Shown here: positions 1-64,000 of the stretch, one piece after another | How the letters are laid out: the number at the start of each line of letters is the position of its first letter | Numbering within the stretch: the first letter of the stretch is position 1 | Assembly (NCBI RefSeq): GCF_026013545.1 | Contig: NZ_JAPDOG010000007.1 | Span: 1-64,000, forward strand | DNA from: Defluviimonas salinarum | GTDB taxonomy: Bacteria; Pseudomonadota; Alphaproteobacteria; Rhodobacterales; Rhodobacteraceae | Reading direction: 5' to 3' | Length of the DNA: 64,000 nucleotides | Program-made: the position numbers and the translations under genes | Notes under the pieces: model-generated | The model's input: only the letters and a program-made list of their open reading frames with translations | What the model was told of the DNA's origin: nothing | The model's database searches: none

Positions 1-114
1 CCCTACAAGCCCCGCGCACCCCGTGGCGAGGGCGAGCGGCCCGAGCGCTCCGGCGACCGTGGCCCGCGCCCGGGCGGCGGCGCGCGGCGGGGACCGAAGC
101 CCGGCCGAAAGTGA
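1..114 (+). CDS. C-terminal tail of a truncated basic protein (possibly RNA-binding)
   Basis: The window opens inside a reading frame that closes with TGA at 112-114. The 37 visible residues are almost entirely Arg, Gly, Pro, Lys and Glu. Such low-complexity basic tails are typical of alphaproteobacterial RluB-type pseudouridine synthases and DEAD-box RNA helicases, where the tail helps hold RNA. No catalytic domain is inside the window, so the family cannot be decided here. The frame is supported by its position directly upstream of a GC-rich hairpin at 124-140 and by the lack of another frame that fits. Confidence 0.5.
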   Translation, partial: PYKPRAPRGEGERPERSGDRGPRPGGGARRGPKPGRK

Positions 115-123
115 GCCGGGCCC

Positions 124-140
124 GGCGCGCTAGCCGCGCC
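124..140 (+). terminator. GC-rich hairpin after the partial first gene
   Basis: GGCGCG, five loop bases and CGCGCC form a perfect 6-bp stem 9 bases after the stop codon of the first gene. There is no T tract, so it may only weakly terminate transcription or may protect the 3' end of the transcript. Confidence 0.35.
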
Positions 141-463
141 GTGGTGTCAACCGCAAATTCCTGTTCCGCCTGCGGTCGCGGTCGCTACCGGGGCTTGGCC
201 CGCGCGCCGCGCCATGCCAGTGTTGCGCGCATGGTGTGGGCAACGGAAACGCGAATCCAGACTCGGTTCAGGGTGTTGCGTCCAGCGTCCACGATCCGGC
301 ACTCCGGCGACCGGAAAAGGGAAAGATGATGGGCGAAAGTTGTGCTGGCGGACCGCGTCCCGGCCTGGATCGGGATGGCAACTCCCGGCCGCGACTCGGG
401 CGCCCCCTGCGCCCTCTCTCGACGCCTGCCGACATCAGGCCTGAACGGAGCGGCTGATCGAGA
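141..463. other. Intergenic stretch, no gene recognised
   Basis: About 320 bases between the first gene and the DUF2927 lipoprotein gene. Short open frames occur on both strands but they are Arg/Pro/Ser-rich, overlap each other and resemble no family. It presumably holds the promoter of the lipoprotein gene; no clear operator was seen. Confidence 0.5.
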
Positions 464-1405
464 ATGACCTCCGCCCGCCTCTCGCGCCTCGTCCTACTGC
501 CCGCGCTCGTCGCGGCGCTCGCGGCCTGCGACCCTGCCGCGCGGACGCCCGGCGCCGCAAGCGGATCGGGCACCTCCGCGCCGGTCGCCGCGCCGCCCTC
601 GGCCGAAACCCTCGCCGCGCGCGACTATTACGGTCGGGTCGAGGCCAACTATCTGGCCCAGGATCTCCTGCGGATCGACGGCGGCGAGCGTGATGCGCCA
701 TTCGGGCCGGACGACCTCGCCGAGAACTTCATGCGCATCGCCTTCTACGACGAGTTCACCGAGGCGGGCGGTCGCCTCGTCGCGCAGTCGCGGGAGAACC
801 GGCTGCACCGCTGGGACACGCCGCTGCGCCTCAACGTGGAATTCGGCGACTCGGTGCCCTTCGACCAGCGCCAGGCCGACCGCGCTGAGATCGCGGGTTA
901 TCTCGACCGGCTGTCGCAGCTTACCGGGATCCCGATGCGCGTCACCGCCTGGCGACCCAACCATACGGTGATGATCCTCAACACCGACGAACGCGAGGCT
1001 GCCGCGCCCCGGATCGCCGCGCTCGCGCCCGGCACGTCCGAGGCCGCGCTTCGATCCGTGACCGCGATGGCGCCCGAGACCTATTGCACGGTCTTCGCCT
1101 TCACCTCCGGCACCAGCGCGACCTACACCAATGCCATCACCGTGATCCGCGGCGAACTGCCGGAGCGGCTACGGCTCTCCTGCATCCACGAGGAGCTGGC
1201 GCAGAGCCTTGGCCTCGTCGCCGACTACCCGCGCGCGCGGCCGTCTATCTTCAACGACAACGAGGAGTTCGCCGCGCTCACGACGCAGGACGAGCTGATG
1301 TTGGAGATGCTCTATGACCGGCGGCTGAAGCCGGGCATGACGCTCGCGGAGGCGCGGCCGATCGTCGAGATCATCGCCGCCGAGCTGATGCCCGGCGAGA
1401 GCTGA
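464..1405 (+). CDS. DUF2927 domain lipoprotein
   Basis: A 313-residue protein with a lipoprotein signal peptide: Arg-containing start, hydrophobic run and the lipobox LAAC at residues 19-22, so it should be anchored on the periplasmic side of a membrane. The rest matches DUF2927, including the segment with HEELAQSLGL near residue 245, the most conserved part of that family. The H-E-E pattern recalls zinc-protease helices, but a metal site cannot be shown from sequence. It is monocistronic and convergent with the Hsp20 gene. The function of DUF2927 is unknown. Confidence 0.85.
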   Translation: MTSARLSRLVLLPALVAALAACDPAARTPGAASGSGTSAPVAAPPSAETLAARDYYGRVEANYLAQDLLRIDGGERDAPFGPDDLAENFMRIAFYDEFTEAGGRLVAQSRENRLHRWDTPLRLNVEFGDSVPFDQRQADRAEIAGYLDRLSQLTGIPMRVTAWRPNHTVMILNTDEREAAAPRIAALAPGTSEAALRSVTAMAPETYCTVFAFTSGTSATYTNAITVIRGELPERLRLSCIHEELAQSLGLVADYPRARPSIFNDNEEFAALTTQDELMLEMLYDRRLKPGMTLAEARPIVEIIAAELMPGES

Positions 1406-1412
1406 GCCGGCC

Positions 1413-1829
1413 TCAGCCGCGCCCGATCGGCACCTTGCGGGCCTTGGTCACTTCGGGCGCGGCGCGCTCCACCGTGAGCATCAGTACGCCGTCCTTGAGA
1501 TCGGCACTGACCTTGGCGGGATCGGCATCGGCCGGAAGCCGGAACGAACGGCTGAACGAGCCGTACTGGCGCTCGCTGAAATACCAGGTCTCGCCCTTCT
1601 CCTCGCGGCTCTCCTTCTTCTCACCCTTCACCGTGACCATGCCGTCGTCGATGCTGATGTCGATGTCCTTCTCCTCGACGCCGGGAAGTTCCACCGCGAT
1701 GCGGTAGACCTTGCCGTCCGAGGACGCCTCGGCGGCCGGCGCCAGCCATTCGGAAAGCCGCGTGCCGAAATGCCGGAACGGCTCGTAGAACGACGGCCAG
1801 AACGAACTTGCAGGGGTTTTCTCGACCAT
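1413..1829 (-). CDS. Small heat shock protein, Hsp20/alpha-crystallin family
   Basis: A 138-residue cytoplasmic chaperone that holds unfolding proteins. The alpha-crystallin domain spans about residues 38-132 and includes the typical ELPGVEEKDI and GVLMLTV strands; the latter is the conserved G-V-L motif near the C-terminus. A short C-terminal extension follows. Length is normal for the family. It lies convergent to the DUF2927 gene and divergent from dtd across about 160 bases, which should contain its heat-responsive promoter; I could not pick out a sigma-32 site with confidence. Confidence 0.93.
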   Translation of the reverse strand: MVEKTPASSFWPSFYEPFRHFGTRLSEWLAPAAEASSDGKVYRIAVELPGVEEKDIDISIDDGMVTVKGEKKESREEKGETWYFSERQYGSFSRSFRLPADADPAKVSADLKDGVLMLTVERAAPEVTKARKVPIGRG

Positions 1830-1987
1830 GACGACTCTCCAGTTCTGTCATACAGCACAGATCTTGAACCCGCCCCGCCCCGCCTGCCCTGACGCGCGTC
1901 AATCGGTGCGGCCCCGCCCGGTTGCGCCGCCGTTCTGCCCGCGCTATGCCGCTCCTGACAAGCCCGTTCCGAGCCGAGGAGTCCCCG

Positions 1988-2425
1988 ATGCGCGCACTTG
2001 TCCAAAGGGTCAGCGAGGCCCGCGTCACCGTCGAGGACCGCGTCACCGGCGAGATCGGCTCCGGTCTGATGATCCTCGTCTGCGCCATGCAGGGCGATGG
2101 CGAGGCCGAGGCCGACCAGCTTGCCGCCAAGATCGCCAAGCTCCGCATCTTCAAGGACGAGGCGGGCAAGATGAACCGCTCACTTCTCGACACCGGCGGC
2201 GCGGCGCTTGTCGTCAGCCAGTTCACGCTCGCCGCCGACACCTCGCGCGGCAACCGGCCCGGCTTCTCCACCGCCGCCCCGCCGGCAGAGGGCGAGCGGC
2301 TCTACCGCTGCTTCTCCGACCGGCTCCGCGCCGCGGGCATCGAGGTCGCGAACGGCGAGTTCGGCGCCGACATGGATGTGCGCCTCGTCAACCAGGGGCC
2401 GGTGACGATCTGGCTCGAGACCTGA
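1988..2425 (+). CDS. dtd: D-aminoacyl-tRNA deacylase
   Basis: Hydrolyses D-amino acids mischarged onto tRNA, a cytoplasmic proofreading enzyme. The 145-residue length is exactly that of the family. The signature [17 protein letters not shown] sits near residues 77-93 and the C-terminal GPVTIWLE motif, which shapes the active site, is present. I chose the ATG at 1988 over the longer frame from 1922 because [13 protein letters not shown] is the canonical start and GAGGAG lies just upstream. Confidence 0.95.
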
Positions 2426-2435
2426 GCCGGGGCGC

Positions 2436-3359
2436 TCATCCCTGCGGCGTCATCGCCTTGCGCTGGCGCGCGCGCTCGAGCCCGAGCCGGTGTTCGCGCC
2501 AGATGATCAGGATCCCGGCGGTGACCACGAGCGCGGCACCGGCGAGCACGGTCAGCGTCGGCACCTCGTCGAAGACCACATAGCCGACGCCGAGCGCCAG
2601 GAGCATCGAGGCATATTCGAACGGCGCCACGACAGAGGCGTCGGCATAGCGGTAGGAGGAGGTCAGAAGTACCTGGCCGAGCCCGCCGAGGATCCCGGCA
2701 AGGACGAGCATCGCGGCGCTCGCGGGATCGGGCCAGACCCAGCCGAAGGGCAAGGTGATCAGCGAGAGGAGCGTCGCGTTTAGCGAGAAGTAGAAGACGA
2801 TCGCCGCCGTGCGCTCCGCCTGCACAAGGCGGCGCACGAAGACCTGCGCGAGCGCGGCGAAGACCGCGCCGACGAAGACCACGATCGCGCCCAGCGCCTC
2901 GGTGCTGCCGATCTCGCCCGCGCCGAGCGCGGTCAGCCGCGGCGAGAGGATCACCAGCACGCCCATCATCCCAAGCGCCACCGTCGCGATCCGGAAGGCG
3001 CGCACCTCCTCGCCGAGGAACATTGCCGCGAAAACCACGGTGAGGAGCGGCGCGGCGTAGCCGATCGCCGTCACCTCTGGCAGAGGCAGCAGCCCGAGCC
3101 CGGCGAAGCCGAAGCCCATCGCGGCCGCGCCGACGAGGCCGCGCCAGAAATGGCCAAGCGGGTTCCTAGTCGCGAGGCCCGCGCGCAGGTCCCGACGCGC
3201 AATGAGCCAGAGCAGGATCACCGGCATCGCGAAGGCCGAACGGAAGAACACCGCCTCGCCCGGCGGTACGACATCGGAGGTGGCCTTGATGAGGCTCGCC
3301 ATGCCGACGAACACCGTGACCGAACAGAGTTTCAGCGTGATGCCGCGCAAAGGTGTCAT
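2436..3359 (-). CDS. DMT superfamily transporter (EamA domains)
   Basis: A 307-residue inner-membrane protein with about ten hydrophobic segments arranged as two EamA repeats (roughly residues 5-140 and 155-295), the layout of the 10-TMS drug/metabolite exporters. The substrate cannot be deduced. A good ribosome site (AAGGGGG) precedes the ATG at 3359. It is followed, on the same strand and 60 bases away, by the crotonase gene. A second EamA protein of the same size is encoded at 47935-48828. Confidence 0.88.
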   Translation of the reverse strand: MTPLRGITLKLCSVTVFVGMASLIKATSDVVPPGEAVFFRSAFAMPVILLWLIARRDLRAGLATRNPLGHFWRGLVGAAAMGFGFAGLGLLPLPEVTAIGYAAPLLTVVFAAMFLGEEVRAFRIATVALGMMGVLVILSPRLTALGAGEIGSTEALGAIVVFVGAVFAALAQVFVRRLVQAERTAAIVFYFSLNATLLSLITLPFGWVWPDPASAAMLVLAGILGGLGQVLLTSSYRYADASVVAPFEYASMLLALGVGYVVFDEVPTLTVLAGAALVVTAGILIIWREHRLGLERARQRKAMTPQG

Positions 3360-3419
3360 GGCCGCCCCCTTCCCGGCGCCAGAAAGACCGGGCGCGCGGG
3401 CAAGCGCAAGCCGAAACCG

Positions 3420-4217
3420 TCAGTCGGGCCGGACCCGGGCGGCGGTCTTGTCGGCAAAGGCCTCGAGCCGGCCGCGCGCCTCGCCTTGCGTGTTGACCAC
3501 GCCCGCGACCACGGCCTCGGCATAGGCGGCGTCGAGGGCGGACATGTTCTGCATGTGGCTGATTGCCGAACAGATCGCGAAATTGGACAGCGGCGGGTTC
3601 TGCGCCGCGGCCCGGGCGAGCTCGTAGGCCTTGGACTCGCTGTCCTCGACGAGGTACTGGCAAAGCCCGACCGCGACCGCCTCCTCGCCGCGGTAGACCC
3701 GGCCGGTCAGCATCATGTCGATCATCCGCGCCTTGCCGACGAGGTCGGCCACCCGGATCGTCGCGCCGCCGCCGGTGAAGAGCCCCCGCTGCCCCTCGGG
3801 AAGGGCGAAATAGGTCGAGACGTCGGCGACCCGGACATGCGCGGCAGAGGCAAGCTCCAGCCCGCCGCCCACCACCGCGCCCTTCAGCGCGGCGATGATC
3901 GGGACGCCCGAATATTCCATCTTGTTGAAGGCCTCGTGCCAGCGCAGGCACACATGCATGAAATCGGCCGCCGTCCGCCCGGCGTGGAGATGCTCGACAA
4001 GATCGAGCCCGGCGCAGAAATGCGGCCCCTCGGCCCGGAGCACCACCGCCCGGACACCCGCGCGCGGCAGCGCCGAGAACAGCGTCACCAGCTCCTCGAT
4101 CGTCGCCGCGTTGAGCGCGTTGCGCTTCGCCGGGCGGTTCAGGGTGACGGTGGCGATGCCGTCCTCGTCCGTGGCGACGGCGAGATTGGCGAGCGGCAGG
4201 TCGTCGATCCGGGTCAT
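3420..4217 (-). CDS. Enoyl-CoA hydratase/isomerase (crotonase) family protein
   Basis: A 265-residue crotonase-fold enzyme acting on an acyl-CoA thioester. The oxyanion-hole segments are visible: [13 protein letters not shown] (about residues 61-73) and the following [12 protein letters not shown] (about 113-124). The crotonase acid residues are not all in canonical positions, so hydratase, isomerase or another crotonase reaction is possible. GAGGGA precedes the start. It is upstream of the EamA gene on the same strand, but with a gap that does not prove an operon. Confidence 0.85.
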
Positions 4218-4321
4218 GGCATCCCTCGCATCCGGTGGCGGGTGGACGATGCCAGAGCCGGCGGCTGAAGGCCACCGGCCGAGGTCATGGCGCGCCGTGA
4301 CGCTGCGTCACGCGCGGGCGG

Positions 4322-5752
4322 TCAGAGCCCCTTGGAGCGGTAGCTCTTCGCCACCCGGTCGATCGCGACGATATAGGCCGCCATCCGCATGTCGGTAACA
4401 TCGTTGCGGCTGTGCCAGGTGTGGCTGATCGACTGGTAGGCGGCGCGCATCGTGTCGTCGAGGCCCGAGCGCACCAACTCCAGCTCGCCCGCACCTTTCA
4501 GGTACTGCTGCTTGAAGCCCGGCGACAGGGTCCAGCCGAGTCCCTTGTCGTTCGAGAGCCGCTCCAACTCGTCGATCAGGAGCTGGTGGCGCGCCTCTTC
4601 CTGGCGCCGCTGCATCCGGCCGAAGCGGATATGGCTGAGGTTCTTGACCCATTCGAAATAGGACACCGTCACGCCGCCCGCGTTGGCATACATGTCGGGG
4701 ATGATGAGCGTGCCCTTCCCGCGCAGGATCTCGTCGGCGCCGGCGGTGACGGGGCCGTTCGCGGCTTCGATGATCAAGGGCGCCTTGATGTTGCTGGCGT
4801 TTCCGAGATTGATCACGCCCTCCATCGCCGCCGGGACGAGGATGTCGCAGTCTTCCTCGAGTAGCTTGGCGCCGTCCTCGACATAGGTACCTTCCGGGCA
4901 GCCCTTGACGCCGCCGGTCTCGACCAGCCAGTCGCGCACGGCCTGCACGTTCATGCCCTCGGGATTGAAGAGCCCGCCGTCGCGCTCGATGATACCGGTG
5001 ATCCGGGCGCCGTCCTCCATCGAGAGGAACAGCGCGGCATGGTAGCCGACGTTGCCGAGGCCCTGGACGATGACCCGCTTGCCGTCGAGCTTGCCGTCGA
5101 GCTTCGCGGCCTTCATGTCGTCGGGATGGCGGAAGAACTCGCGCAAGGCGTATTGCACTCCGCGCCCCGTCGCCTCGACCCGGCCCTGGATGCCGCCGGC
5201 GTTCAAGGGCTTGCCGGTGACGCAGGCCGCGCCGTTGATGTCGGTGGTGTTCATCCGCTTGTACTGGTCGACGATCCAGGCCATCTCGCGCTCGCCCGTG
5301 CCCATGTCGGGGGCAGGCACGTTCTGGGCCGGGTTGATCAGGTCGCGCTTGATCAGCTCATAGGCGAAGCGCCGGGTGATGAGCTCCATCTCGTGCTCGT
5401 CGTACTGGCGCGGGTCGATGCAGAGACCGCCCTTCGAGCCGCCGAACGGCGTCTCGACCAGCGCGCATTTGTAGGTCATCAGCGCCGCGAGCGCCTCGAC
5501 CTCGTCCTGGTTCACCGATGTCGCGAAGCGGATGCCGCCCTTCACCGGTTCCATATGCTCGGAATGGACCGAGCGGTAGCCGGTGAAGGTGTGGATCGCG
5601 CCCCTGAGGCGCACCCCGAACCGCACCGTATAAGTCGAGTTGCAGACCCGAATCTTCTCTTCAAGCCCCGGCGAGAGGTCCATCACCGCGACGGCGCGGT
5701 TGAACATCAGATCCACGGACTGGCGGAAGCTCGGTTCCCCGTTGAAGGCCAT
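4322..5752 (-). CDS. Glutamate dehydrogenase (Glu/Leu/Phe/Val family)
   Basis: A 476-residue enzyme interconverting glutamate and 2-oxoglutarate plus ammonia. The substrate domain has PVKGGIRF and PFGGSKGGL, which carry the substrate-binding and catalytic lysines; the Rossmann domain has GLGNVGYHAA. The start at 5752 follows AAGGAGG at ideal spacing; a 19-codon upstream extension lacks conservation. Sequence similarity within the family makes glutamate the likeliest substrate, though leucine or valine cannot be formally excluded. It stands alone between the crotonase gene and a 380-base intergenic region. Confidence 0.9.
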   Translation of the reverse strand: MAFNGEPSFRQSVDLMFNRAVAVMDLSPGLEEKIRVCNSTYTVRFGVRLRGAIHTFTGYRSVHSEHMEPVKGGIRFATSVNQDEVEALAALMTYKCALVETPFGGSKGGLCIDPRQYDEHEMELITRRFAYELIKRDLINPAQNVPAPDMGTGEREMAWIVDQYKRMNTTDINGAACVTGKPLNAGGIQGRVEATGRGVQYALREFFRHPDDMKAAKLDGKLDGKRVIVQGLGNVGYHAALFLSMEDGARITGIIERDGGLFNPEGMNVQAVRDWLVETGGVKGCPEGTYVEDGAKLLEEDCDILVPAAMEGVINLGNASNIKAPLIIEAANGPVTAGADEILRGKGTLIIPDMYANAGGVTVSYFEWVKNLSHIRFGRMQRRQEEARHQLLIDELERLSNDKGLGWTLSPGFKQQYLKGAGELELVRSGLDDTMRAAYQSISHTWHSRNDVTDMRMAAYIVAIDRVAKSYRSKGL

Positions 5753-6133
5753 GATTTCCTCCTTGGCTGGCCACCGGCCTCTTTGCGGGCCGGATGCGCG
5801 CCGCGACATTGCTTGTTCCGGGATTTCCGGCGCCGTCGGTCACGCTAATGCGCCTTGGTTACCAGAGCCCAAAGGAAACACAACCCGCACCGATTTCGGC
5901 AAGAACCCGGCTCCTCGGCCGGCTTTCCAGCGCTCGGGGAAGCATAAAACCCCACCGCTTTCGGCAAGGATCCGCGCAAAAGGGCATGATACCGTACCGA
6001 ATCGAGGCATTTGGGGCTATGCCGCGCCCATCGCCATATTTTCACCTCATACCAGTCCGCAGAATTGCCCCTGCACGGGGAAACCCTGCGCCAGCTTGCG
6101 TGAACACTTCGACAACTCGTCCATGGGGAAGAC
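5753..6133. other. Divergent intergenic region with a short direct repeat
   Basis: A 381-base gap between the oppositely oriented glutamate dehydrogenase and TadG-like genes. It is less GC-rich than its surroundings, as expected for promoters. The 15-mer CACCG(A/C)TTTCGGCAAG occurs twice, at about 5888-5903 and 5953-5968, 65 bases apart; its meaning is unknown. No open frame here looks real. Confidence 0.45.
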
Positions 6134-7978
6134 GTGGAAAGGGTAAAGAGGATGTCACAGTTTCGGATAGCCCCGGACGGCGCCGTCGCGTCGCGGGCGG
6201 CGCTCCGCGGCCTTCATGCCAGGCTGGCCCGCTTCCGGCAGGCGGAAGACGGCTCGCTCGTGATCTTCGGGCTTTTCACCTTCGTGATCATGCTCATGCT
6301 GACCGGTGTCGCACTCGACCTGATGCGGTTCGAGGAGCGGCGCACGGTTCTCCAGAACACGATCGACAGCGCCGCGCGCGCCGCGGCCGCCCCCGGGCAG
6401 ACCCTGCCCCCGGAAGAGGTCGTGCGGGACCATTTCGTCAAGGCCGGGCTGACACCTCCGACGAACAGGGACATCATCGTCACGCGGGGCACCGACGATG
6501 TGCTCCGACAGGTCGAGATCCGCGCCGCGGAAACGCTCGACACCTGGTTCGCGGATCTTGCCGGCGTGTCGACGCTGACCGCGCCCGCCTCGTCGAGGGT
6601 CAAGGAAGACATCGGGCAGATCGAGATCTCCCTCGTGCTCGACGTCTCGGGTTCCATGAACGGCGACGGGCGGCTCGGCCACCTCAAGGAGGCGGCGAAA
6701 ACCTTCGTCGAGCAGGTCTTCGCTGCCGCCGAGCCCGGCAATGTCTCCATCTCGATCGTCCCCTACGCGACGCAGGTCGCGATGCCCGCCGATCTGGCGA
6801 GCCACTTCAACATGACGGTCGAGCATGACAGCTCGGCCTGCATCGAGTTCAGCGACGCGGTGGGCGTCTTCAGCGAGACCGAGAGCGACTTCACGACCAC
6901 GGCCGTCGCGTTCGGCTTCGGCCCGGACGACCGCCGGTACCAGCGCAACGGCCATTTCGATCCGTTCAGGCTGGCGGCCCCGCCCGAGATGACCAACTGC
7001 CCGACCGGGGCCAACCGCGAGATCCTGCCTTTCTCGGGCGACAGGGCGGCGCTCGTGACGTTCATCGACGGGCTCGAGGCCGAGGGCAACACCTCGATCG
7101 ACATCGGCATGAAATGGGGCGCGGCGCTCCTCGATCCGTCGATGAGGGGCGTCGTCGAGGACATGGTCGGGAAGGGCAAGCTGCCGCTCGACTTTGTCGG
7201 CCGCCCCCATGACTTCGCCGGCCCTCATGCACGCAAGGGCCTCGACGTTCTGAAAGTGATCGTGCTGCTGACGGACGGCGCCAACTCGGCCGAATACCGG
7301 CTGCGCAACAACGACGACGGCGATCCCTACTACGACGAGGGGATGAGCCCGCTTTGGCGCAATGCCGCCTACAGGACGGATCCGGGCGACGAACTCGGCG
7401 ACGACGCGCTGGAGCAATATTCACTCTTCGATCCGCAAAGCGGCAAGTTCTACGTCTTCGCACTTCAGGCCTGGCGCGACTCCCCCTGGGGCGATGCCGT
7501 CTACGACGCTGATGTGTGCACCGGATCGGGCGAGACCGAAACCTGCGGCATGTCGCAGGCGAACGATGCCGGATTCGACGGCACCCATCCGATGGCCCAG
7601 CAAATGACTTGGCCGGAGGTCTGGTCGTCGATGTCGATGTTCTACTTCTCGGACGAGATCATCTACGGCGCCTATCAGGACCGCGACCTGCGCAACCAGT
7701 GGCGCCCCGACGCGGAGGATCCGGTCGCGAACACCTCCGTCGCGAACACCGCCGCCGCCAGCACGAAGGACGCGCGGACCCTCGCGGTCTGCGATGCCGC
7801 CAAGGATCCGGGCCGTGACATCCGCATCTTCTCGATCGCGTTCGAGGCACCGGTTGAAGGTCAGAAACTGCTCTCCGCCTGCCAGAACTCCGGCTTCTAT
7901 GCGGTTGACGGCAAGGATATCTCGGATGCCTTCGCCGGCATCGCGGGCGCGATCACCAAGCTGAGGCTGACCCACTGA
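6134..7978 (+). CDS. TadG-like pilus assembly protein with von Willebrand A domain
   Basis: A 614-residue protein with one N-terminal membrane helix near residues 38-60, preceded by the TadE/G-like segment, then a vWA domain whose metal site (MIDAS) reads DVSGS at residues 170-174. A long insert-rich C-terminal part follows. TadG proteins are minor pseudopilin-like parts of Tad/Flp pilus systems, exposed in the periplasm. The GTG at 6134 has GGGGAAG upstream at good spacing; an ATG at 6152 is the alternative. Its stop overlaps the next start by one base (TGATG), so it is translationally coupled to the following TadE-like gene. Confidence 0.85.
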   Translation: MERVKRMSQFRIAPDGAVASRAALRGLHARLARFRQAEDGSLVIFGLFTFVIMLMLTGVALDLMRFEERRTVLQNTIDSAARAAAAPGQTLPPEEVVRDHFVKAGLTPPTNRDIIVTRGTDDVLRQVEIRAAETLDTWFADLAGVSTLTAPASSRVKEDIGQIEISLVLDVSGSMNGDGRLGHLKEAAKTFVEQVFAAAEPGNVSISIVPYATQVAMPADLASHFNMTVEHDSSACIEFSDAVGVFSETESDFTTTAVAFGFGPDDRRYQRNGHFDPFRLAAPPEMTNCPTGANREILPFSGDRAALVTFIDGLEAEGNTSIDIGMKWGAALLDPSMRGVVEDMVGKGKLPLDFVGRPHDFAGPHARKGLDVLKVIVLLTDGANSAEYRLRNNDDGDPYYDEGMSPLWRNAAYRTDPGDELGDDALEQYSLFDPQSGKFYVFALQAWRDSPWGDAVYDADVCTGSGETETCGMSQANDAGFDGTHPMAQQMTWPEVWSSMSMFYFSDEIIYGAYQDRDLRNQWRPDAEDPVANTSVANTAAASTKDARTLAVCDAAKDPGRDIRIFSIAFEAPVEGQKLLSACQNSGFYAVDGKDISDAFAGIAGAITKLRLTH

Positions 7979-8574
7979 TGGCGGCCCCGAGGGGACATAT
8001 TCGCGCCTGGTTTTGGCGCAAGATCCGGGAAGAGCACGGCGCGACGGCGACGATCCCGTTCATGATCTTTCTGCCGTTCTTCTTCCTGCTGATGATGTCG
8101 TCGCTGGAACTCGGCGTGATGATGGCGCGCCACATGATGCTCGAACGCGCGCTCGACCTCACGGTACGCGACCTGAGGCTGGGGACATGGGAGCAGCCGA
8201 GGGGCCGCTTCGCCAGCGAGAAGGCAAACCGGCGGGTAACGCATGCCGCGTTCCGCCGTGCCGTCTGCCGGCACACGGTGCTGCTCCCGAACTGCGAAAC
8301 GTCCCTGCTGGTCGAACTGCGCCCGGTCAGCACGGAGACCTGGGCCGGGCTGCAAACTGGGCCGACCTGCGCCAGCCGGTCCGAGGACATCGTCATGCCG
8401 CCCTCCTACGCCCCGGGTGCCGGCGACGAGATGATGTTGATCCGCGCCTGCGCGAAGTTCGCCCCCGTCTTTCCGACCACCGGGATCGGGATCCGGCTGC
8501 CCACGGACGAATCCGGCACCTACTCGCTGGTTTCGGTGACCGCCTTGGTCAACGATCCGGGCACGGGAGGATGA
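7978..8574 (+). CDS. TadE-like minor pseudopilin
   Basis: A 198-residue protein with a short cytoplasmic N-terminus, the segment HGATATIPFMIFLPFFFLL that carries the single membrane helix, and an E residue in the helix that follows, matching TadE-like proteins. The remaining 150 residues are periplasmic and include several cysteines (for example VCRH, NCET, TCAS, ACAK) that could form disulphides. It sits second in a three-gene run, coupled to the genes on both sides by overlapping stop and start codons. Confidence 0.82.
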   Translation: MAAPRGHIRAWFWRKIREEHGATATIPFMIFLPFFFLLMMSSLELGVMMARHMMLERALDLTVRDLRLGTWEQPRGRFASEKANRRVTHAAFRRAVCRHTVLLPNCETSLLVELRPVSTETWAGLQTGPTCASRSEDIVMPPSYAPGAGDEMMLIRACAKFAPVFPTTGIGIRLPTDESGTYSLVSVTALVNDPGTGG

Positions 8575-8579
8575 CACCC

Positions 8580-9257
8580 ATGTCCCTCATCTCGCGCCTC
8601 AGGCTTCGCGGCCGCGACTTCGCCACCGACACGCGAGGCTCGATGCCGGTCGAAGGGATGATCGCCAGCGTCTGGCTGATCTGGTGGCTCGTCGCCTCGG
8701 TTCAGATCTTCGATGCCTTCCGCCAGAAGAACCTCAACCTCAAGGCCACCCACACGATCGCCGACATGGTCGCGCGCGTGCAGCAGGACGATGTCGTCGA
8801 CGACGCCTATATCGAGGGGCTGAACAAGCTCTTCGGCTACATGACCGCGTCGTCCGAACCGACCTGGGTGCGGCTGTCGAGCGTGATCTGGGACGACAAG
8901 GACGAGCGTCACGAAGTCGCCTGGTCCCACGCCTCCGGCAGGACCCCGGCGCAGACGACCGGGTCGATCCACCCGCAGACCAGCCGGATTCCGGTGATGC
9001 CCGAGGGTGAAGCCGTGATCATCGTCGAAACCGGCATGGCCTACGAGCCGATCTTCAATGTCGGGCTCGCCGCACAATGGCTCACGTCCTTCGTTCCGAC
9101 CGCGCCGCGCTTCACGTCCTGCGTCAAGTTCGATCCGGGCGACGGCGCGACGGTTCCGGCCTGTGTCTACGACGGCGACAAGAAGATCGAGCTGAACGGC
9201 GACGGCAACGACGACGGCACGCGGGATCCGTCGATCGATTCGGACGTGTCAGGCTGA
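8580..9257 (+). CDS. TadE/TadG-like pilus assembly protein
   Basis: A 225-residue protein, third in the pseudopilin-like operon. The N-terminal portion contains DTRGSMPVEGMIASVWLIWW, which fits the TadE pattern of a charged stretch, G-S, then a membrane helix with a conserved glutamate. The C-terminal end is Asp/Asn/Gly-rich, resembling a calcium-binding loop. The ATG at 8580 is preferred because GGGAGG lies 9 bases upstream; an ATG at 8571 overlaps the previous stop but would abut that ribosome site. Its last 9 bases overlap the convergent gene at 9249. Confidence 0.78.
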   Translation: MSLISRLRLRGRDFATDTRGSMPVEGMIASVWLIWWLVASVQIFDAFRQKNLNLKATHTIADMVARVQQDDVVDDAYIEGLNKLFGYMTASSEPTWVRLSSVIWDDKDERHEVAWSHASGRTPAQTTGSIHPQTSRIPVMPEGEAVIIVETGMAYEPIFNVGLAAQWLTSFVPTAPRFTSCVKFDPGDGATVPACVYDGDKKIELNGDGNDDGTRDPSIDSDVSG

Positions 9258-9746
9258 CGGCTGCCCGCCGCGCTCTGCGATCAGCGCATCGATCCGGTCG
9301 GCCATGTGCCGCCCCTCGGCGCCCGAGATCACGCCGCCGATGCCGACCCGCCGCCCCGAGCGCCACCAGAGGCCCGGCGCCCAGGCGCGCGGCCGAGTCT
9401 CGGCCAGGTGCAGGAGGAACCCGTTCGAGGGCTTGAAGGCGAAGGTGCCGCGCTCGACCTTGCGGATCTCGGCGAGCCGGGCGACCTCGCGTCCTTCGCT
9501 GTCGCGGATCCCCGCCGCGGTGAGCAGGAGCCCCTGCCCGGTCGCACGGAAGAGCCGCACGCAGAGCACGAGTGCGGCCACGCCGAGCACGATGAGAAAG
9601 AACTGCAGCGGCATCGAGGCGGGCGGGCGCAGGAATGCGAGCAGCACCAGGAGTGCGCCGAGCGTCGCCAGAACGCCCGTGGCGAAGGCGCGCCGCGCCG
9701 GTGAGGGCGTGATGCTGGCGAGGATTTCGTCCTGGATGTCGTTCAT
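9249..9746 (-). CDS. Membrane protein with PH-like domain, hypothetical
   Basis: 165 residues with two adjacent membrane helices (about residues 20-65: ATGVLATLGALLVLLAFL and FFLIVLGVAALVLCV), followed by a roughly 90-residue soluble part in which GLLLTAAGIRDSEGREVARLAEI and the R-K-V-E-R-G-T-F pattern resemble bacterial PH-like domains. Function unknown. The ATG at 9746 is preferred to one nine codons further out because the extra residues are low-complexity. The 3' end overlaps the convergent pilus gene by 9 bases. Confidence 0.7.
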   Translation of the reverse strand: MNDIQDEILASITPSPARRAFATGVLATLGALLVLLAFLRPPASMPLQFFLIVLGVAALVLCVRLFRATGQGLLLTAAGIRDSEGREVARLAEIRKVERGTFAFKPSNGFLLHLAETRPRAWAPGLWWRSGRRVGIGGVISGAEGRHMADRIDALIAERGGQPSA

Positions 9747-9867
9747 GCCGTGCCCCCGATCGCGCCTGTGCACCGCGGCACAGGTCCTGTGATGCCCCGC
9801 GGCTGAGAAGCCCTCCGCCCCGCCGGTTTTTGCCCTATATTACGGCAAAGCCCCAGGAGGAACCGAA

Positions 9868-10779
9868 ATGTCGATCCGTCCCGTCCTCGAAACCCGTCCC
9901 GCCCGTCCGGCGCTCGAAGGCGCCGGGGTGCGGCTGCACCGCGCCTTCGGCTTTCAGGACCCGACCGAGCTTGACCCGTTCCTGCTCTTCGACGATTTCC
10001 GCAACGAGCGGCCGGAGGACTACCTGAAGGGTTTCCCCTGGCATCCGCATCGCGGCATCGAGACGATCACCTATGTGCTCGCCGGCACGGTCGAGCATGG
10101 CGACAGCCTCGGCAATGCCGGCCGGCTTGGTGCGGGCGACGTGCAGTGGATGACCGCGGGATCGGGGATCCTGCATCAGGAAATGCCGCTTGGAAACGCG
10201 AAGGGACAGATGCACGGGTTTCAGCTCTGGGCCAACCTGCCCTCTCGGCTCAAGATGACGGCGCCGCGCTACCAGGACGTGAAGGCGGCCGACATCCCCG
10301 AGGTGATCGACGACGACGGCACGCGGGTGCGGGTCATCGTCGGCTCGTTCTGGGGCCGGAGCGGCCCGGTCGATGGCATCGCGGCCGACCCGCAATACCT
10401 TGACATCTTCGTCCCGGCCGGGGTGAGAAAAACCTTCAAGATCGACACCTATCGCCGTGCATTCGCTTATGTTTTCGAAGGTGCGGGGCGGTTTTCCGAA
10501 GCGAGCCGGCCCGAGGGCGTGCTGCTCGAGAAGGAGGTGATGGGCGAGGAGGTCCGGATCCGCGACCTGTCGGGCGACCGCACGCTGGTGCGCTTCGGCA
10601 GCGGCGAGGAGGTGACGGTGCAGGCCGGCGACCAGGGCATCCGGTTCCTGTTGATCTCCGGCGCCCCGCTCGAGGAGCCTGTGGCCTGGCACGGGCCGAT
10701 CGTGATGAACACGAAGGCCGAACTCATGCAGGCGATGGCCGATTTGCGGAACGGGACCTTCATCCGCCCCGTCGGCTAA
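9868..10779 (+). CDS. Pirin family protein
   Basis: A 303-residue bicupin. The metal-binding N-terminal cupin is intact: HPHRGIETITYVL and EHGDSLGN carry the His/Glu ligands, and the pirin motif GDVQWMTAGSGILHQEMP is present near residues 91-108. Bacterial pirins include quercetin dioxygenases and proteins that bind metabolic enzymes; the role here is not known. A strong AGGAGG ribosome site precedes the ATG. The gene is convergent with the TetR gene, with a GC hairpin repeat between them. Confidence 0.92.
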   Translation: MSIRPVLETRPARPALEGAGVRLHRAFGFQDPTELDPFLLFDDFRNERPEDYLKGFPWHPHRGIETITYVLAGTVEHGDSLGNAGRLGAGDVQWMTAGSGILHQEMPLGNAKGQMHGFQLWANLPSRLKMTAPRYQDVKAADIPEVIDDDGTRVRVIVGSFWGRSGPVDGIAADPQYLDIFVPAGVRKTFKIDTYRRAFAYVFEGAGRFSEASRPEGVLLEKEVMGEEVRIRDLSGDRTLVRFGSGEEVTVQAGDQGIRFLLISGAPLEEPVAWHGPIVMNTKAELMQAMADLRNGTFIRPVG

Positions 10780-10790
10780 TTGCGGCGATG

Positions 10791-10843
10791 CGGGGGGCCG
10801 TCTGCCCCCCGGCCCCCCGAGGAAATTTTCGGCAAGATGAAGG
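10791..10843. repeat. Dispersed GC-hairpin element, copy 1
   Basis: GGGGGGCC, a short loop and GGCCCC/CCCC arms, followed by an A/T-rich tail ending in GGCAAGATGAAG. The same design recurs at 14279, 54538 and in a variant form at 47833. Here it lies between the convergent pirin and TetR genes and could serve as a bidirectional terminator. Confidence 0.6.
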
Positions 10844-10851
10844 AACAGCGG

Positions 10852-11439
10852 TCAGGCGGCGACGGATTTCCGGACCATGTCCCAGTAGATGTCGCCGACC
10901 CGGTCGCGGCTCAGCCGGCCGCCCTCGCGGTACCAGGTGTTGACCCCGGTCAGCATCGCGATGATCGCGAGCGTCGCGAGCTTGGTGTCGGGCGCGGCGA
11001 AGGTGCCCGCCGCCTGGCCCTCGCTGAGGATCGCCTCGAGCCGGTTCTCGTAGTCGCGCCGCAGTGCCTCGATCGCGGCGAAGTTCCCGGGCCCGAGGTT
11101 GCGCAGTTCCATGTAGGACAGGAACACCGCGTCTGGCCGCTCGAGGTTGAAGCGGATGTGGAAGCGCACGAAGGCCTCCAGCCTTTCGCGCGGCGAGGCG
11201 CCCCGCGGCTCGGCCTCCCAAGCGGCGATCAGCTCGTCCATGTGCTCCTTCAGGAGATCGAAGAGCAGCGTTTCCTTGTCGGGCGTGTAGAGGTAGAGCG
11301 CACCGGCCTGAACCCCGACCTCGGCGGCGATCTGGCGCATCGAGACCGCAGCGAATCCGTGCCGGGCGAAGAGTTTCAGCGCCGCCGCACGAATGCGGGG
11401 GCCGGTGATTTCGGAATGGGAGCCGGTCTTGCGTGCCAT
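10852..11439 (-). CDS. TetR/AcrR family transcriptional regulator
   Basis: 195 residues. The helix-turn-helix lies near residues 15-60 (RIRAAALKLFARHGFAAVSM then IAAEVGVQAGALYLYTPDKE), with the usual Y-x-Y-F-like end; the C-terminal part resembles the TetR_C ligand domain found in regulators of acyl-CoA catabolism (conserved LERPDAVFLSYMELRNL). It should act as a ligand-released repressor. A perfect inverted repeat at 11454-11467, directly in front of its start and in the divergent space towards a small lipoprotein gene, is a plausible operator and suggests autoregulation. Confidence 0.88.
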   Translation of the reverse strand: MARKTGSHSEITGPRIRAAALKLFARHGFAAVSMRQIAAEVGVQAGALYLYTPDKETLLFDLLKEHMDELIAAWEAEPRGASPRERLEAFVRFHIRFNLERPDAVFLSYMELRNLGPGNFAAIEALRRDYENRLEAILSEGQAAGTFAAPDTKLATLAIIAMLTGVNTWYREGGRLSRDRVGDIYWDMVRKSVAA

Positions 11440-11453
11440 GGCGCCAGAGTATC

Positions 11454-11467
11454 TGAACGCACGTTCA
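11454..11467. promoter_or_regulatory. Putative TetR operator
   Basis: TGAACG, two bases, CGTTCA: perfect 6-bp arms 15 bases upstream of the TetR start codon and 80 bases upstream of the divergent lipoprotein gene. TetR-family regulators of fatty-acid and branched-chain catabolism often use GAACG-N2-CGTTC-like sites, which is consistent but not proof. Confidence 0.55.
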
Positions 11468-11547
11468 ATACAATCCCCGACCGCGACCGCTTGCGGCCGG
11501 GGCGGCGGCCGGACTACTCTGCCGCCCGCCTGCCGGAGACCCGAACG

Positions 11548-11799
11548 ATGCGCCCCGCCGTCCTCATCGCCGTCCTGACCTGCGCGGCCCTCGCGGGCTG
11601 CGCCCGCTTTCCCGAGGTCGAAGCCGCCGCAAATCCGGCGGTCGGCGACGCACCCTACCCGGAGTTCCTGCAGCTCGAAACCTTCGATTCCATCACCCCG
11701 CCCGCGCCAGAGGCCGATCCGACGCCCGAACTCGAATCCGGGGCGGCGGCGCTGAAGGCGCGGGCCGAGGCGCTGCGCCAGTTCGACCCGGACGCCTGA
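11548..11799 (+). CDS. Small lipoprotein, hypothetical
   Basis: 83 residues starting MRPAVLIAVLTCAALAGC: a lipoprotein signal peptide with lipobox LAGC at residues 15-18. The mature part is acidic and Pro/Ala-rich, with a segment YPEFLQLETFD that looks like a conserved core of alphaproteobacterial small lipoproteins. Function unknown. It diverges from the TetR gene and precedes hom by about 130 bases on the same strand. Confidence 0.7.
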   Translation: MRPAVLIAVLTCAALAGCARFPEVEAAANPAVGDAPYPEFLQLETFDSITPPAPEADPTPELESGAAALKARAEALRQFDPDA

Positions 11800-11926
11800 G
11801 CGGCACCGGACCGTGGCCGCCGCGCCCCCGCCCGTCGCCAATTCGCGCGGGCGCGTTGCAAGGCGCCGCCGGACAGGCTAAGAGCCGCGCGACTTGCCCG
11901 CACGCTCGATCACCATGGAGAACCTC

Positions 11927-13213
11927 ATGCCCACCCCCCTGCGTCTCGGCATCGCCGGCCTCGGCACGGTGGGCATCGGTACCGTCAAGATCGTCCAGCA
12001 CCATGCCGCGCTGCTCGCGCGCCGCGCCGGGCGCGAGATCGTGGTTTCCGCCGTGTCCGCACGCAACCGCACCAAGAACCGCGACGCCGACATCTCCGGC
12101 TACGCCTGGGAGGACGATCCGGTCGCCCTCGCCCGGCGCGAAGACGTCGATGTCTTCGTCGAGCTGATGGGCGGTTCGAACGGCCCGGCGCTCGCCGCGA
12201 CGAAGGCCGCGATCGAGACCGGCAAGGACGTCGTGACCGCCAATAAGGCGATGCTCGCGATCCACGGCCAGAAGCTGGCGCTCGCGGCCGAGGAACACGG
12301 CCGCGTGATCCGCTTCGAAGCCGCCGTGGCGGGCGGCATCCCGGTCGTCAAGGCGCTGACCGAGGGGCTCGCCGGCAACGAGATCCGCCGGGTGATGGGC
12401 GTGATGAACGGCACCTGTAACTACATCCTGACCCGGATGGAGAGCGCCGGCCTTCCCTACGCCGAGGTCTTCGAGGAGGCGCGCCAGCTCGGGTATCTGG
12501 AAGCCGACCCCAATCTCGACGTGGGCGGGATCGATGCCGGCCACAAGCTGAGCCTGCTCGCAGCCATTGCCTTCGGCACCAAGGTCGCCTTCGACGCGGT
12601 GGAGTTGGAGGGGATCGGCCGGATCTCGATCGACGACATCCGCCGCGCCGGCGACATGGGCTACAAGATCAAGCTGCTCGGCGTCGCGCAGATGACCGGA
12701 CGCGGGCTCGAACAGCGGATGTCGCCCTGCCTCGTACCGGCCGAAAGCCCGCTCGGTCAGCTCCAGGGCGGCACCAACATGGTCGTCCTCGAGGGCGACA
12801 GCGTCGGCCAGATCGTGCTGAGGGGTGCGGGCGCCGGCGAAGGCCCGACCGCCTCGGCGGTGATGTCGGACGTGATAGAGATCGCCCGCGGGGCGCGGAT
12901 CTCGACCTTCGGCCAGCCCGCGGCGACGCTCGCCGATCCGGTACCCGCCAAGGCCACGGCCCCGGCGCCGCATTACCTGCGGATGGCGCTTTCCGATAAG
13001 CCCGGCGCGCTCGCCAAGGTGGCGACGGTGCTCGGCGAAGAGGGAATCTCGATCGACCGGATGCGGCAGTACCACCATGCCGATTCGACCGCGCCGGTGC
13101 TGATCGTCACCCACAAGACGACGCGCGACGCGATCGACCACGCGCTGAAGCGGCTGCCGGCGACTGGCGTGGTCAGCGGCGAGCCGGTGGCGATCCGGAT
13201 CGAGACCGTCTGA
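11927..13213 (+). CDS. hom: Homoserine dehydrogenase
   Basis: 428 residues; reduces aspartate semialdehyde to homoserine for threonine and methionine synthesis. The Rossmann motif GIAGLGTVGIGTV opens the protein, NKAMLA and AAVAGGIPVVKALTEGL mark the catalytic domain, and a C-terminal ACT domain begins near residue 350 (HYLRMALSDKPGALAKVA), implying feedback regulation, probably by threonine. The ATG at 11927 has GGAGA upstream and gives the usual protein length. It begins the conserved hom-glpX-recJ order seen in Rhodobacterales. Confidence 0.95.
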   Translation: MPTPLRLGIAGLGTVGIGTVKIVQHHAALLARRAGREIVVSAVSARNRTKNRDADISGYAWEDDPVALARREDVDVFVELMGGSNGPALAATKAAIETGKDVVTANKAMLAIHGQKLALAAEEHGRVIRFEAAVAGGIPVVKALTEGLAGNEIRRVMGVMNGTCNYILTRMESAGLPYAEVFEEARQLGYLEADPNLDVGGIDAGHKLSLLAAIAFGTKVAFDAVELEGIGRISIDDIRRAGDMGYKIKLLGVAQMTGRGLEQRMSPCLVPAESPLGQLQGGTNMVVLEGDSVGQIVLRGAGAGEGPTASAVMSDVIEIARGARISTFGQPAATLADPVPAKATAPAPHYLRMALSDKPGALAKVATVLGEEGISIDRMRQYHHADSTAPVLIVTHKTTRDAIDHALKRLPATGVVSGEPVAIRIETV

Positions 13214-13218
13214 CCGGC

Positions 13219-13237
13219 GGGCCGCTTCGGGCGGCCC
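13219..13237 (+). terminator. Hairpin between hom and glpX
   Basis: GGGCCGC, loop TTCGG, GCGGCCC: a 7-bp perfect stem starting 6 bases after the hom stop. The downstream TTCGCCCTTG is only mildly T-rich, so termination may be partial. Confidence 0.5.
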
Positions 13238-13303
13238 TTCGCCCTTGCCCCGGTGGGGCGCGACCGGCTAGATGCTGAGAAACCGACAGTACAGGGACAG
13301 ACC

Positions 13304-14269
13304 ATGGCCGACGCCCAGGAATTCCACGACCGCATGCTTTCGCTGGGCCTCGCCCGCGTTTCCGAAGCCGCCGCCCACGCCTCCGCGCGCCTGATCGGCC
13401 GCGGCGATGAGAAGGCCGCCGACCAGGCCGCGGTGAACGCGATGCGCGACCAGCTCAACCTCCTCGACATCAAGGGCACCGTGGTGATCGGCGAGGGCGA
13501 GCGCGACGAGGCGCCGATGCTCTACATCGGTGAGGAAGTGGGCACCGGCAACGGGCCGGAAGTCGACATCGCGCTCGACCCCCTTGAAGGCACGACGCTG
13601 ACCGCGAAGGACATGCCGAACGCGCTGACCGTGATCGCGATGGCGCCGCGCGGCACCCTTCTGCACGCGCCCGACGTCTACATGGACAAGCTCGCCGTCG
13701 GCCCCGGCCTGCCGAAGAACGTCGTGTCGCTCGAGATGAGCCCGACCGAGCGGGTCGTCGAGCTTGCCAAGGCGAAGAAGTGCAAGCCTACCGACATCAC
13801 GGTCTGCGTCCTCGAACGGCCGCGCCATGCCGACATGGTGGCCGAGATCCGCGCCACCGGCGCGGCGATCCGGCTCATCACCGACGGCGACGTCGCGGGC
13901 GTCATCCACTGCGCGGAATCGGAACTGACCGGCATCGACATGTACATGGGCTCGGGCGGCGCGCCGGAAGGCGTTCTGGCGGCCTCGGCGCTGAAATGCA
14001 TGGGCGGGCAGATCTGGGGCCGGCTTCTCTTCCGCAACGACGACGAGCGCGGTCGCGCGGCCAAGGCCGGGATTACCGACCTGAACCGCGTCTATGCGCG
14101 CGACGAGATGGTGCGGGCCGACGTGATCTTCGCGGCGACCGGCGTGACCAACGGCTCGATCGTGCAGGGCGTGAAGCGCGAGCCGCATTTCATCCAGACC
14201 GAGACGATCCTGATGCGGTCGAAGACCGGGTCGGTGCGGCGGATGATCTACCGCAACCCGATCCGCTGA
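13304..14269 (+). CDS. glpX: Class II fructose-1,6-bisphosphatase
   Basis: 321 residues, the normal size. It dephosphorylates fructose 1,6-bisphosphate in gluconeogenesis (and the Calvin cycle where present). Family motifs visible: VIGEGERDEAPMLYIGE near residues 58-74, DPLEGT (metal site) near 90-95, and GSGGAPEGVLAASALKC near 217-233. AGGGACAG precedes the chosen ATG. It lies between hom and recJ on the same strand, separated from hom by a hairpin. Confidence 0.95.
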   Translation: MADAQEFHDRMLSLGLARVSEAAAHASARLIGRGDEKAADQAAVNAMRDQLNLLDIKGTVVIGEGERDEAPMLYIGEEVGTGNGPEVDIALDPLEGTTLTAKDMPNALTVIAMAPRGTLLHAPDVYMDKLAVGPGLPKNVVSLEMSPTERVVELAKAKKCKPTDITVCVLERPRHADMVAEIRATGAAIRLITDGDVAGVIHCAESELTGIDMYMGSGGAPEGVLAASALKCMGGQIWGRLLFRNDDERGRAAKAGITDLNRVYARDEMVRADVIFAATGVTNGSIVQGVKREPHFIQTETILMRSKTGSVRRMIYRNPIR

Positions 14270-14278
14270 CGGCGGGCG

Positions 14279-14328
14279 CCGGGGGCGCTGCCCCCGGATT
14301 CCCGAGGTAGTTGGGCCAAGTTGAAGAG
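14279..14328. repeat. Dispersed GC-hairpin element, copy 2
   Basis: CCGGGGGCGCTGCCCCCGG forms a strong hairpin, followed by a tail with TTGGGCCAAGTTGAAG. It sits between glpX and recJ, on the transcript of both, and may reduce read-through into recJ. Confidence 0.65.
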
Positions 14329-14368
14329 GCGGGCGGGTCTTTCGGCCGGTTCCCGCGTCAGGAGGCAC

Positions 14369-16111
14369 ATGACCGCATTTCTCGGGGTTGAGTCTTCCGC
14401 GACCGGCCGGCGCTGGACCGGCCCCTCGGTCGAGGCCGACCGGCTCGCCGAGGCGATGACGCAGGAGACCGGGCTGCCCGCGGCGCTTGCCCGCGTGCTG
14501 GTGGCGCGCGGGGTGGCCCCGGAAGAGGCCGCGCGCTTTCTCGAGCCGCAGCTTCGCGACCTCCTGCCCGATCCGCGAGGGCTGAAGGACATGGAACCAG
14601 CCGCCCGCCGGTTCCTGAAGGCGGTCAGGGACCGCGAGCGGATCGCGGTCTTTGCCGATTACGATGTCGATGGCGGGTCGTCGGCGGCGCTCCTCCTCAC
14701 GTGGCTCCGGGCTATGGGCCACGACGCCACGCTCTACATCCCCGACCGGATCGACGAGGGCTACGGCCCGAACGAGCCGGCGATGGCTTCGCTTGCGCGC
14801 GACCACCGCCTCATCCTCTGCGTCGATTGCGGAACGCTGTCGCACGGGCCGATCGCGGCGGCGGCGGGGGCCGACGTGGTGGTGCTCGACCACCATCTCG
14901 GCGCCGAAACGCTGCCGCCCGCGCTCGCCGTGGTGAACCCCAACCGGCAGGACGAAGACGGGTCGCTCGGCCATCTCTGCGCCGCCTCGGTCGTCTTCCT
15001 CATGCTGGTGGAGGCGAACCGGCTCCTGCGCGAGGAGGGTGCCAAGGGCCCCGACCTGATGGCGATGCTCGACCTCGTGGCGCTTGCCACCGTGGCCGAC
15101 GTGGCGCCGCTTGTGGGCGTCAACCGGGCGCTGGTGCGGCAGGGGCTGAAGGTCATGGCCCGGCGCGAGCGCATCGGGCTCCGCGCGCTCGCCGACGTGG
15201 CGCGGATGGACCGGGCGCCGACGCCCTATCACCTCGGCTTCCTGCTCGGCCCCCGCGTCAATGCCGGCGGCCGGATCGGTGCCGCCGATCTCGGCGCGCG
15301 GCTCCTCGCGACCGAGGATCTGCACGAGGCGCAGGCGCTCGCCGAACGGCTCGACGCCCTCAACACCGAGCGCCGCGAGATCGAGAACCGGGTGCGCGAC
15401 GCCGCCCTCGCCCAGGCCGAGGCGCGCGGCTTCGATGCCCCCCTGGTCTGGGCCGCCGGCGACGGCTGGCATCCCGGCGTCGTCGGCATCGTCGCGGCTC
15501 GGCTCAAGGAGGCGACGAACCGCCCCGCCGTGGTCATCGGCTTCGACGGCGACGAGGGCAAGGGCTCGGGCCGCTCGGTCGAGGGCATCGACCTCGGCGC
15601 CGCGATCCAGCGGCTCGCGGCGGACGGGCTCCTGCTAAAGGGCGGCGGCCATCGCATGGCGGCCGGGCTGACCGTCGCCCGCGACCGCCTCGACGCGGCT
15701 ATGGAGCGGCTCGGCGACCTGCTTGCCCGCCAGGGCGCGGATCGCATCGGCCCGCGTGACCTCAGGCTCGACGGACTTTTGATGCCGGGCGCGGTGACCC
15801 ATTCCCTCATCGAGGAGATCGAGCGCGCCGGCCCCTTCGGCCAGGCCGCCCCGGCGCCGCGCTTCGCCTTCCCGTCCGTAAGGATCACCCATACCCGTCG
15901 GATCGGCGAGACACATCTCAGACTCGGCTTCTCCGACGGGCAGTCGCCCGCGATCGAGGCGATCGCCTTCGGCGCCTTCGACAACGGCCTCGGCCCCATG
16001 CTGGAAGCGCATGGCGGGCTCGGCCTACACCTCGCGGGGCGGCTCGAACTCAACCACTGGCAGGGCCGTTCGAAGCCGCAACTGAGGCTCGAAGACGCGG
16101 CGCGGAGCTAA
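14369..16111 (+). CDS. recJ: Single-stranded-DNA-specific exonuclease RecJ
   Basis: 580 residues; 5'-3' exonuclease of recombination and mismatch repair. The DHH phosphoesterase motifs are clear: FADYDVDGGSSAA (about residues 95-107), CVDCGT, and LDHH (about 174-177), with the DHHA1 domain motif GGGHRMAAG near residue 427. The ATG at 14369 follows GGAGG at good spacing; the in-frame ATG 16 codons upstream lacks one. Last gene of the hom-glpX-recJ run. Confidence 0.95.
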   Translation: MTAFLGVESSATGRRWTGPSVEADRLAEAMTQETGLPAALARVLVARGVAPEEAARFLEPQLRDLLPDPRGLKDMEPAARRFLKAVRDRERIAVFADYDVDGGSSAALLLTWLRAMGHDATLYIPDRIDEGYGPNEPAMASLARDHRLILCVDCGTLSHGPIAAAAGADVVVLDHHLGAETLPPALAVVNPNRQDEDGSLGHLCAASVVFLMLVEANRLLREEGAKGPDLMAMLDLVALATVADVAPLVGVNRALVRQGLKVMARRERIGLRALADVARMDRAPTPYHLGFLLGPRVNAGGRIGAADLGARLLATEDLHEAQALAERLDALNTERREIENRVRDAALAQAEARGFDAPLVWAAGDGWHPGVVGIVAARLKEATNRPAVVIGFDGDEGKGSGRSVEGIDLGAAIQRLAADGLLLKGGGHRMAAGLTVARDRLDAAMERLGDLLARQGADRIGPRDLRLDGLLMPGAVTHSLIEEIERAGPFGQAAPAPRFAFPSVRITHTRRIGETHLRLGFSDGQSPAIEAIAFGAFDNGLGPMLEAHGGLGLHLAGRLELNHWQGRSKPQLRLEDAARS

Positions 16112-16193
16112 TTTTTGCGGCGGGTGAAAAAACTGAAAAAAGCCTCTTGCGCGCCCCACGGCACTCGCTTAAACACCGCCCCACGCCAAGCGC

Positions 16194-16268
16194 GGCCCGT
16201 TCGTCTATCGGTTAGGACGTCAGGTTTTCAACCTGAAAAGAGGGGTTCGACTCCCCTACGGGCTGCCA
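16194..16268 (+). tRNA. tRNA-Glu (anticodon TTC)
   Basis: A full cloverleaf can be drawn: acceptor GGCCCGT pairing with ACGGGCT, anticodon stem TCAGG/CCTGA around the loop TTTTCAA (anticodon TTC), T arm GGGGTTCGACTCCCC, and an encoded CCA at 16266-16268. It lies 80 bases after recJ. A truncated integrase gene points at its 3' end 90 bases further on, so this tRNA is the probable attachment site of an integrated element. Confidence 0.97.
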
Positions 16269-16359
16269 CTTGGTTTTCTTCTTCCCACAAAATCAGACAC
16301 TTAAGAGCCGTTTTTGTCCCGCCGTGTGCAACGGGGGTCAAAAGCGGGACACTATTGTT

Positions 16360-17013
16360 CTAATTCTGTCCGCCTGTCATCTTGCGAAGGGCTGCTTGGG
16401 CGCAAACTTTCTGACTGGCGCCCTTGGTGTACCTCGTTACCTCCTTGGAAGTCTGGTGGCCGGTGATCGCCATGATCTCGAATTCCGTGCATCCCAACTC
16501 GGCCAGACGCTCGGCGGCGGCCTTTCGCAGCCCGTGAACGGAACACTCCGACAAGCCCGCCTCGTCGCACCACTTGCGGAAGCGATTGCCGAATCCGGCA
16601 TTCGTGAATGCCCTCCCGTAGCCGTTCACCAGGAACGTGAAGTCGCCTGCGCCGCTGGCGTCGATGATGTGTCGCAGCTCCGGGATGATCGGGATTTCCG
16701 GCCGGATCGGATTGCGGGCCTTTCCCTTCTGCTGCGTGAAGACCAGCCATTCGCCTTGAAAGTGCTGGCGGCCGAAAAGAACCAGGTCGGACCGGCGCTG
16801 CCCGGTATAGAGCGCCAGAGCGAGCGCCAGGCGCGCGGTCGTGCCCACCGGATGCGTGGTCTCGAATTTCTCGATCTCTGCCAGCGTCCACGAGTGGTAG
16901 CCCTCGGAACTGGACGTCAATAGCTCCACGTCCTTCGCCGGGTTCGTGTCCGCCAGATCGTAGGTGATGGCGAAGCGGAAAAGTTGGCGCAGCACCTTGG
17001 CATTGATGATGTG
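16360..17013 (-). pseudogene. 5'-truncated tyrosine recombinase (phage-type integrase)
   Basis: About 217 residues remain, covering the end of the core-binding region and the whole catalytic domain. The catalytic set is present: Arg in TGQRRSD, Lys in QQKGKAR, HGLR, TGHQ and the nucleophilic Tyr in RYTKG. The first 130-180 residues normal for such integrases are missing. The frame stays open to 17196 but that upstream part is merely the antisense of an ABC ATPase remnant, which fixes a junction near 17013. It faces tRNA-Glu. Activity without the arm/core-binding domain is unlikely. Confidence 0.75.
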
Positions 17014-17292
17014 ACCGCCCCCGACGGCATCCTGCGCCTCCTGACGACGTCGCGGCGGGATTTCGGGGTCGCCCATATGTTCATCAAGTACGATCTCGCG
17101 ACCGTCGAGGCGATCGCCGACGACGTCGTGGTCATGCAGCGCGGTCGGGTGGTCGATGCCGGGCCGAAACCGGCCGTTCTGCACCCGCCACGCCATGAGT
17201 ATACGCAGCTCCTGCTGTCCTCGGTTCCCGAGATGGATCCGCGATGGCTGGACAGGGTGCTGGGCGCACGCGAAACCGGATGCGGCCGATAA
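17014..17292 (+). pseudogene. Remnant of a peptide-type ABC transporter ATPase (C-terminal end)
   Basis: About 92 residues match the end of Dpp/Opp-type ATPases: the region after the D-loop, then IADDVVVMQRGRVVDAG and the family tail HPPRHEYTQLLLSSVP. The Walker A, Q-loop and signature parts are absent. The switch segment reads FIKYDL where FISHDL or FITHDL is expected, so the catalytic His is also lost. It is joined at its 5' end to the back-to-front integrase fragment. A transporter gene may once have preceded the mttB operon downstream. Confidence 0.7.
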
Positions 17293-17296
17293 TGAC

Positions 17297-17309
17297 TGAA
17301 ATCAGTTCA
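17297..17309. promoter_or_regulatory. Putative LysR-type operator (TGAA-N5-TTCA) before mttB
   Basis: TGAAATCAGTTCA is a TGAA-N5-TTCA palindrome of the kind bound by MetR-like LysR regulators. Its centre lies about 63 bases before the start point implied by the promoter at 17332-17359, the usual place of a LysR recognition site. A related half-type sequence (TGAAATTGAAC) follows at 17327. The same palindrome type occurs at 24662. Confidence 0.6.
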
Positions 17310-17331
17310 TCAAAAGACGTATATTATGAAA

Positions 17332-17359
17332 TTGAACTAATCCATCCTGCGCATAGACT
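17332..17359 (+). promoter_or_regulatory. Putative sigma-70 promoter of the mttB operon
   Basis: TTGAAC (17332-17337), 16 bases, TAGACT (17354-17359). It lies 32 bases before the mttB ATG, downstream of the LysR-type site, the usual layout of a LysR-activated promoter. Confidence 0.45.
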
Positions 17360-17390
17360 GCCGCGGAAAGAGTAGCCAGGAGGCGTGCCG

Positions 17391-18884
17391 ATGCGGAGAG
17401 CCAGACAGAGCCGTGGAGAGGCGCAGTCCCAGGGTGGAGCGACTCGCCCGCCTCCCGGAGGGCGATTCCGGCCGCTTGACGACGGCAGCCTGCGCTCGAT
17501 CATCGAGGCGGCCTTCGACATCCTCGCCCGCATCGGCGTCGCCGCCGACGCGCCCGAGATGCGGAAGCTGGCCATTGCCGGCGGCGCGGTGGAGCGCCCC
17601 GACGGCCGGCTCACCTTCCCGCGCGCGCTGGTCGAAGACATGATCGCGAAGTCACGCAAGCGCGTCGAACTGCCGGGCTTCGATCCCCAGCGCGGGATCG
17701 AAGTGGGCGGAGGCCACGTTCACATCGGGACCGGCGGCGCCGCCGTGCAGGTACTCGATGCCGACACCGGCAATTTCCGCGACAGCACGCTGGCCGATCT
17801 CTACGGTCTCATGCGCATCGTCGACGCCTGCGACAGCATCCACTACGCGCTGCGCCCGGTGGTTGCGCGCGACATGGCCGACCCGCTGACGCTCGACCTC
17901 AACACCGCCTTCGCGGCAATGAAGGCGACCTCGAAACCGATCGGCACCAGCTTTTTCGAACCCGCGCATGTCGCCCCCGTGGTCGAGATGCTGGACGCGG
18001 CACTCGGGCCGACCCCTTTCGCCGCGCAGCCCTTCTGCTTCGCGTCCGTCTGCCATGTCGTGCCGCCGCTCACGCTCGCCACCGAGGCCTGCGGCGTGAT
18101 GCGGGAATGCGTGCGGCTCGGGATGCCGCTGCAGATCTGCTCTGCCGGGCAGGCCGGCGCCACGAGCCCCGCGTCGCTCGCGGGCGCGCTCGCGCAAGGC
18201 CTCGCGGAATCGCTCGCGGGCCTCGTCCTCGTCAACATGATGCAGCCGGGCTTTCCCTGCATCCTCGCCTTCATGCCCTTCATCTCGGACCTGCGCACCG
18301 GCGCGATGACCGGCGGTTCCGGCGAGGCGGCGGTCGCCAGCGCGGCGGCCGCCCAGCTACTTCTTCACCTCGGTCTGCCTTCGACGGTCTCGGCCGGCAT
18401 CACCGACGCCAAGGTCGCCGACGCGCAGGCCGGATACGAGAAGGGATATACCGTTGCACTGTCGGCCCAGGCCGGGGCCGACATGATCAACCTCAGCGTC
18501 GGCATGCTTGGCTCGATCATGGCGGCCAGCAAGGAGGCGCTGGTGATCGACAACGACATGTGCGGCGCGATCCTGCGCTCGGTGCGCGGGGTCGAGGCGT
18601 TCGAGGGCGCCATCGACCTCGACCTGATCGAGGAGGTCGTGACCGGGCCGGGGCATTACCTCGGCACCGACCAGACGCTAAGGCTCATGACGACCGAGTA
18701 CCTCTATCCCCGGCTCGGCGACCGGCAAAGCATCCCGAACTGGCTGACGAGCGGCGCGAAGACTGTCTGGGACCGCGCCCGCACCCGCGTTGCCGAGATC
18801 GAGGCGAGCCCCGCACCCGATCACCTGCCCGCCGACATCGAAGCCGCGATCCGCGCGCGTCTGCCCATCAAGCTGGAAGTCTGA
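17391..18884 (+). CDS. Trimethylamine methyltransferase family (MttB superfamily), non-pyrrolysine
   Basis: 497 residues of the COG5598 TIM-barrel methyltransferase family. Pyrrolysine-containing MttB demethylates trimethylamine; members without it act on quaternary amines such as glycine betaine, proline betaine, carnitine or gamma-butyrobetaine, handing the methyl to a corrinoid protein. No in-frame TAG interrupts this gene, so it is of the second kind. No corrinoid-protein gene is in the window. ATG 17391 is preferred over GTG 17385 because GGAGG is 7 bases upstream of it. Four bases separate it from the first DMGDH-like gene, so the three genes form a tight operon. Confidence 0.88.
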   Translation: MRRARQSRGEAQSQGGATRPPPGGRFRPLDDGSLRSIIEAAFDILARIGVAADAPEMRKLAIAGGAVERPDGRLTFPRALVEDMIAKSRKRVELPGFDPQRGIEVGGGHVHIGTGGAAVQVLDADTGNFRDSTLADLYGLMRIVDACDSIHYALRPVVARDMADPLTLDLNTAFAAMKATSKPIGTSFFEPAHVAPVVEMLDAALGPTPFAAQPFCFASVCHVVPPLTLATEACGVMRECVRLGMPLQICSAGQAGATSPASLAGALAQGLAESLAGLVLVNMMQPGFPCILAFMPFISDLRTGAMTGGSGEAAVASAAAAQLLLHLGLPSTVSAGITDAKVADAQAGYEKGYTVALSAQAGADMINLSVGMLGSIMAASKEALVIDNDMCGAILRSVRGVEAFEGAIDLDLIEEVVTGPGHYLGTDQTLRLMTTEYLYPRLGDRQSIPNWLTSGAKTVWDRARTRVAEIEASPAPDHLPADIEAAIRARLPIKLEV

Positions 18885-18888
18885 ATCG

Positions 18889-21303
18889 ATGAGAACCCAA
18901 GCCAAAGTCGTCGTCATCGGCGGGGGCGCCGTCGGCGTCTCGACACTCTATCACCTCGCCCGGGCCGGCGTGACTGACACGCTCCTGATCGAGAAAAGCG
19001 AGCTCACCTCGGGCTCCACCTGGCACGCTGCGGGGAATATCCCGACCTATGGGACAAGCTGGGGCGGGATGCGCGCGGGCAACTACGCATGGCGGCTCTA
19101 CAAGGATCTGGCCGGGGTCGTCGATTATCCGATCACCTACCGCCATACCGGGGCGTTCTGGCCGGCTCATACGCGGGACCGGATGGACTTCTTCCACCAC
19201 CTCGTCGGCATCTCGAGGGGGCTCGGCTACGACATGGCGATGATCTCGCCGGCCGAGATGGAGGCGATGCATCCCTGGTACCGGGCAGGCAGCAGCGTCA
19301 TCGGCGGCATCCTCGACCCCTATGAGGGCGATGTCGATCCGAGCCAGCTGACCCAGGCGCTGGCCAAGGGCGCGCGCGATCTCGGCGCCGAGATCGTGCG
19401 CTTCACCAAGGTCACCGGGATTAGCCGCAGGCCCTCCGGCGAATGGCAGGTCAGCACGGACAAGGGCGAGGTCCTCTGCGATGTCGTCGTCAACGCCTCG
19501 GGCTACTACGGGCGGCAGGTCGGCGAAATGGTCGGCCAGCGCCTGCCGGTGGTGACGCTCGAGCACCAGTACCTCGTGACCGAGGCATTGCCCGAACTGG
19601 AAGCGAACCCGGCCAACTTTCCGCTCGTCCGCGATCCCGACATCATGTTCTACCTGCGCCGCGAGCGGAACGGGCTTCTTTTGGGTTCCTATGGCCATGC
19701 CGGGCGACCCGCCTGGCTCGACGGGATGCCCGACGACTTCGCCAACCAGCTCTATCCCGACAGCGTCGACGACATCGCCGAGGTGCTGGAGGCGGCGCTC
19801 GAACACATACCGATCCTGGGCGAGGCGGGGGTCAGCCGTTTCGTGAACGGTCCGATCCCCTATTCGCCGGACGGCGCGCCGCTCTGCGGCCCGGCCTTCG
19901 GCCTGCCGAACTTCTACCATGCCTGCTGCTTCCCGGTCGGCATCACCCATTCGGCGGCGGCGGGAAAGACGCTCACCGAATGGATCACGGAAGGCGAGCC
20001 CGAATGGGACATGTCGGCCTGGGATCCGCGCCGCTTCGGAGATTGGGCGACCTTCGACTACACCGTCGCCCGCGCCTGCGAGCTTTACGAGCACCAGTAT
20101 GCGATCCCCTATCCGCACCGGATCTGGAAATCGGCGCGGCCGGTGAACCGCACGCCGCTTTACGACCGCTTGAAAGCAAAGGGCGCGGTCTTCGGTCAGA
20201 TCGCGGGATGGGAACGGGCTTTCTGGTTCGAGACCGAGACGGTGAAGGACGACGGATGCCTCAGCTTCCGTCACGAGGCCTGGCACGACGCCGTGAAGGC
20301 CGAATGCGAGGGCGTGCGCGACCATATCGGCGTGATGGATCACGGCGGCTTCACCCGCTACGAGGTGGAGGGGCCGGGCGCGACCGACTTCCTCGACCGG
20401 GTCTTCTGCGGCGCGATGCCGGCGGTCGGGCGCGTCAAGCTCAGCTACATGCTGACGCCGAAGGGCAAGGTCTGGTCCGAGGCCACGATCGCCCGGCTCG
20501 AAGAATACAGGTACCTGCTCTGCGGCCCGACGCTCGCCGATCAGCGCGACCACGACTGGATGGCGCGGTTCCTGCCGGAAAGCGGCGTGACGCTCCGGCG
20601 CGGATCGGACTTCGACGCGGCCCTGATGGTGATGGGGCCGAAGTCGCGCGACACTCTCCAGCCCCTGACCGACGCCGACCTGTCGAAGGAGGCTGCGCCC
20701 TGGATGTCGGTCCGCGAGATCACGCTGGCCGGCGCCCCTATGATCGCGCTCCGCGTCTCCTATGTCGGCGAGCTGGGGTGGGAGCTGCACATGCGCTCGG
20801 CCGATCTCGTGACCGTCTACGAGGCGATCATGCGGGAAGGCGCGGACAAGGGGATGGTGGAGTTCGGCTCCTACGCCCTGAATGCGATGCGGATCGAGAA
20901 GGGCTATCACGGCTGGGGCGCGGATTTCGGCATCGAGTACACGCCGTTCGACGCCGGGCTCGAACGGTTCGTCAGCCGTCGAAAGACCGATTTCGTCGGC
21001 CGCGACGCGTTCCTCGCCAGTGCCGACCGGCCGCGCGACTATCACTTCACGGCGTTCGAACTCGACGGCCAAGGCCCCGACGCGCTCTCCTCGGACCCGA
21101 TCCTGAAGGAGGGCCGGGTGGTCGGCTATGTCAGCTCCGCCGGCACCGGCTTCCGCATCGGCAAGCGTATCGCGCTCGGCTATCTGACGATACCCGCCGA
21201 TCCGGGCGACCGTTTGGAGATCGAGGTGCTCGGCGAGCCGGTGCAGGCAACCGTGCGCGCGTTGCCGTTCTACGACCCCGAAAACGCCCGGCTGAAAGGG
21301 TAG
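18889..21303 (+). CDS. FAD-dependent demethylating dehydrogenase with GcvT domain (DMGDH/sarcosine dehydrogenase-like), copy 1
   Basis: 804 residues. The N-terminal DAO-type flavin domain has the dinucleotide motif IGGGAVG (residues 10-16) and TSGSTWHAAG (about 42-51), in which the His is the covalent FAD attachment residue of dimethylglycine and sarcosine dehydrogenases. A middle FAO-type segment and a C-terminal GcvT/THF-binding region (from about 440; GELGWELHM near 625) follow. Such enzymes oxidise an N-methyl group and pass the carbon to tetrahydrofolate. Second gene of the mttB operon; a homologous gene follows 4 bases on. Confidence 0.9.
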   Translation: MRTQAKVVVIGGGAVGVSTLYHLARAGVTDTLLIEKSELTSGSTWHAAGNIPTYGTSWGGMRAGNYAWRLYKDLAGVVDYPITYRHTGAFWPAHTRDRMDFFHHLVGISRGLGYDMAMISPAEMEAMHPWYRAGSSVIGGILDPYEGDVDPSQLTQALAKGARDLGAEIVRFTKVTGISRRPSGEWQVSTDKGEVLCDVVVNASGYYGRQVGEMVGQRLPVVTLEHQYLVTEALPELEANPANFPLVRDPDIMFYLRRERNGLLLGSYGHAGRPAWLDGMPDDFANQLYPDSVDDIAEVLEAALEHIPILGEAGVSRFVNGPIPYSPDGAPLCGPAFGLPNFYHACCFPVGITHSAAAGKTLTEWITEGEPEWDMSAWDPRRFGDWATFDYTVARACELYEHQYAIPYPHRIWKSARPVNRTPLYDRLKAKGAVFGQIAGWERAFWFETETVKDDGCLSFRHEAWHDAVKAECEGVRDHIGVMDHGGFTRYEVEGPGATDFLDRVFCGAMPAVGRVKLSYMLTPKGKVWSEATIARLEEYRYLLCGPTLADQRDHDWMARFLPESGVTLRRGSDFDAALMVMGPKSRDTLQPLTDADLSKEAAPWMSVREITLAGAPMIALRVSYVGELGWELHMRSADLVTVYEAIMREGADKGMVEFGSYALNAMRIEKGYHGWGADFGIEYTPFDAGLERFVSRRKTDFVGRDAFLASADRPRDYHFTAFELDGQGPDALSSDPILKEGRVVGYVSSAGTGFRIGKRIALGYLTIPADPGDRLEIEVLGEPVQATVRALPFYDPENARLKG

Positions 21304-21307
21304 AGAG

Positions 21308-23719
21308 ATGGCCAGAGAGCTCCCCTCTGAGGTGCAGGTCGCCGTCATCGGCGGCGGCATCGTCGGCTGCGCGACCGCCTATCACCTCGCCAGGGCCGGC
21401 TGGTCGGTGGCGCTCTTCGAGCGCAAGAAACTCACCTCGGGCACGACGTGGCATGCCGCGGGCCTCGTCAGCGAGACGCAGGGCGTGCCGGTCATGTCCG
21501 CGCTCGCGCGCTACGGGCTCGACCTGATGGAGCGGCTCGAGGAGGAGACCGGCCAACCAACCGGGTTCAGGCGGAACGGGTCGATCACGCTCGCGCTGAC
21601 CGAGGCGCGGATCGAGGAACTGCGCCGCAAGGTCGATTACGCCCATGGCTGCGGCATCCGCGCCGAGGAGATCGCCGCCACCGAGGCGAAAGACCGCTGG
21701 CCGCTCCTGTCCACGCATGGCGCCAGGGGTGCGTTCTGGTTTCCCGGCGACGGCTACACGAACCCGATCGATACGACCATGGCGCTCGCCAAGGGCGCGC
21801 GACTACACGGGGCGCAGATCTTCGAGGACAATAGGGTCGAGCGGATCGTGACCGAGAAGGGCCGCGTCGCCGGGGTTGAGACCTCGGCGGGCTTCGTGCG
21901 CGCCGCCCATGTGGTCAACGCGACGGGCATGTGGGCGCGGGAGTTTGGCCTCAGCCACGGCACCCCGATCCCGCTGCACTACACCAACCACTATTACGTC
22001 GTGACCGACCCGATCGACGGCGTGACCGGCGATCTGCCGGTGCTCAGGGTCATGGACGAATACACCTACTACAAGGAGGACGCGGGCAAGCTCCTGATCG
22101 GCTGTTCGGAGCCCAATGCCACTCCCTGGCAGCCGGCGGGTGGCCTGCCGGAGCATTTCGAGTTTGACGAACTGCCCTGCAACGAGGAGCATCTATTCCC
22201 GATCCTCGAAGCCGCCGCCGAGCGCATCCCCGCGCTCGCGAGCACCGGCATCCGCAAGTTCTTCAACGGGCCGGAAAGCTTCACGCCGGACGGGAAATAC
22301 TATCTCGGGCCTATGACCGAGGTGCCAGGGCTCTGGGTCGCGGCGGGCTTCAACTCCACCGGCATCCAGAATGGTCCCGGCGCGGGCAAGGCGCTTGCGG
22401 AATGGATCATGGCGGGCCGGATGACGATGGACCTGACGGATGTCGACGCGCGGCGGATCCATCCGCGCCTGAACGCGCCCGGGCTCGTCGCGGCCAAGGC
22501 CGCCGAGACGCTGTCGCTCGCCTACGCGATGCACTGGCCCTATCACCGGCGCGAGGCGGCGCGGGGCCTGCGCCGAACACCCTATTACGCCCAGTTGAAG
22601 GCCGCAGGCGCGGAGTTCGCACCCGCCAATGGCTGGGAGCGGCCGCTGATCTATGGGGCCGAGATCACCGACGGTTTCGATCGCCAGCCCTGGTTCGACG
22701 CCTGGAAGGCCGAGCACGAAGCCCTGCGCGGCGGTATCGGGATGATCGACCTCACCTTCGGACGCTTCCTCGTCGACGGTCCGGCGGCAGAAGCCGAGAT
22801 GCAGCGGCTCTGCGGGGCGAACATGGAGGTCACGCCGGGGACGCTCGTCTACACCCACATGTTCAACGAGGCGGGCGGCATCGAGGCCGACGTGACGGTG
22901 GCCCGACTCGGCGACCGCCGCTTCCTGATCATGGCCTCGGCCGGCGCGGAGCCGCAGGTCGAGCGCTGGCTGACGACGCGGCTCGGGGATGGCGGGACGA
23001 GCGTCGTCAATGTCACCGCGTCCGAAGCGACGCTGGCCGTGATGGGGCCGCGGGCGCGGGACTTCCTGTCGCGGCTTACCGATGCCGATCTCTCAGACGC
23101 GGCATTCCCGTTCGGCACCTTCCGGGAGATCTTCGTCGGCAACGCCCCGGTCCGCGCCCAGCGCATCACCTATGTCGGCGAGCTTGGCTGGGAACTGCAC
23201 ATCCCGTCGGACTTCGCCCAGCATGTCTATGAGACCGTGATGGCAGAGGAACTCCCACCGCAGCTCTGCGGCGGCATGGCGGTCGACAGCTGCCGGATCG
23301 AAAAGGGCTTTCGCCACTGGGGCCACGACATCGGCCCCCACGACACGCCTGTCGAGGCGGGCCTGACCTTCGCCTGCGACTTCGAGACAGACTTCACGGG
23401 CAAGGCGGCGATCCTCGCCCGCCGAGCCGAGGGCGCGAAGTCCCGGCTCCTGTCCTTCCGCCTCGCCGATCCCGAAATGCTCCTCTTCGGCAAGGAGCCC
23501 GTGCTCCGCGACGGGCAGATCGTCGGGCGCCTGACCTCGGCGAGCTATGGCTGGACGGTCGGCGGCGCCATAGGGATGGGCTATGTCGCGCTGCCTGAAG
23601 GCGGTGTCGGGGCCGCTGACGGGGCAGATTACACGATCATGGTCGCCGGCCGCCCGGTAAAGGCGACCGCCAACCTGCGGCCGCTCTACGATCCGGGCAA
23701 TGCCCGCATGAAGGGGTGA
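21308..23719 (+). CDS. FAD-dependent demethylating dehydrogenase with GcvT domain (DMGDH/sarcosine dehydrogenase-like), copy 2
   Basis: 803 residues with the same architecture as the preceding gene: IGGGIVG at about residues 14-20, TSGTTWHAAG at about 47-56 (covalent flavin His), FAO-type middle part and GcvT C-terminal region (GELGWELHIPS near 620). The two copies are clearly diverged paralogues, which suggests two successive demethylations or different substrates. Copy 2 is closer to dimethylglycine and sarcosine dehydrogenases in the active-site stretch LTSGTTWHAAGL. It ends the left operon, convergent with and 3 bases from the LysR gene. Confidence 0.9.
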   Translation: MARELPSEVQVAVIGGGIVGCATAYHLARAGWSVALFERKKLTSGTTWHAAGLVSETQGVPVMSALARYGLDLMERLEEETGQPTGFRRNGSITLALTEARIEELRRKVDYAHGCGIRAEEIAATEAKDRWPLLSTHGARGAFWFPGDGYTNPIDTTMALAKGARLHGAQIFEDNRVERIVTEKGRVAGVETSAGFVRAAHVVNATGMWAREFGLSHGTPIPLHYTNHYYVVTDPIDGVTGDLPVLRVMDEYTYYKEDAGKLLIGCSEPNATPWQPAGGLPEHFEFDELPCNEEHLFPILEAAAERIPALASTGIRKFFNGPESFTPDGKYYLGPMTEVPGLWVAAGFNSTGIQNGPGAGKALAEWIMAGRMTMDLTDVDARRIHPRLNAPGLVAAKAAETLSLAYAMHWPYHRREAARGLRRTPYYAQLKAAGAEFAPANGWERPLIYGAEITDGFDRQPWFDAWKAEHEALRGGIGMIDLTFGRFLVDGPAAEAEMQRLCGANMEVTPGTLVYTHMFNEAGGIEADVTVARLGDRRFLIMASAGAEPQVERWLTTRLGDGGTSVVNVTASEATLAVMGPRARDFLSRLTDADLSDAAFPFGTFREIFVGNAPVRAQRITYVGELGWELHIPSDFAQHVYETVMAEELPPQLCGGMAVDSCRIEKGFRHWGHDIGPHDTPVEAGLTFACDFETDFTGKAAILARRAEGAKSRLLSFRLADPEMLLFGKEPVLRDGQIVGRLTSASYGWTVGGAIGMGYVALPEGGVGAADGADYTIMVAGRPVKATANLRPLYDPGNARMKG

Positions 23720-23722
23720 CGG

Positions 23723-24649
23723 TCAGGTGACGTGAAGGCCGCATCCCGGCCGCGCGCACCACTCGGCCATGTGATCGGCGACGATCCGGATCGGGTCGTC
23801 CGGGTCGGCGTCTTCGCTGCGCAATGCGGCGGACCAGGGAATGGTGATGCCCTCTTGGGTGACCTGGACGCCAATGATCCGTCCCTCCTTGAGCGCGGTC
23901 TGAAGTGCCCAGCCCGCCAGCACGCTGGTCCCGAGATTGGACGCCACAAGCTCCACGATCGCCTCCGGAAGCTCTACCGTTGCCGTCCATTTCGGATAGG
24001 TCTCGGTCGGGCGGAACAGGCGGGCGAACTCTCGGTCGGGCTCTGGAACCTTGGTATAGGTGATGAAGGGTTCGTCGACGATGTCCGTCCCCTCGACGTA
24101 ATCCCGCCCGGCCAGCCGGTGCCCTGGTGCCATGATGAAGAGGAGCGGATCCTCGAAGAGATGCACCGCGGTGACGCCCGCCTGTGCCGGAACGCCCGAG
24201 ACCACGGCGATGTCGATGTTGCGGTTCATCAGCCCGGTGAGCGGGTTGAGGTTGCCGCCGGCCATGATCTGAAGATCGATGCCGGTCGTGTGCGACTTGA
24301 GGTACTTCAGGAATGCGGGAAGCCAGCGATAGTTCGAATAGGCCTCGACCGACAACCGCACGACATGATGGATGCCCGCGTTCATGCGCCGCACGTCCTC
24401 CTCGGCCCGCGTCAGGTCGGAGAGGATCCGGTCGGCGACGACCGACATGTACTCCGCCGCCGGCGTCTTGCGCAGGCGCTTGTGCATCCGGGTGAAAAGC
24501 TGCACGTCGAGCCGCCGTTCCGCCTCCCGCAGCCGATGCGAGAGCGCCGAGGGCGTAACCCCGAGCTTCTCGGCCGCATCGGTGATGCGCCCGGTTTCGA
24601 TGACCGCCTGGATCAGTTGCAGGTGGCGCAGGTCGAGATAGGGTTTCAT
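23723..24649 (-). CDS. LysR family transcriptional regulator (MetR-like)
   Basis: 308 residues. The winged helix-turn-helix occupies about residues 6-65 (LRHLQLIQAVIETGRITDAA, then LGVTPSALSHRLREAER), followed by the periplasmic-binding-like effector domain. The opening LDLRHLQLIQAV and the T-P-S-A-L-S-H pattern resemble MetR. It is encoded between two operons, divergent from the aminotransferase operon and convergent with the demethylase operon. The TGAA-N5-TTCA palindromes at 24662 and 17297 would let it control both, and itself. Its inducer is unknown. Confidence 0.9.
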   Translation of the reverse strand: MKPYLDLRHLQLIQAVIETGRITDAAEKLGVTPSALSHRLREAERRLDVQLFTRMHKRLRKTPAAEYMSVVADRILSDLTRAEEDVRRMNAGIHHVVRLSVEAYSNYRWLPAFLKYLKSHTTGIDLQIMAGGNLNPLTGLMNRNIDIAVVSGVPAQAGVTAVHLFEDPLLFIMAPGHRLAGRDYVEGTDIVDEPFITYTKVPEPDREFARLFRPTETYPKWTATVELPEAIVELVASNLGTSVLAGWALQTALKEGRIIGVQVTQEGITIPWSAALRSEDADPDDPIRIVADHMAEWCARPGCGLHVT

Positions 24650-24661
24650 GGCAGCCTTGGA

Positions 24662-24674
24662 TGAATCAATTTCA
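24662..24674. promoter_or_regulatory. Putative LysR-type operator (TGAA-N5-TTCA) in the divergent promoter
   Basis: TGAATCAATTTCA starts 13 bases in front of the LysR start codon and lies about 57 bases upstream of the start point implied by TAGAAT at 24713-24718, a -10-like box for the rightward operon. No good -35 box accompanies it, as expected for an activator-dependent promoter. It matches the arrangement upstream of mttB. Confidence 0.6.
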
Positions 24675-24754
24675 CGAAAGCGAGAAAACTTCTAGATTGC
24701 CGTTCAGTCAAATAGAATGTGATCTCCTACGGTATTCCTCGTCCGGAGACCGCC

Positions 24755-26131
24755 ATGAACGTCGACGCGAAACGCAGCATCGAGCAGGACATCGCCCATC
24801 ACGTGCATCCGCAGACCAACCTGCGCCAGCATGCCGAGAAGGGCCCGACCATAATCACGCACGGCAAGGGCGTGTTCATCTACGACAGCGAGGGACGCGA
24901 GATCATCGACGGGTTCTCCGGCCTCGGCTGCGTGAGTCTCGGCTATCACAACGAGCGGCTCGCCGAGGCGGCGATGCGGCAGATGAACACGCTGCCCTTC
25001 GCGCCGACCTTCTACAACCGCTCGCATCCCCGCGTGGCCGAACTTGGCGAACGATTGATCGGCATGGCGCCGGGCGGCATGAACCGGGTGATGTTCCAGT
25101 GCTCCGGCTCGGAGGCGAACGACACCGCGATCAAGCTGATCTGGTACGCCAACACCGCCAGGGGCGAGCCGCAGCGGCGCAAGATCATCGGCCGCATCCG
25201 CGGCTATCACGGCAATACGATCGCGACCGTGTCGCTGTCGGGCCAGCCGCACATGCATGCGAAGTTCGGCCTTCCCTTGCCGGAGTTCAAGCACACCGAA
25301 TTGCCGAACTACTACCGCTTCCATATCGACGGCGAGAGCGAGGAGGAGTTTTCGGCCCGGATGGCGCGAAGCTTCGAGGAACTGATCCTGCGCGAGGGAC
25401 CGGACACCGTCGCGGCCTTCTTCGCCGAACCCGCGATCTCCGGCGGCGGCGCGCTGATGCCGCCGAAGGGTTACTGGGAGGAGATGCAGGCAGTCATCCG
25501 CAAATACGGCATCACCTTCCTCGTCGACGAGGTCGTCTGCGGCTTCGGCCGGACCGGCAACATGTGGGGGGCCGAGACCTGGGGCCTCAAGCCCGACATG
25601 GTGAGCTGCGCCAAGGCCTTGTCGGCGGCGTTCTTCCCGATCTCGGCCCTGATGTTCAAGGACGAGCTCTATGCCGAGATGATGCGCAACTCCGACGAGG
25701 TCGGCCTCTTCGGGCACGGCTACACCTATGCCGGCCATCCGGTCGGCGCGGCGGTGTCGCTCCAGGCGCTCGACATCTACGACGAGATCGACCTGATCGG
25801 CCATGTCCGGAAGGTGTCGAAGCGTTTCCTCGAACGGTGCGACGCCATGCAGGACCACCCGCTGGTGGCCGAGGTGCGCGGCGTGGGGCTGTTCTGCGGC
25901 TTCGAACTAATGAGGGACGCCAAGGTGCGGATCCCCTTCGACCCGGCCTGGAAGGTCGGTGCATTGGTGCAGGACTTCGCGCATGATCGGGGGCTCTATC
26001 TTCGCGCGATCGGCGACCGGATAAGCTTCATGCCGCCCCTGATCATCAACGAGGAGGAAATCGACCTCGCGACCGAGCGCTTCAAGGGGGCGCTGGACGA
26101 CGCCTGGGCGGTGGTGAAGAACAAGATCTGA
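24755..26131 (+). CDS. Class III PLP aminotransferase (omega-amino acid type)
   Basis: 458 residues. Class III transaminases move the amino group of omega-amines or omega-amino acids to a keto acid, yielding an aldehyde. Motifs: SGSEANDTAIKL (phosphate-binding loop, about 118-129), FLVDEVVCGFGRTG (PLP-binding Asp, about 255-268) and SCAKALS containing the Schiff-base Lys near residue 286. GGAGA precedes the ATG at 24755. First gene of the five-gene right operon; the next gene is an aldehyde dehydrogenase 12 bases away, a classic pair for degrading a primary amine. Confidence 0.9.
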   Translation: MNVDAKRSIEQDIAHHVHPQTNLRQHAEKGPTIITHGKGVFIYDSEGREIIDGFSGLGCVSLGYHNERLAEAAMRQMNTLPFAPTFYNRSHPRVAELGERLIGMAPGGMNRVMFQCSGSEANDTAIKLIWYANTARGEPQRRKIIGRIRGYHGNTIATVSLSGQPHMHAKFGLPLPEFKHTELPNYYRFHIDGESEEEFSARMARSFEELILREGPDTVAAFFAEPAISGGGALMPPKGYWEEMQAVIRKYGITFLVDEVVCGFGRTGNMWGAETWGLKPDMVSCAKALSAAFFPISALMFKDELYAEMMRNSDEVGLFGHGYTYAGHPVGAAVSLQALDIYDEIDLIGHVRKVSKRFLERCDAMQDHPLVAEVRGVGLFCGFELMRDAKVRIPFDPAWKVGALVQDFAHDRGLYLRAIGDRISFMPPLIINEEEIDLATERFKGALDDAWAVVKNKI

Positions 26132-26143
26132 AGGGAGTACGAC

Positions 26144-27634
26144 ATGGCCGAGTTGCTGGAGCCGAAACTGCCGCAGGCGGGGCTTGCCGGATGCTATATC
26201 GACGGCAAATGGCATTGGCCCGCGGACGGGCGGAAGCTGACGGTCGAGAATCCCTCGCGCCGGACGCCCATCTGCGAGGTCGGGCGCGGCGCGAAGGCCG
26301 AGATCGATCTCGCCGTCGCCGCCGCCCGCGCCGCACTTCCGGCTTGGCGCGCGCTCGCGGCCTCCGAGCGGGGCAAGCGCCTTGCGGAACTCGGTCGCCG
26401 GCTCGAGGAGAGCGCCGAGGAGGTCGCCCGCGTCCTCGCCGCCGAATCCGGCAATGCGATCAAGACCCAGTCCCGCGGCGAGGCGATGGGGGCGGCGGGC
26501 GTGCTGAAATATTACGGTGGTGTCGCGGTCGAACAGAAGGGCGAGACGCTGCCGCTCGGCCCCGGTCTTTTCAGCTATTCGACGCGCGAACCGCATGGCG
26601 TGGTCGGGTCGATCATCCCCTGGAACTCGCCCTTGCAACTTGGCGCGGTCAAGATCTCCATGGCGCTCGCCACCGGCAACTGCCTGGTGCTGAAGCCCGC
26701 CGAGGATGCGCCGCTCGCGATCCTGAAGCTCGCCGAGCTTGCCGACGGCCTGTTCCCGCCCGGCGTCTTCAACGTCGTGACGGGGCTTGGCGAAGAGGCA
26801 GGCGCGGCACTTGCCGCGCATCCCGGCGTGGACAAGATCTCCTTTACCGGTTCGTCCGAGGTGGGCCGGCTCATCGGACGCGCGACCGCCGAACGCATCG
26901 CCAAGCTCACGCTGGAACTCGGGGGCAAGTCGCCGACCATCGTGTTCCCCGACGCGATCGAGAACGGAAGGCTCGACACCACCGCGCAACAGGTCGCGAA
27001 CGCGATGCGCTTCGCGCGGCAGGGGCAGAGCTGCACCGCCGGCTCGCGGCTCTTCGTACACAAGGACATCTGGGACGTGCTGATGCCCAGGGTGGCGGAG
27101 AAGGCGGCAGCCCTCAAGGTCGGCGACGCGCTCGACCCCGACGTCGACATGGGCGCGGTCATCAACGCGGAACGCTATGGCGAGATCCGCAACTTCGTGG
27201 CCGAGGCCGAAGCGGAAGGCGCGGACTTCCTGATCGGGGAAACCCCGGCCGAGAACCCGGCGGGCTTCCTGCCCGGCCCCACGATCATCACCGGCGTCGA
27301 CAACAGCTGGCGCATCGTCCGGGAGGAGGTGTTCGGCCCGGTCATGGTCGCGATCCCGTTCGAGACCGAGGCCGAGGCGATCGCCATGGCCAACGACACC
27401 CATTACGGGCTCGCCGCCTTCATCTTCACCCATGACATCAGCCGGATCACCCGGCTCACCCGCGCCATCGACGCGGGCTGGATCCAGGTCAATCAGGGCG
27501 GCGGGCAGATCCCGGGCATGTCTTACGGCGGCACAAAGCAGTCGGGCACCGGCAGCGAATACTCGATCGAGGGCGCGCTCGAGGCCTATACCTACCGCAA
27601 ATGCGTCACCATCAACGTGGAGCAGGCCGGATGA
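26144..27634 (+). CDS. NAD(P)-dependent aldehyde dehydrogenase
   Basis: 496 residues, normal for the superfamily. Catalytic residues are visible: Glu in LELGGKSPTIVF (about 262-273) and Cys in GQSCTAGSR (about 293-301). IIPWNSPLQ is the coenzyme/substrate segment near residues 164-172. It should oxidise the aldehyde made by the class III aminotransferase encoded directly upstream to a carboxylate. Its stop codon overlaps the start of the next gene (ATGA), so the two are translationally coupled. The physiological aldehyde is not known. Confidence 0.92.
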   Translation: MAELLEPKLPQAGLAGCYIDGKWHWPADGRKLTVENPSRRTPICEVGRGAKAEIDLAVAAARAALPAWRALAASERGKRLAELGRRLEESAEEVARVLAAESGNAIKTQSRGEAMGAAGVLKYYGGVAVEQKGETLPLGPGLFSYSTREPHGVVGSIIPWNSPLQLGAVKISMALATGNCLVLKPAEDAPLAILKLAELADGLFPPGVFNVVTGLGEEAGAALAAHPGVDKISFTGSSEVGRLIGRATAERIAKLTLELGGKSPTIVFPDAIENGRLDTTAQQVANAMRFARQGQSCTAGSRLFVHKDIWDVLMPRVAEKAAALKVGDALDPDVDMGAVINAERYGEIRNFVAEAEAEGADFLIGETPAENPAGFLPGPTIITGVDNSWRIVREEVFGPVMVAIPFETEAEAIAMANDTHYGLAAFIFTHDISRITRLTRAIDAGWIQVNQGGGQIPGMSYGGTKQSGTGSEYSIEGALEAYTYRKCVTINVEQAG

Positions 27635-28896
27635 CCTCGGACCGCTTCGGCAACGAAGTCGATCCCGGCGTCGGCTACGCGCGGGGGCGGCTTCTGGCCT
27701 CTTCGACCGACGAGGTCCGCCGCCTCCGCCGCGCCGGCCAGATCGCGGCGGAATTCGCCGCGCGAGAGGGGATGGAGAAGGTGGCGATCTGCACCGGCAA
27801 CCTGCGCTTCTTCCCGGCAACGGCGGCCGATCTGACGGAACTCTGCGAAGAATGGATCGGCCCCGGCCTTTACGGCGAAGACCTCAGACAGGCGGCGATT
27901 TCCCACATGGGCGGCGACGGCTCCGAGGCGGTCGCCGTCGTCAACCGCACCAGCGCCGGGATCGTTGCCGCGATCCTCGCGCTGTCCGGCGGTCGGCCAG
28001 TCTTGTCCCTTGTGCCCGGAGGCGACCGCTCACACGCCTCGGTGTCGCGCGGGGCAAGACTGGCCGGCGTGCCGGTCGTCGAGATGCATGATCTGCCGGA
28101 GCTGAAGCGCATGCTCGCGGCTCACCTGCCGAAGCTGCTGATTGTCACCACGGTCACATCTGAACTCGCCGTGCTGCCGGACGAGCTGACCGCGGTTGCG
28201 GTCAAGACCGCGCGGGCGGCGGGCTGCAAGGTGTTCCTCGACGAAGCCTACGGCGCGCGCTTTCGCCCGGTGATCCACGGCGGCGCGCCGTCGCTGTCGT
28301 TCGGGGCGGATCTCGTCGTCACCAACTCCGACAAGGCCGGGCTGACCGGCCCGCGCGCCGGCGTGCTCTGCGGCGTCGCGGATACTCTGGTGCCGGTCAT
28401 CGCGAGAGCGAGCGAACTTGGTATGGAGGCGCGCGCGCCGATCGCTGTCGGCGCGATGCGCAGCCTTCAAGGCTTCACCCCTGAGATGCTGCTCGAAGAG
28501 GCGCGCGACGGTCTCGACCTGTCGGAGGCGTTGGAAGCGGCCCTCGGGGGCGGCATCATCCTCCGCTCGGCCCTCGGCCCGAAGATCGACGAGCAGGATC
28601 TGTTCGCGCGGGTGCTGGAGCTTGCGGGTGCCGAGAGGTCGGCGCGCGTGCCGGCCGAAGTCGCCGCCGCTGTAGGGATGCTGATGCTGCGCGACAGAGG
28701 GATCGTGACCGTCAACACCCATGGCCAACCCGGCGGACGTGTCTCGATCCGGCTGAAGCCCACGACCGGTGCCGTGGCGCGTGCGGGCGGGGCAGCGGCG
28801 GTCGCAGGGTGCCTGGCCGGGGCGATGGACGCGGTGGCGGCGCATCTCGAGGACGAGGCCTGGTTCTCGGCGCTCCTGTTCGGAGAGGGGAAATGA
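27631..28896 (+). CDS. SelA-like PLP-dependent enzyme
   Basis: 421 residues of the aspartate-aminotransferase fold, closest in pattern to the SelA / D-glucosaminate-6-phosphate lyase (DgaE) group: GDGSEAVAVVNRTSAGI near residues 93-109, FLDEAYGARF and VTNSDKAGLTGPRAG with the probable Schiff-base Lys. It is not a selenocysteine synthase by context: no selB or selC is nearby. SelA-like enzymes outside selenium metabolism act as lyases or transferases on amino or amino-sugar acids. It is coupled by ATGA overlaps to the genes on both sides. Confidence 0.75.
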   Translation: MTSDRFGNEVDPGVGYARGRLLASSTDEVRRLRRAGQIAAEFAAREGMEKVAICTGNLRFFPATAADLTELCEEWIGPGLYGEDLRQAAISHMGGDGSEAVAVVNRTSAGIVAAILALSGGRPVLSLVPGGDRSHASVSRGARLAGVPVVEMHDLPELKRMLAAHLPKLLIVTTVTSELAVLPDELTAVAVKTARAAGCKVFLDEAYGARFRPVIHGGAPSLSFGADLVVTNSDKAGLTGPRAGVLCGVADTLVPVIARASELGMEARAPIAVGAMRSLQGFTPEMLLEEARDGLDLSEALEAALGGGIILRSALGPKIDEQDLFARVLELAGAERSARVPAEVAAAVGMLMLRDRGIVTVNTHGQPGGRVSIRLKPTTGAVARAGGAAAVAGCLAGAMDAVAAHLEDEAWFSALLFGEGK

Positions 28897-29906
28897 GCGA
28901 CCGGCAGCTGATCGCACGGCTCGACGACCGGCTGGACCGGCTCGTCAACATCGACATCGGCGAGCGCGGGGTGGAGCCGCTGTTCGCCGCCGCCCGTGAC
29001 CTTCAGGGCGGCTCGCTCGTCGGGGCGGCTGCCGACGCACTCATGGCAGTGCCGATGAGCGGGACCGTGGTGATCACCACCGGCTCCGTTTCCCGCGCCT
29101 GGATCACTCCGGAACTGGGCGAGAACGACGGCCCGTCTGGCGCGGCGGCGATCGCCCGCGCGCTGGTCCTCGAACGCAACGCGGCCTGCATCGTCCTCTG
29201 CGAGGAAACTCTCATCCCGGCGATCCGCGCGGTCATGGTCGCGGCGGGTCTCTTCCCAGTCGGCCTCGATCAGGCGCGGATCGCGCAAAAGGACCGGAGC
29301 CTCGCCACCGTCGTGATGATGCCCTACCCCACGTCCGACGAGGACGGAAGAGCCGCCGCACCCGCGATGCTCGACGCGCTCGCGCCGGACCTTCTCTTTT
29401 CGACCGAGCGCGTCGGGCGCAACGACAGGGGCGTCTACCACTCGATGCGCGGCATCGACTACGGGATGGGCCGGGCGCGGGTCGATTTCCTCTTCGACAA
29501 AGCCATGGCGAGGGGCATCCCCGTCGTGGCGGTCGGCGATGGCGGCAACGAGATCGGCATGGGCAAGGTCGCGGAACACGTCCGGGCGCATGTGCCCTAC
29601 GGCGACAACTGCCAGTGCGGCTGCGGCGGCGGCATCGGCGCGACGACCGGCTGCGGCGTCCTCGTGACGGCGGCCTGCTCGAACTGGGGTTGCACCGCGA
29701 TCGCGGCCGCGATGGCCGCCCGTGGCGGCAATCCCAGACTCGTCCACACGCCCGACGCCGAAGCGCGCCTGCTCGACGCGATGGTGGCGGCCGGCCTTAT
29801 CAACTCCACCCATGGCATCGTCGACGATGCCGTCGACGGATTCCCCCGCGCCAGCCATCTCAGCGTGGCGACGCTTTGCCAGACGATCGTATCGCGCGCC
29901 CTGTGA
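28893..29906 (+). CDS. DUF4392 / D-glutamate cyclase-like protein
   Basis: 337 residues matching the DUF4392 (glutamate cyclase-like C-terminal) family, whose studied members convert D-glutamate to 5-oxo-D-proline. Segments: GGSLVGAAADALMAVP, SGTVVITTGS, VAVGDGGNEIGMGKV (about 214-228) and SNWGC near residue 265. A C-x-C-x-C cluster at residues 240-244, with further Cys at about 254 and 268, could bind a metal. Start overlaps the previous stop. Its neighbours suggest that it handles an amino-acid intermediate rather than glutamate pool control, but that is inference. Confidence 0.75.
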   Translation: MSDRQLIARLDDRLDRLVNIDIGERGVEPLFAAARDLQGGSLVGAAADALMAVPMSGTVVITTGSVSRAWITPELGENDGPSGAAAIARALVLERNAACIVLCEETLIPAIRAVMVAAGLFPVGLDQARIAQKDRSLATVVMMPYPTSDEDGRAAAPAMLDALAPDLLFSTERVGRNDRGVYHSMRGIDYGMGRARVDFLFDKAMARGIPVVAVGDGGNEIGMGKVAEHVRAHVPYGDNCQCGCGGGIGATTGCGVLVTAACSNWGCTAIAAAMAARGGNPRLVHTPDAEARLLDAMVAAGLINSTHGIVDDAVDGFPRASHLSVATLCQTIVSRAL

Positions 29907-29935
29907 GCCCAAGCATTCCCAGACGAGAAAGTCCC

Positions 29936-31201
29936 ATGACCGACATCACCCCAGAGCTTCTCGAGAAGATCCGCAGCCGCTTCCATCATGTCGAGGAATG
30001 CCCCTATCAGGGCCCCCGCATCTTCTTCGAGAACGCCGGCGGCGCGCTGACGCTGAAATCCGTCGTCGAGACCTCGGCAAAGTTCGCCGCGATCCCGGAC
30101 AACCAGGGGCGCGACAACCCGGCGAGCCACGCGCTCGTCGAGGTGATCAACCGTGCCAAGGCAGACATGGCCGTTCTGATGAACGCCTCGTCGGGGCAGT
30201 TCTTCGTCGGCGAAAGCGGGACCGAGCTTTTGTTCCGAATGATCCGCACCGCCTGCGTCAACGCGCCGAAAGGGGCAAAGGTGCTCGGCAGTTCGCTCGA
30301 ACATCCGGCCTCGCGTTCTGCGGCGCGGCGTTGGGCGGCCATAGCCGAACTCGATTACGTCAACGTCAGGCATGACGACGCAATCGGCACCGTTACGGCC
30401 GAAGCATACGCTGCGCATGTGACGCCGGACGTTGCGGTGGCGACGATCCTGCATACCTCGCCCGTGACCGGAATGGGCGTCGACGTGGCCGCCGTGTCTG
30501 CGGCGATCCGCAAGGTCGCGCCCGACTGCCTGATCATCGTCGACGGCATCCAGCATGCCGCCCACGGCCAACTCGACATCGACAGCTACGGCGTCGATGG
30601 CTACGCAATTTCGCCCTACAAGGTCTTCTCGCGCCACGGCTACGGCGTCGCCTGGATCTCGGACCGGCTCTCGCTCCTGCCGCACGACATGCTGATCGAC
30701 GCCCCGGCCAAGGGCTGGGAGTTCGGCACGCGCGACACCGGCGCCTACGCGACCACGTCGGACCTCGTCGCCTATTTCGACTGGCTCGGTGGCGAGGTGT
30801 CACAAGAGACGGATCGGCGCCGCCGGATCGAGGCCGCGGGCCACGCGATCCACGCCCATGAGAAGCGGCTCACGGACGCGATGATCCACGGGCTGGGCAA
30901 CGTGAAGGGCCTCAAGGAGATGGCAAATGTCACCATCATCGGCGGCGCGGACAACCCGGCGCGTGAGGGGCTGGTGTCGATCGTCGTGAAGGACATGCCC
31001 TCACCTGACGTCGTGGCCCGGCTGAATGAGCAGGGTATCCGGACACACACCCGAAAGGCAGACCACTACTCGCGCAACATTCTCGATCCCCTTGGGCTCC
31101 CGGACTGCATCCGCGTGTCTATCTGCCATTACAACAGCGAGCGCGAAGTTGCTCAGTTTCTGGCAGCGCTTGAGGGGATTGTTTGTGGCGCGGATGCCTG
31201 A
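29936..31201 (+). CDS. Class V PLP-dependent enzyme (cysteine desulfurase / isopenicillin-N epimerase-like)
   Basis: 421 residues. It has the class V pattern: ENAGGALTL near residues 28-36, IVDGIQHAAHG (PLP-binding Asp and His) near 200-210 and the Schiff-base Lys in AISPYKVFSRHGYG near 224-237. There is no desulfurase active-site Cys loop that I can recognise, so desulfurase activity is unlikely; an epimerase, lyase or aminotransferase role fits better. Last gene of the right operon, 29 bases after the DUF4392 gene; a 600-base gene-free stretch follows. Confidence 0.78.
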   Translation: MTDITPELLEKIRSRFHHVEECPYQGPRIFFENAGGALTLKSVVETSAKFAAIPDNQGRDNPASHALVEVINRAKADMAVLMNASSGQFFVGESGTELLFRMIRTACVNAPKGAKVLGSSLEHPASRSAARRWAAIAELDYVNVRHDDAIGTVTAEAYAAHVTPDVAVATILHTSPVTGMGVDVAAVSAAIRKVAPDCLIIVDGIQHAAHGQLDIDSYGVDGYAISPYKVFSRHGYGVAWISDRLSLLPHDMLIDAPAKGWEFGTRDTGAYATTSDLVAYFDWLGGEVSQETDRRRRIEAAGHAIHAHEKRLTDAMIHGLGNVKGLKEMANVTIIGGADNPAREGLVSIVVKDMPSPDVVARLNEQGIRTHTRKADHYSRNILDPLGLPDCIRVSICHYNSEREVAQFLAALEGIVCGADA

Positions 31202-31807
31202 GGTCCGCGCCGAGCACAGGCATTGCTTGCAGGCGGGTAGGACAAGTCGCCTTCGGTCCCAATGGATCCGATGATCCAGCTGACCACGCCGAGAGACGTG
31301 CGAGCGTTTTCGCTTAGTGCCAGTGCGGACGCTCCGCTGCATTCAAGTGAATGACACGCGGCGCACTCAAGAAGCGGCGCGGCTTTCGCCACGCCGCTCC
31401 AATGTGCGTGCCCGGTCGGTCGAAGGCCTGGGCGATGCAGGGCGCGAATGGCCGCTTCTGCCGCAGGTGCCCAATGCCTTCACAGCCGCGGAGAAAGTCT
31501 GCATGCCAACCGAATTTCCGATTTCACTTTTCGCGCGGAACACCCTGCGACCAGACCCTTGATCTCATTACCCCGCATTGGGCGATATCGTGGGACAGCC
31601 GATCCCGCTTTCGGAGGGATGACGAAGACCTGCAGCCCCTAATCCTGTAACTTTATCCTGCAAATATAGATCGTTACAAGGAACAGTTGACGCACCGCGA
31701 GAACACGGAAACGGTGCGCGCGCGGCGCGAATTCCCGGTCTGGCGCTCGGCACGGTCCCTCCTGTAACCTGCACCGGACCGGCGGCCGCTGAGGAGGCGC
31801 ACCAGAC
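31202..31807. other. Gene-free stretch at the right edge of the accessory cluster
   Basis: About 600 bases with lower GC than the flanks and only short overlapping open frames of odd composition. It includes an imperfect inverted repeat CCTGTAAC ... GTTACAAGG at about 31645-31681. No transposase, integrase or attachment repeat of the tRNA-Glu 3' end was found. The last 150 bases should hold the promoter of the pqi operon. Confidence 0.45.
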
Positions 31808-32446
31808 GTGACGGCGACGACCCCCGAATCCCAGCTCGACGCGCTCATCGCCTGCCCGACTTGCGACGCGCTTCATCATGTGACCGTGGTCATTCCCGGC
31901 GCCCGCGCCCGCTGTCATCGTTGCGGCACGACATTGATGGCGCCGCGCACCGGCGCGATGACGCGAATCGTGATGCTCGCGGCCACCGCGGCGATCCTCA
32001 TGGTGGCGGCGGTCTTCTTCCCCTTCCTCGAGCTCCAGGCCGGCGGCCTCAGCCGGCAGAGCTCGGTCCTCGGCGCGGTCCTTGCCTTCTCCGAAGGCTG
32101 GATGATGCCGCTCGCGGTCGCGGTGGGGGCAATGATCGTCGCCCTGCCCTTCGCCCGGCTCCTCGCCATCACATACGCGCTGGCGCCAATGGCACTCGGC
32201 TGGCGTCCCGCGGCCCAGGCTGAGCGCGTGTTCCGCTGGGCCGAAGCGATGCGGCCCTGGGCGATGGCCGAGATCTTCATCCTCGGCGTCGCGGTGGCGA
32301 TGGTAAAGGTTGCGGGCCTCGCCAAGGTCACGCCCGGCCCGGCGTTCTGGGCCTTCGCGGCGCTCGTCCTCGTGACGGTGCTCAAGGACAACTTCATGTG
32401 CAGGCTGACGATATGGAAAACGCTCGAAGAACGCAGGCGGTCCTGA
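31808..32446 (+). CDS. pqiA: PqiA family membrane protein, first half
   Basis: 212 residues, GTG start with GAGGAGG about 11 bases upstream. The N-terminus carries a zinc-ribbon-like CPTC ... CHRC (about residues 17-39), then four hydrophobic helices. E. coli PqiA is about 417 residues with two such halves in one chain; here each half is a separate gene. It belongs to the Pqi system that moves lipids across the periplasm together with the MCE protein PqiB. It overlaps the next gene by 34 bases. Confidence 0.85.
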   Translation: MTATTPESQLDALIACPTCDALHHVTVVIPGARARCHRCGTTLMAPRTGAMTRIVMLAATAAILMVAAVFFPFLELQAGGLSRQSSVLGAVLAFSEGWMMPLAVAVGAMIVALPFARLLAITYALAPMALGWRPAAQAERVFRWAEAMRPWAMAEIFILGVAVAMVKVAGLAKVTPGPAFWAFAALVLVTVLKDNFMCRLTIWKTLEERRRS

Positions 32447-33048
32447 CCGCGCGGCGGGCCGGGCTCGTCGGCTGCACCGGCTGCGGCAAGGTCCATGCCG
32501 CCGGCGACACCGTCTGCCGGCGCTGTGGCGCGTCGCTGCAAAGCCGCGACGCCAAAAGCCTGCAGCGGGTCTGGGCCTGGCTCGCCGCCGGGATGGTCGC
32601 CTATATCCCCGCCAACATCTATCCGATGCTGCTGACGACGAATTTCGGGAAGACGCAGGAGAACACCATCGTCGGCGGCGCGATCGAACTTTTCCTGCAC
32701 GGCTCCTGGGGCGTCGCGCTCATCGTCTTCGCTGCCTCGGTGCTGATCCCGATCGGCAAGTTCATCGCCATCGGCTATCTCGCGCTCTCGGCGCGGTCGA
32801 AGGTGGTGATCCGCGGCCACGGCCGCCAGCACCTCTACGAGGTCGTGGAGTTCATTGGCCGCTGGTCGATGATCGACGTCTTCGTGGTCGCGATCCTCTC
32901 GGCGCTCGTCCGGTTCGACTTCGCCGCGACGGTCAATCCCGGCATCGCTGCGGTCAGTTTCGCGCTTTCCGTTGCATTCACGATGATTTCCGCGCAGAAC
33001 TTCGACCCGCGTACCCTCTGGGACGCCTATGAGGAAGACGATACTTGA
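32413..33048 (+). CDS. pqiA: PqiA family membrane protein, second half
   Basis: 211 residues with a second zinc-ribbon-like pair, CTGC ... CRRC (about residues 22-38), followed by four membrane helices, including PANIYPMLLTTNF and IEFLGRWSMIDVF-type PqiA motifs (here VEFIGRWSMIDVFVVA). It corresponds to the C-terminal half of E. coli PqiA. The start at 32413 lies within the previous gene; its TGA overlaps the TTG start of pqiB, so the four pqi genes are coupled. Confidence 0.85.
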   Translation: MENARRTQAVLTARRAGLVGCTGCGKVHAAGDTVCRRCGASLQSRDAKSLQRVWAWLAAGMVAYIPANIYPMLLTTNFGKTQENTIVGGAIELFLHGSWGVALIVFAASVLIPIGKFIAIGYLALSARSKVVIRGHGRQHLYEVVEFIGRWSMIDVFVVAILSALVRFDFAATVNPGIAAVSFALSVAFTMISAQNFDPRTLWDAYEEDDT

Positions 33049-35129
33049 CCGATCCGCGCCCTGCCGAACTCGACATCTCGCCACCGAGGCCATCGTTCTG
33101 GCGGAACCTGTCGTTCGTCTGGCTCGTCCCGGTGCTGGCACTCGCCATCTCGCTCGGGCTTGCGTGGCAGAACTTCGCCAATCGCGGCGTGCTGGTCGAG
33201 ATCACCTTCCTGAGCGCCCCCGGCGTGACCGCGGGTGAGACGACAATCCGCTACCGCGACGTCACCATCGGCCGGGTCGAGCAGGTGACCTTCACTCCCG
33301 ACCTCACGAAGGTTCTGATCCGCGCGCGGATCGATAAGGAGGTTGCCACCTTCCTCGACAAGGACGCGCAGTTCTGGATCGTCAGCCCCAAGGTCAGCAC
33401 CCGCGGCATCTCGGGTCTCTCAACGGTGCTCTCCGGCGTCTATATCGAGGGCGCCTGGGACCAGGAGCCCGGTGTCCAGGCCTACCGCTTCGATGGTGCC
33501 GACGGCCCGCCGCTGGTGCAGCCGGGACGCGACGGCAAGCGCATCACGCTTATCACCGACGACGGCAGCCTGATCTCCGAAGGAGCGCCGGTCTTCTTCC
33601 ACGGCGTCGAGGTGGGGCGGCTGGAAAAGCCTAGGCTCACGGTCACCACGGATTCCATCGTCGTCGACGCCTTCATCGAGGCGCCGCATGACCGGCGCCT
33701 CAACTCCGCCACCCGGTTCTGGGACACCTCGGGCTTCGAGGTCTCGCTCAGCGGTGCCGGTCTCAGCGTCAACTTCGACAGCATGGCCTCGCTCCTCGCC
33801 GGCGGGGTCGAATTCGACTCGGTCTACGAAGGCGGCGAGCCGGTCAGCCCTGGCCATGTCTTCCAAGTCTATCCCGACCAGGCCTCGGCCCGTAAAAGCC
33901 TGATCGCCCGGTCGAGCGCCGACGCAGTCCAGATCGCCGCCGAGTTCGGCGAATCCGTGAGCGGCCTCGAACCCGGCGCCGATGTCCGCTACGGCGGGCT
34001 CAAGGTCGGCGAAGTGGTCGCGATCGCCGCGCAGGTCGAGGAGGACGAGACCGGCCCGAACGTCCGGCTGATGGCCAATCTCGCGATCGAGCCCGACCGT
34101 CTGGGTCTCCCCGCGGGCGCGGGAAAGGCCGAGACGCTCGACTTCTTCGAGGCCGCCGTCGACGAGGGTCTGCGCGCCCGGCTCGCCGCCACCAGCATCT
34201 TCAGCGCCGCCCTGATCGTCGAGCTGGTCGAGATCCCGGACGCCGCCCCGGCGGTCTTCGAACGCGCGGCCGAACCGCTTCCCATCCTGCCGAGCGAGAA
34301 ATCGAACCTGCCCGACTTCACCGCGACCGCCGAGGGCGTGTTCGAGCGGATCAACGCGCTTCCGATCGAAGAGCTGATCGAGCAGGCGATCACGATGATG
34401 GCCTCGATCGAAGCGGTGACGAGCTCCGAGAGCACCCGCGCGGTGCCCGACACGGTGGTCGCACTCCTCGAGGACACGCGCTCGCTCGTCAACGACGAGG
34501 CGATGCGGGCGCTGCCCGGCGACATCCGCGCTACGGTGGCCGAACTGCGCGCCGTGGTGAGCGAGCTGAAGGAGGGCGGCGCGATGAAGAACCTCGCCTC
34601 CGCGCTCGAACGCGCCGACAAGATCACCTCCGACATCGCCACCGCCTCGGCGGAGTTCCCCGCCCTTGTCGAGGACCTGCGCGCGGTCGCGAAGAAGGCC
34701 AACTCTCTCGAGGCCGAGGAGCTTGTCGCCGCAGCGACCCGGGTGCTCGACAGCGCCGACAAGGTGATCGGCAGCGAGGCTGCGCGCGACCTGCCGCCCG
34801 TGCTGAATGGCGCGCTCGACGAGATCCGCACGACGCTCGCCGAACTGCGCGAGGGCGGCGCCGTCGAGAATGCCAACGCGACCATGGCCTCGGCCCGCGA
34901 CGCCGCCGACGCGGTCGCCAAGGCGACCGAGAGCCTGCCGGACCTGTCGGCCCGGCTCGAAAAGCTCGTCACCCAGTCCGAGGCGCTCATCGCCGCCTAC
35001 GGCGAACGCTCCGACTTCAACGGCGAGACGCTTGCCGCGCTGCGCGAGGTCCGCAGCGCCGCCCGCGCCGTCAGCCAGCTTGCCCGCGCGATCGAGCGCA
35101 ATCCGAACTCCCTCCTGATAGGACGCTGA
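33045..35129 (+). CDS. pqiB: PqiB-like MCE (MlaD) domain protein
   Basis: 694 residues: one N-terminal membrane helix (about 24-43) and a periplasmic part with three MCE domains (about 47-140, 165-225 and 290-385), which in PqiB form stacked rings that conduct lipids between the membranes. The start is TTG with GAGGAAG upstream. E. coli PqiB has about 546 residues; here about 265 residues follow the last MCE domain, predicted helical, including two tandem repeats of about 93 residues (starting near residues 485 and 578). That would lengthen the tube or needle. Confidence 0.88.
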   Translation: MTDPRPAELDISPPRPSFWRNLSFVWLVPVLALAISLGLAWQNFANRGVLVEITFLSAPGVTAGETTIRYRDVTIGRVEQVTFTPDLTKVLIRARIDKEVATFLDKDAQFWIVSPKVSTRGISGLSTVLSGVYIEGAWDQEPGVQAYRFDGADGPPLVQPGRDGKRITLITDDGSLISEGAPVFFHGVEVGRLEKPRLTVTTDSIVVDAFIEAPHDRRLNSATRFWDTSGFEVSLSGAGLSVNFDSMASLLAGGVEFDSVYEGGEPVSPGHVFQVYPDQASARKSLIARSSADAVQIAAEFGESVSGLEPGADVRYGGLKVGEVVAIAAQVEEDETGPNVRLMANLAIEPDRLGLPAGAGKAETLDFFEAAVDEGLRARLAATSIFSAALIVELVEIPDAAPAVFERAAEPLPILPSEKSNLPDFTATAEGVFERINALPIEELIEQAITMMASIEAVTSSESTRAVPDTVVALLEDTRSLVNDEAMRALPGDIRATVAELRAVVSELKEGGAMKNLASALERADKITSDIATASAEFPALVEDLRAVAKKANSLEAEELVAAATRVLDSADKVIGSEAARDLPPVLNGALDEIRTTLAELREGGAVENANATMASARDAADAVAKATESLPDLSARLEKLVTQSEALIAAYGERSDFNGETLAALREVRSAARAVSQLARAIERNPNSLLIGR

Positions 35130-35133
35130 CCCG

Positions 35134-35691
35134 ATGCGCCGCGCTGCCCTCGCCTGCCTTTTCTGTGCCCTTGCCGGCTGCGCCGGCAACGCCGACCGGT
35201 TCCTGATCGACACGCCGGCGGCGGCGACACCGATCGCCGTTCCGGTCGCGACGATCGAGGTCCGCGACGTGTCGCTGCCGGCCTACGCCGCCGCGATCGA
35301 GATCTCGCAGGAGGAACAGGGCGGCGCCCTGCGCAACATCCGCACCTCGCTCTGGGCCGACGAGCCGGTGCGCGGCGTGACCGCCGCACTCGCCCGCAGC
35401 CTCGACAATGCGACCAGCGCGACCGTCGCTGCCGAGCCCTGGCCGCTCTCCGAGCCCGCCGACGCCCGGCTCGACGTCCGGGTCGAGCGGATGCTGGCAC
35501 GGGCCGACGGCGGCTTCGACTTTACGGGCCAATACGCGATCTCCGCGCCCGACGGGGCGGTTCGCGAGCGGCTGGAACGGTTCGACATCCACATTCCGGC
35601 TGCTCAGACCGGGCCGTCCGGCGTCGCCGCGGCCAGCGGTGCCGCGATCGCGGCCCTCGCGACCGAGATCGCCCGCACCCTCGCGCGCTGA
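35134..35691 (+). CDS. pqiC: PqiC-like outer-membrane lipoprotein
   Basis: 185 residues with the lipoprotein signal MRRAALACLFCALAGC (lipobox LAGC, residues 13-16) and the ABC-type transport auxiliary lipoprotein domain (formerly DUF330/DUF3280-like). In E. coli PqiC sits on the outer membrane and docks the PqiB tube. It lies 4 bases after pqiB and closes the pqi operon. Confidence 0.85.
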   Translation: MRRAALACLFCALAGCAGNADRFLIDTPAAATPIAVPVATIEVRDVSLPAYAAAIEISQEEQGGALRNIRTSLWADEPVRGVTAALARSLDNATSATVAAEPWPLSEPADARLDVRVERMLARADGGFDFTGQYAISAPDGAVRERLERFDIHIPAAQTGPSGVAAASGAAIAALATEIARTLAR

Positions 35692-36639
35692 TCCGCGCCG
35701 TCACCGGCCCAGCCCCGCCGGCCGGCATCGCGACGGCCACTGGCCTGCGTCCCCGACGTCGGCAATCGGGATCGACCGGGCACCCTCCGGCTGAATCACT
35801 CCTGCCCCTGTCCCGCCAGTCGGCAGACCCGACCGACATCGCCACAGCCCGAGCGCCGCAATCCTGATGCGCTCAAACGACTTCGTCCGCACACACGCGC
35901 TCTATCGCATCGTTGGCGGCCATCTTCATCAGGACCGACGCTCAAGCAGCGGCCCAGAAAATCCGCTCTCACAACGCGTTGCGATCCGTGCTTCCGTCCA
36001 CGAGCGAGGAACGCACTCCGGGCCGACGCTCCGGCCGGTCCTTGCGGCTGGCCTCGGTGCCTTACGTCGTCACCCGTCCCGCCATCGGCTCGCGCAAGTT
36101 CCGCCGCGACGCATCGCCGCATCGTCGGCAAAAACACTGCGCCAAACTCAAGCCAGGTGACAATCCCCCGCTCTGGTCCACCGACGCGCCCGCTCCGCCC
36201 CTCTCTCGCCCTGCCCCGACGCGTTCCATCCCGACCCGGGCGCCAGGAGGCCGAGTCGCCGCAGCCATCTCTCAGGTTTCCCGAACCATTCCGTCATTCG
36301 ACCGACCTTCGCACATCGCCACCGGACCCCGTACACCGCCGCGATCCCCAAAGGTCGCGATGGAACGCTCCGTGGCTGGGCGACCGGCCACGCCCCCGAT
36401 CAGGCTCAAATACCCCCGGAGCCATCCCGAGCAGGGCGCCCATCCCCGCCGCCGCGCATACCCGGAAGCCCATCGGCCGCTCGATCGCCGGCTCATCCCG
36501 GCAGCCCGTCGACATGACCGGACGCTCCGCTTACCCGAGCCGCTGTCATCTCCAAGCGGCACGGTCGATCCCGTAGCGCCCGTGGCCCCACTCCACGTCA
36601 GCGACCACGCCCCTTCCGCCTTGCCGACCCGGCCAGTGA
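35692..36639. other. Long gene-free stretch between pqiC and the GGDEF gene
   Basis: About 950 bases in a densely coded region. Open frames exist on both strands (for example a 320-codon one from 35913), but they are Pro/Arg/Ser-rich, lack the usual codon bias and run into the antisense of the GGDEF gene. I see no tRNA, hairpin terminator or repeat that explains it. It may be decayed coding DNA or a non-coding RNA locus. Confidence 0.5.
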
Positions 36640-37695
36640 TCACCCTCCGTTGTCCGGCATCGGTTTCATCCCGCCCGCGTCATCGGACCCGACCCAGTGG
36701 ATCGTGCATCGCCCCCGCCCCCGCCGCTTGGAGACGTAGAGCGCGGAATCGGCGTCGCTCAGCAGCCGATCCGCATCGGGCGCGGCGTAGGCTGCCGACA
36801 GGGTCGCCCCGATGCTGCCGGAGATCCGGCACTCGCGGCCCTCGAAGGAAACCGGACGCTCCAGCCCGGCAATGATGCGCGCCCCGATCTTCATGACTTC
36901 CTCCCCGTCGATCGGGCCGCCGAGGATCAGCACGAACTCGTCCCCCCCGACGCGCGCCACCACGTCCTCGACCCGCGTGTGCGCACGCAAGACCTCGGCG
37001 ACATGGCTCAGCACGAGATCTCCGGCCGCATGGCCGAGCGTGTCGTTTACCGCCTTGAAGAAATCGAGGTCGAGATGCAGTAGCGCGAAGCCCACGCCGC
37101 CGCGCCGGACCGCGGCGAGCGCCCGCGCGAGGGCCTGATCGAGCGCCCGCCGGTTCGCGAGCCCGGTCAACGCATCGCTCAGCGCCTGCGCTTCGGCCGC
37201 CCGCTGCGCCACCATGAGCCGACGGTTCATCGCCGCAAGCTCCTCCATCACCGCTTCCTTGACCTCGGTCAGGTAGAGCAACTCCACTGTCAGGTCGGTC
37301 GGGGCGAAATCGCGGTTGCTCAGCGCGTGCTCACGAACCGCTGCGGCGACCCGGATGCCGAACGAGAGGTTGAGGATCGCGCCCTGGCCGTCGAGCAGAG
37401 GGATGCAGAGCCCGCGCAGCGCGGTGCGCGGTGGCTGGCGAAGCGAGAGATGCAGCCGCTGTCCGGCGAGTGGACGCAGTTCCACCATTGTCGCCACCAA
37501 CTGCGGCCGGCTCACCTCGAACACCTCGAAGAACCGCATCCCGACCAGATCCAGCCCGTCGCAGAGCTTGGCCAGTGTCGGCCCGACGCAGCGGATATGC
37601 CCGCTCGGCGCGATCCAAAGGAACATCGGCATCAGCCGGCCGAGTTCCGCCTCGGCGATGCAGGCCGGATCTGATCTCAGCGCGCCGTCCATCAC
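36640..37695 (-). CDS. HNOBA-GGDEF diguanylate cyclase
   Basis: 351 residues. The first 120 residues form a PAS-like HNOBA domain (haem-NO-binding-associated; WIAPSGHIRCVG, FFEVFEVSRPQL), then a coiled region and a GGDEF domain with intact active site GGDEF at 250-254 and product-inhibition site RVED at 241-244. It should make cyclic di-GMP. Its start overlaps the stop of the H-NOX gene upstream (ATGA), so sensor and cyclase are co-translated, the usual H-NOX / c-di-GMP pairing. Confidence 0.9.
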   Translation of the reverse strand: MMDGALRSDPACIAEAELGRLMPMFLWIAPSGHIRCVGPTLAKLCDGLDLVGMRFFEVFEVSRPQLVATMVELRPLAGQRLHLSLRQPPRTALRGLCIPLLDGQGAILNLSFGIRVAAAVREHALSNRDFAPTDLTVELLYLTEVKEAVMEELAAMNRRLMVAQRAAEAQALSDALTGLANRRALDQALARALAAVRRGGVGFALLHLDLDFFKAVNDTLGHAAGDLVLSHVAEVLRAHTRVEDVVARVGGDEFVLILGGPIDGEEVMKIGARIIAGLERPVSFEGRECRISGSIGATLSAAYAAPDADRLLSDADSALYVSKRRGRGRCTIHWVGSDDAGGMKPMPDNGG

Positions 37696-38273
37696 CCCCG
37701 CCCCGGTCGCGCGAGATCGAAATGCCGGCCCGACGCGAACTGCGCTTCAAGCAGTTCGATCGTTACGGTGTCCGTCAAGCCCTGTGCGGCGCCTGCCTCG
37801 ATCAGCGCCAGCGCACCGAAATCGTCCGCCATCGCGCGCAGGACCCCGGCGAAGACCGCCGCATATCCCGGATGCCCGCCGCGGCACAACAACGTGTACC
37901 GCCCCGGCCCGGTGGCGATCATCGAGAGATCCGCCATGTCGACCTCGGGCACGGCGAGGCGCACCCGATCCGGCAGTTCGTCGAGCGACAGAAGGAAGTC
38001 GGCATAGTCCACGCCGCCAAATCGCAGGAGCCGCCGTAGCGGCTCGCGGCCGGCGAGATAGATGCCGAGATCCTCCAGCAGGGCTTCACGCGGCTTGACC
38101 AGCCGCCGCGCCGCGGCGTCGATGACCGCATCGGTCAAGGCATCGTCGTAGCTCATCATTGCCTCGAAGCCCTGCGCCTCGAGGCCCGCGTCGGCCGCGA
38201 CCGCGGCCCAGAGCGCGAGACCGTAGGTGTCGCGCAGGAAACACTGGATCGACCGGTTGACGAGACCGTGCAT
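37692..38273 (-). CDS. H-NOX (haem-NO-binding) domain protein lacking haem ligands
   Basis: 193 residues, full H-NOX length, opening MHGLVNRSIQCFLRDTYG as in the family. The fold signatures align through AGVLRAMADDFGAL. In canonical H-NOX the iron ligand is the His of D-E-V-H; here the segment reads DELP, with Pro101 at that place. The porphyrin-clamping Y-x-S-x-R is C130-x-G132-x-H134. Haem binding in the normal way is therefore unlikely. It is coupled to the HNOBA-GGDEF gene, so it probably still controls c-di-GMP synthesis by another signal. A lineage-wide variant is possible. Confidence 0.85.
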   Translation of the reverse strand: MHGLVNRSIQCFLRDTYGLALWAAVAADAGLEAQGFEAMMSYDDALTDAVIDAAARRLVKPREALLEDLGIYLAGREPLRRLLRFGGVDYADFLLSLDELPDRVRLAVPEVDMADLSMIATGPGRYTLLCRGGHPGYAAVFAGVLRAMADDFGALALIEAGAAQGLTDTVTIELLEAQFASGRHFDLARPGRG

Positions 38274-38366
38274 GGCACACCCTTCCCTATCCGGGACCGA
38301 GCCTAGACCGGTTCGCGTTAAGAAACGGCAAAGCCGGGCAGGGTCGCGCCACGAGGCCTGTTCGAG

Positions 38367-40001
38367 CTACTTGAGAACGGAGGATCCTGCGCTGAGCCGC
38401 AGCGCGCGTTGCGGCACGAGCGCAATCTCGCCGGCCGCGAGCGTCGTGAAGATCCACTCCACCTCTCCCGTTCCGAGCCGAACACTCCGCGTCTCGGTCA
38501 TGGCCGCGCCATCCGGGCCCTGCGGTTCGTAGAGCGTGACGTCCAGCCGCCCCATCCCGCCCGGGTCGATCCGGTCGAGTGCCAGCACCATCGCCTCGGC
38601 GCCCGCCACTTCGGGGACGAAGTCGGCCAGGACGACCGCGCACCCCGGAAGGCCCGGTGCCGCGTTCCGGTCGCAGGCAGCCTCCCAGTCCCGGCCCTCA
38701 TGCGCCAGCGCGCCCTCGAACCAGTCCGGCAGCGCAGCGCCCGCTGGCACCCGCAGCGCGCCGGCGCGGAGCGCCGCGAGCCGCGCCTCGACCCCGGTGC
38801 CGGGCCGCTCCGCCCAGCGGTTCGTTGCGGTCCGCGCCCAGTTCACCTCGGCCGCCAGCGGCGACGCCCGCGGGTGATCGCCAAGCGCCGGCAGCCGGTC
38901 GAGCATGACCGGCCCGCTCCGTCCCCAGTCGTTCTGCATCTCCCAGACCGGCAGCTCCGCCGTCGCGGCCCGGCCATCGGCATATCGCGCCGCCTGGCTC
39001 GCGACCGAGATCGCGCCCGCATCGAGAACCGGCGTCAGCCACAGCGCCGCGAGCCCGACGAAGATCAGCGCAACGGCGACATTGCCGCGCCGGATCCGCG
39101 CCATCAAGTCGCCGGGGCCGAGGGCCGCACCTGCGTAGAGCGCGCCATAAGCCAGCAGGACCGCCGCGCCCGCGGCCGCCAGCACCCGCTCCGGCGTCCA
39201 GCCGTAGTCGCGCACCCTGAGCCAGATCGCCCAGGCGGCAAGCCTCGCCAGTACCGGCAGCACGAGCGCCAGCCCCCGCGCCGCGCCCCGCATGACCCGG
39301 CCCTGCACCGGCTCCGCCTCTTCGTCCGCCACCGCGATCGACACGAGCGCGACCGCCGCGATGGCGATCGCCATCAGCAGGCCCGCCGTCGAGCGGCCGC
39401 CGAAAAGCTCCGACAGGCCGCGCGCCGGCAGCCCGGCGAGGAAGGCGAGGCTCACCGTCAGCCCCACCGGAACGAACAGCCGCAGAAGCCGCAACACCAG
39501 CCGCGGCACGACGATGTCGGCGACATCGCCCAGAACCGCGAGGCTGAGCCCGACGGAGGTGCCGCTCACGACCGGCCCGAACCAATCCGTCCGCATCAAC
39601 AGGCGCAGGACGTCGATCCCGACGAGAATGAGCAATTCGCTGCTGAGATTGACCACCATCCAGACGATCCCGACGAAGATCAGCGTCGCCATCGCGAAAG
39701 CAGCGGCGAGCGGGTGACCGTCGTGAACGATGGCCTCGGGCGCGTCGTGGCGCAAGCTCACCCGGACCACCAGCGCCGCGACCGGCGCGGCGAGCCCGGC
39801 GGCCATCAGCACGACCCGCCGGCTCCGCATCGTGTCCGCGAGGATGTGCGCGACTCCGAAGAAGACCAGCGCAAAGACCGTGAGCCCGAGCACCGGCCGG
39901 GTCAGACCGGCCTTCCAGCTCGTCATCGCCGCCCAGAGGCTCGCACCGCCGAGCACGCCCAAGCCGCCGCGCATCACGCGCTCTACCTGCTCGCCAGTCA
40001 T
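38367..40001 (-). CDS. DUF4153 integral membrane protein
   Basis: 544 residues with about ten membrane helices in the first 350 residues and a soluble C-terminal domain. The family hallmark is RVRDYGWTPERV near residues 262-273, matching the R-x-x-x-Y-G-W/L-T-x-x-R pattern of DUF4153. Function unknown. It is followed downstream by the H-NOX gene on the same strand with a gap of about 90 bases, so cotranscription is possible but not shown. Confidence 0.82.
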   Translation of the reverse strand: MTGEQVERVMRGGLGVLGGASLWAAMTSWKAGLTRPVLGLTVFALVFFGVAHILADTMRSRRVVLMAAGLAAPVAALVVRVSLRHDAPEAIVHDGHPLAAAFAMATLIFVGIVWMVVNLSSELLILVGIDVLRLLMRTDWFGPVVSGTSVGLSLAVLGDVADIVVPRLVLRLLRLFVPVGLTVSLAFLAGLPARGLSELFGGRSTAGLLMAIAIAAVALVSIAVADEEAEPVQGRVMRGAARGLALVLPVLARLAAWAIWLRVRDYGWTPERVLAAAGAAVLLAYGALYAGAALGPGDLMARIRRGNVAVALIFVGLAALWLTPVLDAGAISVASQAARYADGRAATAELPVWEMQNDWGRSGPVMLDRLPALGDHPRASPLAAEVNWARTATNRWAERPGTGVEARLAALRAGALRVPAGAALPDWFEGALAHEGRDWEAACDRNAAPGLPGCAVVLADFVPEVAGAEAMVLALDRIDPGGMGRLDVTLYEPQGPDGAAMTETRSVRLGTGEVEWIFTTLAAGEIALVPQRALRLSAGSSVLK

Positions 40002-40208
40002 GGCTCCGCCGCGCCCTGCCTGCCCGCCGGAAGCCTATCTACCCCGGCGGCAGCCACAACCCGCAACCGCCGGCCGGGCACAGGCCCGCCGCCCCCTGCT
40101 GCTCCGGATATCCCCCGCGATGCGGCACCCGAGCGACCTTCGCCCCGGCGAAGGTCGCGAGAGGAAAACCATGTGCGCGGGCCTGCCCGCGCACTCCGCT
40201 TGGTCGGC

Positions 40209-41762
40209 TCAGAAGTCGGTGGGCGCGCCGCCCTCCAGCTTGCGGCGCTCGACGAAGGCCTTCAGCTCTTCGCGGACCGCGTTCTCCATCGGCGGCGCCT
40301 CGAACTCGGCGATGATCGCCTTGAAGATCCGGTGCGCCCGCTCGGCCGTCCAGACCGAGCCGTCGAGCTGCCAGGCCTCGTAGTTGCGCCAGTCCGAGGC
40401 GATCGGCTGGTAGAAGGCCGTCGTGTAGCGGTCCTGGGTATGCTGGCAGCCGAAGTAATGGCCCTCGGAGCCAACCTCGGCGATCGTGTCGATGGCGATC
40501 TCGTCCGGCCCCGTGGCCCAGACCTCGGGCTCCATGTAGCGCTGCATCATCTGCAGCACCTCGCAGTCCATCACGAACTTCTCCGGGGACGCGATCAGCC
40601 CGCCCTCGAGCCAGCCCGCCGCGTGGTAGACCATGTTGGTGCCCGACTGTATCGCCGCCCAGAGCGAGTTGCAGGTCTCCCACATCGCCTGGCCGTCCGG
40701 CACGTTCGCCGCGCAGACGCCCGAGGATCTGAGGGGCAGCTTGTAGAACCGCGCCATCTGGCCGGTCATCTGCGTCGCGCGCATGTATTCCGGTGTGCCG
40801 AAGGCGGGCGCGCCCGACTTCATGTCGACGTTCGAGGTGAAGGTGCCGATCCCGACCGGCGCCCCTGGCGCCACGTATTGCAGAAGCACGATCGCCGCCA
40901 GCGCCTCGGCGATCGAAAGCGTTACCGCGCCCGACATCGTCACCGGCGCCATTGCCCCGGCGAGCGTGAACGGCGTCACGACCACCGCCTGCCCGTTCCG
41001 CGCCAGCCGCAAGGCCCCGTCGATCATCGGAAAATCGTGCTTCAGCGGCGAGACCGAGTTGATGTTGGTATACATGTGCGGGCGGGCGCGGAACGCCTCC
41101 TCGCTCAGCCCCCCGGCGATGCGGACCATCTCCATCCCGTCCTCGACCCGCTCCTTGCCCAGCGCATAGGCGTGGCAGACCTTGTCGGTCAGCGTGAGCT
41201 TCTCGTAGAGGCAGTCGAGATGGCGGATCGACGGATGCACGTCGATCGGCTCGACCGGGTAGCCGCCGGCGAAATGGATGCAGTTGAAATACTGCGTCAG
41301 CTTGATGAAGTCGCGGAAGCCCTCCATGAAGCCCGAGACCTTGCCGCGCTCCAGGTCCCAGTAGTTCGGCGGCGAGGAGACGTTGCCGAAGAGGATGTGC
41401 TTGCCGCCCATCGGCAGCGCGCGGGCCGGGTTGCGCGGGGTGATGGTGAACTCGGACGGCGCGCGGCCGACCATCTCCATCACGAAATCCTCGTCCATGC
41501 GGACGGTGTCGCCCTCGACCTTGCAGCCGGCCTGCTTGAAGATCGCCAGTGCCTCGTCGTTGAAGAAGCGGATGCCGATCTCGCTCAGGATCCGCATCGC
41601 GCCCTTGTGGATCGCCTCGACGCCCTCGGGCCCCATCGGCTCGATCGGCCGGTCCGGATTGACCGGAATGCGCCACGGCATCTGGTCGATGGTCTTGACC
41701 CCGGCCCGCTCGGCATGGCCGGCGCGCCCGCCCGCCCGCTTGCGCCTGATTTCGCTCGACAT
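40209..41762 (-). CDS. Trimethylamine methyltransferase family (MttB superfamily), second copy
   Basis: 517 residues, uninterrupted by TAG, so a non-pyrrolysine MttB-superfamily member like the one at 17391. The two differ greatly in sequence and this one carries an N-terminal basic leader (SSEIRRKRAGGRAGHAER). Glycine betaine or another quaternary amine is the likely substrate class. The ATG at 41762 follows GGGAGG with 7 bases between. It stands alone on the minus strand between DUF4153 and a HAD phosphatase, with no corrinoid or tetrahydrofolate gene next to it. Confidence 0.87.
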   Translation of the reverse strand: MSSEIRRKRAGGRAGHAERAGVKTIDQMPWRIPVNPDRPIEPMGPEGVEAIHKGAMRILSEIGIRFFNDEALAIFKQAGCKVEGDTVRMDEDFVMEMVGRAPSEFTITPRNPARALPMGGKHILFGNVSSPPNYWDLERGKVSGFMEGFRDFIKLTQYFNCIHFAGGYPVEPIDVHPSIRHLDCLYEKLTLTDKVCHAYALGKERVEDGMEMVRIAGGLSEEAFRARPHMYTNINSVSPLKHDFPMIDGALRLARNGQAVVVTPFTLAGAMAPVTMSGAVTLSIAEALAAIVLLQYVAPGAPVGIGTFTSNVDMKSGAPAFGTPEYMRATQMTGQMARFYKLPLRSSGVCAANVPDGQAMWETCNSLWAAIQSGTNMVYHAAGWLEGGLIASPEKFVMDCEVLQMMQRYMEPEVWATGPDEIAIDTIAEVGSEGHYFGCQHTQDRYTTAFYQPIASDWRNYEAWQLDGSVWTAERAHRIFKAIIAEFEAPPMENAVREELKAFVERRKLEGGAPTDF

Positions 41763-41861
41763 GCCCTGTCCTCCCATGCCCGTCCCGGACAGCATCGGCA
41801 GGCGGCGACCACACTTCGCCGCGCTCTGCGACAGGACTGCGTCGTTTTTAGGACAAGCCGC

Positions 41862-42572
41862 TCAGGTTACGGCCATGACCTGCGTATCGATCCATCGCGG
41901 CAGATGGCCGATATCGGGCAGGACCACGTCGGCGAGCGGGGCCAGTTCCTCGGCCTCGGCGACGCCGGTCAGCACCGCCACCGTGCGCATTCCCGCCGCG
42001 CGCCCCGCGACGAGGTCGTGGCGGCTGTCGCCGACCATCGCGACGCTCTCGGGGTCAAGCCCCTGCGAGCGCGCGAAGGCCAGAAGCGGGCCCGGATCGG
42101 GTTTCGCGCCGTGACCGCTGTCGAAGCCCGAGACGAACTGGAAGAAGCGCGCGACATCGGCGGCGCGCAGATGCGCATGGGCCGGCTCCTCGGCGTCGTT
42201 CGTTGCAAGGCCGAGCCTCAGGCCACGCGCGGTCAGCGCCTCGAAGAGCGGCACGAGCGGCGTCGCGGCGACAAGGTCGGTCACCGCCGCCATCGCATTC
42301 ATCCGCGCCACCAGCACGGCATGATCGGCGCCGGGCAGATGCGGCAGCAGGTAGGTCGCGATCTCGGGCGCGGTATGGGCGATCACCGGGCTGTCCGGGG
42401 CGAAGCTGCCGTCGGACAGGTCATAGCCGATCGCCGTGCCGAGCGTCGCGGCGAGATCGGTCGACCCGCCCGCCAGCTCCTCCAGAATACGCCGCGACCA
42501 GCCGCCCCATGTCGCGCGGAAGTCGAAGAGCGTGCCATCCTTGTCGAAGACGAGGCCGCGGATCTCGGTCAT
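41862..42572 (-). CDS. HAD family hydrolase (phosphoglycolate phosphatase-like)
   Basis: 236 residues. HAD motif I reads DKDGTLFDF (residues 10-18), motif II T in LATND near 134-138, motif III Lys in KPDPGPL near 167-173 and motif IV GDSRHD near 191-196, so a complete catalytic set and an alpha-helical cap (subclass C1). Phosphoglycolate or another small phosphate ester is the likely substrate. A strong GGGAGGAAT precedes the ATG. It is upstream of mttB copy 2 on the same strand with a 100-base gap. Confidence 0.88.
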   Translation of the reverse strand: MTEIRGLVFDKDGTLFDFRATWGGWSRRILEELAGGSTDLAATLGTAIGYDLSDGSFAPDSPVIAHTAPEIATYLLPHLPGADHAVLVARMNAMAAVTDLVAATPLVPLFEALTARGLRLGLATNDAEEPAHAHLRAADVARFFQFVSGFDSGHGAKPDPGPLLAFARSQGLDPESVAMVGDSRHDLVAGRAAGMRTVAVLTGVAEAEELAPLADVVLPDIGHLPRWIDTQVMAVT

Positions 42573-42657
42573 GATTCCTCCCGTTCCCGCTTTGGCGGGT
42601 TTCGCGCCAGACCCTGCCGGTTTTCCGACCGCAAGGCAACGCCGAAGGCCGATGGCC

Positions 42658-42954
42658 TCAGGTCCAGTGGGTCTCGGCCCCGCCCGGCAGCGCCTGCCGC
42701 GCCGCCATCGGCACCGTGTAATCGTAGCCCGCCGCGTCGCAAAAGCCGATCACCCAGGCATCGTCCATCAGCAGGAAGTCGAGCACCGAGACGAGAAAAT
42801 CCGGCTCCGCCGCGCGGTTGCGGAGTTCGGCCGCCGAGAGCCCGCTCGCGCCGAGGAAAACCGGCAGCAGGTCCTCCTCTCCGGCAATCCACGAAAGCGC
42901 CCGGAGCGCCAGGGTTTCGGCGAAGTCCCGCCCGACCGCCATTGTGTTTCGCAT
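42658..42954 (-). CDS. DUF3572 family protein
   Basis: 98 residues, all-helical, with the family pattern LALRALSWIAGEEDLLPVFL and FLVSVLDFLLMDDAWV. In many alphaproteobacteria a DUF3572 gene lies divergent from pleD, exactly as here, 88 bases apart. Function unknown. GAGG is 9 bases before the ATG at 42954. A second in-frame ATG four codons on could be used. Confidence 0.82.
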   Translation of the reverse strand: MRNTMAVGRDFAETLALRALSWIAGEEDLLPVFLGASGLSAAELRNRAAEPDFLVSVLDFLLMDDAWVIGFCDAAGYDYTVPMAARQALPGGAETHWT

Positions 42955-43042
42955 TCGTTACCGCCTCGGAAAGCATTTCTTAACCATTGTGACCGAAAGA
43001 TGAGCGTAACGGACGCGCATGTAAACGGGACGGAGCTGCATC

Positions 43043-44416
43043 GTGGCTGGGAAGATTCTCATCGTGGACGACGTCGCGACGAACCGTATCGTGCTGAAGG
43101 TCAAACTCGCCTCGGCCTTCTATGAAACCGTGCAGGCCGCCTGCGGCGCCGAGGCGCTGAAACTGGCGCGCGGAATGCGGCCCGATCTCGTGCTCCTCGA
43201 TGTCGAACTGCCCGACATGAACGGGATCGAGGTCTGCCGGCGGCTCAAGGCCGATCCGGCGACCAGCGACATCCCGGTGGTGATGGTCACCGCCTTCCAC
43301 GACCATGCCCGCAAGATGGAGGCGCTCGCCGCCGGCGCGGAAGAGGTGTTCTGGAAACCGCTCGACGAGGCGGTGCTGATGGCACGGCTGCGGAGCCTCC
43401 TCCGGGCGCGCGAGACAGCCGAACAGCTCGGCCTGCGCGACGGCACCTACCGCGAGCTTGGCTTCGCCGAGGGGCCGCAGCCCTTCGCCGGCCCCGCCCT
43501 CGTCGGCCTGATCGCCGGCCGGGCCGAGACCGCGCTCGCCTGGAAACGTGACCTCACCGGCCACCTGAACGACCGGCTCCAGGTGCTCGACGGCACCGCG
43601 GTGCTCGGCGACCTCGGCTCGGGGCCGGTGCCGGACGTCTTCGTCGTCGCCGCCGACCTCGCGCGGCCGGGTGACGGCCTCACGCTGATGTCGGAGCTGC
43701 GCTCGCGGCCCGCGACCCGCTTCTCGGCGGTCTGCGTGATGCTGCCGCGCGCCGGGCGCGACACCGCCGCCATGGCGCTCGACCTCGGCGCGAGCGACCT
43801 GATCGAACCCGGCGCCGACCCGGTCGAGATGGCGCTCCGGATCCGCACCCAGATCGCGCGCAAGCGGCAGTCCGACCGGCTCCGCGCCTCGCTCGAGAAC
43901 GGGCTCAGGCTCGCGATGACCGACCCGCTCACCGGGCTCAACAACCGCCGCTACGCGCTGCCGCATCTCGCCCGGATCGCCGAACGGGCCCGTGCGGCCG
44001 GGCGCCAGTTCGCGGTCATGGTGCTCGACCTCGACCGCTTCAAGGCGATCAACGACAGCCGTGGCCATGCCGCCGGCGACGCGGTGCTGATCGAGGTGGC
44101 GGCACGACTGCGCGGCAACCTGCGCGCCGTCGACCTCCTCGCCCGGATCGGCGGCGAGGAATTCCTCGTGGCGCTTCCCGACACCACGCCCGAAGCGGCG
44201 CAAGCCACCGCCGAGCGGCTGCGCCGGGTGATCGGCGACCGGCCCGTGCCGATGCCCGACGGCGCGGCCGCGATCCCGGTCACGCTCTCGATCGGCCTTG
44301 CGCTCGGACCGGGGCCTGCGTCTGTAGAGGATCTCGTCGATCTCGCCGACCGTGCGCTCATGGGCTCCAAGGCCGATGGCCGCAATATCGTCACGGTCGG
44401 TCGCAGCGCCGCCTGA
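43043..44416 (+). CDS. pleD: PleD-type response regulator diguanylate cyclase (REC-REC-GGDEF)
   Basis: 457 residues. REC1 (1-120) has the phospho-acceptor D53 in LLDVELPDMNG and the switch Lys in FWKPLDE. REC2 (about 150-285) has Ala where the acceptor Asp should be (FVVAADLARPGDG), matching the adaptor role of the second receiver in PleD. The GGDEF domain has GGEEF at 370-374 and an inhibition site RAVD at 361-364. It produces cyclic di-GMP when REC1 phosphorylation drives dimerisation. GTG start. Second cyclase gene within 7 kb. The divK partner is not adjacent. Confidence 0.92.
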   Translation: MAGKILIVDDVATNRIVLKVKLASAFYETVQAACGAEALKLARGMRPDLVLLDVELPDMNGIEVCRRLKADPATSDIPVVMVTAFHDHARKMEALAAGAEEVFWKPLDEAVLMARLRSLLRARETAEQLGLRDGTYRELGFAEGPQPFAGPALVGLIAGRAETALAWKRDLTGHLNDRLQVLDGTAVLGDLGSGPVPDVFVVAADLARPGDGLTLMSELRSRPATRFSAVCVMLPRAGRDTAAMALDLGASDLIEPGADPVEMALRIRTQIARKRQSDRLRASLENGLRLAMTDPLTGLNNRRYALPHLARIAERARAAGRQFAVMVLDLDRFKAINDSRGHAAGDAVLIEVAARLRGNLRAVDLLARIGGEEFLVALPDTTPEAAQATAERLRRVIGDRPVPMPDGAAAIPVTLSIGLALGPGPASVEDLVDLADRALMGSKADGRNIVTVGRSAA

Positions 44417-44425
44417 GCTGCAGCC

Positions 44426-44905
44426 TCAGCGCCACCAGCGCCGCGACGTCGCGGCCTCGATCCGGTCGGCAAGCTTGTGCCGCGCCTCCGGCGACATCTG
44501 GGAAATCCGCTCGACCAGGAGCCGCTGGCCAAGCTCGAGCCGCTGGGCGGTGCGCGCACCCTGTGCCGCCATCGCCGCTGAGACCGCGGCCGGGTCCCAG
44601 GGCTCCGCCCGCAGCGAGGCCACGAGCCGCTCGAAATCGCCGCGCGCCTCGCGCCGCATGTCCCGGAAATCGGGCCTGGCAGCGAGGAAGGCGTCACGCA
44701 GGGCGGCCCGGTCCTCGCGGCTCAGCGCCTCGGTGAAGGGTCCGAAACCCACGTCATGCGGGCGCCAGTGGCCACCGCCGCGATGATGCCCGGCCACCGA
44801 CCCGGCGATCACCGCCACGACGAAGAAGTTGAGCCCGAGCGAGGCGATGAGCGCCCACTTCAACCAGCCCCCGCCGCGCTTTCCGGTCTTTTCCGGTTCA
44901 GCCAT
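44426..44905 (-). CDS. Periplasmic metal sensor-like protein (CnrX/CpxP-like)
   Basis: 159 residues: one N-terminal membrane helix (about 15-36) and a periplasmic helical domain of the heavy-metal sensor / CpxP-Spy type (LSREDRAALRDAFLAARPDF, MSPEARHKLADRI). His residues in HHRGGGHWRPHD just after the helix could bind metal. It is third in an operon after a sigma factor and a small membrane protein, the order of Cnr-type metal-responsive systems. ATG 44905 is chosen because GGGAG lies 8 bases upstream; ATG 44911 and GTG 44914 overlap the previous stop and are alternatives. Confidence 0.75.
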   Translation of the reverse strand: MAEPEKTGKRGGGWLKWALIASLGLNFFVVAVIAGSVAGHHRGGGHWRPHDVGFGPFTEALSREDRAALRDAFLAARPDFRDMRREARGDFERLVASLRAEPWDPAAVSAAMAAQGARTAQRLELGQRLLVERISQMSPEARHKLADRIEAATSRRWWR

Positions 44906-44910
44906 GCTCA

Positions 44911-45282
44911 TCACTCCCCAACCACCAGCGCCGCGAAATCCTCGGTCCCCGGCATCAGCTCGACCGACGCGATGGGCTCCAGACCCAGAATATCGCCGCC
45001 ATAGGACGCCGGATCGGCGATGCCCGCATAGCCGATCCAGAGACCCGCCGCCGTTGCGGTGACGAGCCCGCCGAGCCCCTGCCAGCCGCCGAGCGCCTGC
45101 GCGAGCCGCGCCCTGAGCGGCACCCGGGGCACCTGCGCCGCAACGGGCCGCGCCACGTCCTGCACCTGCCGCGCATCCGCGTGTATCCGCGCCAGAAGCG
45201 CCTCCGTGGGCACCGGCGGCTCTCTCCGCGCCGCTTCGAAGAAGGCTTCCAGCCGCTCGTCTGTCCGGTCCGTCTCAGCCAT
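44911..45282 (-). CDS. Small single-pass membrane protein, putative anti-sigma factor
   Basis: 123 residues: an acidic N-terminal cytoplasmic part (ERLEAFFEAARREPPVPTEAL), one membrane helix (about 73-93) and a short periplasmic tail. Size, topology and position directly after an ECF sigma gene (8-base overlap) and before a periplasmic metal sensor match anti-sigma proteins such as CnrY. No conserved zinc-binding anti-sigma motif is present, so the call rests on context. Confidence 0.6.
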   Translation of the reverse strand: MAETDRTDERLEAFFEAARREPPVPTEALLARIHADARQVQDVARPVAAQVPRVPLRARLAQALGGWQGLGGLVTATAAGLWIGYAGIADPASYGGDILGLEPIASVELMPGTEDFAALVVGE

Positions 45283-45859
45283 CGTCAAACCCCAGTTCCT
45301 CGCGCTTGCCCGCCAGCGCCTCCGCCAATCCCCGCTTGCCGCGTGCGACAAGGCTTTCGACCGCCTCGACGCCCACCTCCATGATCTCCGCTATCTCGGG
45401 ATTGGCGAGCCCTTCGAGATGGCGCAGCACCACCGCCTGGCGCTGCCGTTCCGGCAACCGCATCAGCGCTGCCTCGAGCGCCGCCGCCCGGTCCTGGGCG
45501 ACAAGCCCGGCCACGGCCCCCGGCCGCTCGTCCGCCGGATCGGCCGCGGCGTCGAGCGGCAGCGTGCGCCGCCGCCGCAGCCGGTCGGTGGCGAGGTTGG
45601 CCGCGACCCGGTAGAGCCAGGTCGAGACCCGAGCCGCACCGCCCTGCCAGTCCGGCGCGAGGCGCCAGAGCCGCAGCATCGCCTCCTGCGCCACGTCCTC
45701 GGCCTCGGCCGGATCGGCGAGCATCCGCGCCGCGACCCGGTAGGCCACTGGCGCCAGCCGGGCGGTCAGAATCCGCGCGGCCTCCGGATCCCCGTTGCCG
45801 TAGAGGATCAGGAGCGCCTCGTCCGAGGCCTCGGCCAATGCGTCGATTGCGTTGCCCAT
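45275..45859 (-). CDS. ECF-type RNA polymerase sigma factor
   Basis: 194 residues with sigma region 2 (AEDVAQEAMLRLWRLAP, the core-binding and -10 segment) and region 4 (LPERQRQAVVLRHLEGLANPEIAEIMEVGVEAVESLVARG). It begins an operon with a membrane protein and a CnrX/CpxP-like sensor, so it is probably released by a periplasmic metal or envelope signal. The ATG at 45859 matches related proteins best; a frame to 45886 is open but lacks a ribosome site. The downstream gene overlaps its stop. Confidence 0.85.
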   Translation of the reverse strand: MGNAIDALAEASDEALLILYGNGDPEAARILTARLAPVAYRVAARMLADPAEAEDVAQEAMLRLWRLAPDWQGGAARVSTWLYRVAANLATDRLRRRRTLPLDAAADPADERPGAVAGLVAQDRAAALEAALMRLPERQRQAVVLRHLEGLANPEIAEIMEVGVEAVESLVARGKRGLAEALAGKREELGFDDG

Positions 45860-45937
45860 CGGCGGAATGGCTAGCCTCAAACCCATGAAACCGCAATCGC
45901 CGCCCGCCCCAGTGCCGGGGCGGGCGGCGCGTCATCA

Positions 45938-46552
45938 TCACTCGGTGCCACCCTCTTCGCCCGTGGCCGCATCGGGCGCGAACATGCGGTGCATGGCGCC
46001 GCGGCGACCCATCCACTCATGCACTGCGTCGAACTCGTCCGCGCTCACCGCGCCGTCGCCATCAGCATCGGCAAAGCCGAACATCCGCTCCGGCATCGGC
46101 ATCGCCAGCATCTCGGCCGCGCCGAGCTTGCCGTCGCCATCGAGATCGCGCGATTCGAGCATCCGCTTGGCCATGACCTCGGCGCGCGCCTGCATTCGCC
46201 CGGCGATATGCGCCGACAGTTCCTCGGCCGAGATCAGGTTGTCGCCGTCGGCATCGAGCCCGGCGATCTCGGCCTGACGGTGGGCGCGGAACTCCTCCTC
46301 GGTAATCTTGCCGTCGCCGTCAGCATCGAGTTCCGCGAAGTCGAGCCCGGAACCGGCCATCATGCCGCCCATCCCCATCATGCCGCCCATCATCCCATGG
46401 CCCGGCATGTCGTGCATCATGCCGCGCATCTCGTGCCCGGACATGCCGCCGCGCCCGAAGCCGCGGTCATGCGCCGCGAGGACGGTCGGTGCGACGAGTG
46501 CCGCGGCCCCGACCGAAAGCGCCAGCGCTGCGAGAATGCTGTTCCTGATCAT
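45938..46552 (-). CDS. Secreted EF-hand protein with a Met/His-rich segment
   Basis: 204 residues with a signal peptide (cleavage after VLA, about residue 26). Residues about 34-66 are Met/Gly/His-rich (HEMRGMMHDMPGHGMM), a composition common in copper-binding proteins. Four EF-hand loops follow: DADGDGKITEEE, DADGDNLISAEE, DLDGDGKLGAAE and DADGDGAVSADE, all with Asp at positions 1, 3 and 5 and Glu at 12. It should bind calcium in the periplasm. AAGGA precedes the ATG. It is encoded just upstream of the sigma/sensor operon on the same strand and may belong to its regulon. Confidence 0.85.
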   Translation of the reverse strand: MIRNSILAALALSVGAAALVAPTVLAAHDRGFGRGGMSGHEMRGMMHDMPGHGMMGGMMGMGGMMAGSGLDFAELDADGDGKITEEEFRAHRQAEIAGLDADGDNLISAEELSAHIAGRMQARAEVMAKRMLESRDLDGDGKLGAAEMLAMPMPERMFGFADADGDGAVSADEFDAVHEWMGRRGAMHRMFAPDAATGEEGGTE

Positions 46553-46579
46553 GCTCGATTCCTTTCCGTTGCAAGAACC

Positions 46580-46596
46580 GGGCGGCCGCGCCGCCC
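46580..46596. other. Perfect hairpin upstream of the EF-hand gene
   Basis: GGGCGGC, three loop bases, GCCGCCC: a 7-bp perfect stem about 30 bases before the EF-hand start codon, likely in its 5' leader. It could influence translation or mark the end of the convergent-free space; no function is evident. Confidence 0.35.
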
Positions 46597-46715
46597 TCTG
46601 ATATGTAAAACGCGCGGGCCGGGCGGTTCCGTCGGGCGCGGGGCCGAAAAAAGCGCGGCGGGGTATCGCACTCCCTGGGTTCGGTGCTAGATGCTGGACA
46701 TCAGGAGACGCGACC

Positions 46716-47114
46716 ATGACCGATGTGACGATCGAACCCGAGGACGACCGCCCGGTGAAGCCGGCGCTCCTGCGCGGCTGGCGCCGGCGCTGCCCGGCCT
46801 GCGGCGAGGGCGCGCTTCTGAAGGGCTACCTGAAGGTGCGGGACGCCTGCCCCGCCTGCGGCGAGGCGCTGCATCACCAGCGCGCCGATGACGGGCCGGC
46901 CTATGTGACGATCCTGATCGTCGGCCACCTGATGGCGCCGCTGATCGGTTGGGCCTTCGTCGAGTTCCGGCCCGACCCGCTGGTGCTGTCGGGGATCTTC
47001 GCGACCGGCTGCGTCGCGCTCTCGCTCTATCTCCTGCCGCGGATCAAGGGCATGTTCGTGGCCCTGCAATGGGCCAAGCGGATGCACGGGTTCGGCGCGG
47101 GCAGCGATGTCTGA
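46716..47114 (+). CDS. DUF983 membrane protein
   Basis: 132 residues. An N-terminal zinc-ribbon-like pair CPACG ... CPACG (about residues 27-31 and 46-50) is followed by two membrane helices. This matches DUF983, a small family linked by context to cytochrome or envelope functions in alphaproteobacteria; its biochemical role is unknown. Its last 8 bases overlap the start of the NUDIX gene, so the pair is translationally coupled. Confidence 0.85.
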   Translation: MTDVTIEPEDDRPVKPALLRGWRRRCPACGEGALLKGYLKVRDACPACGEALHHQRADDGPAYVTILIVGHLMAPLIGWAFVEFRPDPLVLSGIFATGCVALSLYLLPRIKGMFVALQWAKRMHGFGAGSDV

Positions 47115-47787
47115 GGCCGCCTCCCCGCCGATCCGCGACGCGGCGACGGTGCTTCTGGTGCGCCGCGACGGGAACGAGCCTGCGGTGCTGATGGGCCAGC
47201 GCGGCGCCGGCGCGGCCTTCATGCCAAGCAAGTACGTCTTTCCCGGCGGCGCGGTCGACGCGGCCGATGCCTCGGTGCCCTTCGCCTCCGAACTCGCGCC
47301 GGGCTGCCTCGCGCGCATCGCCGACTTCGCGGCACCCGGCCTCGGCCCGGCGCTCGCCGCCGGGGCGATCCGCGAGCTCTGGGAAGAGACAGGGCTCATT
47401 CTCGGCGCGCCGGGCGCCTGGCCCGGACCGGTTCCCGAGGGCTGGCGCGACTTCGCCGCGACCGGCCACCTGCCGGCGGCGGCGGCGCTCAGCTTCGTCT
47501 TCCGCGCGATCACGCCGCCGGGCCGGCCGCGCCGCTTCGACGCGCGCTTCTTTCTCGCCGATGCCGCGGCGATCGCCGGCGACCCGGACGATTTCGCCCG
47601 CGCCTCCGACGAGCTCAGCCACCTGCACTGGGTGCCGCTCGGCGCGGCGCGGCGGCTCAACCTGCCGTTCATCACCGAAGTGGTGCTGGGCGAGGTCGCC
47701 GCGCACCTGAAGGGCGCGCCGGTCGAGGACGGTGTGCCGTTCTTCGACAATTCCGGCTCCGTTCCGGCCTTCCGGCGGCTCGTCTGA
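47107..47787 (+). CDS. NUDIX hydrolase
   Basis: 226 residues. The NUDIX box is visible around GAIRELWEETGLIL (about residues 84-97) with the R-E-x-x-E-E-T-G core, preceded by MPSKYVFPGGAVD. It is of the larger NUDT7/19-like class (CoA or nucleotide diphosphate hydrolysis); the substrate is not determinable. Coupled to DUF983 by overlap. A GC-rich hairpin repeat follows its stop before the convergent EamA gene. Confidence 0.88.
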   Translation: MSEAASPPIRDAATVLLVRRDGNEPAVLMGQRGAGAAFMPSKYVFPGGAVDAADASVPFASELAPGCLARIADFAAPGLGPALAAGAIRELWEETGLILGAPGAWPGPVPEGWRDFAATGHLPAAAALSFVFRAITPPGRPRRFDARFFLADAAAIAGDPDDFARASDELSHLHWVPLGAARRLNLPFITEVVLGEVAAHLKGAPVEDGVPFFDNSGSVPAFRRLV

Positions 47788-47832
47788 TCCGGTCGAGCGC
47801 GCGGTTCCCGCGCGCATGATCGCGTCTCGCGC

Positions 47833-47900
47833 CCCTTGCTTTCGCAAGGGCCGCTCGGGTTTGCCTCCGGCAGGGATACTTTGAAAAAGAAGAAAGCACG
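47833..47900. repeat. Dispersed hairpin element, variant copy 4
   Basis: CCCTTGC, loop TTTC, GCAAGGG at 47833-47850, then GCCTCCGGCAGGGATACTTTGAAAAAGAAGAAAG. Similar hairpin-plus-A-rich tails occur downstream of genes in many Rhodobacterales. It lies between the convergent NUDIX and EamA genes and could terminate both. Confidence 0.5.
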
Positions 47901-47934
47901 GGGCCTAGCGGCAGGTTAAAGGGGAAGAGGCGCA

Positions 47935-48828
47935 TCAGCCGAACGTCAGAACGATCACAACGACCGAAGCGACGACGAGCGCCATGCCTGCGGCTTCGCG
48001 CGGGCTCAGCCTTTCGCGGAAGACGAGCGCAGAGGCGAGGAGCGTGAAGACGATCTCGATCTGGCCGAGGGCGCGGACATAGGCTGCGTTCTGAAGCGCG
48101 AAGGCCGCGAACCAGCCAAGCGAGCCGAGCATGCCGGTAAGGCCCACGAGCGCGGTGCGGCGCCAGCGGGCGAGGACGCGGGCGATCTCGCCTTTCTCGC
48201 GCCACGCGAGCCATCCCGCCATCGCCACGGTCTGCAGCGCGGTCGCCGCGGCGAGCGCGAGGAGCGCGCGGATGAGGAACGGCAGCGGCATCAGCTCCAG
48301 CGTCGCGCCGCGATAGCCGATCGCCGAGAGCCCGAAGAGCGCCCCCGCCGCGATCCCGTAGAGCGCCGGCCGGCCCAAGAGCCGCGAGCCCCGCGCCGGC
48401 GCCTTCGACAGAAGAAGCACGCCCGCGAAGCCGAGCGCGATGGCGAGCCAGCCGACCCCGCCCACCGCTTCGGCGAGGAAGAGCGCCGAGAAGAGCGCCA
48501 CCTGCACCGTTTCGGTCTTGGTGAAAGCAACGCCCACGGCGAAGTTCCTGAGCTGGAAGAGCGCCACGGTCAGCATCGTCGCGACGATCTGCGCGAGCCC
48601 GCCCATCGCGACGTAGCCCCAGAAGGCCGGCGCCGGGCGCGGCAGCGCGGTCCCGGTCGCCGCCAGAGCGAGCATCGCGACGCAAGCCGCCACCGGCGCC
48701 GCGAAGAGGAACCGCGCGAAGGTGGCGCCGCCGGTCGAGAGCCCCGCGCCCCGGAGCTGCTTTTGCAGCATGAAGCGCAGTGTCTGCAGGGCCGCGGCGG
48801 CCAGCGTGAGGATCACCCAGAGGCTCAT
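47935..48828 (-). CDS. DMT superfamily transporter (EamA domains)
   Basis: 297 residues with about ten hydrophobic helices in two EamA repeats; the start MSLWVILTLAAAALQTLRFMLQ is a typical first helix. AAGGGGG precedes the ATG at 48828; a GTG five codons earlier is possible. Substrate unknown. It is unrelated in context to the other EamA gene at 2436. Confidence 0.88.
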   Translation of the reverse strand: MSLWVILTLAAAALQTLRFMLQKQLRGAGLSTGGATFARFLFAAPVAACVAMLALAATGTALPRPAPAFWGYVAMGGLAQIVATMLTVALFQLRNFAVGVAFTKTETVQVALFSALFLAEAVGGVGWLAIALGFAGVLLLSKAPARGSRLLGRPALYGIAAGALFGLSAIGYRGATLELMPLPFLIRALLALAAATALQTVAMAGWLAWREKGEIARVLARWRRTALVGLTGMLGSLGWFAAFALQNAAYVRALGQIEIVFTLLASALVFRERLSPREAAGMALVVASVVVIVLTFG

Positions 48829-48864
48829 GCCCCCTTCTGGCACGGCCCCGGGGCGCGGGAAAGC

Positions 48865-49752
48865 TCAGCGCAAGGGATGCGGCACCGGATCCTTCGGCTT
48901 GACGAGGTAGCGCCGGAAGATCTCGCCATAGGAGGCGAAGACGTAGTTGTCGTTGCGGCGCAGGAACTCCGCCCGGTTGGCGGCGTAATGTGCGGGCAGC
49001 CGGTACCAGGCCATGCCGGGCTTGCTGTGATGCACGACATGGAGGTTGTTGTTGAGGAACAGGAACGGCAGCACCCCGCCGCGCTCGACGATCACCGAGC
49101 GGCCGCGCGCGAGGTCATGGGCGCGGTGCTCGAGGAAGGTGCGGATCTTCAGGATCGACATGCCGGCATAGGCGGCGGTGAAATAGGCCCAGAACGGCAT
49201 CGCAGCGGCAGCGATCCAGAGTGTGACGAGCGCGAGCCCCGCGCCATGCAGCGCCCAGTCCCGCGCGATTGCCCGGTCGCCAGCGTGGATCGCCCGGAAA
49301 TCGCTGCGCAGGAGCGCCACGACCGAGATCGCCGGGCCGAGCACCATTCGCCCCAGAAGCGTGTTGTTGATCCTGAGGAGCAGCTTCAGCGCCCCCGGCA
49401 GCCGCGCCCAGACCGTCGGGTCGAGATAGTTCGATTCCGGATCGTCATAGGGATCGGTGAGGTGCTCGTCGCGGTGATGCGCGAGGTGCAGGTCGCGGAA
49501 CCGGCCATAGGGATAGAACAGCCCGATCGGCAGGAACACCAGCGCCTCGTTGAGCGGCCGCGAGCGGAACGGGTGGCCGTGCAGCACCTCGTGCTGGAGC
49601 GAGGAGTGCAGCGTCACCGCGAGCGTCAGCGCCACCATTGCGAGCGGCAGCGACCAGGCGGCGAGCCAGAGTGTCGCGCCGGCCCAGACAAGGTAAACCG
49701 CGCCGATGAGCGCGAGCGTCGGCCATTCGACGGCAGGGGTCCGCTCAGCCAT
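48865..49752 (-). CDS. Fatty acid desaturase family protein
   Basis: 295 residues, membrane-bound, with the three di-iron histidine boxes: HEVLHGHP (about 53-60), HLAHHRDEH (about 88-96) and HVVHHSKPG (about 237-245). Members introduce a double bond into fatty acyl chains or hydroxylate/ketolate related lipids. The gene overlaps the stop of DUF2061 by 8 bases and forms an operon with it, divergent from an XRE regulator. A second, different desaturase is at 61983. Confidence 0.88.
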   Translation of the reverse strand: MAERTPAVEWPTLALIGAVYLVWAGATLWLAAWSLPLAMVALTLAVTLHSSLQHEVLHGHPFRSRPLNEALVFLPIGLFYPYGRFRDLHLAHHRDEHLTDPYDDPESNYLDPTVWARLPGALKLLLRINNTLLGRMVLGPAISVVALLRSDFRAIHAGDRAIARDWALHGAGLALVTLWIAAAAMPFWAYFTAAYAGMSILKIRTFLEHRAHDLARGRSVIVERGGVLPFLFLNNNLHVVHHSKPGMAWYRLPAHYAANRAEFLRRNDNYVFASYGEIFRRYLVKPKDPVPHPLR

Positions 49753-49963
49753 GAGTCTGCCCCCCGGACCGGCCCCAGCCGATGCGCGCCCAGACCCGCT
49801 CATAGGCGACGTAGCAGGTGAGCCCGATCAGCGTGTTCACCAACGCCATCGCGCCGCCCACTGCGGCTGAGCCGGTCATCGCGAGTCCCACGAGGGACAT
49901 CGTCAGAAGCCCCAGCGCGTTCCAAAGAATTGCCTTTAGAATCGTACGTTTGCCAGTGTCCAT
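49745..49963 (-). CDS. DUF2061 membrane protein
   Basis: 72 residues with two membrane helices (LGLLTMSLVGLAMTG and MALVNTLIGLTCYVAYERVW). The ending Y-E-R-V-W-x-R-I-x-W is the DUF2061 hallmark. Function unknown. It leads the desaturase operon, across 100 bases from the divergent XRE gene. Confidence 0.88.
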   Translation of the reverse strand: MDTGKRTILKAILWNALGLLTMSLVGLAMTGSAAVGGAMALVNTLIGLTCYVAYERVWARIGWGRSGGQTHG

Positions 49964-50027
49964 TCACGCACCTTTCCCCTGTCCCCAGCTAGCCCCGGAT
50001 CGGTGTGATTGCGAATTCCGAATATGA

Positions 50028-50056
50028 TTAACATTTTTCATCATCCGTGATATCTT
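50028..50056 (+). promoter_or_regulatory. Putative promoter of the XRE gene, start point at or near the ATG
   Basis: TTAACA (50028-50033), 17 bases, TATCTT (50051-50056). Transcription would begin 6-8 bases later, at about the ATG at 50064, giving a leaderless mRNA. No Shine-Dalgarno sequence is present in front of that ATG, in agreement. Confidence 0.45.
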
Positions 50057-50063
50057 TCATCAC
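50047..50063. promoter_or_regulatory. Putative XRE operator
   Basis: GTGAT, seven bases, ATCAC: perfect arms that end at the base before the XRE start codon and cover the -10 box and start site. TTTCATCA occurs at 50036-50043 and again at 50055-50062, 19 bases apart, close to two helical turns. Both features fit an autorepressor site that may also control the divergent DUF2061-desaturase operon. Confidence 0.5.
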
Positions 50064-50927
50064 ATGCGCAAGAATATCGACAAACGCGACCGCGCCGGCC
50101 TGTTTCGCGACCGTCTCGCCCGGGCGATGGCGGAGAAGGAGACGACCCAGAGCGGCCTCGCCCGCGCCGTCGGCGTCGACCGCTCGACCATCTCTCAGCT
50201 CCTCACCGGCCAGGGCGCGCGGCTGCCGAACGCCCAGGTCGTGGCCGAATGCGCCGCGGCGCTCGGGGTCTCGGCCGACTGGCTCCTCGGCCTCACCGAA
50301 CGGCCGGAGCGGCTCGCCGACCTGCTCGCGACCTCGCTGACGATGACCGAGGCGCCTCGAGCGCTGATCGACGAGACCATCTTCGGCTGGCACCAGGAGG
50401 CGGCGGGCTACAAGGTGCGCCATGTGCCGGCGACGCTGCCCGACATGCTCAAGACCCGGGCGATGCTCCGCTGGGAATACGAACCCCAGCTCGGCCGCAC
50501 CGCCGACCAGGCGATCGGCGCCTCGGAGGACCGGCTGAACTGGATGGCGAAAGCGGGGTCGGATTACGAGATCGCGCTGCCCCGCCACGAGATCGAGGCC
50601 TTCGCCCGCGCCGAGGGCTATTATCGCGGCCTGCCGGCGGCGATCCGCGCCGAGCAGATCGCCCGGCTGAAGACGCTCTACGCCCAGCTCTACCCCTCGC
50701 TCCGGATCTATCTCTTCGACGCGCGGCGCGTGTTCTCGGCCCCGGTGACGGTGTTCGGCCCGCTTCTCGCCGTGCTCTATCTCGGCCGCCACTACATCGC
50801 CTTCCGCGACAGCGCGCGGGTGACGAGCTTCTCGGGCCATTTCGACTGGCTGGTGCGCGAGGCCGAGGTCGGCGCGCGCGACTTTCCGGGCTTTCTCGAC
50901 GGGCTCGCCCGCGACGCCGGGCCCTGA
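50064..50927 (+). CDS. XRE family transcriptional regulator
   Basis: 287 residues. A helix-turn-helix_3 domain covers about residues 13-75 (QSGLARAVGVDRSTISQLLTG). The long C-terminal part has no recognised ligand domain but is conserved in related alphaproteobacterial regulators (EALALP-like EIALPRHEIEAFARAEGYY). It is divergent from DUF2061 and a fatty acid desaturase, so membrane lipid composition is a likely target. There is no ribosome site in front of the ATG. Confidence 0.85.
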   Translation: MRKNIDKRDRAGLFRDRLARAMAEKETTQSGLARAVGVDRSTISQLLTGQGARLPNAQVVAECAAALGVSADWLLGLTERPERLADLLATSLTMTEAPRALIDETIFGWHQEAAGYKVRHVPATLPDMLKTRAMLRWEYEPQLGRTADQAIGASEDRLNWMAKAGSDYEIALPRHEIEAFARAEGYYRGLPAAIRAEQIARLKTLYAQLYPSLRIYLFDARRVFSAPVTVFGPLLAVLYLGRHYIAFRDSARVTSFSGHFDWLVREAEVGARDFPGFLDGLARDAGP

Positions 50928-51016
50928 GCCGGGCCCGCCCTTTCCCCGCATTCCGCCGCTGGAGAACCGCCCGGCCCGTGCTAGACTGCGCGCGGCCATC
51001 AGTGCGGGCGCGCGGC

Positions 51017-51802
51017 ATGGGTACAGAGACCTTCTCGGCCATCTTCGGGGACTGGGGAACGATCGTCCTCAGCAGCGCCGCGATTCTCGTCGCCGCGGTC
51101 GTGCGCGGCTTTGCCGGGTTCGGGTTCTCGCTGATCTCGATCACCGCGATCTCGCTCTTGATGCCGGTAGCGCAGATCGTGCCGACGATCTTCCTGATGG
51201 AGATCCTCGCCTCGCTGAACCTGCTGCCGGGAATCTGGCGCGAGATCGACTGGCGCTCGCTGCGCTGGGTGCTTCTCGGCTACGTCGCCGGGCTGCCCAT
51301 TGGCACCCTGGTTCTTGTCAGCCTGCCCGAGGCACCCGCCCGGATCGCGCTCGGGCTGGTGGTCATCGCCGCGGCCATCCTGATGCTGAAGGGGTTCCGG
51401 CTCGCCCGCCGGCCCGGCTCCTCCGCGAGCACCGGCATCGGGGCGGCGTCGGGACTGCTCAACGGGGCCTTCGGGGTCGGCGGCCCGCCGGTCGTGCTGT
51501 TCTATTTCTCCGCTCCCGGCGCCGCGGCGATCGGGCGGGCGTCGATCATCTTCTACTTCTTCTGTTCGGACCTGCTGGGCGCGGGCTATTTCGCGACCCA
51601 GGGCTTGATCACAGGACGGAGCTTCATCCAGCTTGGCTTCTGGCTACCGGCGCTCCTGCTCGGCGTCTGGCTCGGCGCGCGTAGTTTCCGGCGCACCGGC
51701 GAGGACGTGTTCCGGCGCTGGGTGCTGCGGATCCTGATCGCGCTGGCCGCCCTCGTGGTAGCCCAGAGCGTCGCGACCGGCGGCTCGCCCGCCGCTTCGT
51801 GA
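51017..51802 (+). CDS. Sulfite exporter TauE/SafE family protein
   Basis: 261 residues with about eight membrane helices and the repeated family signature: GFAGFGFSL near residues 36-44 and GLLNGAFGVGGPP near 151-163. TauE/SafE proteins export sulfite or organosulfonates; the exact substrate cannot be read. The ATG at 51017 was chosen as the only start that gives the normal N-terminal helix. It is 90 bases after the XRE gene on the same strand. Confidence 0.88.
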   Translation: MGTETFSAIFGDWGTIVLSSAAILVAAVVRGFAGFGFSLISITAISLLMPVAQIVPTIFLMEILASLNLLPGIWREIDWRSLRWVLLGYVAGLPIGTLVLVSLPEAPARIALGLVVIAAAILMLKGFRLARRPGSSASTGIGAASGLLNGAFGVGGPPVVLFYFSAPGAAAIGRASIIFYFFCSDLLGAGYFATQGLITGRSFIQLGFWLPALLLGVWLGARSFRRTGEDVFRRWVLRILIALAALVVAQSVATGGSPAAS

Positions 51803-51844
51803 GACGGAGCCCCCACAGCGGAGCGGGAGACGCTTCCGAGCCGG

Positions 51845-52351
51845 TCAGATCGGCTGGAGCCCCGCCGGATCGTAACCGTTGAACTTCAGCACGTCCCTCG
51901 CCGCCTGCATCAGGTCCGGCCGCACCTCGGGCGTGCGTGACAGGACGCGGCCGAAGCGGCCCGAGGGCGTTCCGATCACCGCCACCCGGTAGTCGGCATC
52001 GACCCAGAGCACCCAGAGCTCGGCCGGGCCGCCGGCCTCGTCCCGCGTGATCCGCCCCGGCCCGGTCACCACGGCGTCCGTCGCCAAGGCGCGCGCGCCG
52101 CTCGGGCCGCAGGCCGTGCCGGTGACCCGGTAGCGCCCCGGCCCGGTCGGCGCCCAGGTCTCGGCCAGCGGGCCGCAGCGCGCCTCGTCGCCGTAAGCGG
52201 CGGCAACGTGCCAGACATCGACGAACCGCGCCGGATCGAAGGCCGCCGACGAGGAGATCAGCGCCGCACCGTCGCGGTAGCCGGTCGCCGGAGGCGGCGG
52301 CGCCGCGCAGGCGGCGAGGGCGAGGCAAAGCGCGAGGGCGCGACGGGGCAT
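51845..52351 (-). CDS. Lipocalin family lipoprotein
   Basis: 168 residues with signal and lipobox LAAC (residues 12-15: MPRRALALCLALAAC). The mature part has the lipocalin opening FDPARFVDVWHVAA (G-x-W replaced by D-V-W) and the closing YRVAVIGTPSGRFGRVLSRTP, as in Blc-type outer-membrane lipocalins that carry lysophospholipids or similar. Convergent with the TauE gene and divergent from the GlxA regulator. Confidence 0.78.
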   Translation of the reverse strand: MPRRALALCLALAACAAPPPPATGYRDGAALISSSAAFDPARFVDVWHVAAAYGDEARCGPLAETWAPTGPGRYRVTGTACGPSGARALATDAVVTGPGRITRDEAGGPAELWVLWVDADYRVAVIGTPSGRFGRVLSRTPEVRPDLMQAARDVLKFNGYDPAGLQPI

Positions 52352-52450
52352 GGCGGTCTCCTACCGAGTCAGGCCGACACACTCCGCGAGCCGCGGCGCC
52401 GGCACAAGCCGGGTTGCGCGCGATCGCTGCACGAAATACGAAACCGCTTG

Positions 52451-53437
52451 ATGAAAACCGAAAACTCGATCTTCGCCTCCGACCCCGCGCCGCTCACGGT
52501 GGCGGTGCTGGTGATGGCCGATACCAACGCGCTGTCGCTGGCGGCCTCCGTCGATCCGATGCGCGCGGCGAACCGGCGCGCCGGGCGAGGCGTCTTCAGC
52601 TGGCGCTACTATTCCGCCGCCGGCGGCCCGGTGCCGCTCACCGCAGGGTTCGAGATCGGCACCGAGCCGCTGCCCGACCGGCTTGAGGCCGATCTCCTGA
52701 TGGTCGTCGCGGGCTTCCGCCTCGCCGAGCAGGCGACGCCGCCGCTCCTTGCCCGGCTGCGGCGGCTCGCGCCGCGGCTCCGGGCGATGGTCGGCATCGA
52801 CGGCGGCCCCTGGTTTCTCGCCCTCGCGGGGCTCCTCGACGGCCGCGCCGCGACCGTGCACTGGGAAGATCTGGAGAGCTTCGCCGACCGATTTCCCGCG
52901 ATCGACGTGCGCCGCGACCGCTATGTGATCTCGGGGCCGATGGTGACGGCGGGCGGTGCCGCACCCGCGCTCGACATGATGCTGGAGCTGATCCGTGCCC
53001 GGCACGGGGCGGAACTGATGCTTCGGGTCGCTGGCGCCTTCCTGTACGAACCGCTGCATGCCGCCACCGTGCCGCAACAGGCGGTGTCTGCCGCCCGCCT
53101 CGCCCGGGGCGACCCCGCGCTCGGCCGCGCCATCGCGCTGATGGAGGGCGCAATCGAGGAGCCGCTGCCGGTCTCGGCGATCGCCCGCCGCATCGGCCTG
53201 TCGCAGCGCCGGCTGGAGATGCTCTTCGCCGAGCGGCTCGGCATCAGCCCGGGCCGGTTCTTCCTCGACCTGCGCCTTGACGAGGCGCGACGCATGGTCA
53301 CCGACACCCGGCTTCCCCTGCAGGAGGTGGCGCTCCGAACCGGCTTTTCGAGCCAGGTCGCTTTCGCCCGAGCCTTCCGCGCCCGCTTCGGCGCGGCCGC
53401 CTCCTCGCTCCGCGCCCCCGCGCGGCGGCGTCAGTAG
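52451..53437 (+). CDS. GlxA family AraC-type transcriptional regulator
   Basis: 328 residues: a DJ-1/PfpI-like domain (about 12-195) without the catalytic Cys nucleophile (GIDGGPWFLALAGLLDG at the elbow) and a C-terminal AraC helix-turn-helix pair (about 225-320; IARRIGLSQRRLEMLFAERLG). Related regulators (GbdR, CdhR) respond to glycine betaine or carnitine, a possible tie to the methylated-amine genes at 17 kb, but no effector can be read here. The last 7 bases overlap the convergent aldo/keto reductase gene. Confidence 0.87.
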   Translation: MKTENSIFASDPAPLTVAVLVMADTNALSLAASVDPMRAANRRAGRGVFSWRYYSAAGGPVPLTAGFEIGTEPLPDRLEADLLMVVAGFRLAEQATPPLLARLRRLAPRLRAMVGIDGGPWFLALAGLLDGRAATVHWEDLESFADRFPAIDVRRDRYVISGPMVTAGGAAPALDMMLELIRARHGAELMLRVAGAFLYEPLHAATVPQQAVSAARLARGDPALGRAIALMEGAIEEPLPVSAIARRIGLSQRRLEMLFAERLGISPGRFFLDLRLDEARRMVTDTRLPLQEVALRTGFSSQVAFARAFRARFGAAASSLRAPARRRQ

Positions 53438-54474
53438 GGCATCGGATGGGCGCGGTGCGCCGCCGCGATCTCGGCCAGCACATCCTCGCCGAGCCTGAGG
53501 TCCGCCGCGTCGAGCGCATGGTCGAGCTGGCCAAGCGTCGTGGCGCCGAAGATCGGCACCACCGGGAAGGGCCGCGTCAGCGTCCAGGCCAGCGCCATCT
53601 GCGCGGGATCGAGCCCGGCCCGGTTCGCGATGCCGAGATAGGCCGAGACTGCCTCCCAGACCCGGGGCGATACCCGCCCGCCGAGGCCGGGATTGACCGC
53701 GCGGCGCGACCCTTCCGGGATCACGTCGCCCGCGTACTTGCCGGTCAGGAGCCCCGCGGCGACGGGCGAGAACGCGAGGAGCGTGACCTTCTCGTTATGG
53801 CCGAGCTCGGCGAGGTCGGTGTCGTAGAGCCTGCAGAGCAGCGAATACTCGTTCTGCAGCGACAGCGGCCGCGGCCCCCGCCCCTCGTCCGACAGCCGGA
53901 GCCACTGCGCCATGCCCCAGGCGCTCTCGTTCGAGAGCCCCCAGTGGCGGATCTTGCCCTCGGCCTGAAGGGCCGCCAGTGTCTCGAGGCATTCGGCCAT
54001 GTTGGCGAGCACCGCCGCGCGGTCCTGCTTCGAGGGGTCGTAGCTCCAGTTCTGGCGGAACATGTAGCTGCCGCGATTGGGCCAGTGGAACTGATAGAGG
54101 TCGACATGGTCGGTCCGGAGCCGCCTGAGCGAGGCGTCGAGTGCACGGCGGATCGAGCCGGCGTCGATCACCTCGCCCTTGTCGCGCGCGATGCTGCCTT
54201 CGCCCGCGATCTTGGTGGCGATCACCCAGTCCTCGCGCCGCCCGCCCCTGGCGATCCAGCTGCCGATGATCTCCTCGGTGCGGCCGAGCGTCTCCTTCAG
54301 CGCCGGGTTGACCGGGTACATCTCGGCGGTGTCGAGGAAATTGACGCCGCGCTCGGCGGCGCGGTCGATCTGGGCATGAGCCTCGGCCTCGGGCGTCTGG
54401 CTGCCCCAGGTCATGGTGCCGAGGCAGAGGATCGAGACCTCAAGGTCGCTCGTCCCGAGCGTGATACGCCGCAT
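53431..54474 (-). CDS. Aldo/keto reductase
   Basis: 347 residues, NADPH-dependent TIM barrel. The catalytic tetrad can be followed: Asp in FLDTAEMYPV (with Tyr about 5 residues on), Lys in VIATKIAG and His in YQFHWPNR. It resembles the Tas/YajO-like group (QNEYSLLCRLYDTDL). GGAGGG precedes the ATG. The 3' end overlaps the GlxA regulator gene. Substrate unknown. Confidence 0.9.
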   Translation of the reverse strand: MRRITLGTSDLEVSILCLGTMTWGSQTPEAEAHAQIDRAAERGVNFLDTAEMYPVNPALKETLGRTEEIIGSWIARGGRREDWVIATKIAGEGSIARDKGEVIDAGSIRRALDASLRRLRTDHVDLYQFHWPNRGSYMFRQNWSYDPSKQDRAAVLANMAECLETLAALQAEGKIRHWGLSNESAWGMAQWLRLSDEGRGPRPLSLQNEYSLLCRLYDTDLAELGHNEKVTLLAFSPVAAGLLTGKYAGDVIPEGSRRAVNPGLGGRVSPRVWEAVSAYLGIANRAGLDPAQMALAWTLTRPFPVVPIFGATTLGQLDHALDAADLRLGEDVLAEIAAAHRAHPMPY

Positions 54475-54537
54475 GGTCCCTCCTCGATTGCGCGGGGTCG
54501 AGCTTGGCCCGCCGCCGCGCCCGGCGTCAAGCGCGGC

Positions 54538-54588
54538 CGGGGGCGCCGCCCCCGGACCCCCGGGGGTATTTGGGCAATGAAGAAGGGC
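54538..54588. repeat. Dispersed GC-hairpin element, copy 3
   Basis: CCGGGGGCGCCGCCCCCGG, then ACCCCCGGGGGTATTTGGGCAATGAAGAAG. Unlike the other copies it lies in the space between two divergent genes, so it is not placed as a terminator of either; it may be a mobile or recombining intergenic repeat. Confidence 0.65.
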
Positions 54589-54607
54589 AGAAGCGGGGCG
54601 CGGGGCG

Positions 54608-54634
54608 TTGAGAACAAATAAAGAACAATATACT
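54608..54634 (+). promoter_or_regulatory. SOS promoter with LexA box in front of imuA
   Basis: TTGAGA (54608-54613), 15 bases, TATACT (54629-54634). Inside it, GAAC-N7-GAAC at 54612-54626 is an exact alphaproteobacterial LexA box. LexA bound there would cover the promoter. The start point falls at or next to the ATG at 54643, so the transcript should be leaderless; no Shine-Dalgarno sequence is present. Confidence 0.8.
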
Positions 54635-54642
54635 CTTTTCCC

Positions 54643-55308
54643 ATGCCGACTCACGCCCTCGCCCAGCTCGTCTCGCGCCAGAACCGCCGGCCGCGCGCCG
54701 CGCTGCCCTTCCTCGGCGCGCTCACGCTGGCGCGGGCGCGGGCGCACGAGTTCTGCGGGCCGGCGCGGCGCACGCTGGCGCTGATGGCGGCGCGCGGGAC
54801 CGAGGGGCCGGTCGTCTGGCTCCGCCCCGGCTGGCTGCCCGAGCGGCTGTTTCCCGAGGGTGTCCTGTCCTTTATCGAGCCGGGCCGGCTCATCTTCGTC
54901 ACCCCGCGCCGGCCCGAGGATCTCATGTGGTGCTTCGAGGAGGCCTTGCGCGGCGGCGCGGTGGCGCTCGTCGTCGCCGAACTGCCCGAGCCGCCGCGGC
55001 TCACGCCCGTCCGCCGGCTCCATCTCGCCGCCGAGACCGGCGCCGAGGAGGGCCGGGTGACGCCGACCGGGCTGATGCTGACCCCCGGCGCGGGCGGCGC
55101 ACCCGGCGTCGAGAGCCGCTGGCATATCGCGCCCTGCCACGCCCCCGGCGAGACCCGCTGGCGGCTCGATCTCCTCCGCGCCCGGGCCGAGCCGCCGGCC
55201 GCCTGGATCATCGCCGCGCCGGCCGAGCGCGCGGGCTTCACGCTAGCGCGGGTGAAATCCACCCCCGATCACGGGGAAATGACGGAAGATCCGCGCCGCA
55301 CCGGCTAG
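54643..55308 (+). CDS. imuA: ImuA-like protein (mutasome accessory factor)
   Basis: 221 residues of the RecA-like ImuA/SulA-type family: HEFCGPARRTLALMAA in the place of the degenerate nucleotide loop, GPVVWLRP, GRLIFVTPRRPEDLMWCFEEALRGGAVALVVAEL-type core and a RRLHLAAETGAEEG segment. ImuA works with ImuB and DnaE2 in SOS mutagenic translesion synthesis, and the three are usually one operon. Here a YceI gene follows instead, so imuB and dnaE2 are missing from this locus. An exact LexA box lies 16 bases before the ATG. Confidence 0.8.
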   Translation: MPTHALAQLVSRQNRRPRAALPFLGALTLARARAHEFCGPARRTLALMAARGTEGPVVWLRPGWLPERLFPEGVLSFIEPGRLIFVTPRRPEDLMWCFEEALRGGAVALVVAELPEPPRLTPVRRLHLAAETGAEEGRVTPTGLMLTPGAGGAPGVESRWHIAPCHAPGETRWRLDLLRARAEPPAAWIIAAPAERAGFTLARVKSTPDHGEMTEDPRRTG

Positions 55309-55352
55309 ACTGGCCGCGGCCCGCGCCCGGCGGGTCCCGCGAAGGGCTCCCG

Positions 55353-55916
55353 ATGCGCCGCATTGCCCTCATCCTCGCTCTCGGCCTCGCCGCCCCCGCA
55401 GCGGCCGAACCCCTGCGCTACCGGCTCGATGGCGCCAATTCCCGGGTCGGCTTCGAGGCCGATTTTGGCGCCAACCTGATCCGCGGCCAGATGCCCGTCG
55501 CCGCCGCGGACCTGCTTCTCGACTTCGACGATGCCGCCGCAAGCCGGGTCCGCGTGACGCTTGCCCCGGACAGGGCCCGCTCCAACCTCCCCTTTGCCAC
55601 CGAGGCCCTGAAGAGCGATGCAGTCCTGGCCACCCGCAGCCATCCCGAGATCAGCTTCGCCAGCACCGCCGTGCGCCCGACGGCCACCGGGGCCAACGTC
55701 ACCGGGCTCATCACCATTCGCGGCGTCACCCGCGAAGTGACGCTCGCCGCACAGCTCTACCGCCCGAAGGGGAGCCGGCCGGGCGAACGCGACACCCTCG
55801 CGGTCCTGCTGACCGGCCGGCTGAGCCGGGCGGCCTTCGGCGCCGCCGGCTTCTCCAACCTCGTGGGCGACGAGGTGCGGCTGAGGATCCTTGCCCGGAT
55901 CCGCCGCAACGGCTGA
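55353..55916 (+). CDS. YceI family periplasmic protein
   Basis: 187 residues with a signal peptide (MRRIALILALGLAAPAAA, cleavage after AAA). The lipocalin-like YceI fold is recognised by NSRVGFEADFG, the conserved segment with ATRSHPEISFAST and ITIRGVTREVTL. YceI proteins bind isoprenoid lipids in the periplasm. It starts 44 bases after imuA and may share its transcript, but it has no known link to SOS functions. Confidence 0.88.
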   Translation: MRRIALILALGLAAPAAAEPLRYRLDGANSRVGFEADFGANLIRGQMPVAAADLLLDFDDAAASRVRVTLAPDRARSNLPFATEALKSDAVLATRSHPEISFASTAVRPTATGANVTGLITIRGVTREVTLAAQLYRPKGSRPGERDTLAVLLTGRLSRAAFGAAGFSNLVGDEVRLRILARIRRNG

Positions 55917-55931
55917 GGCCGCGATGATCCG

Positions 55932-56878
55932 TCAGACCCTCCCCTTCATCGCCCGGCTCGCCCCCGCCACGAGATCGGCCACGATCTCCGCTGCGCTTTC
56001 GGCACGCGTCACGAGACCGACGCCCTGCCCCGCCCAGAGCGCGCCGCCTCGGTCTCGCCCTGCATCTTCGAGCGCGTCGCGACCGCGTCGTAGCGCAGGA
56101 CCGCGCCACCATCCGCATCACGCGCGATCACTTGACCCTCGCCGGGCCGTTCGCCATGCGCCGGGGGACCCGCCGCCCCCCGGTCCTCCACCGTGCTGTT
56201 GCGGAGCACGCGGCCCGTCGCGCCGGGCCAGCCGCCATCGAACAACCGCGAATGGGACGTGTCCGATGCCACAGCGGCCGGCACGCGGTCGCGGTAGACG
56301 GGATGGATGTCCGCCGCTCGGGCCGCGAGGAACCGCGTCCCGGTCCACGCCGCCTCCGCCCCGCGGCACAGCGCCCCGGCGAATCCCCTGCCATCCGAAT
56401 TGCTGCCCGCCGCCACGACCGGCAGCGGCTCCACCGCATCGACGACGGCGGGGACAAGCGCCATGGTCGCGACCTCACCGCGCACAGGGCCGCCGGCCTC
56501 CGTCGCCCTCAGCGGCTCCTCGACACTTCCGACCGAGGCCATGCTCAGAGCCCCGGCCTCGCGCACCTGCGTCGTATAGGGCGCGACATCGCCCCAGAAG
56601 AACGACACCACCTTCGGCGGAGCGTCGAGGATCGCGCGCATCTCGTACCGGACGTCGTGGGACAGTATCACATTTGCCACGATCCCGGCCGAGGTCAGCT
56701 CCGCCGCCCGGTTCGGCTGGTCCCGCGTGCCGTCGTAGCCCCAGCCGGTCATGGCAATGCTGCCAAGGCCTCCCGCATTTGACCCGGCCGCCGCAAGCTC
56801 GGGGCATGAAATGCCGCCGATCGCGGTCTGGATGACCGGAATTTGGGTACCGAGCCTGTGGCATGGCGGCGTTTTCAC
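55932..56878 (-). pseudogene. Nitronate monooxygenase, decayed
   Basis: The minus strand encodes an NMO/2-nitropropane dioxygenase TIM barrel (GGISCPELAAAGSNAGGLGSIA, VVSFFWGDVAPY, DGRGFAGALCRGAEAAWTGTRF). Two lesions: about 13 residues between ATEAG and PVRGEVAT are lost, including the catalytic His of the usual G-G-H, near 56478-56500; and one base is missing near 56040-56048, shifting the frame so that it ends early, while the genuine C-terminus (LWAGQGVGLV ... RAMKGRV) continues in the next frame to 55932. Expected start is GTG 56878. Loss of a catalytic residue and the frameshift together argue for a true pseudogene, not a sequencing slip. Confidence 0.75.
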
Positions 56879-57000
56879 GCACGGCCTCTCCGATCGTGCT
56901 ATGATGGATGATCCCACGTCGCCGGCCGCACGGCAGCATTCCGGAGGCCGCCGTTTCGCGCGCCGCCGATCCGGAATCGGCGGCGGAAGGAGGACACCTC

Positions 57001-57405
57001 ATGCCGACCCTCGCCCTGCACCATGTTTCGATCCCGTGTCGCGACCTTGCGCGCTCCGCCGCCTTTTACGAGGAGGTCTTCGGTTTCGACCGTCTCGAAC
57101 GGCCGTCGTTCCACATCGCCGGGGTCTGGCTGGGCTGCGGCACCCAACAGATCCATCTCATCGACAATGCGCAGGGCTCGTTCCGCGACACTCCCGACAT
57201 CAGCATCGCCGACACACATTTCGCCTTCAGAACCGACGATTTCGACGGGGCGCTCGCATCCCTCACCGCGAGAGGCTTCAGCGCGACCGCGCCCGAGGGA
57301 GATCCGAGGCGCCTTCTGGTGCTGCGCGACGGGCCGGCGGGGTTCGCGCAGCTCTATCTCCTCGATCCGGACCTGCATATCGTCGAGATCAACGCCGCGC
57401 CGTGA
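57001..57405 (+). CDS. VOC family protein (glyoxalase/dioxygenase fold)
   Basis: 134 residues: two beta-alpha-beta-beta-beta modules, with metal-ligand candidates His in LHHVSIPCRDL (residue 7), His in QQIHLID and Glu in HIVEIN near the end. This is one-domain VOC, like glyoxalase I or small dioxygenases; the substrate cannot be told. AGGAGG lies 10 bases before the ATG. It is divergent from the decayed nitronate monooxygenase gene. Confidence 0.88.
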   Translation: MPTLALHHVSIPCRDLARSAAFYEEVFGFDRLERPSFHIAGVWLGCGTQQIHLIDNAQGSFRDTPDISIADTHFAFRTDDFDGALASLTARGFSATAPEGDPRRLLVLRDGPAGFAQLYLLDPDLHIVEINAAP

Positions 57406-57490
57406 AGTAAGTGGCGAAGGGGTAGCTTTTGGGGCTGGGCATTGCCGGCCAGTCACGACATGGTGGCGCCATCCCGAAAGATGACCTCCG

Positions 57491-58714
57491 ATGCGCCTGC
57501 TGATCTCCTTCGCCGCCCTCTTCCTCTCGGTCATCCTGCTGCAACTCGGCACCGGCGGCGTGGCGCCGCTCGACGCGCTTTCGGGCGTCGAGCTCGGCTT
57601 CACCAAGTCCGAGATCGGAACCCTCGGCTCGGCGCATTTCTTCGGCTTCTTCATCGGCTGCTGGTGGGCGCCCCGCCTGATGGGCGCGGTCGGCCATTCG
57701 CGCGCCTTCGCGGCCTTCACCGCCGCCGGCACGATCGGCCTCATCGCCCATATGATGATCGTCGATGCCGTGGCCTGGGCGCTCCTCAGGATGCTCTCGG
57801 GCGCCTGCGTCGCGGGCTGCTACACGATCATCGAGGCCTGGCTGAACGCCAAGGTCACGAACGAGACGCGCGGCCGCGCGATGAGCATCTACCGGGTCGT
57901 CGACATCACCGGCTCCCTGGGCGCCCAGCTCGTCATCGGCATTCTCAGCCCGGCGGTCTATTTCTCCTACAACCTCCTCGCGCTTCTTTGCTGCGCGGCG
58001 CTCCTGCCGATCACCGTGAGCCGGGTCGAGCAGCCCGAGATGCCCGAGGCGCCGCGGCTCCGGCCCGCGATGGCCTGGCGCCGCTCGCCGCTCGCCGCGA
58101 TGGGCGTCGTCGTCTCCGGCGTCACCGGCGCGGCCTTCCGCATGGTCGGCCCGATCTACGGGATCGAGGTCGGGCTCTCGGCCGACAAGATCGCGCTCTT
58201 CCTCGCCGCCTATGTCGTCGGCGGCGCGGTGGTGCAGTTCCCGCTCGGCTGGCTCGCCGACAAGTACGACCGCCGCCACGTCCTGATCGGGCTCTCGGTC
58301 GCCGCCACCGCCTCTTGCGCCGTGACGGTGGGGCTCTCGGGTATGGGCGTGGCCAGCGTCTATCTCGGCGCCGCGTTCTTCGGCATGGCGACGATCCCGA
58401 TCTATTCGGTCTCGGCCGCCCATGCACACGACTTCGCCAACACCTCCGAACGGGTCGAGCTCTCGGCCGCGCTGATGTTCCTCTATGCTGTCGGCGCGAT
58501 CGCCTCGCCGGTCGTCACCTCGGCCCTGATCGAGGCCTATGGCGCGCCGGCGATGTTCATCTTCATCGCGCTGACCCATCTGGCGCTCCTCGCCTTCAGC
58601 CTCCTGAGGATGCGCGCCCGCCCGGCGCCCGAGGCGCGCACGGCCTATGTCAACACCCCGCGCACCTCGTTCCTTGTCGGTCGGCTCTTCGGCCGCAACC
58701 GCGACGAGGGCTGA
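57491..58714 (+). CDS. MFS transporter
   Basis: 407 residues with twelve predicted membrane helices; the cytoplasmic loop motif G-x-L-A-D-K-Y-D-R-R (GWLADKYDRRH) is present between helices 8 and 9. The opening resembles the YcaD/AmpG-like group of alphaproteobacterial MFS proteins. Substrate unknown. It is followed by metG, 75 bases away on the same strand. Confidence 0.9.
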   Translation: MRLLISFAALFLSVILLQLGTGGVAPLDALSGVELGFTKSEIGTLGSAHFFGFFIGCWWAPRLMGAVGHSRAFAAFTAAGTIGLIAHMMIVDAVAWALLRMLSGACVAGCYTIIEAWLNAKVTNETRGRAMSIYRVVDITGSLGAQLVIGILSPAVYFSYNLLALLCCAALLPITVSRVEQPEMPEAPRLRPAMAWRRSPLAAMGVVVSGVTGAAFRMVGPIYGIEVGLSADKIALFLAAYVVGGAVVQFPLGWLADKYDRRHVLIGLSVAATASCAVTVGLSGMGVASVYLGAAFFGMATIPIYSVSAAHAHDFANTSERVELSAALMFLYAVGAIASPVVTSALIEAYGAPAMFIFIALTHLALLAFSLLRMRARPAPEARTAYVNTPRTSFLVGRLFGRNRDEG

Positions 58715-58789
58715 TCCGCGACGGAACCCTCTGGTCCTCGCCCCCCGAAGCCGCTAAATCACCGCCCCAACGACAGCAAAGGCGCGCGC

Positions 58790-60508
58790 ATGACCCGGAT
58801 CCTGATCACCTCCGCCCTGCCCTACATCAACGGCATCAAGCATCTCGGCAACCTCGTCGGCTCGCAGCTTCCGGCCGACCTCTATGCCCGCTACTGCCGC
58901 AACCGGGGCCACGAGGTGATGTTCATCTGCGCCACCGACGAGCACGGCACCCCGGCCGAGCTTGCCGCCGCCAAGACCGGCGAGCCGGTCGCCGACTACT
59001 GCGCCCGCATGCACGAGGTGCAGGCCGAGCTGGCGAAGGGCTTCCGCCTGTCCTTCGACCATTACGGCCGCTCGTCGTCGGAGCGCAACCGCCGCCTCAC
59101 CCAGCATTTCGCCGGCAAGCTCGCCGAGAACGGCTTCATCGAGGAGGTGACGGAAAAGCAGGTCTTCTCCCACGCCGACAACCGCTTCCTGCCCGACCGC
59201 TACATCGAGGGCACCTGCCCCAATTGCGGCTACGAGCGCGCCCGCGGCGACCAGTGCGAGAACTGCACCAAGCAGCTCGACCCGACCGACCTCATCAACC
59301 CCCGCTCGGCGATCTCCGGCTCGACCGATCTCGAGGTGCGCGAGACCAAGCACCTCTATCTCCGCCAGTCCGCGCTCAAGGACGAGATCGACGTCTGGAT
59401 CGACAGCCAGACCGACTGGCCGGTGCTGACCACCTCGATAGCCAAGAAATGGCTCCATGACGGCGACGGGCTGCAGGACCGCGGCATCACCCGCGACCTC
59501 TTCTGGGGCGTGCCGGTCAGGAAAGGCGATCAGGACTGGCCCGGCATGGAGGGCAAGGTCTTCTACGTCTGGTTCGACGCGCCGATCGAATACATCGCCG
59601 CCACCGCCGAATGGGCCGACGCGAAGGGCCTCTCCGAGGCGGACTGGGAACGCTGGTGGCGCACCGACAAGGGCGCGGACGATGTGCGCTACGTCCAGTT
59701 CATGGGCAAGGACAACGTGCCCTTCCACACGCTCTCCTTCCCCGCGACGATCATGGGGTCGCGCGAGCCCTGGAAGCTTGTCGACTACATCAAGTCCTTC
59801 AACTACCTCAACTATGACGGCGGCCAGTTCTCGACCTCGCAAGGCCGCGGCGTCTTCATGGACGACGCGCTCTCGCTTCTCCCCGCCGACTACTGGCGCT
59901 GGTGGCTCCTCTCCCACGCGCCGGAGAACTCCGACAGCGAGTTCACCTGGGAGAACTTCCAGACCTCGGTGAACAAGGACCTCGCCGACGTGCTCGGCAA
60001 CTTCGTCAGCCGCATCACCAAGTTCTGCCGCTCGAAATACGGCGAGGCCCTGCCCGCAGGCGGCGAGACCGGCGAACGGGCGCAGGCGCTGATCGACGAG
60101 CTCGAAAGCCGCACCCGCGCCTACGAGGCGCATATGGAGGCGATGGAGATCCGCAAGGCGGCGACCGAACTCCGCGCGATCTGGGTCGCGGGCAACGAGT
60201 ACCTGCAATCCGCCGCGCCCTGGACGGTCCACAAGACCGACCCCGAGCGCGCCGCCGCGATGGTCCGGCTCGGCCTCAACCTCGTCCGCCTCTACGCGAT
60301 CCTGTCGGAACCCTTCATCCCCGACGCCTCGACGACGATGCTCGACGCGATGAAGGTCGCGGACCGCGCCTGGCCCGGCGCCATCGCCGAGGCGCTGACC
60401 GCGCTCAAACCCGGCCACGCCTTCGAGACCCCCGAGGTCCTCTTCGCCAAGATCGCGGACGAGGACCGCGAGGACTGGGAGAAGCGGTTCGCCGGCGTCA
60501 GGGCCTAG
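58790..60508 (+). CDS. metG: Methionine--tRNA ligase
   Basis: 572 residues; charges tRNA-Met. Class I signature KHLGN in [13 protein letters not shown] (about 9-21), zinc knuckle [17 protein letters not shown] (about 143-159) and a KMSKS-equivalent FSTSQGRG (about 345-352), in which the usual first Lys is replaced, a variation known in this clade of MetG. No C-terminal tRNA-binding extension is seen. AAAGG is about 7 bases before the ATG. A strong hairpin follows its stop. Confidence 0.95.
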
Positions 60509-60526
60509 GGCGGGCTTCGGCCCGCC
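60509..60526 (+). terminator. Hairpin after metG
   Basis: GGCGGGC, tetraloop TTCG, GCCCGCC: a perfect 7-bp stem starting at the base after the metG stop codon. No T tract, but the stability suggests a terminator or transcript-end stabiliser. Confidence 0.6.
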
Positions 60527-60965
60527 GCAACCTCGCGCCTCGGACCTGGTCCGGGACTTCCGCCCGAGTCATTTCCCGAACACACAAATTCCCTCACGAC
60601 AAAGGGCATCGCCCGAATCCTTGGGTGGGCGAGAGCGCCCGTCCCTTGGGCGCCGTGCGGGCACTGCCCGGCCCGGATGCGGCCCGGACGGGCAAAATGT
60701 CTGAAATGCGGACCAGACGGTCATTCGCCGCTTTTGCCCCAATGGCCGCCTTTGTGCCGACATCGGGTTTGGCTGAGAACACGTTGCTAGTGATCGAGCA
60801 GATCAGGGCAAGAGCACATCTACCCACCACACCACCGCCGGACTCTGTTCGCTAAGACGTGAGCGGGCATGCGGTTGCCGCTGCCGGGAATTCCGTGTGA
60901 ATGTACTTACCGAGCGCATTCCGCACGTTTTCTTTTACACAATGCAACAAGTGGAGCGATGGTTG
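60527..60965. other. Intergenic stretch with degenerate repeat-like sequence
   Basis: About 440 bases without a credible gene. The part at about 60705-60760 (CGGACCAGACGGTCATTCGCCGC) resembles the degenerate intergenic sequences found scattered in Rhodobacterales genomes; a similar short motif (ACCGACATTCGCC) recurs at about 61399, on the other side of the small secreted-protein gene. Confidence 0.4.
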
Positions 60966-61343
60966 ATGAAAAATCTCGGACCGCGCGGCCTTTTGGCCCT
61001 GCTAATTCTGGTCGCTGGGGCGGTCGCGGCCTGGGCGGATATCTCGGGGTCGTACTTCGTCTACGGGCGGCACGGCGACGGACGCGCTTTTGAGGGTACG
61101 GCAACAATTACTGCCGCCAGCGAAGACCGTTATTCGATCGAATGGATCGTCGGTTCCGGAGTCTATAATGGCATAGGGGTTCTGGAGGGCCGGGTTCTGA
61201 CCGTCGACTGGGACACCGAAGCACCGGCAGTCTATGTGGTGATGCCAGATGGCGAATTGCACGGTACATTCGAGGACGGCTTGGCCGTGGAACTGTTGAC
61301 GCCAGAACAGCGGCAGCTCGACCGGGATCAGGGCGCCGATTAG
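60966..61343 (+). CDS. Small secreted or membrane-anchored protein, hypothetical
   Basis: 125 residues from ATG 60966, starting MKNLGPRGLLALLILVAGAVAAW, a signal peptide or anchor helix. The rest alternates short hydrophobic beta strands (YFVYGRHGDGRAFEGTATI, YSIEWIVGSG, GVLEGRVLTVDWD) typical of a small beta barrel. No family recognised. GTG 60897 gives a longer frame but the extra 23 residues are hydrophilic and lack a ribosome site. Codon use is less GC-biased than its neighbours, suggesting a later arrival. Confidence 0.55.
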   Translation: MKNLGPRGLLALLILVAGAVAAWADISGSYFVYGRHGDGRAFEGTATITAASEDRYSIEWIVGSGVYNGIGVLEGRVLTVDWDTEAPAVYVVMPDGELHGTFEDGLAVELLTPEQRQLDRDQGAD

Positions 61344-61560
61344 GGATTTCCGTGCTGAGACGCTTCGGTGCTTTCCCTAGTGAACAGGCCACCCATCGTA
61401 ACCGACATTCGCCTTCCCGCAGTGTTTTGGTCACTCTGGGCTCAAAGCGTTCATCGCCGATGATGCGGGGGCAACCCGCCAACCGCAGACACGCCCCCCT
61501 TCCCGCCTCCGCTCCCATTCTGCTACCCTGCCACATCCCCTCCCCTCGGAGGCCGCGCCA

Positions 61561-61809
61561 ATGCTCGAAAAGACCACCTTCCCGATCGACCGCATCCGCG
61601 TGCCGGTGAAGCGTGCCAAGACGCTCGACCCGGAGAAGGTATCGGCGCTCGCCGAAAGCATCCTCGAAGAGGGCCAGCTCACGCCGATCAGGGTGCGCGC
61701 GGACGGCGAGAACTTCGTGCTCGTCGAGGGGCTCCACCGGCTCGAGGCGCTGAAGGCCCTCGGCGAGGAGACGGTCGAGGGCTATCTCACCCATGCCCGG
61801 CTGCACTGA
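61561..61809 (+). CDS. Stand-alone ParB N-terminal (ParB/Srx) domain protein
   Basis: 82 residues that make up only the ParB-N fold: DRIRVPVKRAKTLDPEKVSALAESI, then GQLTPIRVR and the LVEGLHRLEALKAL motif (E-G-x-x-R in ParB and sulfiredoxin-like proteins). The helix-turn-helix and dimerisation parts of ParB are absent. Proteins with this domain alone can be CTPases, nucleases or kinases. No parA or partition gene is near. Confidence 0.8.
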   Translation: MLEKTTFPIDRIRVPVKRAKTLDPEKVSALAESILEEGQLTPIRVRADGENFVLVEGLHRLEALKALGEETVEGYLTHARLH

Positions 61810-61982
61810 GCCGGCGCCGGCGGCATCAGCCTCTCGACAGCGCGCAGGGCACGGTATAGACGGCTTGCGACTGCTGTATACGCGACAGCCCGCCGGTTGT
61901 TGCGCGTCTTTCCGACGATCGAGACTGCGGCGCGGGGCTCCTGCCGGACGCATCGCCCCAACATGGACATGATGCCCCGCGA

Positions 61983-63017
61983 ATGACCACTGCTCCCTTG
62001 CCCGCCGCCGCCACTGCCCCGAAGGACTGGGTGCGCATCCTCGCCGCCTATCGCGATCCCGATCCGGTCCGCAGCGCCTTCGAGCTTGCCGTCAGCGTGA
62101 TCCCCTTTCTCGGTCTCTGGGCCGTCGCCTGGTGGGCGCTCTCGATCAGCGGCTGGCTCGCGCTGGCCATCGCGGTGCTCAACGCCGGATTCCTCGTGCG
62201 GCTCTTCATGATCCAGCACGACTGCGGCCACGGCGGCTATTTCCGCAGCCGCGCGCTCGCCGACTGGGCCGGGCGCGCGATCGGGGTCCTGACGCTGACG
62301 CCCTACGACGTCTGGCGCAGCACCCATGCGATCCACCATTCCTCGCACGGCAATCTAGACCGCCGCGGCATCGGCGACATCCACACGATGACGGTGGAGG
62401 AATACCGCGCGCTGTCGCCCTTGGGGAAGCTCGGCTACCGACTCTACCGCAATCCATTGGTCCTCTTCGGCCTCGGGCCGATCTACCTCTTCATCTTCCA
62501 GAACCGGCTGCCGGTCGGGCTGATGCGGAGCGGCGCGAAATACTGGGTCAGCGCGATGGGCACCAATGCCGCGATCGCAGCGATCCTCGCCGGCTTCCTC
62601 TATTTCGGCGGGGTGAAAGCGGTGGCGCTGATCTTCCTGCCGACGGTCCTGGTCGCGGCTTCGGCGGGGGTCTGGCTCTTCTTCGTCCAGCACCAGTTCG
62701 AGGACACTCACTGGGACCGGGGCGAGGACTGGCAGCTCCACGACGCCGCCCTGCACGGCAGCTCGCATTACGACCTGCCGCCGGTGCTGCGCTGGCTGAC
62801 CGGTAATATCGGCATCCACCACGTCCATCACCTGTACAGCCGGATCCCGTTCTACCGGCTGCCGGAAGTGCTGCGCGACCACAGCGTTCTCGCGACGACG
62901 GCACGGCGGCTGACTTTGCGCGAAAGCCTCGCCTGCGCGCGGCTCCATCTCTGGGACGAGCGCGGCCGGCGGCTCCTGTCCTTCGCCGAGGCCCGGAAAC
63001 TGCCGGCGGCCGCGTAA
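61983..63017 (+). CDS. Fatty acid desaturase (membrane di-iron)
   Basis: 344 residues with four membrane helices and the three histidine boxes: HDCGHGG (about 80-86), HAIHHSSHGN (about 116-125) and HHVHHLYSR (about 280-288). It is closer to the DesA/omega-6 type acyl-lipid desaturases than the protein at 48865. It modifies membrane acyl chains. It is monocistronic, convergent with a cold-shock gene, which would fit an adjustment of membrane fluidity at low temperature. Confidence 0.9.
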   Translation: MTTAPLPAAATAPKDWVRILAAYRDPDPVRSAFELAVSVIPFLGLWAVAWWALSISGWLALAIAVLNAGFLVRLFMIQHDCGHGGYFRSRALADWAGRAIGVLTLTPYDVWRSTHAIHHSSHGNLDRRGIGDIHTMTVEEYRALSPLGKLGYRLYRNPLVLFGLGPIYLFIFQNRLPVGLMRSGAKYWVSAMGTNAAIAAILAGFLYFGGVKAVALIFLPTVLVAASAGVWLFFVQHQFEDTHWDRGEDWQLHDAALHGSSHYDLPPVLRWLTGNIGIHHVHHLYSRIPFYRLPEVLRDHSVLATTARRLTLRESLACARLHLWDERGRRLLSFAEARKLPAAA

Positions 63018-63098
63018 GCGCCCGCCCGGCGCGGCGCCGGAATCGAAAAGGGCGGAGCTTTCGCCCCGCCCTTCCCGAAAGTCCGAACGTCGCTGAGC

Positions 63099-63305
63099 TC
63101 AGGCGAGCTGCAGGTTCGTCGCCGATTCGCGGCCATCGCGGCCGGCTTCGATGTCGAAGGTAACCTTCTGGCCGTCCTTCAGTTCGCGGATCCCGGCGCG
63201 CTCAACGGCCGAGATGTGGACGAACACGTCCTTCTTGCCGCCATCCGGCGCGATGAAGCCGAAACCTTTGGTCGCATTGAACCATTTCACGGAGCCCGTA
63301 GCCAT
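63099..63305 (-). CDS. Cold-shock protein, CspA family
   Basis: 68 residues, one cold-shock domain with both RNA-binding motifs: KGFGFI (RNP1) and VFVHISAV (RNP2). Binds single-stranded RNA or DNA and acts as an RNA chaperone. AGGAGATATCACG precedes the ATG at 63305. The roughly 120-160 bases upstream should include its 5' leader; I could not define a promoter. Confidence 0.95.
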
Positions 63306-63466
63306 CGTGATATCTCCTGTCATGATGCCGCCCGCGAAATGCAGCGGCCCGGCGCAGTCAGTCGCAATCGAAGTACTGAGGCCGAAGACGGAGACAGTGG
63401 TCGAAAGAGGTAACGTCGCGCCGGCACTATGAACGCGACGCCCCTTTTTCGCAAGCCCCGTGGCGA

Positions 63467-64000
63467 TCAGTTCGCGCCGAGCGTCCTGATCCGGCCCTCG
63501 ACCCCGACCTTGACGCCGCCCGCCGCCACGATGTGGTCGATCACGTCATTGGCCATCAGGTTGCCATTGCCGGCATTGACGATCACCTTGCCGCCGCCAA
63601 GCGCCGCATAGCCGTCGCCGCCGCCGAGCATGTAATCGTTGGTGGCCACGGAATAGACCTTGTCGGGATCGAGCGGCGCATCGCCGACCATCACCTCCGA
63701 CACCCGCGCCCCCGCCTCGGCCGAGGCGTCGAAGGCGAAGCTCATCCCCGAGACATGCGGGAACCGCCCCGCCCCCTTCTCGACCTGGCTCACCCCGTTC
63801 TCGAGCGCGGCGAGGATCTGCGACCCCGGAAGCTCGGTCACCACGGTGACATTGCCGAATGGCAGCTCGGTCAGGACGTCGCGGCGGGTCAGCACGGTGC
63901 CCGGATCGTAGGTCCGGTCGCCGCGGATGCCGCCGCCGTTGGTGAAGCCGATGTCGGCCCCGGTCGCGGCGCGGATCGCGTCGGCGATGACGTTGCCCAT
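63467..64000 (-). CDS. 5'-nucleotidase/metallophosphatase, C-terminal part (runs off the window)
   Basis: 177 residues of a longer protein whose start lies beyond 64000. The 5_nucleotid_C domain is clear: [18 protein letters not shown] (substrate-binding Asn/Gly loop), [18 protein letters not shown] and a final [10 protein letters not shown] loop. Such enzymes dephosphorylate nucleotides in the periplasm. The N-terminal di-metal phosphatase domain is outside the window, so its catalytic state cannot be judged. Confidence 0.88.

Follow-up and report, generated by a model that had tools for sequence, protein, structure and literature searches.

Nine open reading frames, all open and intact at the coordinates given below, are arranged in two operons with a divergent regulator gene between them in the window, by which we mean the whole 64,000-nt stretch of DNA analysed. 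The features are as follows.

16194..16268, + strand: tRNA-Glu (TTC), a probable former integration site (ARAGORN)
16360..17196, - strand: tyrosine-integrase remnant (PF00589)
17008..17271, + strand: C-terminal remnant (88 codons) of an oligopeptide-type ABC transporter ATPase, the rest lost (oligo_HPY, homology)
17297..17334, + strand: predicted operator copy 1, before mttB (pattern search of genome)
17391..18884, + strand: mttB, non-pyrrolysine MttB-family methyltransferase (PF06253, mttB tree clade)
18889..21303, + strand: dmgdh1, DMGDH/GcvT fusion (domain search, solved relatives)
21308..23719, + strand: dmgdh2, DMGDH/GcvT fusion (domain search, solved relatives)
23723..24649, - strand: lysR, LysR regulator, between the operons (domain search; kept in nine of nine long related loci)
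24662..24699, + strand: predicted operator copy 2, between lysR and at3 (pattern search of genome)
24755..26131, + strand: at3, class III aminotransferase of the PRK06105 subfamily (domain and NCBIfam models, solved relatives)
26144..27634, + strand: aldh, aldehyde dehydrogenase, core (Aldedh; 61-65% to rhizobial and Paraburkholderia copies)
27631..28896, + strand: selA, SelA-like (MJ0158-type) PLP enzyme, core (TIGR03576-like; invariant PLP lysine K235)
28893..29906, + strand: duf4392, DUF4392 / D-glutamate-cyclase-like metalloprotein, core (PF14336; E59 and D157 conserved)
29936..31201, + strand: classV, class V PLP enzyme, Fgm3/UstD-like (Aminotran_5, solved relatives)

Profile searches placed all nine products in the families that an earlier note on this DNA had given them, and the coordinates agree with the tight packing it had described, of 4-29 base gaps or ATGA overlaps within each operon. 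The gaps are 4 bp between mttB and dmgdh1, 4 bp between dmgdh1 and dmgdh2, 12 bp between at3 and aldh, and 29 bp between duf4392 and classV, while aldh-selA and selA-duf4392 are joined by 4-bp ATGA overlaps. All nine genes are under constraint, with median pN/pS values of 0.12-0.29 (12-13 orthologues each), a rough measure as synonymous sites are near saturation. With reference to the relatives, it was observed that lysR, at3, aldh, selA, duf4392, classV, dmgdh1 and dmgdh2 are held by all nine long related loci, with at3 and aldh adjacent in each; a tenth related locus is a 3.1-kb contig and stands outside this set. An mttB orthologue is present in 9/10 related genomes; for the mttB tree, which was flagged for long branches meeting, the orthologue group was defined by at least 60% identity. 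The constraint on all nine genes, together with their togetherness across genera, indicates that the set is more than a chance assembly. Since the operons are conserved together, the outcome which the earlier note had named as counting against its reading, two operons found together in no relative, did not occur.

Among the 394 genomes of the family, the SelA-like gene was detected in 11, the window-type mttB in 11, and both in 10 (hypergeometric p 5e-18, with genomes treated as independent), where the count of 11 positives omits three marginal matches (E 3e-4 to 6e-4). A search of the phylum for the SelA-like gene returned our own genome and one marginal match among 398, and the search in the family of relative G102 returned 2 marginal matches among 75. 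Some losses count against a strictly fixed set: G914 has mttB and dmgdh1 without the core, dmgdh2 is absent from the G1154 stretch, and classV was not found in the fetched stretches of G1100 and G1037. Of the back-end genes, the class V gene alone is more loosely bound. DUF4392 genes of more distant origin were found in 11 of 385 alphaproteobacterial genomes, our own included, the others sharing at most 39% identity, and these were dropped from consideration, as six of the genomes show no SelA-like match (E 1e-8) and the neighbours vary.

A bipartite site of 38 bp occurs twice in the 5.02-Mb genome at 0-1 mismatches, once ahead of each operon. Because it lies before both operons and nowhere else at this threshold, we read the nine genes as one regulon with a predicted operator ahead of both operons, to which the LysR protein presumably binds. 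The site recurs in relatives with rearranged operons, and two plasmids have a third exact copy ahead of the transporter operon. Against this, with 2 mismatches allowed, it was not found in the stretches from G1005, G977 and G914, nor before the mttB of G1154. These data also bear on the suggestion that two separate pathways share one regulator, in which the mttB operon would harvest methyls from one compound while a second compound of the same source is degraded by the at3-to-classV operon. The operons do move independently, G914 has mttB and dmgdh1 without the core, and the rhizobial-type clusters described below carry the core without demethylases; nevertheless, the 10/11 co-occurrence of the SelA-like gene and mttB and the common operator, found at these two places only, render two pathways quite improbable.

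The earlier note overlooked two features just upstream of the cluster, at about 16360-17290: the remnant of an integrase gene and the tail of a transporter gene. The first ~50 codons of the remnant overlap the transporter tail and are without homology, and integrase matches start at residue 51-68 (10 rows among 24 records). The tail shares 57-63% identity with ATPases ahead of mttB in five relatives. A complete oligopeptide-type ABC transporter stands directly before mttB in 5/9 related loci and upstream of mttB on both of the two Rhodobacteraceae plasmids, and a transporter also accompanies the cluster in G1037, all of which agrees with import of the substrate; against it, the transporter is absent from the fetched stretch in 4/9 related loci. 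A whole island with att repeats was considered and rejected, as the tRNA-Glu 3' end occurs only once in the window at up to 3 mismatches, and the G+C of the cluster is near that of its surroundings. The support extends only to an upstream truncating event.

The product of mttB scored 346 bits against PF06253 (cut-off 25) and 305 bits against TIGR02369, the trimethylamine methyltransferase equivalog model, which is below the cut-off of 525 and counts against the regulon reading set out below. Aligned with trimethylamine methyltransferase 7xcl, it has Ile where that enzyme carries its modified residue (X), with no in-frame stop, so that the earlier assignment to the non-pyrrolysine type holds. 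The genome harbors 16 matches to PF06253, one of them a 56-residue fragment, and 7 to 19 matches to MttB-type methyltransferase were found in each of ten related genomes. Both dmgdh1 and dmgdh2 encode DAO, FAO_M, GCV_T and GCV_T_C domains, the architecture of DMGDH/sarcosine dehydrogenase, and their best solved relatives are dimethylglycine dehydrogenase. No corrinoid protein was found among the cluster genes, which likewise counts against that reading; the single stand-alone corrinoid protein of the genome (261 aa, B12-binding_2 and B12-binding) is encoded elsewhere, adjoining a DUF1638 gene and ~2.7 kb from a homocysteine S-methyltransferase gene, an MtgC-like setting in favour of its use here. 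The likeliest task of mttB and both DMGDH-like genes is to demethylate a quaternary amine, and to that extent the demethylation proposed earlier is supported.

Regarding the second operon, at3 belongs to Aminotran_3 and exceeds the cut-off of the PRK06105 subfamily (615.6 vs 517). The SelA-like protein scored 168 bits, below the TIGR03576 cut-off of 304; it is homologous to MJ0158 (2aeu, E 2e-31), its PLP lysine K235 is invariant in 10/10 aligned sequences, and its AlphaFold model is poor (mean pLDDT 56.4, pTM 0.43, 10 sequences). The DUF4392 protein matches GLUCM-like_C (PF14336) with 222 bits and conserves E59 and D157, the two acidic ligands covered by our check, which are essential in TON_0340. 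No DUF1445 partner was found among the nine proteins of the window cluster, and a DUF1445 gene adjoins DUF4392 in relative G1005. Against a cyclase-like role, the solved homologue of DUF4392 has been described as a weak Mn-dependent phosphatase and not a cyclase (PMC5132392). Among solved structures the class V enzyme matches Fgm3 best (E 5e-18, 68 bits, residues 9-416, lysine aligned), a Cbeta-Cgamma lyase of 4-hydroxyarginine (PMC10967133), and it is named here as a candidate retro-aldol C-C lyase. All NCBIfam desulfurase models fell below cut-off for the class V protein, and no cysteine was seen in the C-terminal loop on comparison with Fgm3.

Plasmids of soybean rhizobia and of Burkholderiaceae also carry genes for the aldehyde dehydrogenase, the SelA-like enzyme and DUF4392, in the order ALDH-DUF4392-SelA-like-DUF4392 (ALDH 61-65%, SelA-like 52-53% and DUF4392 56-58% identity to the window). 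These clusters keep the window's order of SelA-like and DUF4392, but differ in a second DUF4392 and in a front end where a 3-hydroxyisobutyrate-dehydrogenase-type (HIBADH-type) gene and an amino-acid ABC transporter replace mttB, both DMGDHs and the aminotransferase. SelA-like and DUF4392 matches are adjacent in 18/18 plasmid records with a SelA-like match, several being near-identical strains. The earlier note had found no place in a described route for the last three genes, yet SelA-like and DUF4392, with ALDH, proved the most widely kept part. The rhizobial-type clusters share the HIBADH-type gene with G1154, G1005, G977 and G1037, so that in some marine relatives such a gene stands beside or in place of the aminotransferase, which agrees with an exchange of front ends; against it, the nine main loci and two marine plasmids gave no HIBADH-type match at E 1e-20. 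G1154 has both the aminotransferase and the HIBADH-type gene, which may therefore catalyse separate steps instead of standing in for one another. We put at about an even chance that ALDH, the SelA-like enzyme and DUF4392 constitute an undescribed amino-acid degradation module, fed by betaine demethylation in marine Rhodobacteraceae, or by an amino-acid importer and alcohol dehydrogenase in soybean rhizobia and Burkholderiaceae.

This distribution also weighs on the linear route of the earlier note, in which an omega trimethylammonium becomes a primary omega-amine and then a carboxylate via the aminotransferase and ALDH, with the last three enzymes degrading the resulting alpha-amino acid, for example from N6-trimethyllysine over lysine to 2-aminoadipate. 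Such a route accords with the neighbouring aminotransferase and ALDH genes in 9/9 long loci and with the amino-dicarboxylate that trimethyllysine would yield for the PLP enzymes. It also accords with the nearest solved relatives of at3, class III aminotransferases, the best of which we take to be omega-transaminases, a name borne only by the lower rows of the matches. However, G1005 retains mttB and both DMGDHs, but in the 34 kb covered there a HIBADH-type gene precedes the ALDH gene and at3 was not found, so that the nitrogen freed by demethylation need not be the one handled by the aminotransferase, as had been claimed. Moreover, the rhizobial-type module combines the same core with an alcohol-dehydrogenase-type gene and has no demethylases, and class V paralogues adjoin a DMGDH-like gene without the aminotransferase on two other plasmids examined; the linear route is consequently unlikely in our estimation.

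The reading we hold to be rather probable is that the nine genes form one regulon serving growth on an amino acid of the trimethylammonium (betaine) type. In this marine bacterium the set probably strips the methyl groups from a betaine-type nitrogen nutrient, the rest of which would be degraded via an undescribed enzyme core. We infer the reactions, their order and the substrate class as follows. In many relatives the oligopeptide-type transporter, truncated in the window, would import the betaine; the MttB-like enzyme would pass one N-methyl to the cell's single MtgC-like corrinoid protein and onward to tetrahydrofolate, and the two DMGDH-like flavoproteins would remove the remaining pair of methyls by oxidation, yielding methylene-tetrahydrofolate. 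An aldehyde would then be formed at one end of the molecule, from an amine through the class III aminotransferase or from an alcohol through the HIBADH-type enzyme, and ALDH would turn the aldehyde into a carboxylate. The amino-dicarboxylic acid so obtained would be degraded by the SelA-like enzyme together with DUF4392, and also by the class V enzyme. By analogy this acid is probably glutamate-like, because DUF4392 and DUF1445, the latter in one relative, are the halves of mammalian D-glutamate cyclase. Glycine betaine, gamma-butyrobetaine, 5-aminovalerate betaine, carnitine and homarine were rejected as complete explanations, as their routes leave the core unused; two of the substrates suggested earlier, gamma-butyrobetaine and 5-aminovalerate betaine, are thereby set aside, since they would give the SelA-like, DUF4392 and class V enzymes nothing to do.

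A sub-form of this regulon reading, possible though somewhat doubtful, is that the trimethylammonium is the alpha-amino group of a hydroxy- or diamino-acid betaine, for example trimethylhomoserine (which the betaine lipid DGTS carries as its head group), ornithine betaine or lysine betaine. The freed alpha-amine would go to the PLP enzymes, and the aminotransferase or HIBADH-type enzyme with ALDH would act on the side chain, which fits the exchange of front ends while demethylases and core are kept, the plain amino-acid importer of the rhizobial-type clusters, and nearest solved MttB/DMGDH relatives that include glycine betaine and dimethylglycine enzymes acting on the alpha-nitrogen. Homoserine, however, would end as aspartate, needing no special core, and Rhizobium leguminosarum handles it through a different gene set (PMC10228743); in that paper homoserine is connected with a class III diaminobutyrate aminotransferase of the same species, which is an analogy only.

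In the literature searched, including for DUF4392 with trimethylamine methyltransferase, no published description of the window cluster or the rhizobial-type plasmid cluster was found. If true, the degradation module would provide a first physiological role for bacterial DUF4392 and MJ0158-type proteins; the cluster would tie a betaine route of the ocean to a trait that soybean rhizobia carry on plasmids, and it offers a testable bacterial setting for DUF4392, a family including the mammalian D-glutamate cyclase. The regulon is clearly delimited and comes with a transporter and a predicted regulator site, so its substrate should be findable by growth and induction tests.

Compared with known systems, Fgm3 of Fusarium belongs to a biosynthetic context in other organisms, and its similarity to the window's class V enzyme is low (68 bits). 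The mammalian D-glutamate cyclase (DUF1445+DUF4392) shares the DUF4392 family (PMC5339696), whereas in the window DUF4392 stands alone, next to a SelA-like enzyme. MtpB, MtcB, MtyB and others of Eubacterium, named in PMC12478193, are likewise non-pyrrolysine MttB-family proteins, specialised paralogues on one corrinoid protein, but they belong to anaerobes and, compared by description only, show no DMGDH or core link. A further parallel is MtgBCD of Ruegeria pomeroyi DSS-3, which has a PF06253 protein, one shared stand-alone corrinoid protein with DUF1638 nearby, methyl transfer to tetrahydrofolate as proposed here, and a marine aerobic Rhodobacteraceae host (PMC12478193). That paper assigns only glycine betaine to the MttB family in these bacteria and leaves other copies open, reporting up to seven PF06253 ORFs and suggesting further substrates (PMC12478193). 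What sets the cluster of the window apart from MtgBCD is a LysR regulon to itself, a pair of DMGDHs, an oligopeptide-type transporter and a predicted back end for a larger amino acid.

All nine genes claimed in the earlier note, namely operon 1 (mttB, dmgdh1 and dmgdh2), lysR and operon 2 (the class III aminotransferase gene at3, aldh, selA, duf4392 and the class V PLP enzyme gene classV), are open with correct coordinates in the ORF check, and the families named there agree with profile searches. The reading of MttB as a non-pyrrolysine enzyme also held, as alignment places Ile at the modified-residue position of the MttB-like protein. Operon 1 is spaced by 4 bp and 4 bp, and operon 2 by 12 bp, two ATGA overlaps and 29 bp. 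Constraint acts on every one of the nine: median pN/pS is 0.12-0.29 over 12-13 orthologues each, with synonymous sites near saturation.

These nine genes form a real co-regulated unit. Alignment of 14 clusters including the window disclosed a bipartite site, TGA-N6-TTCANNAAA-N16-ATTG, common to the lysR/at3 intergenic and mttB upstream regions, and a looser left-half form was observed in 14/14 and 11/14 of these regions, respectively. The left half occurs twice in the window, at 17297 and 24662 (expected 0.01), and the full site at one mismatch or fewer occurs exactly twice in the 5.02-Mb genome, once before each operon; a reversed control pattern gave one match. A third exact copy precedes the transporter operon on both marine plasmids, and R. 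arenilitoris holds a copy with 2 mismatches before its transporter operon. Single additional copies lie elsewhere in the stretches L034/L076 and L125. At up to 2 mismatches the site was not found in the stretches of the relatives G1005, G977 and G914, nor before mttB of G1154. As regulator, the LysR encoded between the two operons is the obvious choice, and we infer that it binds the site.

The two operons, treated as one cluster in the earlier note, are conserved together. A single search of named genomes, with the DUF4392 protein as query, returned 10 loci at 77-81% identity, hosted by Pelagimonas MAGs, Paenihalocynthiibacter styelae, Ruegeria, Pararhodobacter oceanensis, Roseovarius albus and a Rhodobacteraceae MAG. 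The genes lysR, at3, aldh, selA, duf4392, classV, dmgdh1 and dmgdh2 were noticed in 9/9 long loci (in six of them the locus end clips dmgdh1), the tenth locus is a 3.1-kb contig with partial aldh, selA and duf4392, and an mttB orthologue (77-80%) is present in nine of these ten genomes. The three Ruegeria loci have the mttB operon downstream on the opposite strand, and two nearly alike plasmids, of Alisedimentitalea scapharcae and of Rhodobacteraceae bacterium M382 (CP081100, with the same match coordinates as G1036 of the family genome set), have it upstream on the opposite strand; the genes thus stay together despite changing arrangement. Among 61 relatives the DUF4392 gene is confined to the own genome, and the cluster is therefore patchy. 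Of 394 family genomes, 11 carry the SelA-like gene (leaving out 3 marginal hits), 11 carry mttB (E<=1e-150) and 10 carry both, an overlap with p 5e-18 if genomes are independent; the loci of the ten were inspected except that of G1029. The exceptions are G895, whose SelA-like match sits on a 3.1-kb contig, and G914, where mttB and dmgdh1 occur but the core of ALDH, SelA-like (MJ0158-type) PLP enzyme and DUF4392 does not. A tree of 50 rows placed the 20 sequences counted as mttB orthologues (identity of 60% or more, some of them identical) in a single clade with 100/100 support; the tree carries a long-branch warning for other parts. In G914 (L122, 6793-12772), mttB (61%) and dmgdh1 (63%) have PdxJ-like and arylmalonate-decarboxylase-like genes near them, the core being absent.

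The regulon's second half is a conserved module, also present in soybean rhizobia, for which no description was found in the literature searched. SelA-like proteins were detected in 18 plasmid records (two marine, 8 Bradyrhizobium, 6 Sinorhizobium, Caballeronia sp. NK8 and Paraburkholderia caffeinilytica), and by match coordinates a window-type DUF4392 match adjoins the SelA-like match in all of them. Gene order, read in four of the 16 non-marine records, was in each LysR, NAD(P)-dependent oxidoreductase, ALDH, second DUF4392, SelA-like and DUF4392; an ABC transporter for amino acids lies nearby and, in P. caffeinilytica, an MFS gene interrupts the series. The oxidoreductase is of the 3-hydroxyisobutyrate-dehydrogenase (HIBADH) type in 3/4; MttB, DMGDH and the class III aminotransferase were not found in the four stretches at E 1e-5. 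Identity of the non-marine copies to the window is 61-65% for ALDH, 52-53% for SelA-like and 56-58% for DUF4392. In S. fredii CCBAU 25509 (L083, 14962-16257) the annotation splits the SelA-like stretch into two small hypothetical genes, whereas a tblastn match spans it in one piece. A CxCxC motif (CQCGC or CKCGC; window gene at 28893-29906) was observed in 10/10 marine DUF4392 sequences aligned and 0/7 rhizobial or Paraburkholderia ones, and is a possible extra metal site.

Some marine variants combine main-type and rhizobial-type features. G1154 holds at3, dmgdh1, mttB, an HIBADH-type gene, the core and classV, with dmgdh2 absent from its stretch; G1005 holds a TRAP transporter, an HIBADH-type gene, the core, a DUF1445 gene, classV, both DMGDHs and mttB, at3 not being found in 34 kb; and the short contig of G977 has an HIBADH-type gene. 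G1100 belongs to the main type, though classV was not found in 32 kb. In G1037 (L123, L124) a decaying cluster was observed, with at3 and lysR in fragments and dmgdh2 largely deleted; the HIBADH-type gene stands before ALDH, and classV was not found in the fetched stretches. An amine or an alcohol would thus yield the same kind of aldehyde, to be handled by one ALDH and one core, though this two-route reading may be wrong, since G1154 holds both at3 and the HIBADH-type gene. Because of this front-end exchange, we lean slightly towards the alpha rather than the omega nitrogen as the one demethylated.

The DUF4392 protein keeps, in alignment, both residues essential in TON_0340, reported as a weak Mn-dependent phosphatase. 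A mammalian relative fused to DUF1445 converts D-glutamate to 5-oxo-D-proline, according to the cited report (PMC5339696), and in G1005 a DUF1445 gene adjoins DUF4392; on these grounds our guess is a glutamate-like intermediate. The nearest solved protein to the class V enzyme is Fgm3 (68 bits over residues 9-416), described as a Cbeta-Cgamma lyase (PMC10967133). Four loci of class V paralogues were read, two beside a DMGDH-like gene and two beside an ArgE/DapE-like gene. The former (paralogues at 70-71%) are on a Leisingera plasmid (L088), with racemase and TRAP transporter, and a Ruegeria plasmid (L089), with sarcosine-oxidase and MttB genes near. An uncultured Ruegeria (L034, 958-4646) carries two such genes right next to the cluster: a paralogue of class V at 70%, and a third DMGDH-like gene at 37% to dmgdh1.

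Directly before mttB, 5/9 combined loci and both marine plasmids carry an entire transporter operon, made up of SBP_bac_5, two permeases and a double ATPase. In G1037 this operon follows duf4392; in the other 4/9 loci it was not found within the fetched stretch. The window retains the following:

17008-17271: ATPase remnant, last 88 codons, with 57-63% identity to relatives' ATPases

This remnant adjoins an integrase remnant that lies on the opposite strand beside tRNA-Glu; the first 50 codons of the integrase remnant had no homology among the matches listed. Four other binding proteins at 42-52% were detected in the own genome, one sharing its contig with two MttB genes, and a related system may carry uptake in this strain.

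In summary, the unit is real, co-regulated, rare and patchily spread, and probably catabolic. The own genome has 16 PF06253 matches, one being a 56-residue fragment; a second MttB gene of the main type lies outside the regulon at window 40212-41795 (-), with 719 bits to PF06253. Contig C8 (L136, 2452-11328) holds paralogous dmgdh1-like (43%), dmgdh2-like (47%) and mttB-like (44%) genes, followed by ALDH-like (36%) and HIBADH-like (30%) ones, and the demethylation cassette seems reused for another betaine. The chemistry is predicted from enzyme families: among solved proteins, MttB is related to trimethylamine and glycine betaine methyltransferases, and the DMGDHs to dimethylglycine dehydrogenase and oxidase. 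According to the R. pomeroyi study, extra PF06253 ORFs point to further substrates (PMC12478193). The regulon's first half is predicted to be a new form of the known betaine demethylation. The genome's one B12-binding_2 protein, with DUF1638 adjoining and a homocysteine S-methyltransferase nearby, has a setting much like that described for MtgC of R. pomeroyi (PMC12478193).
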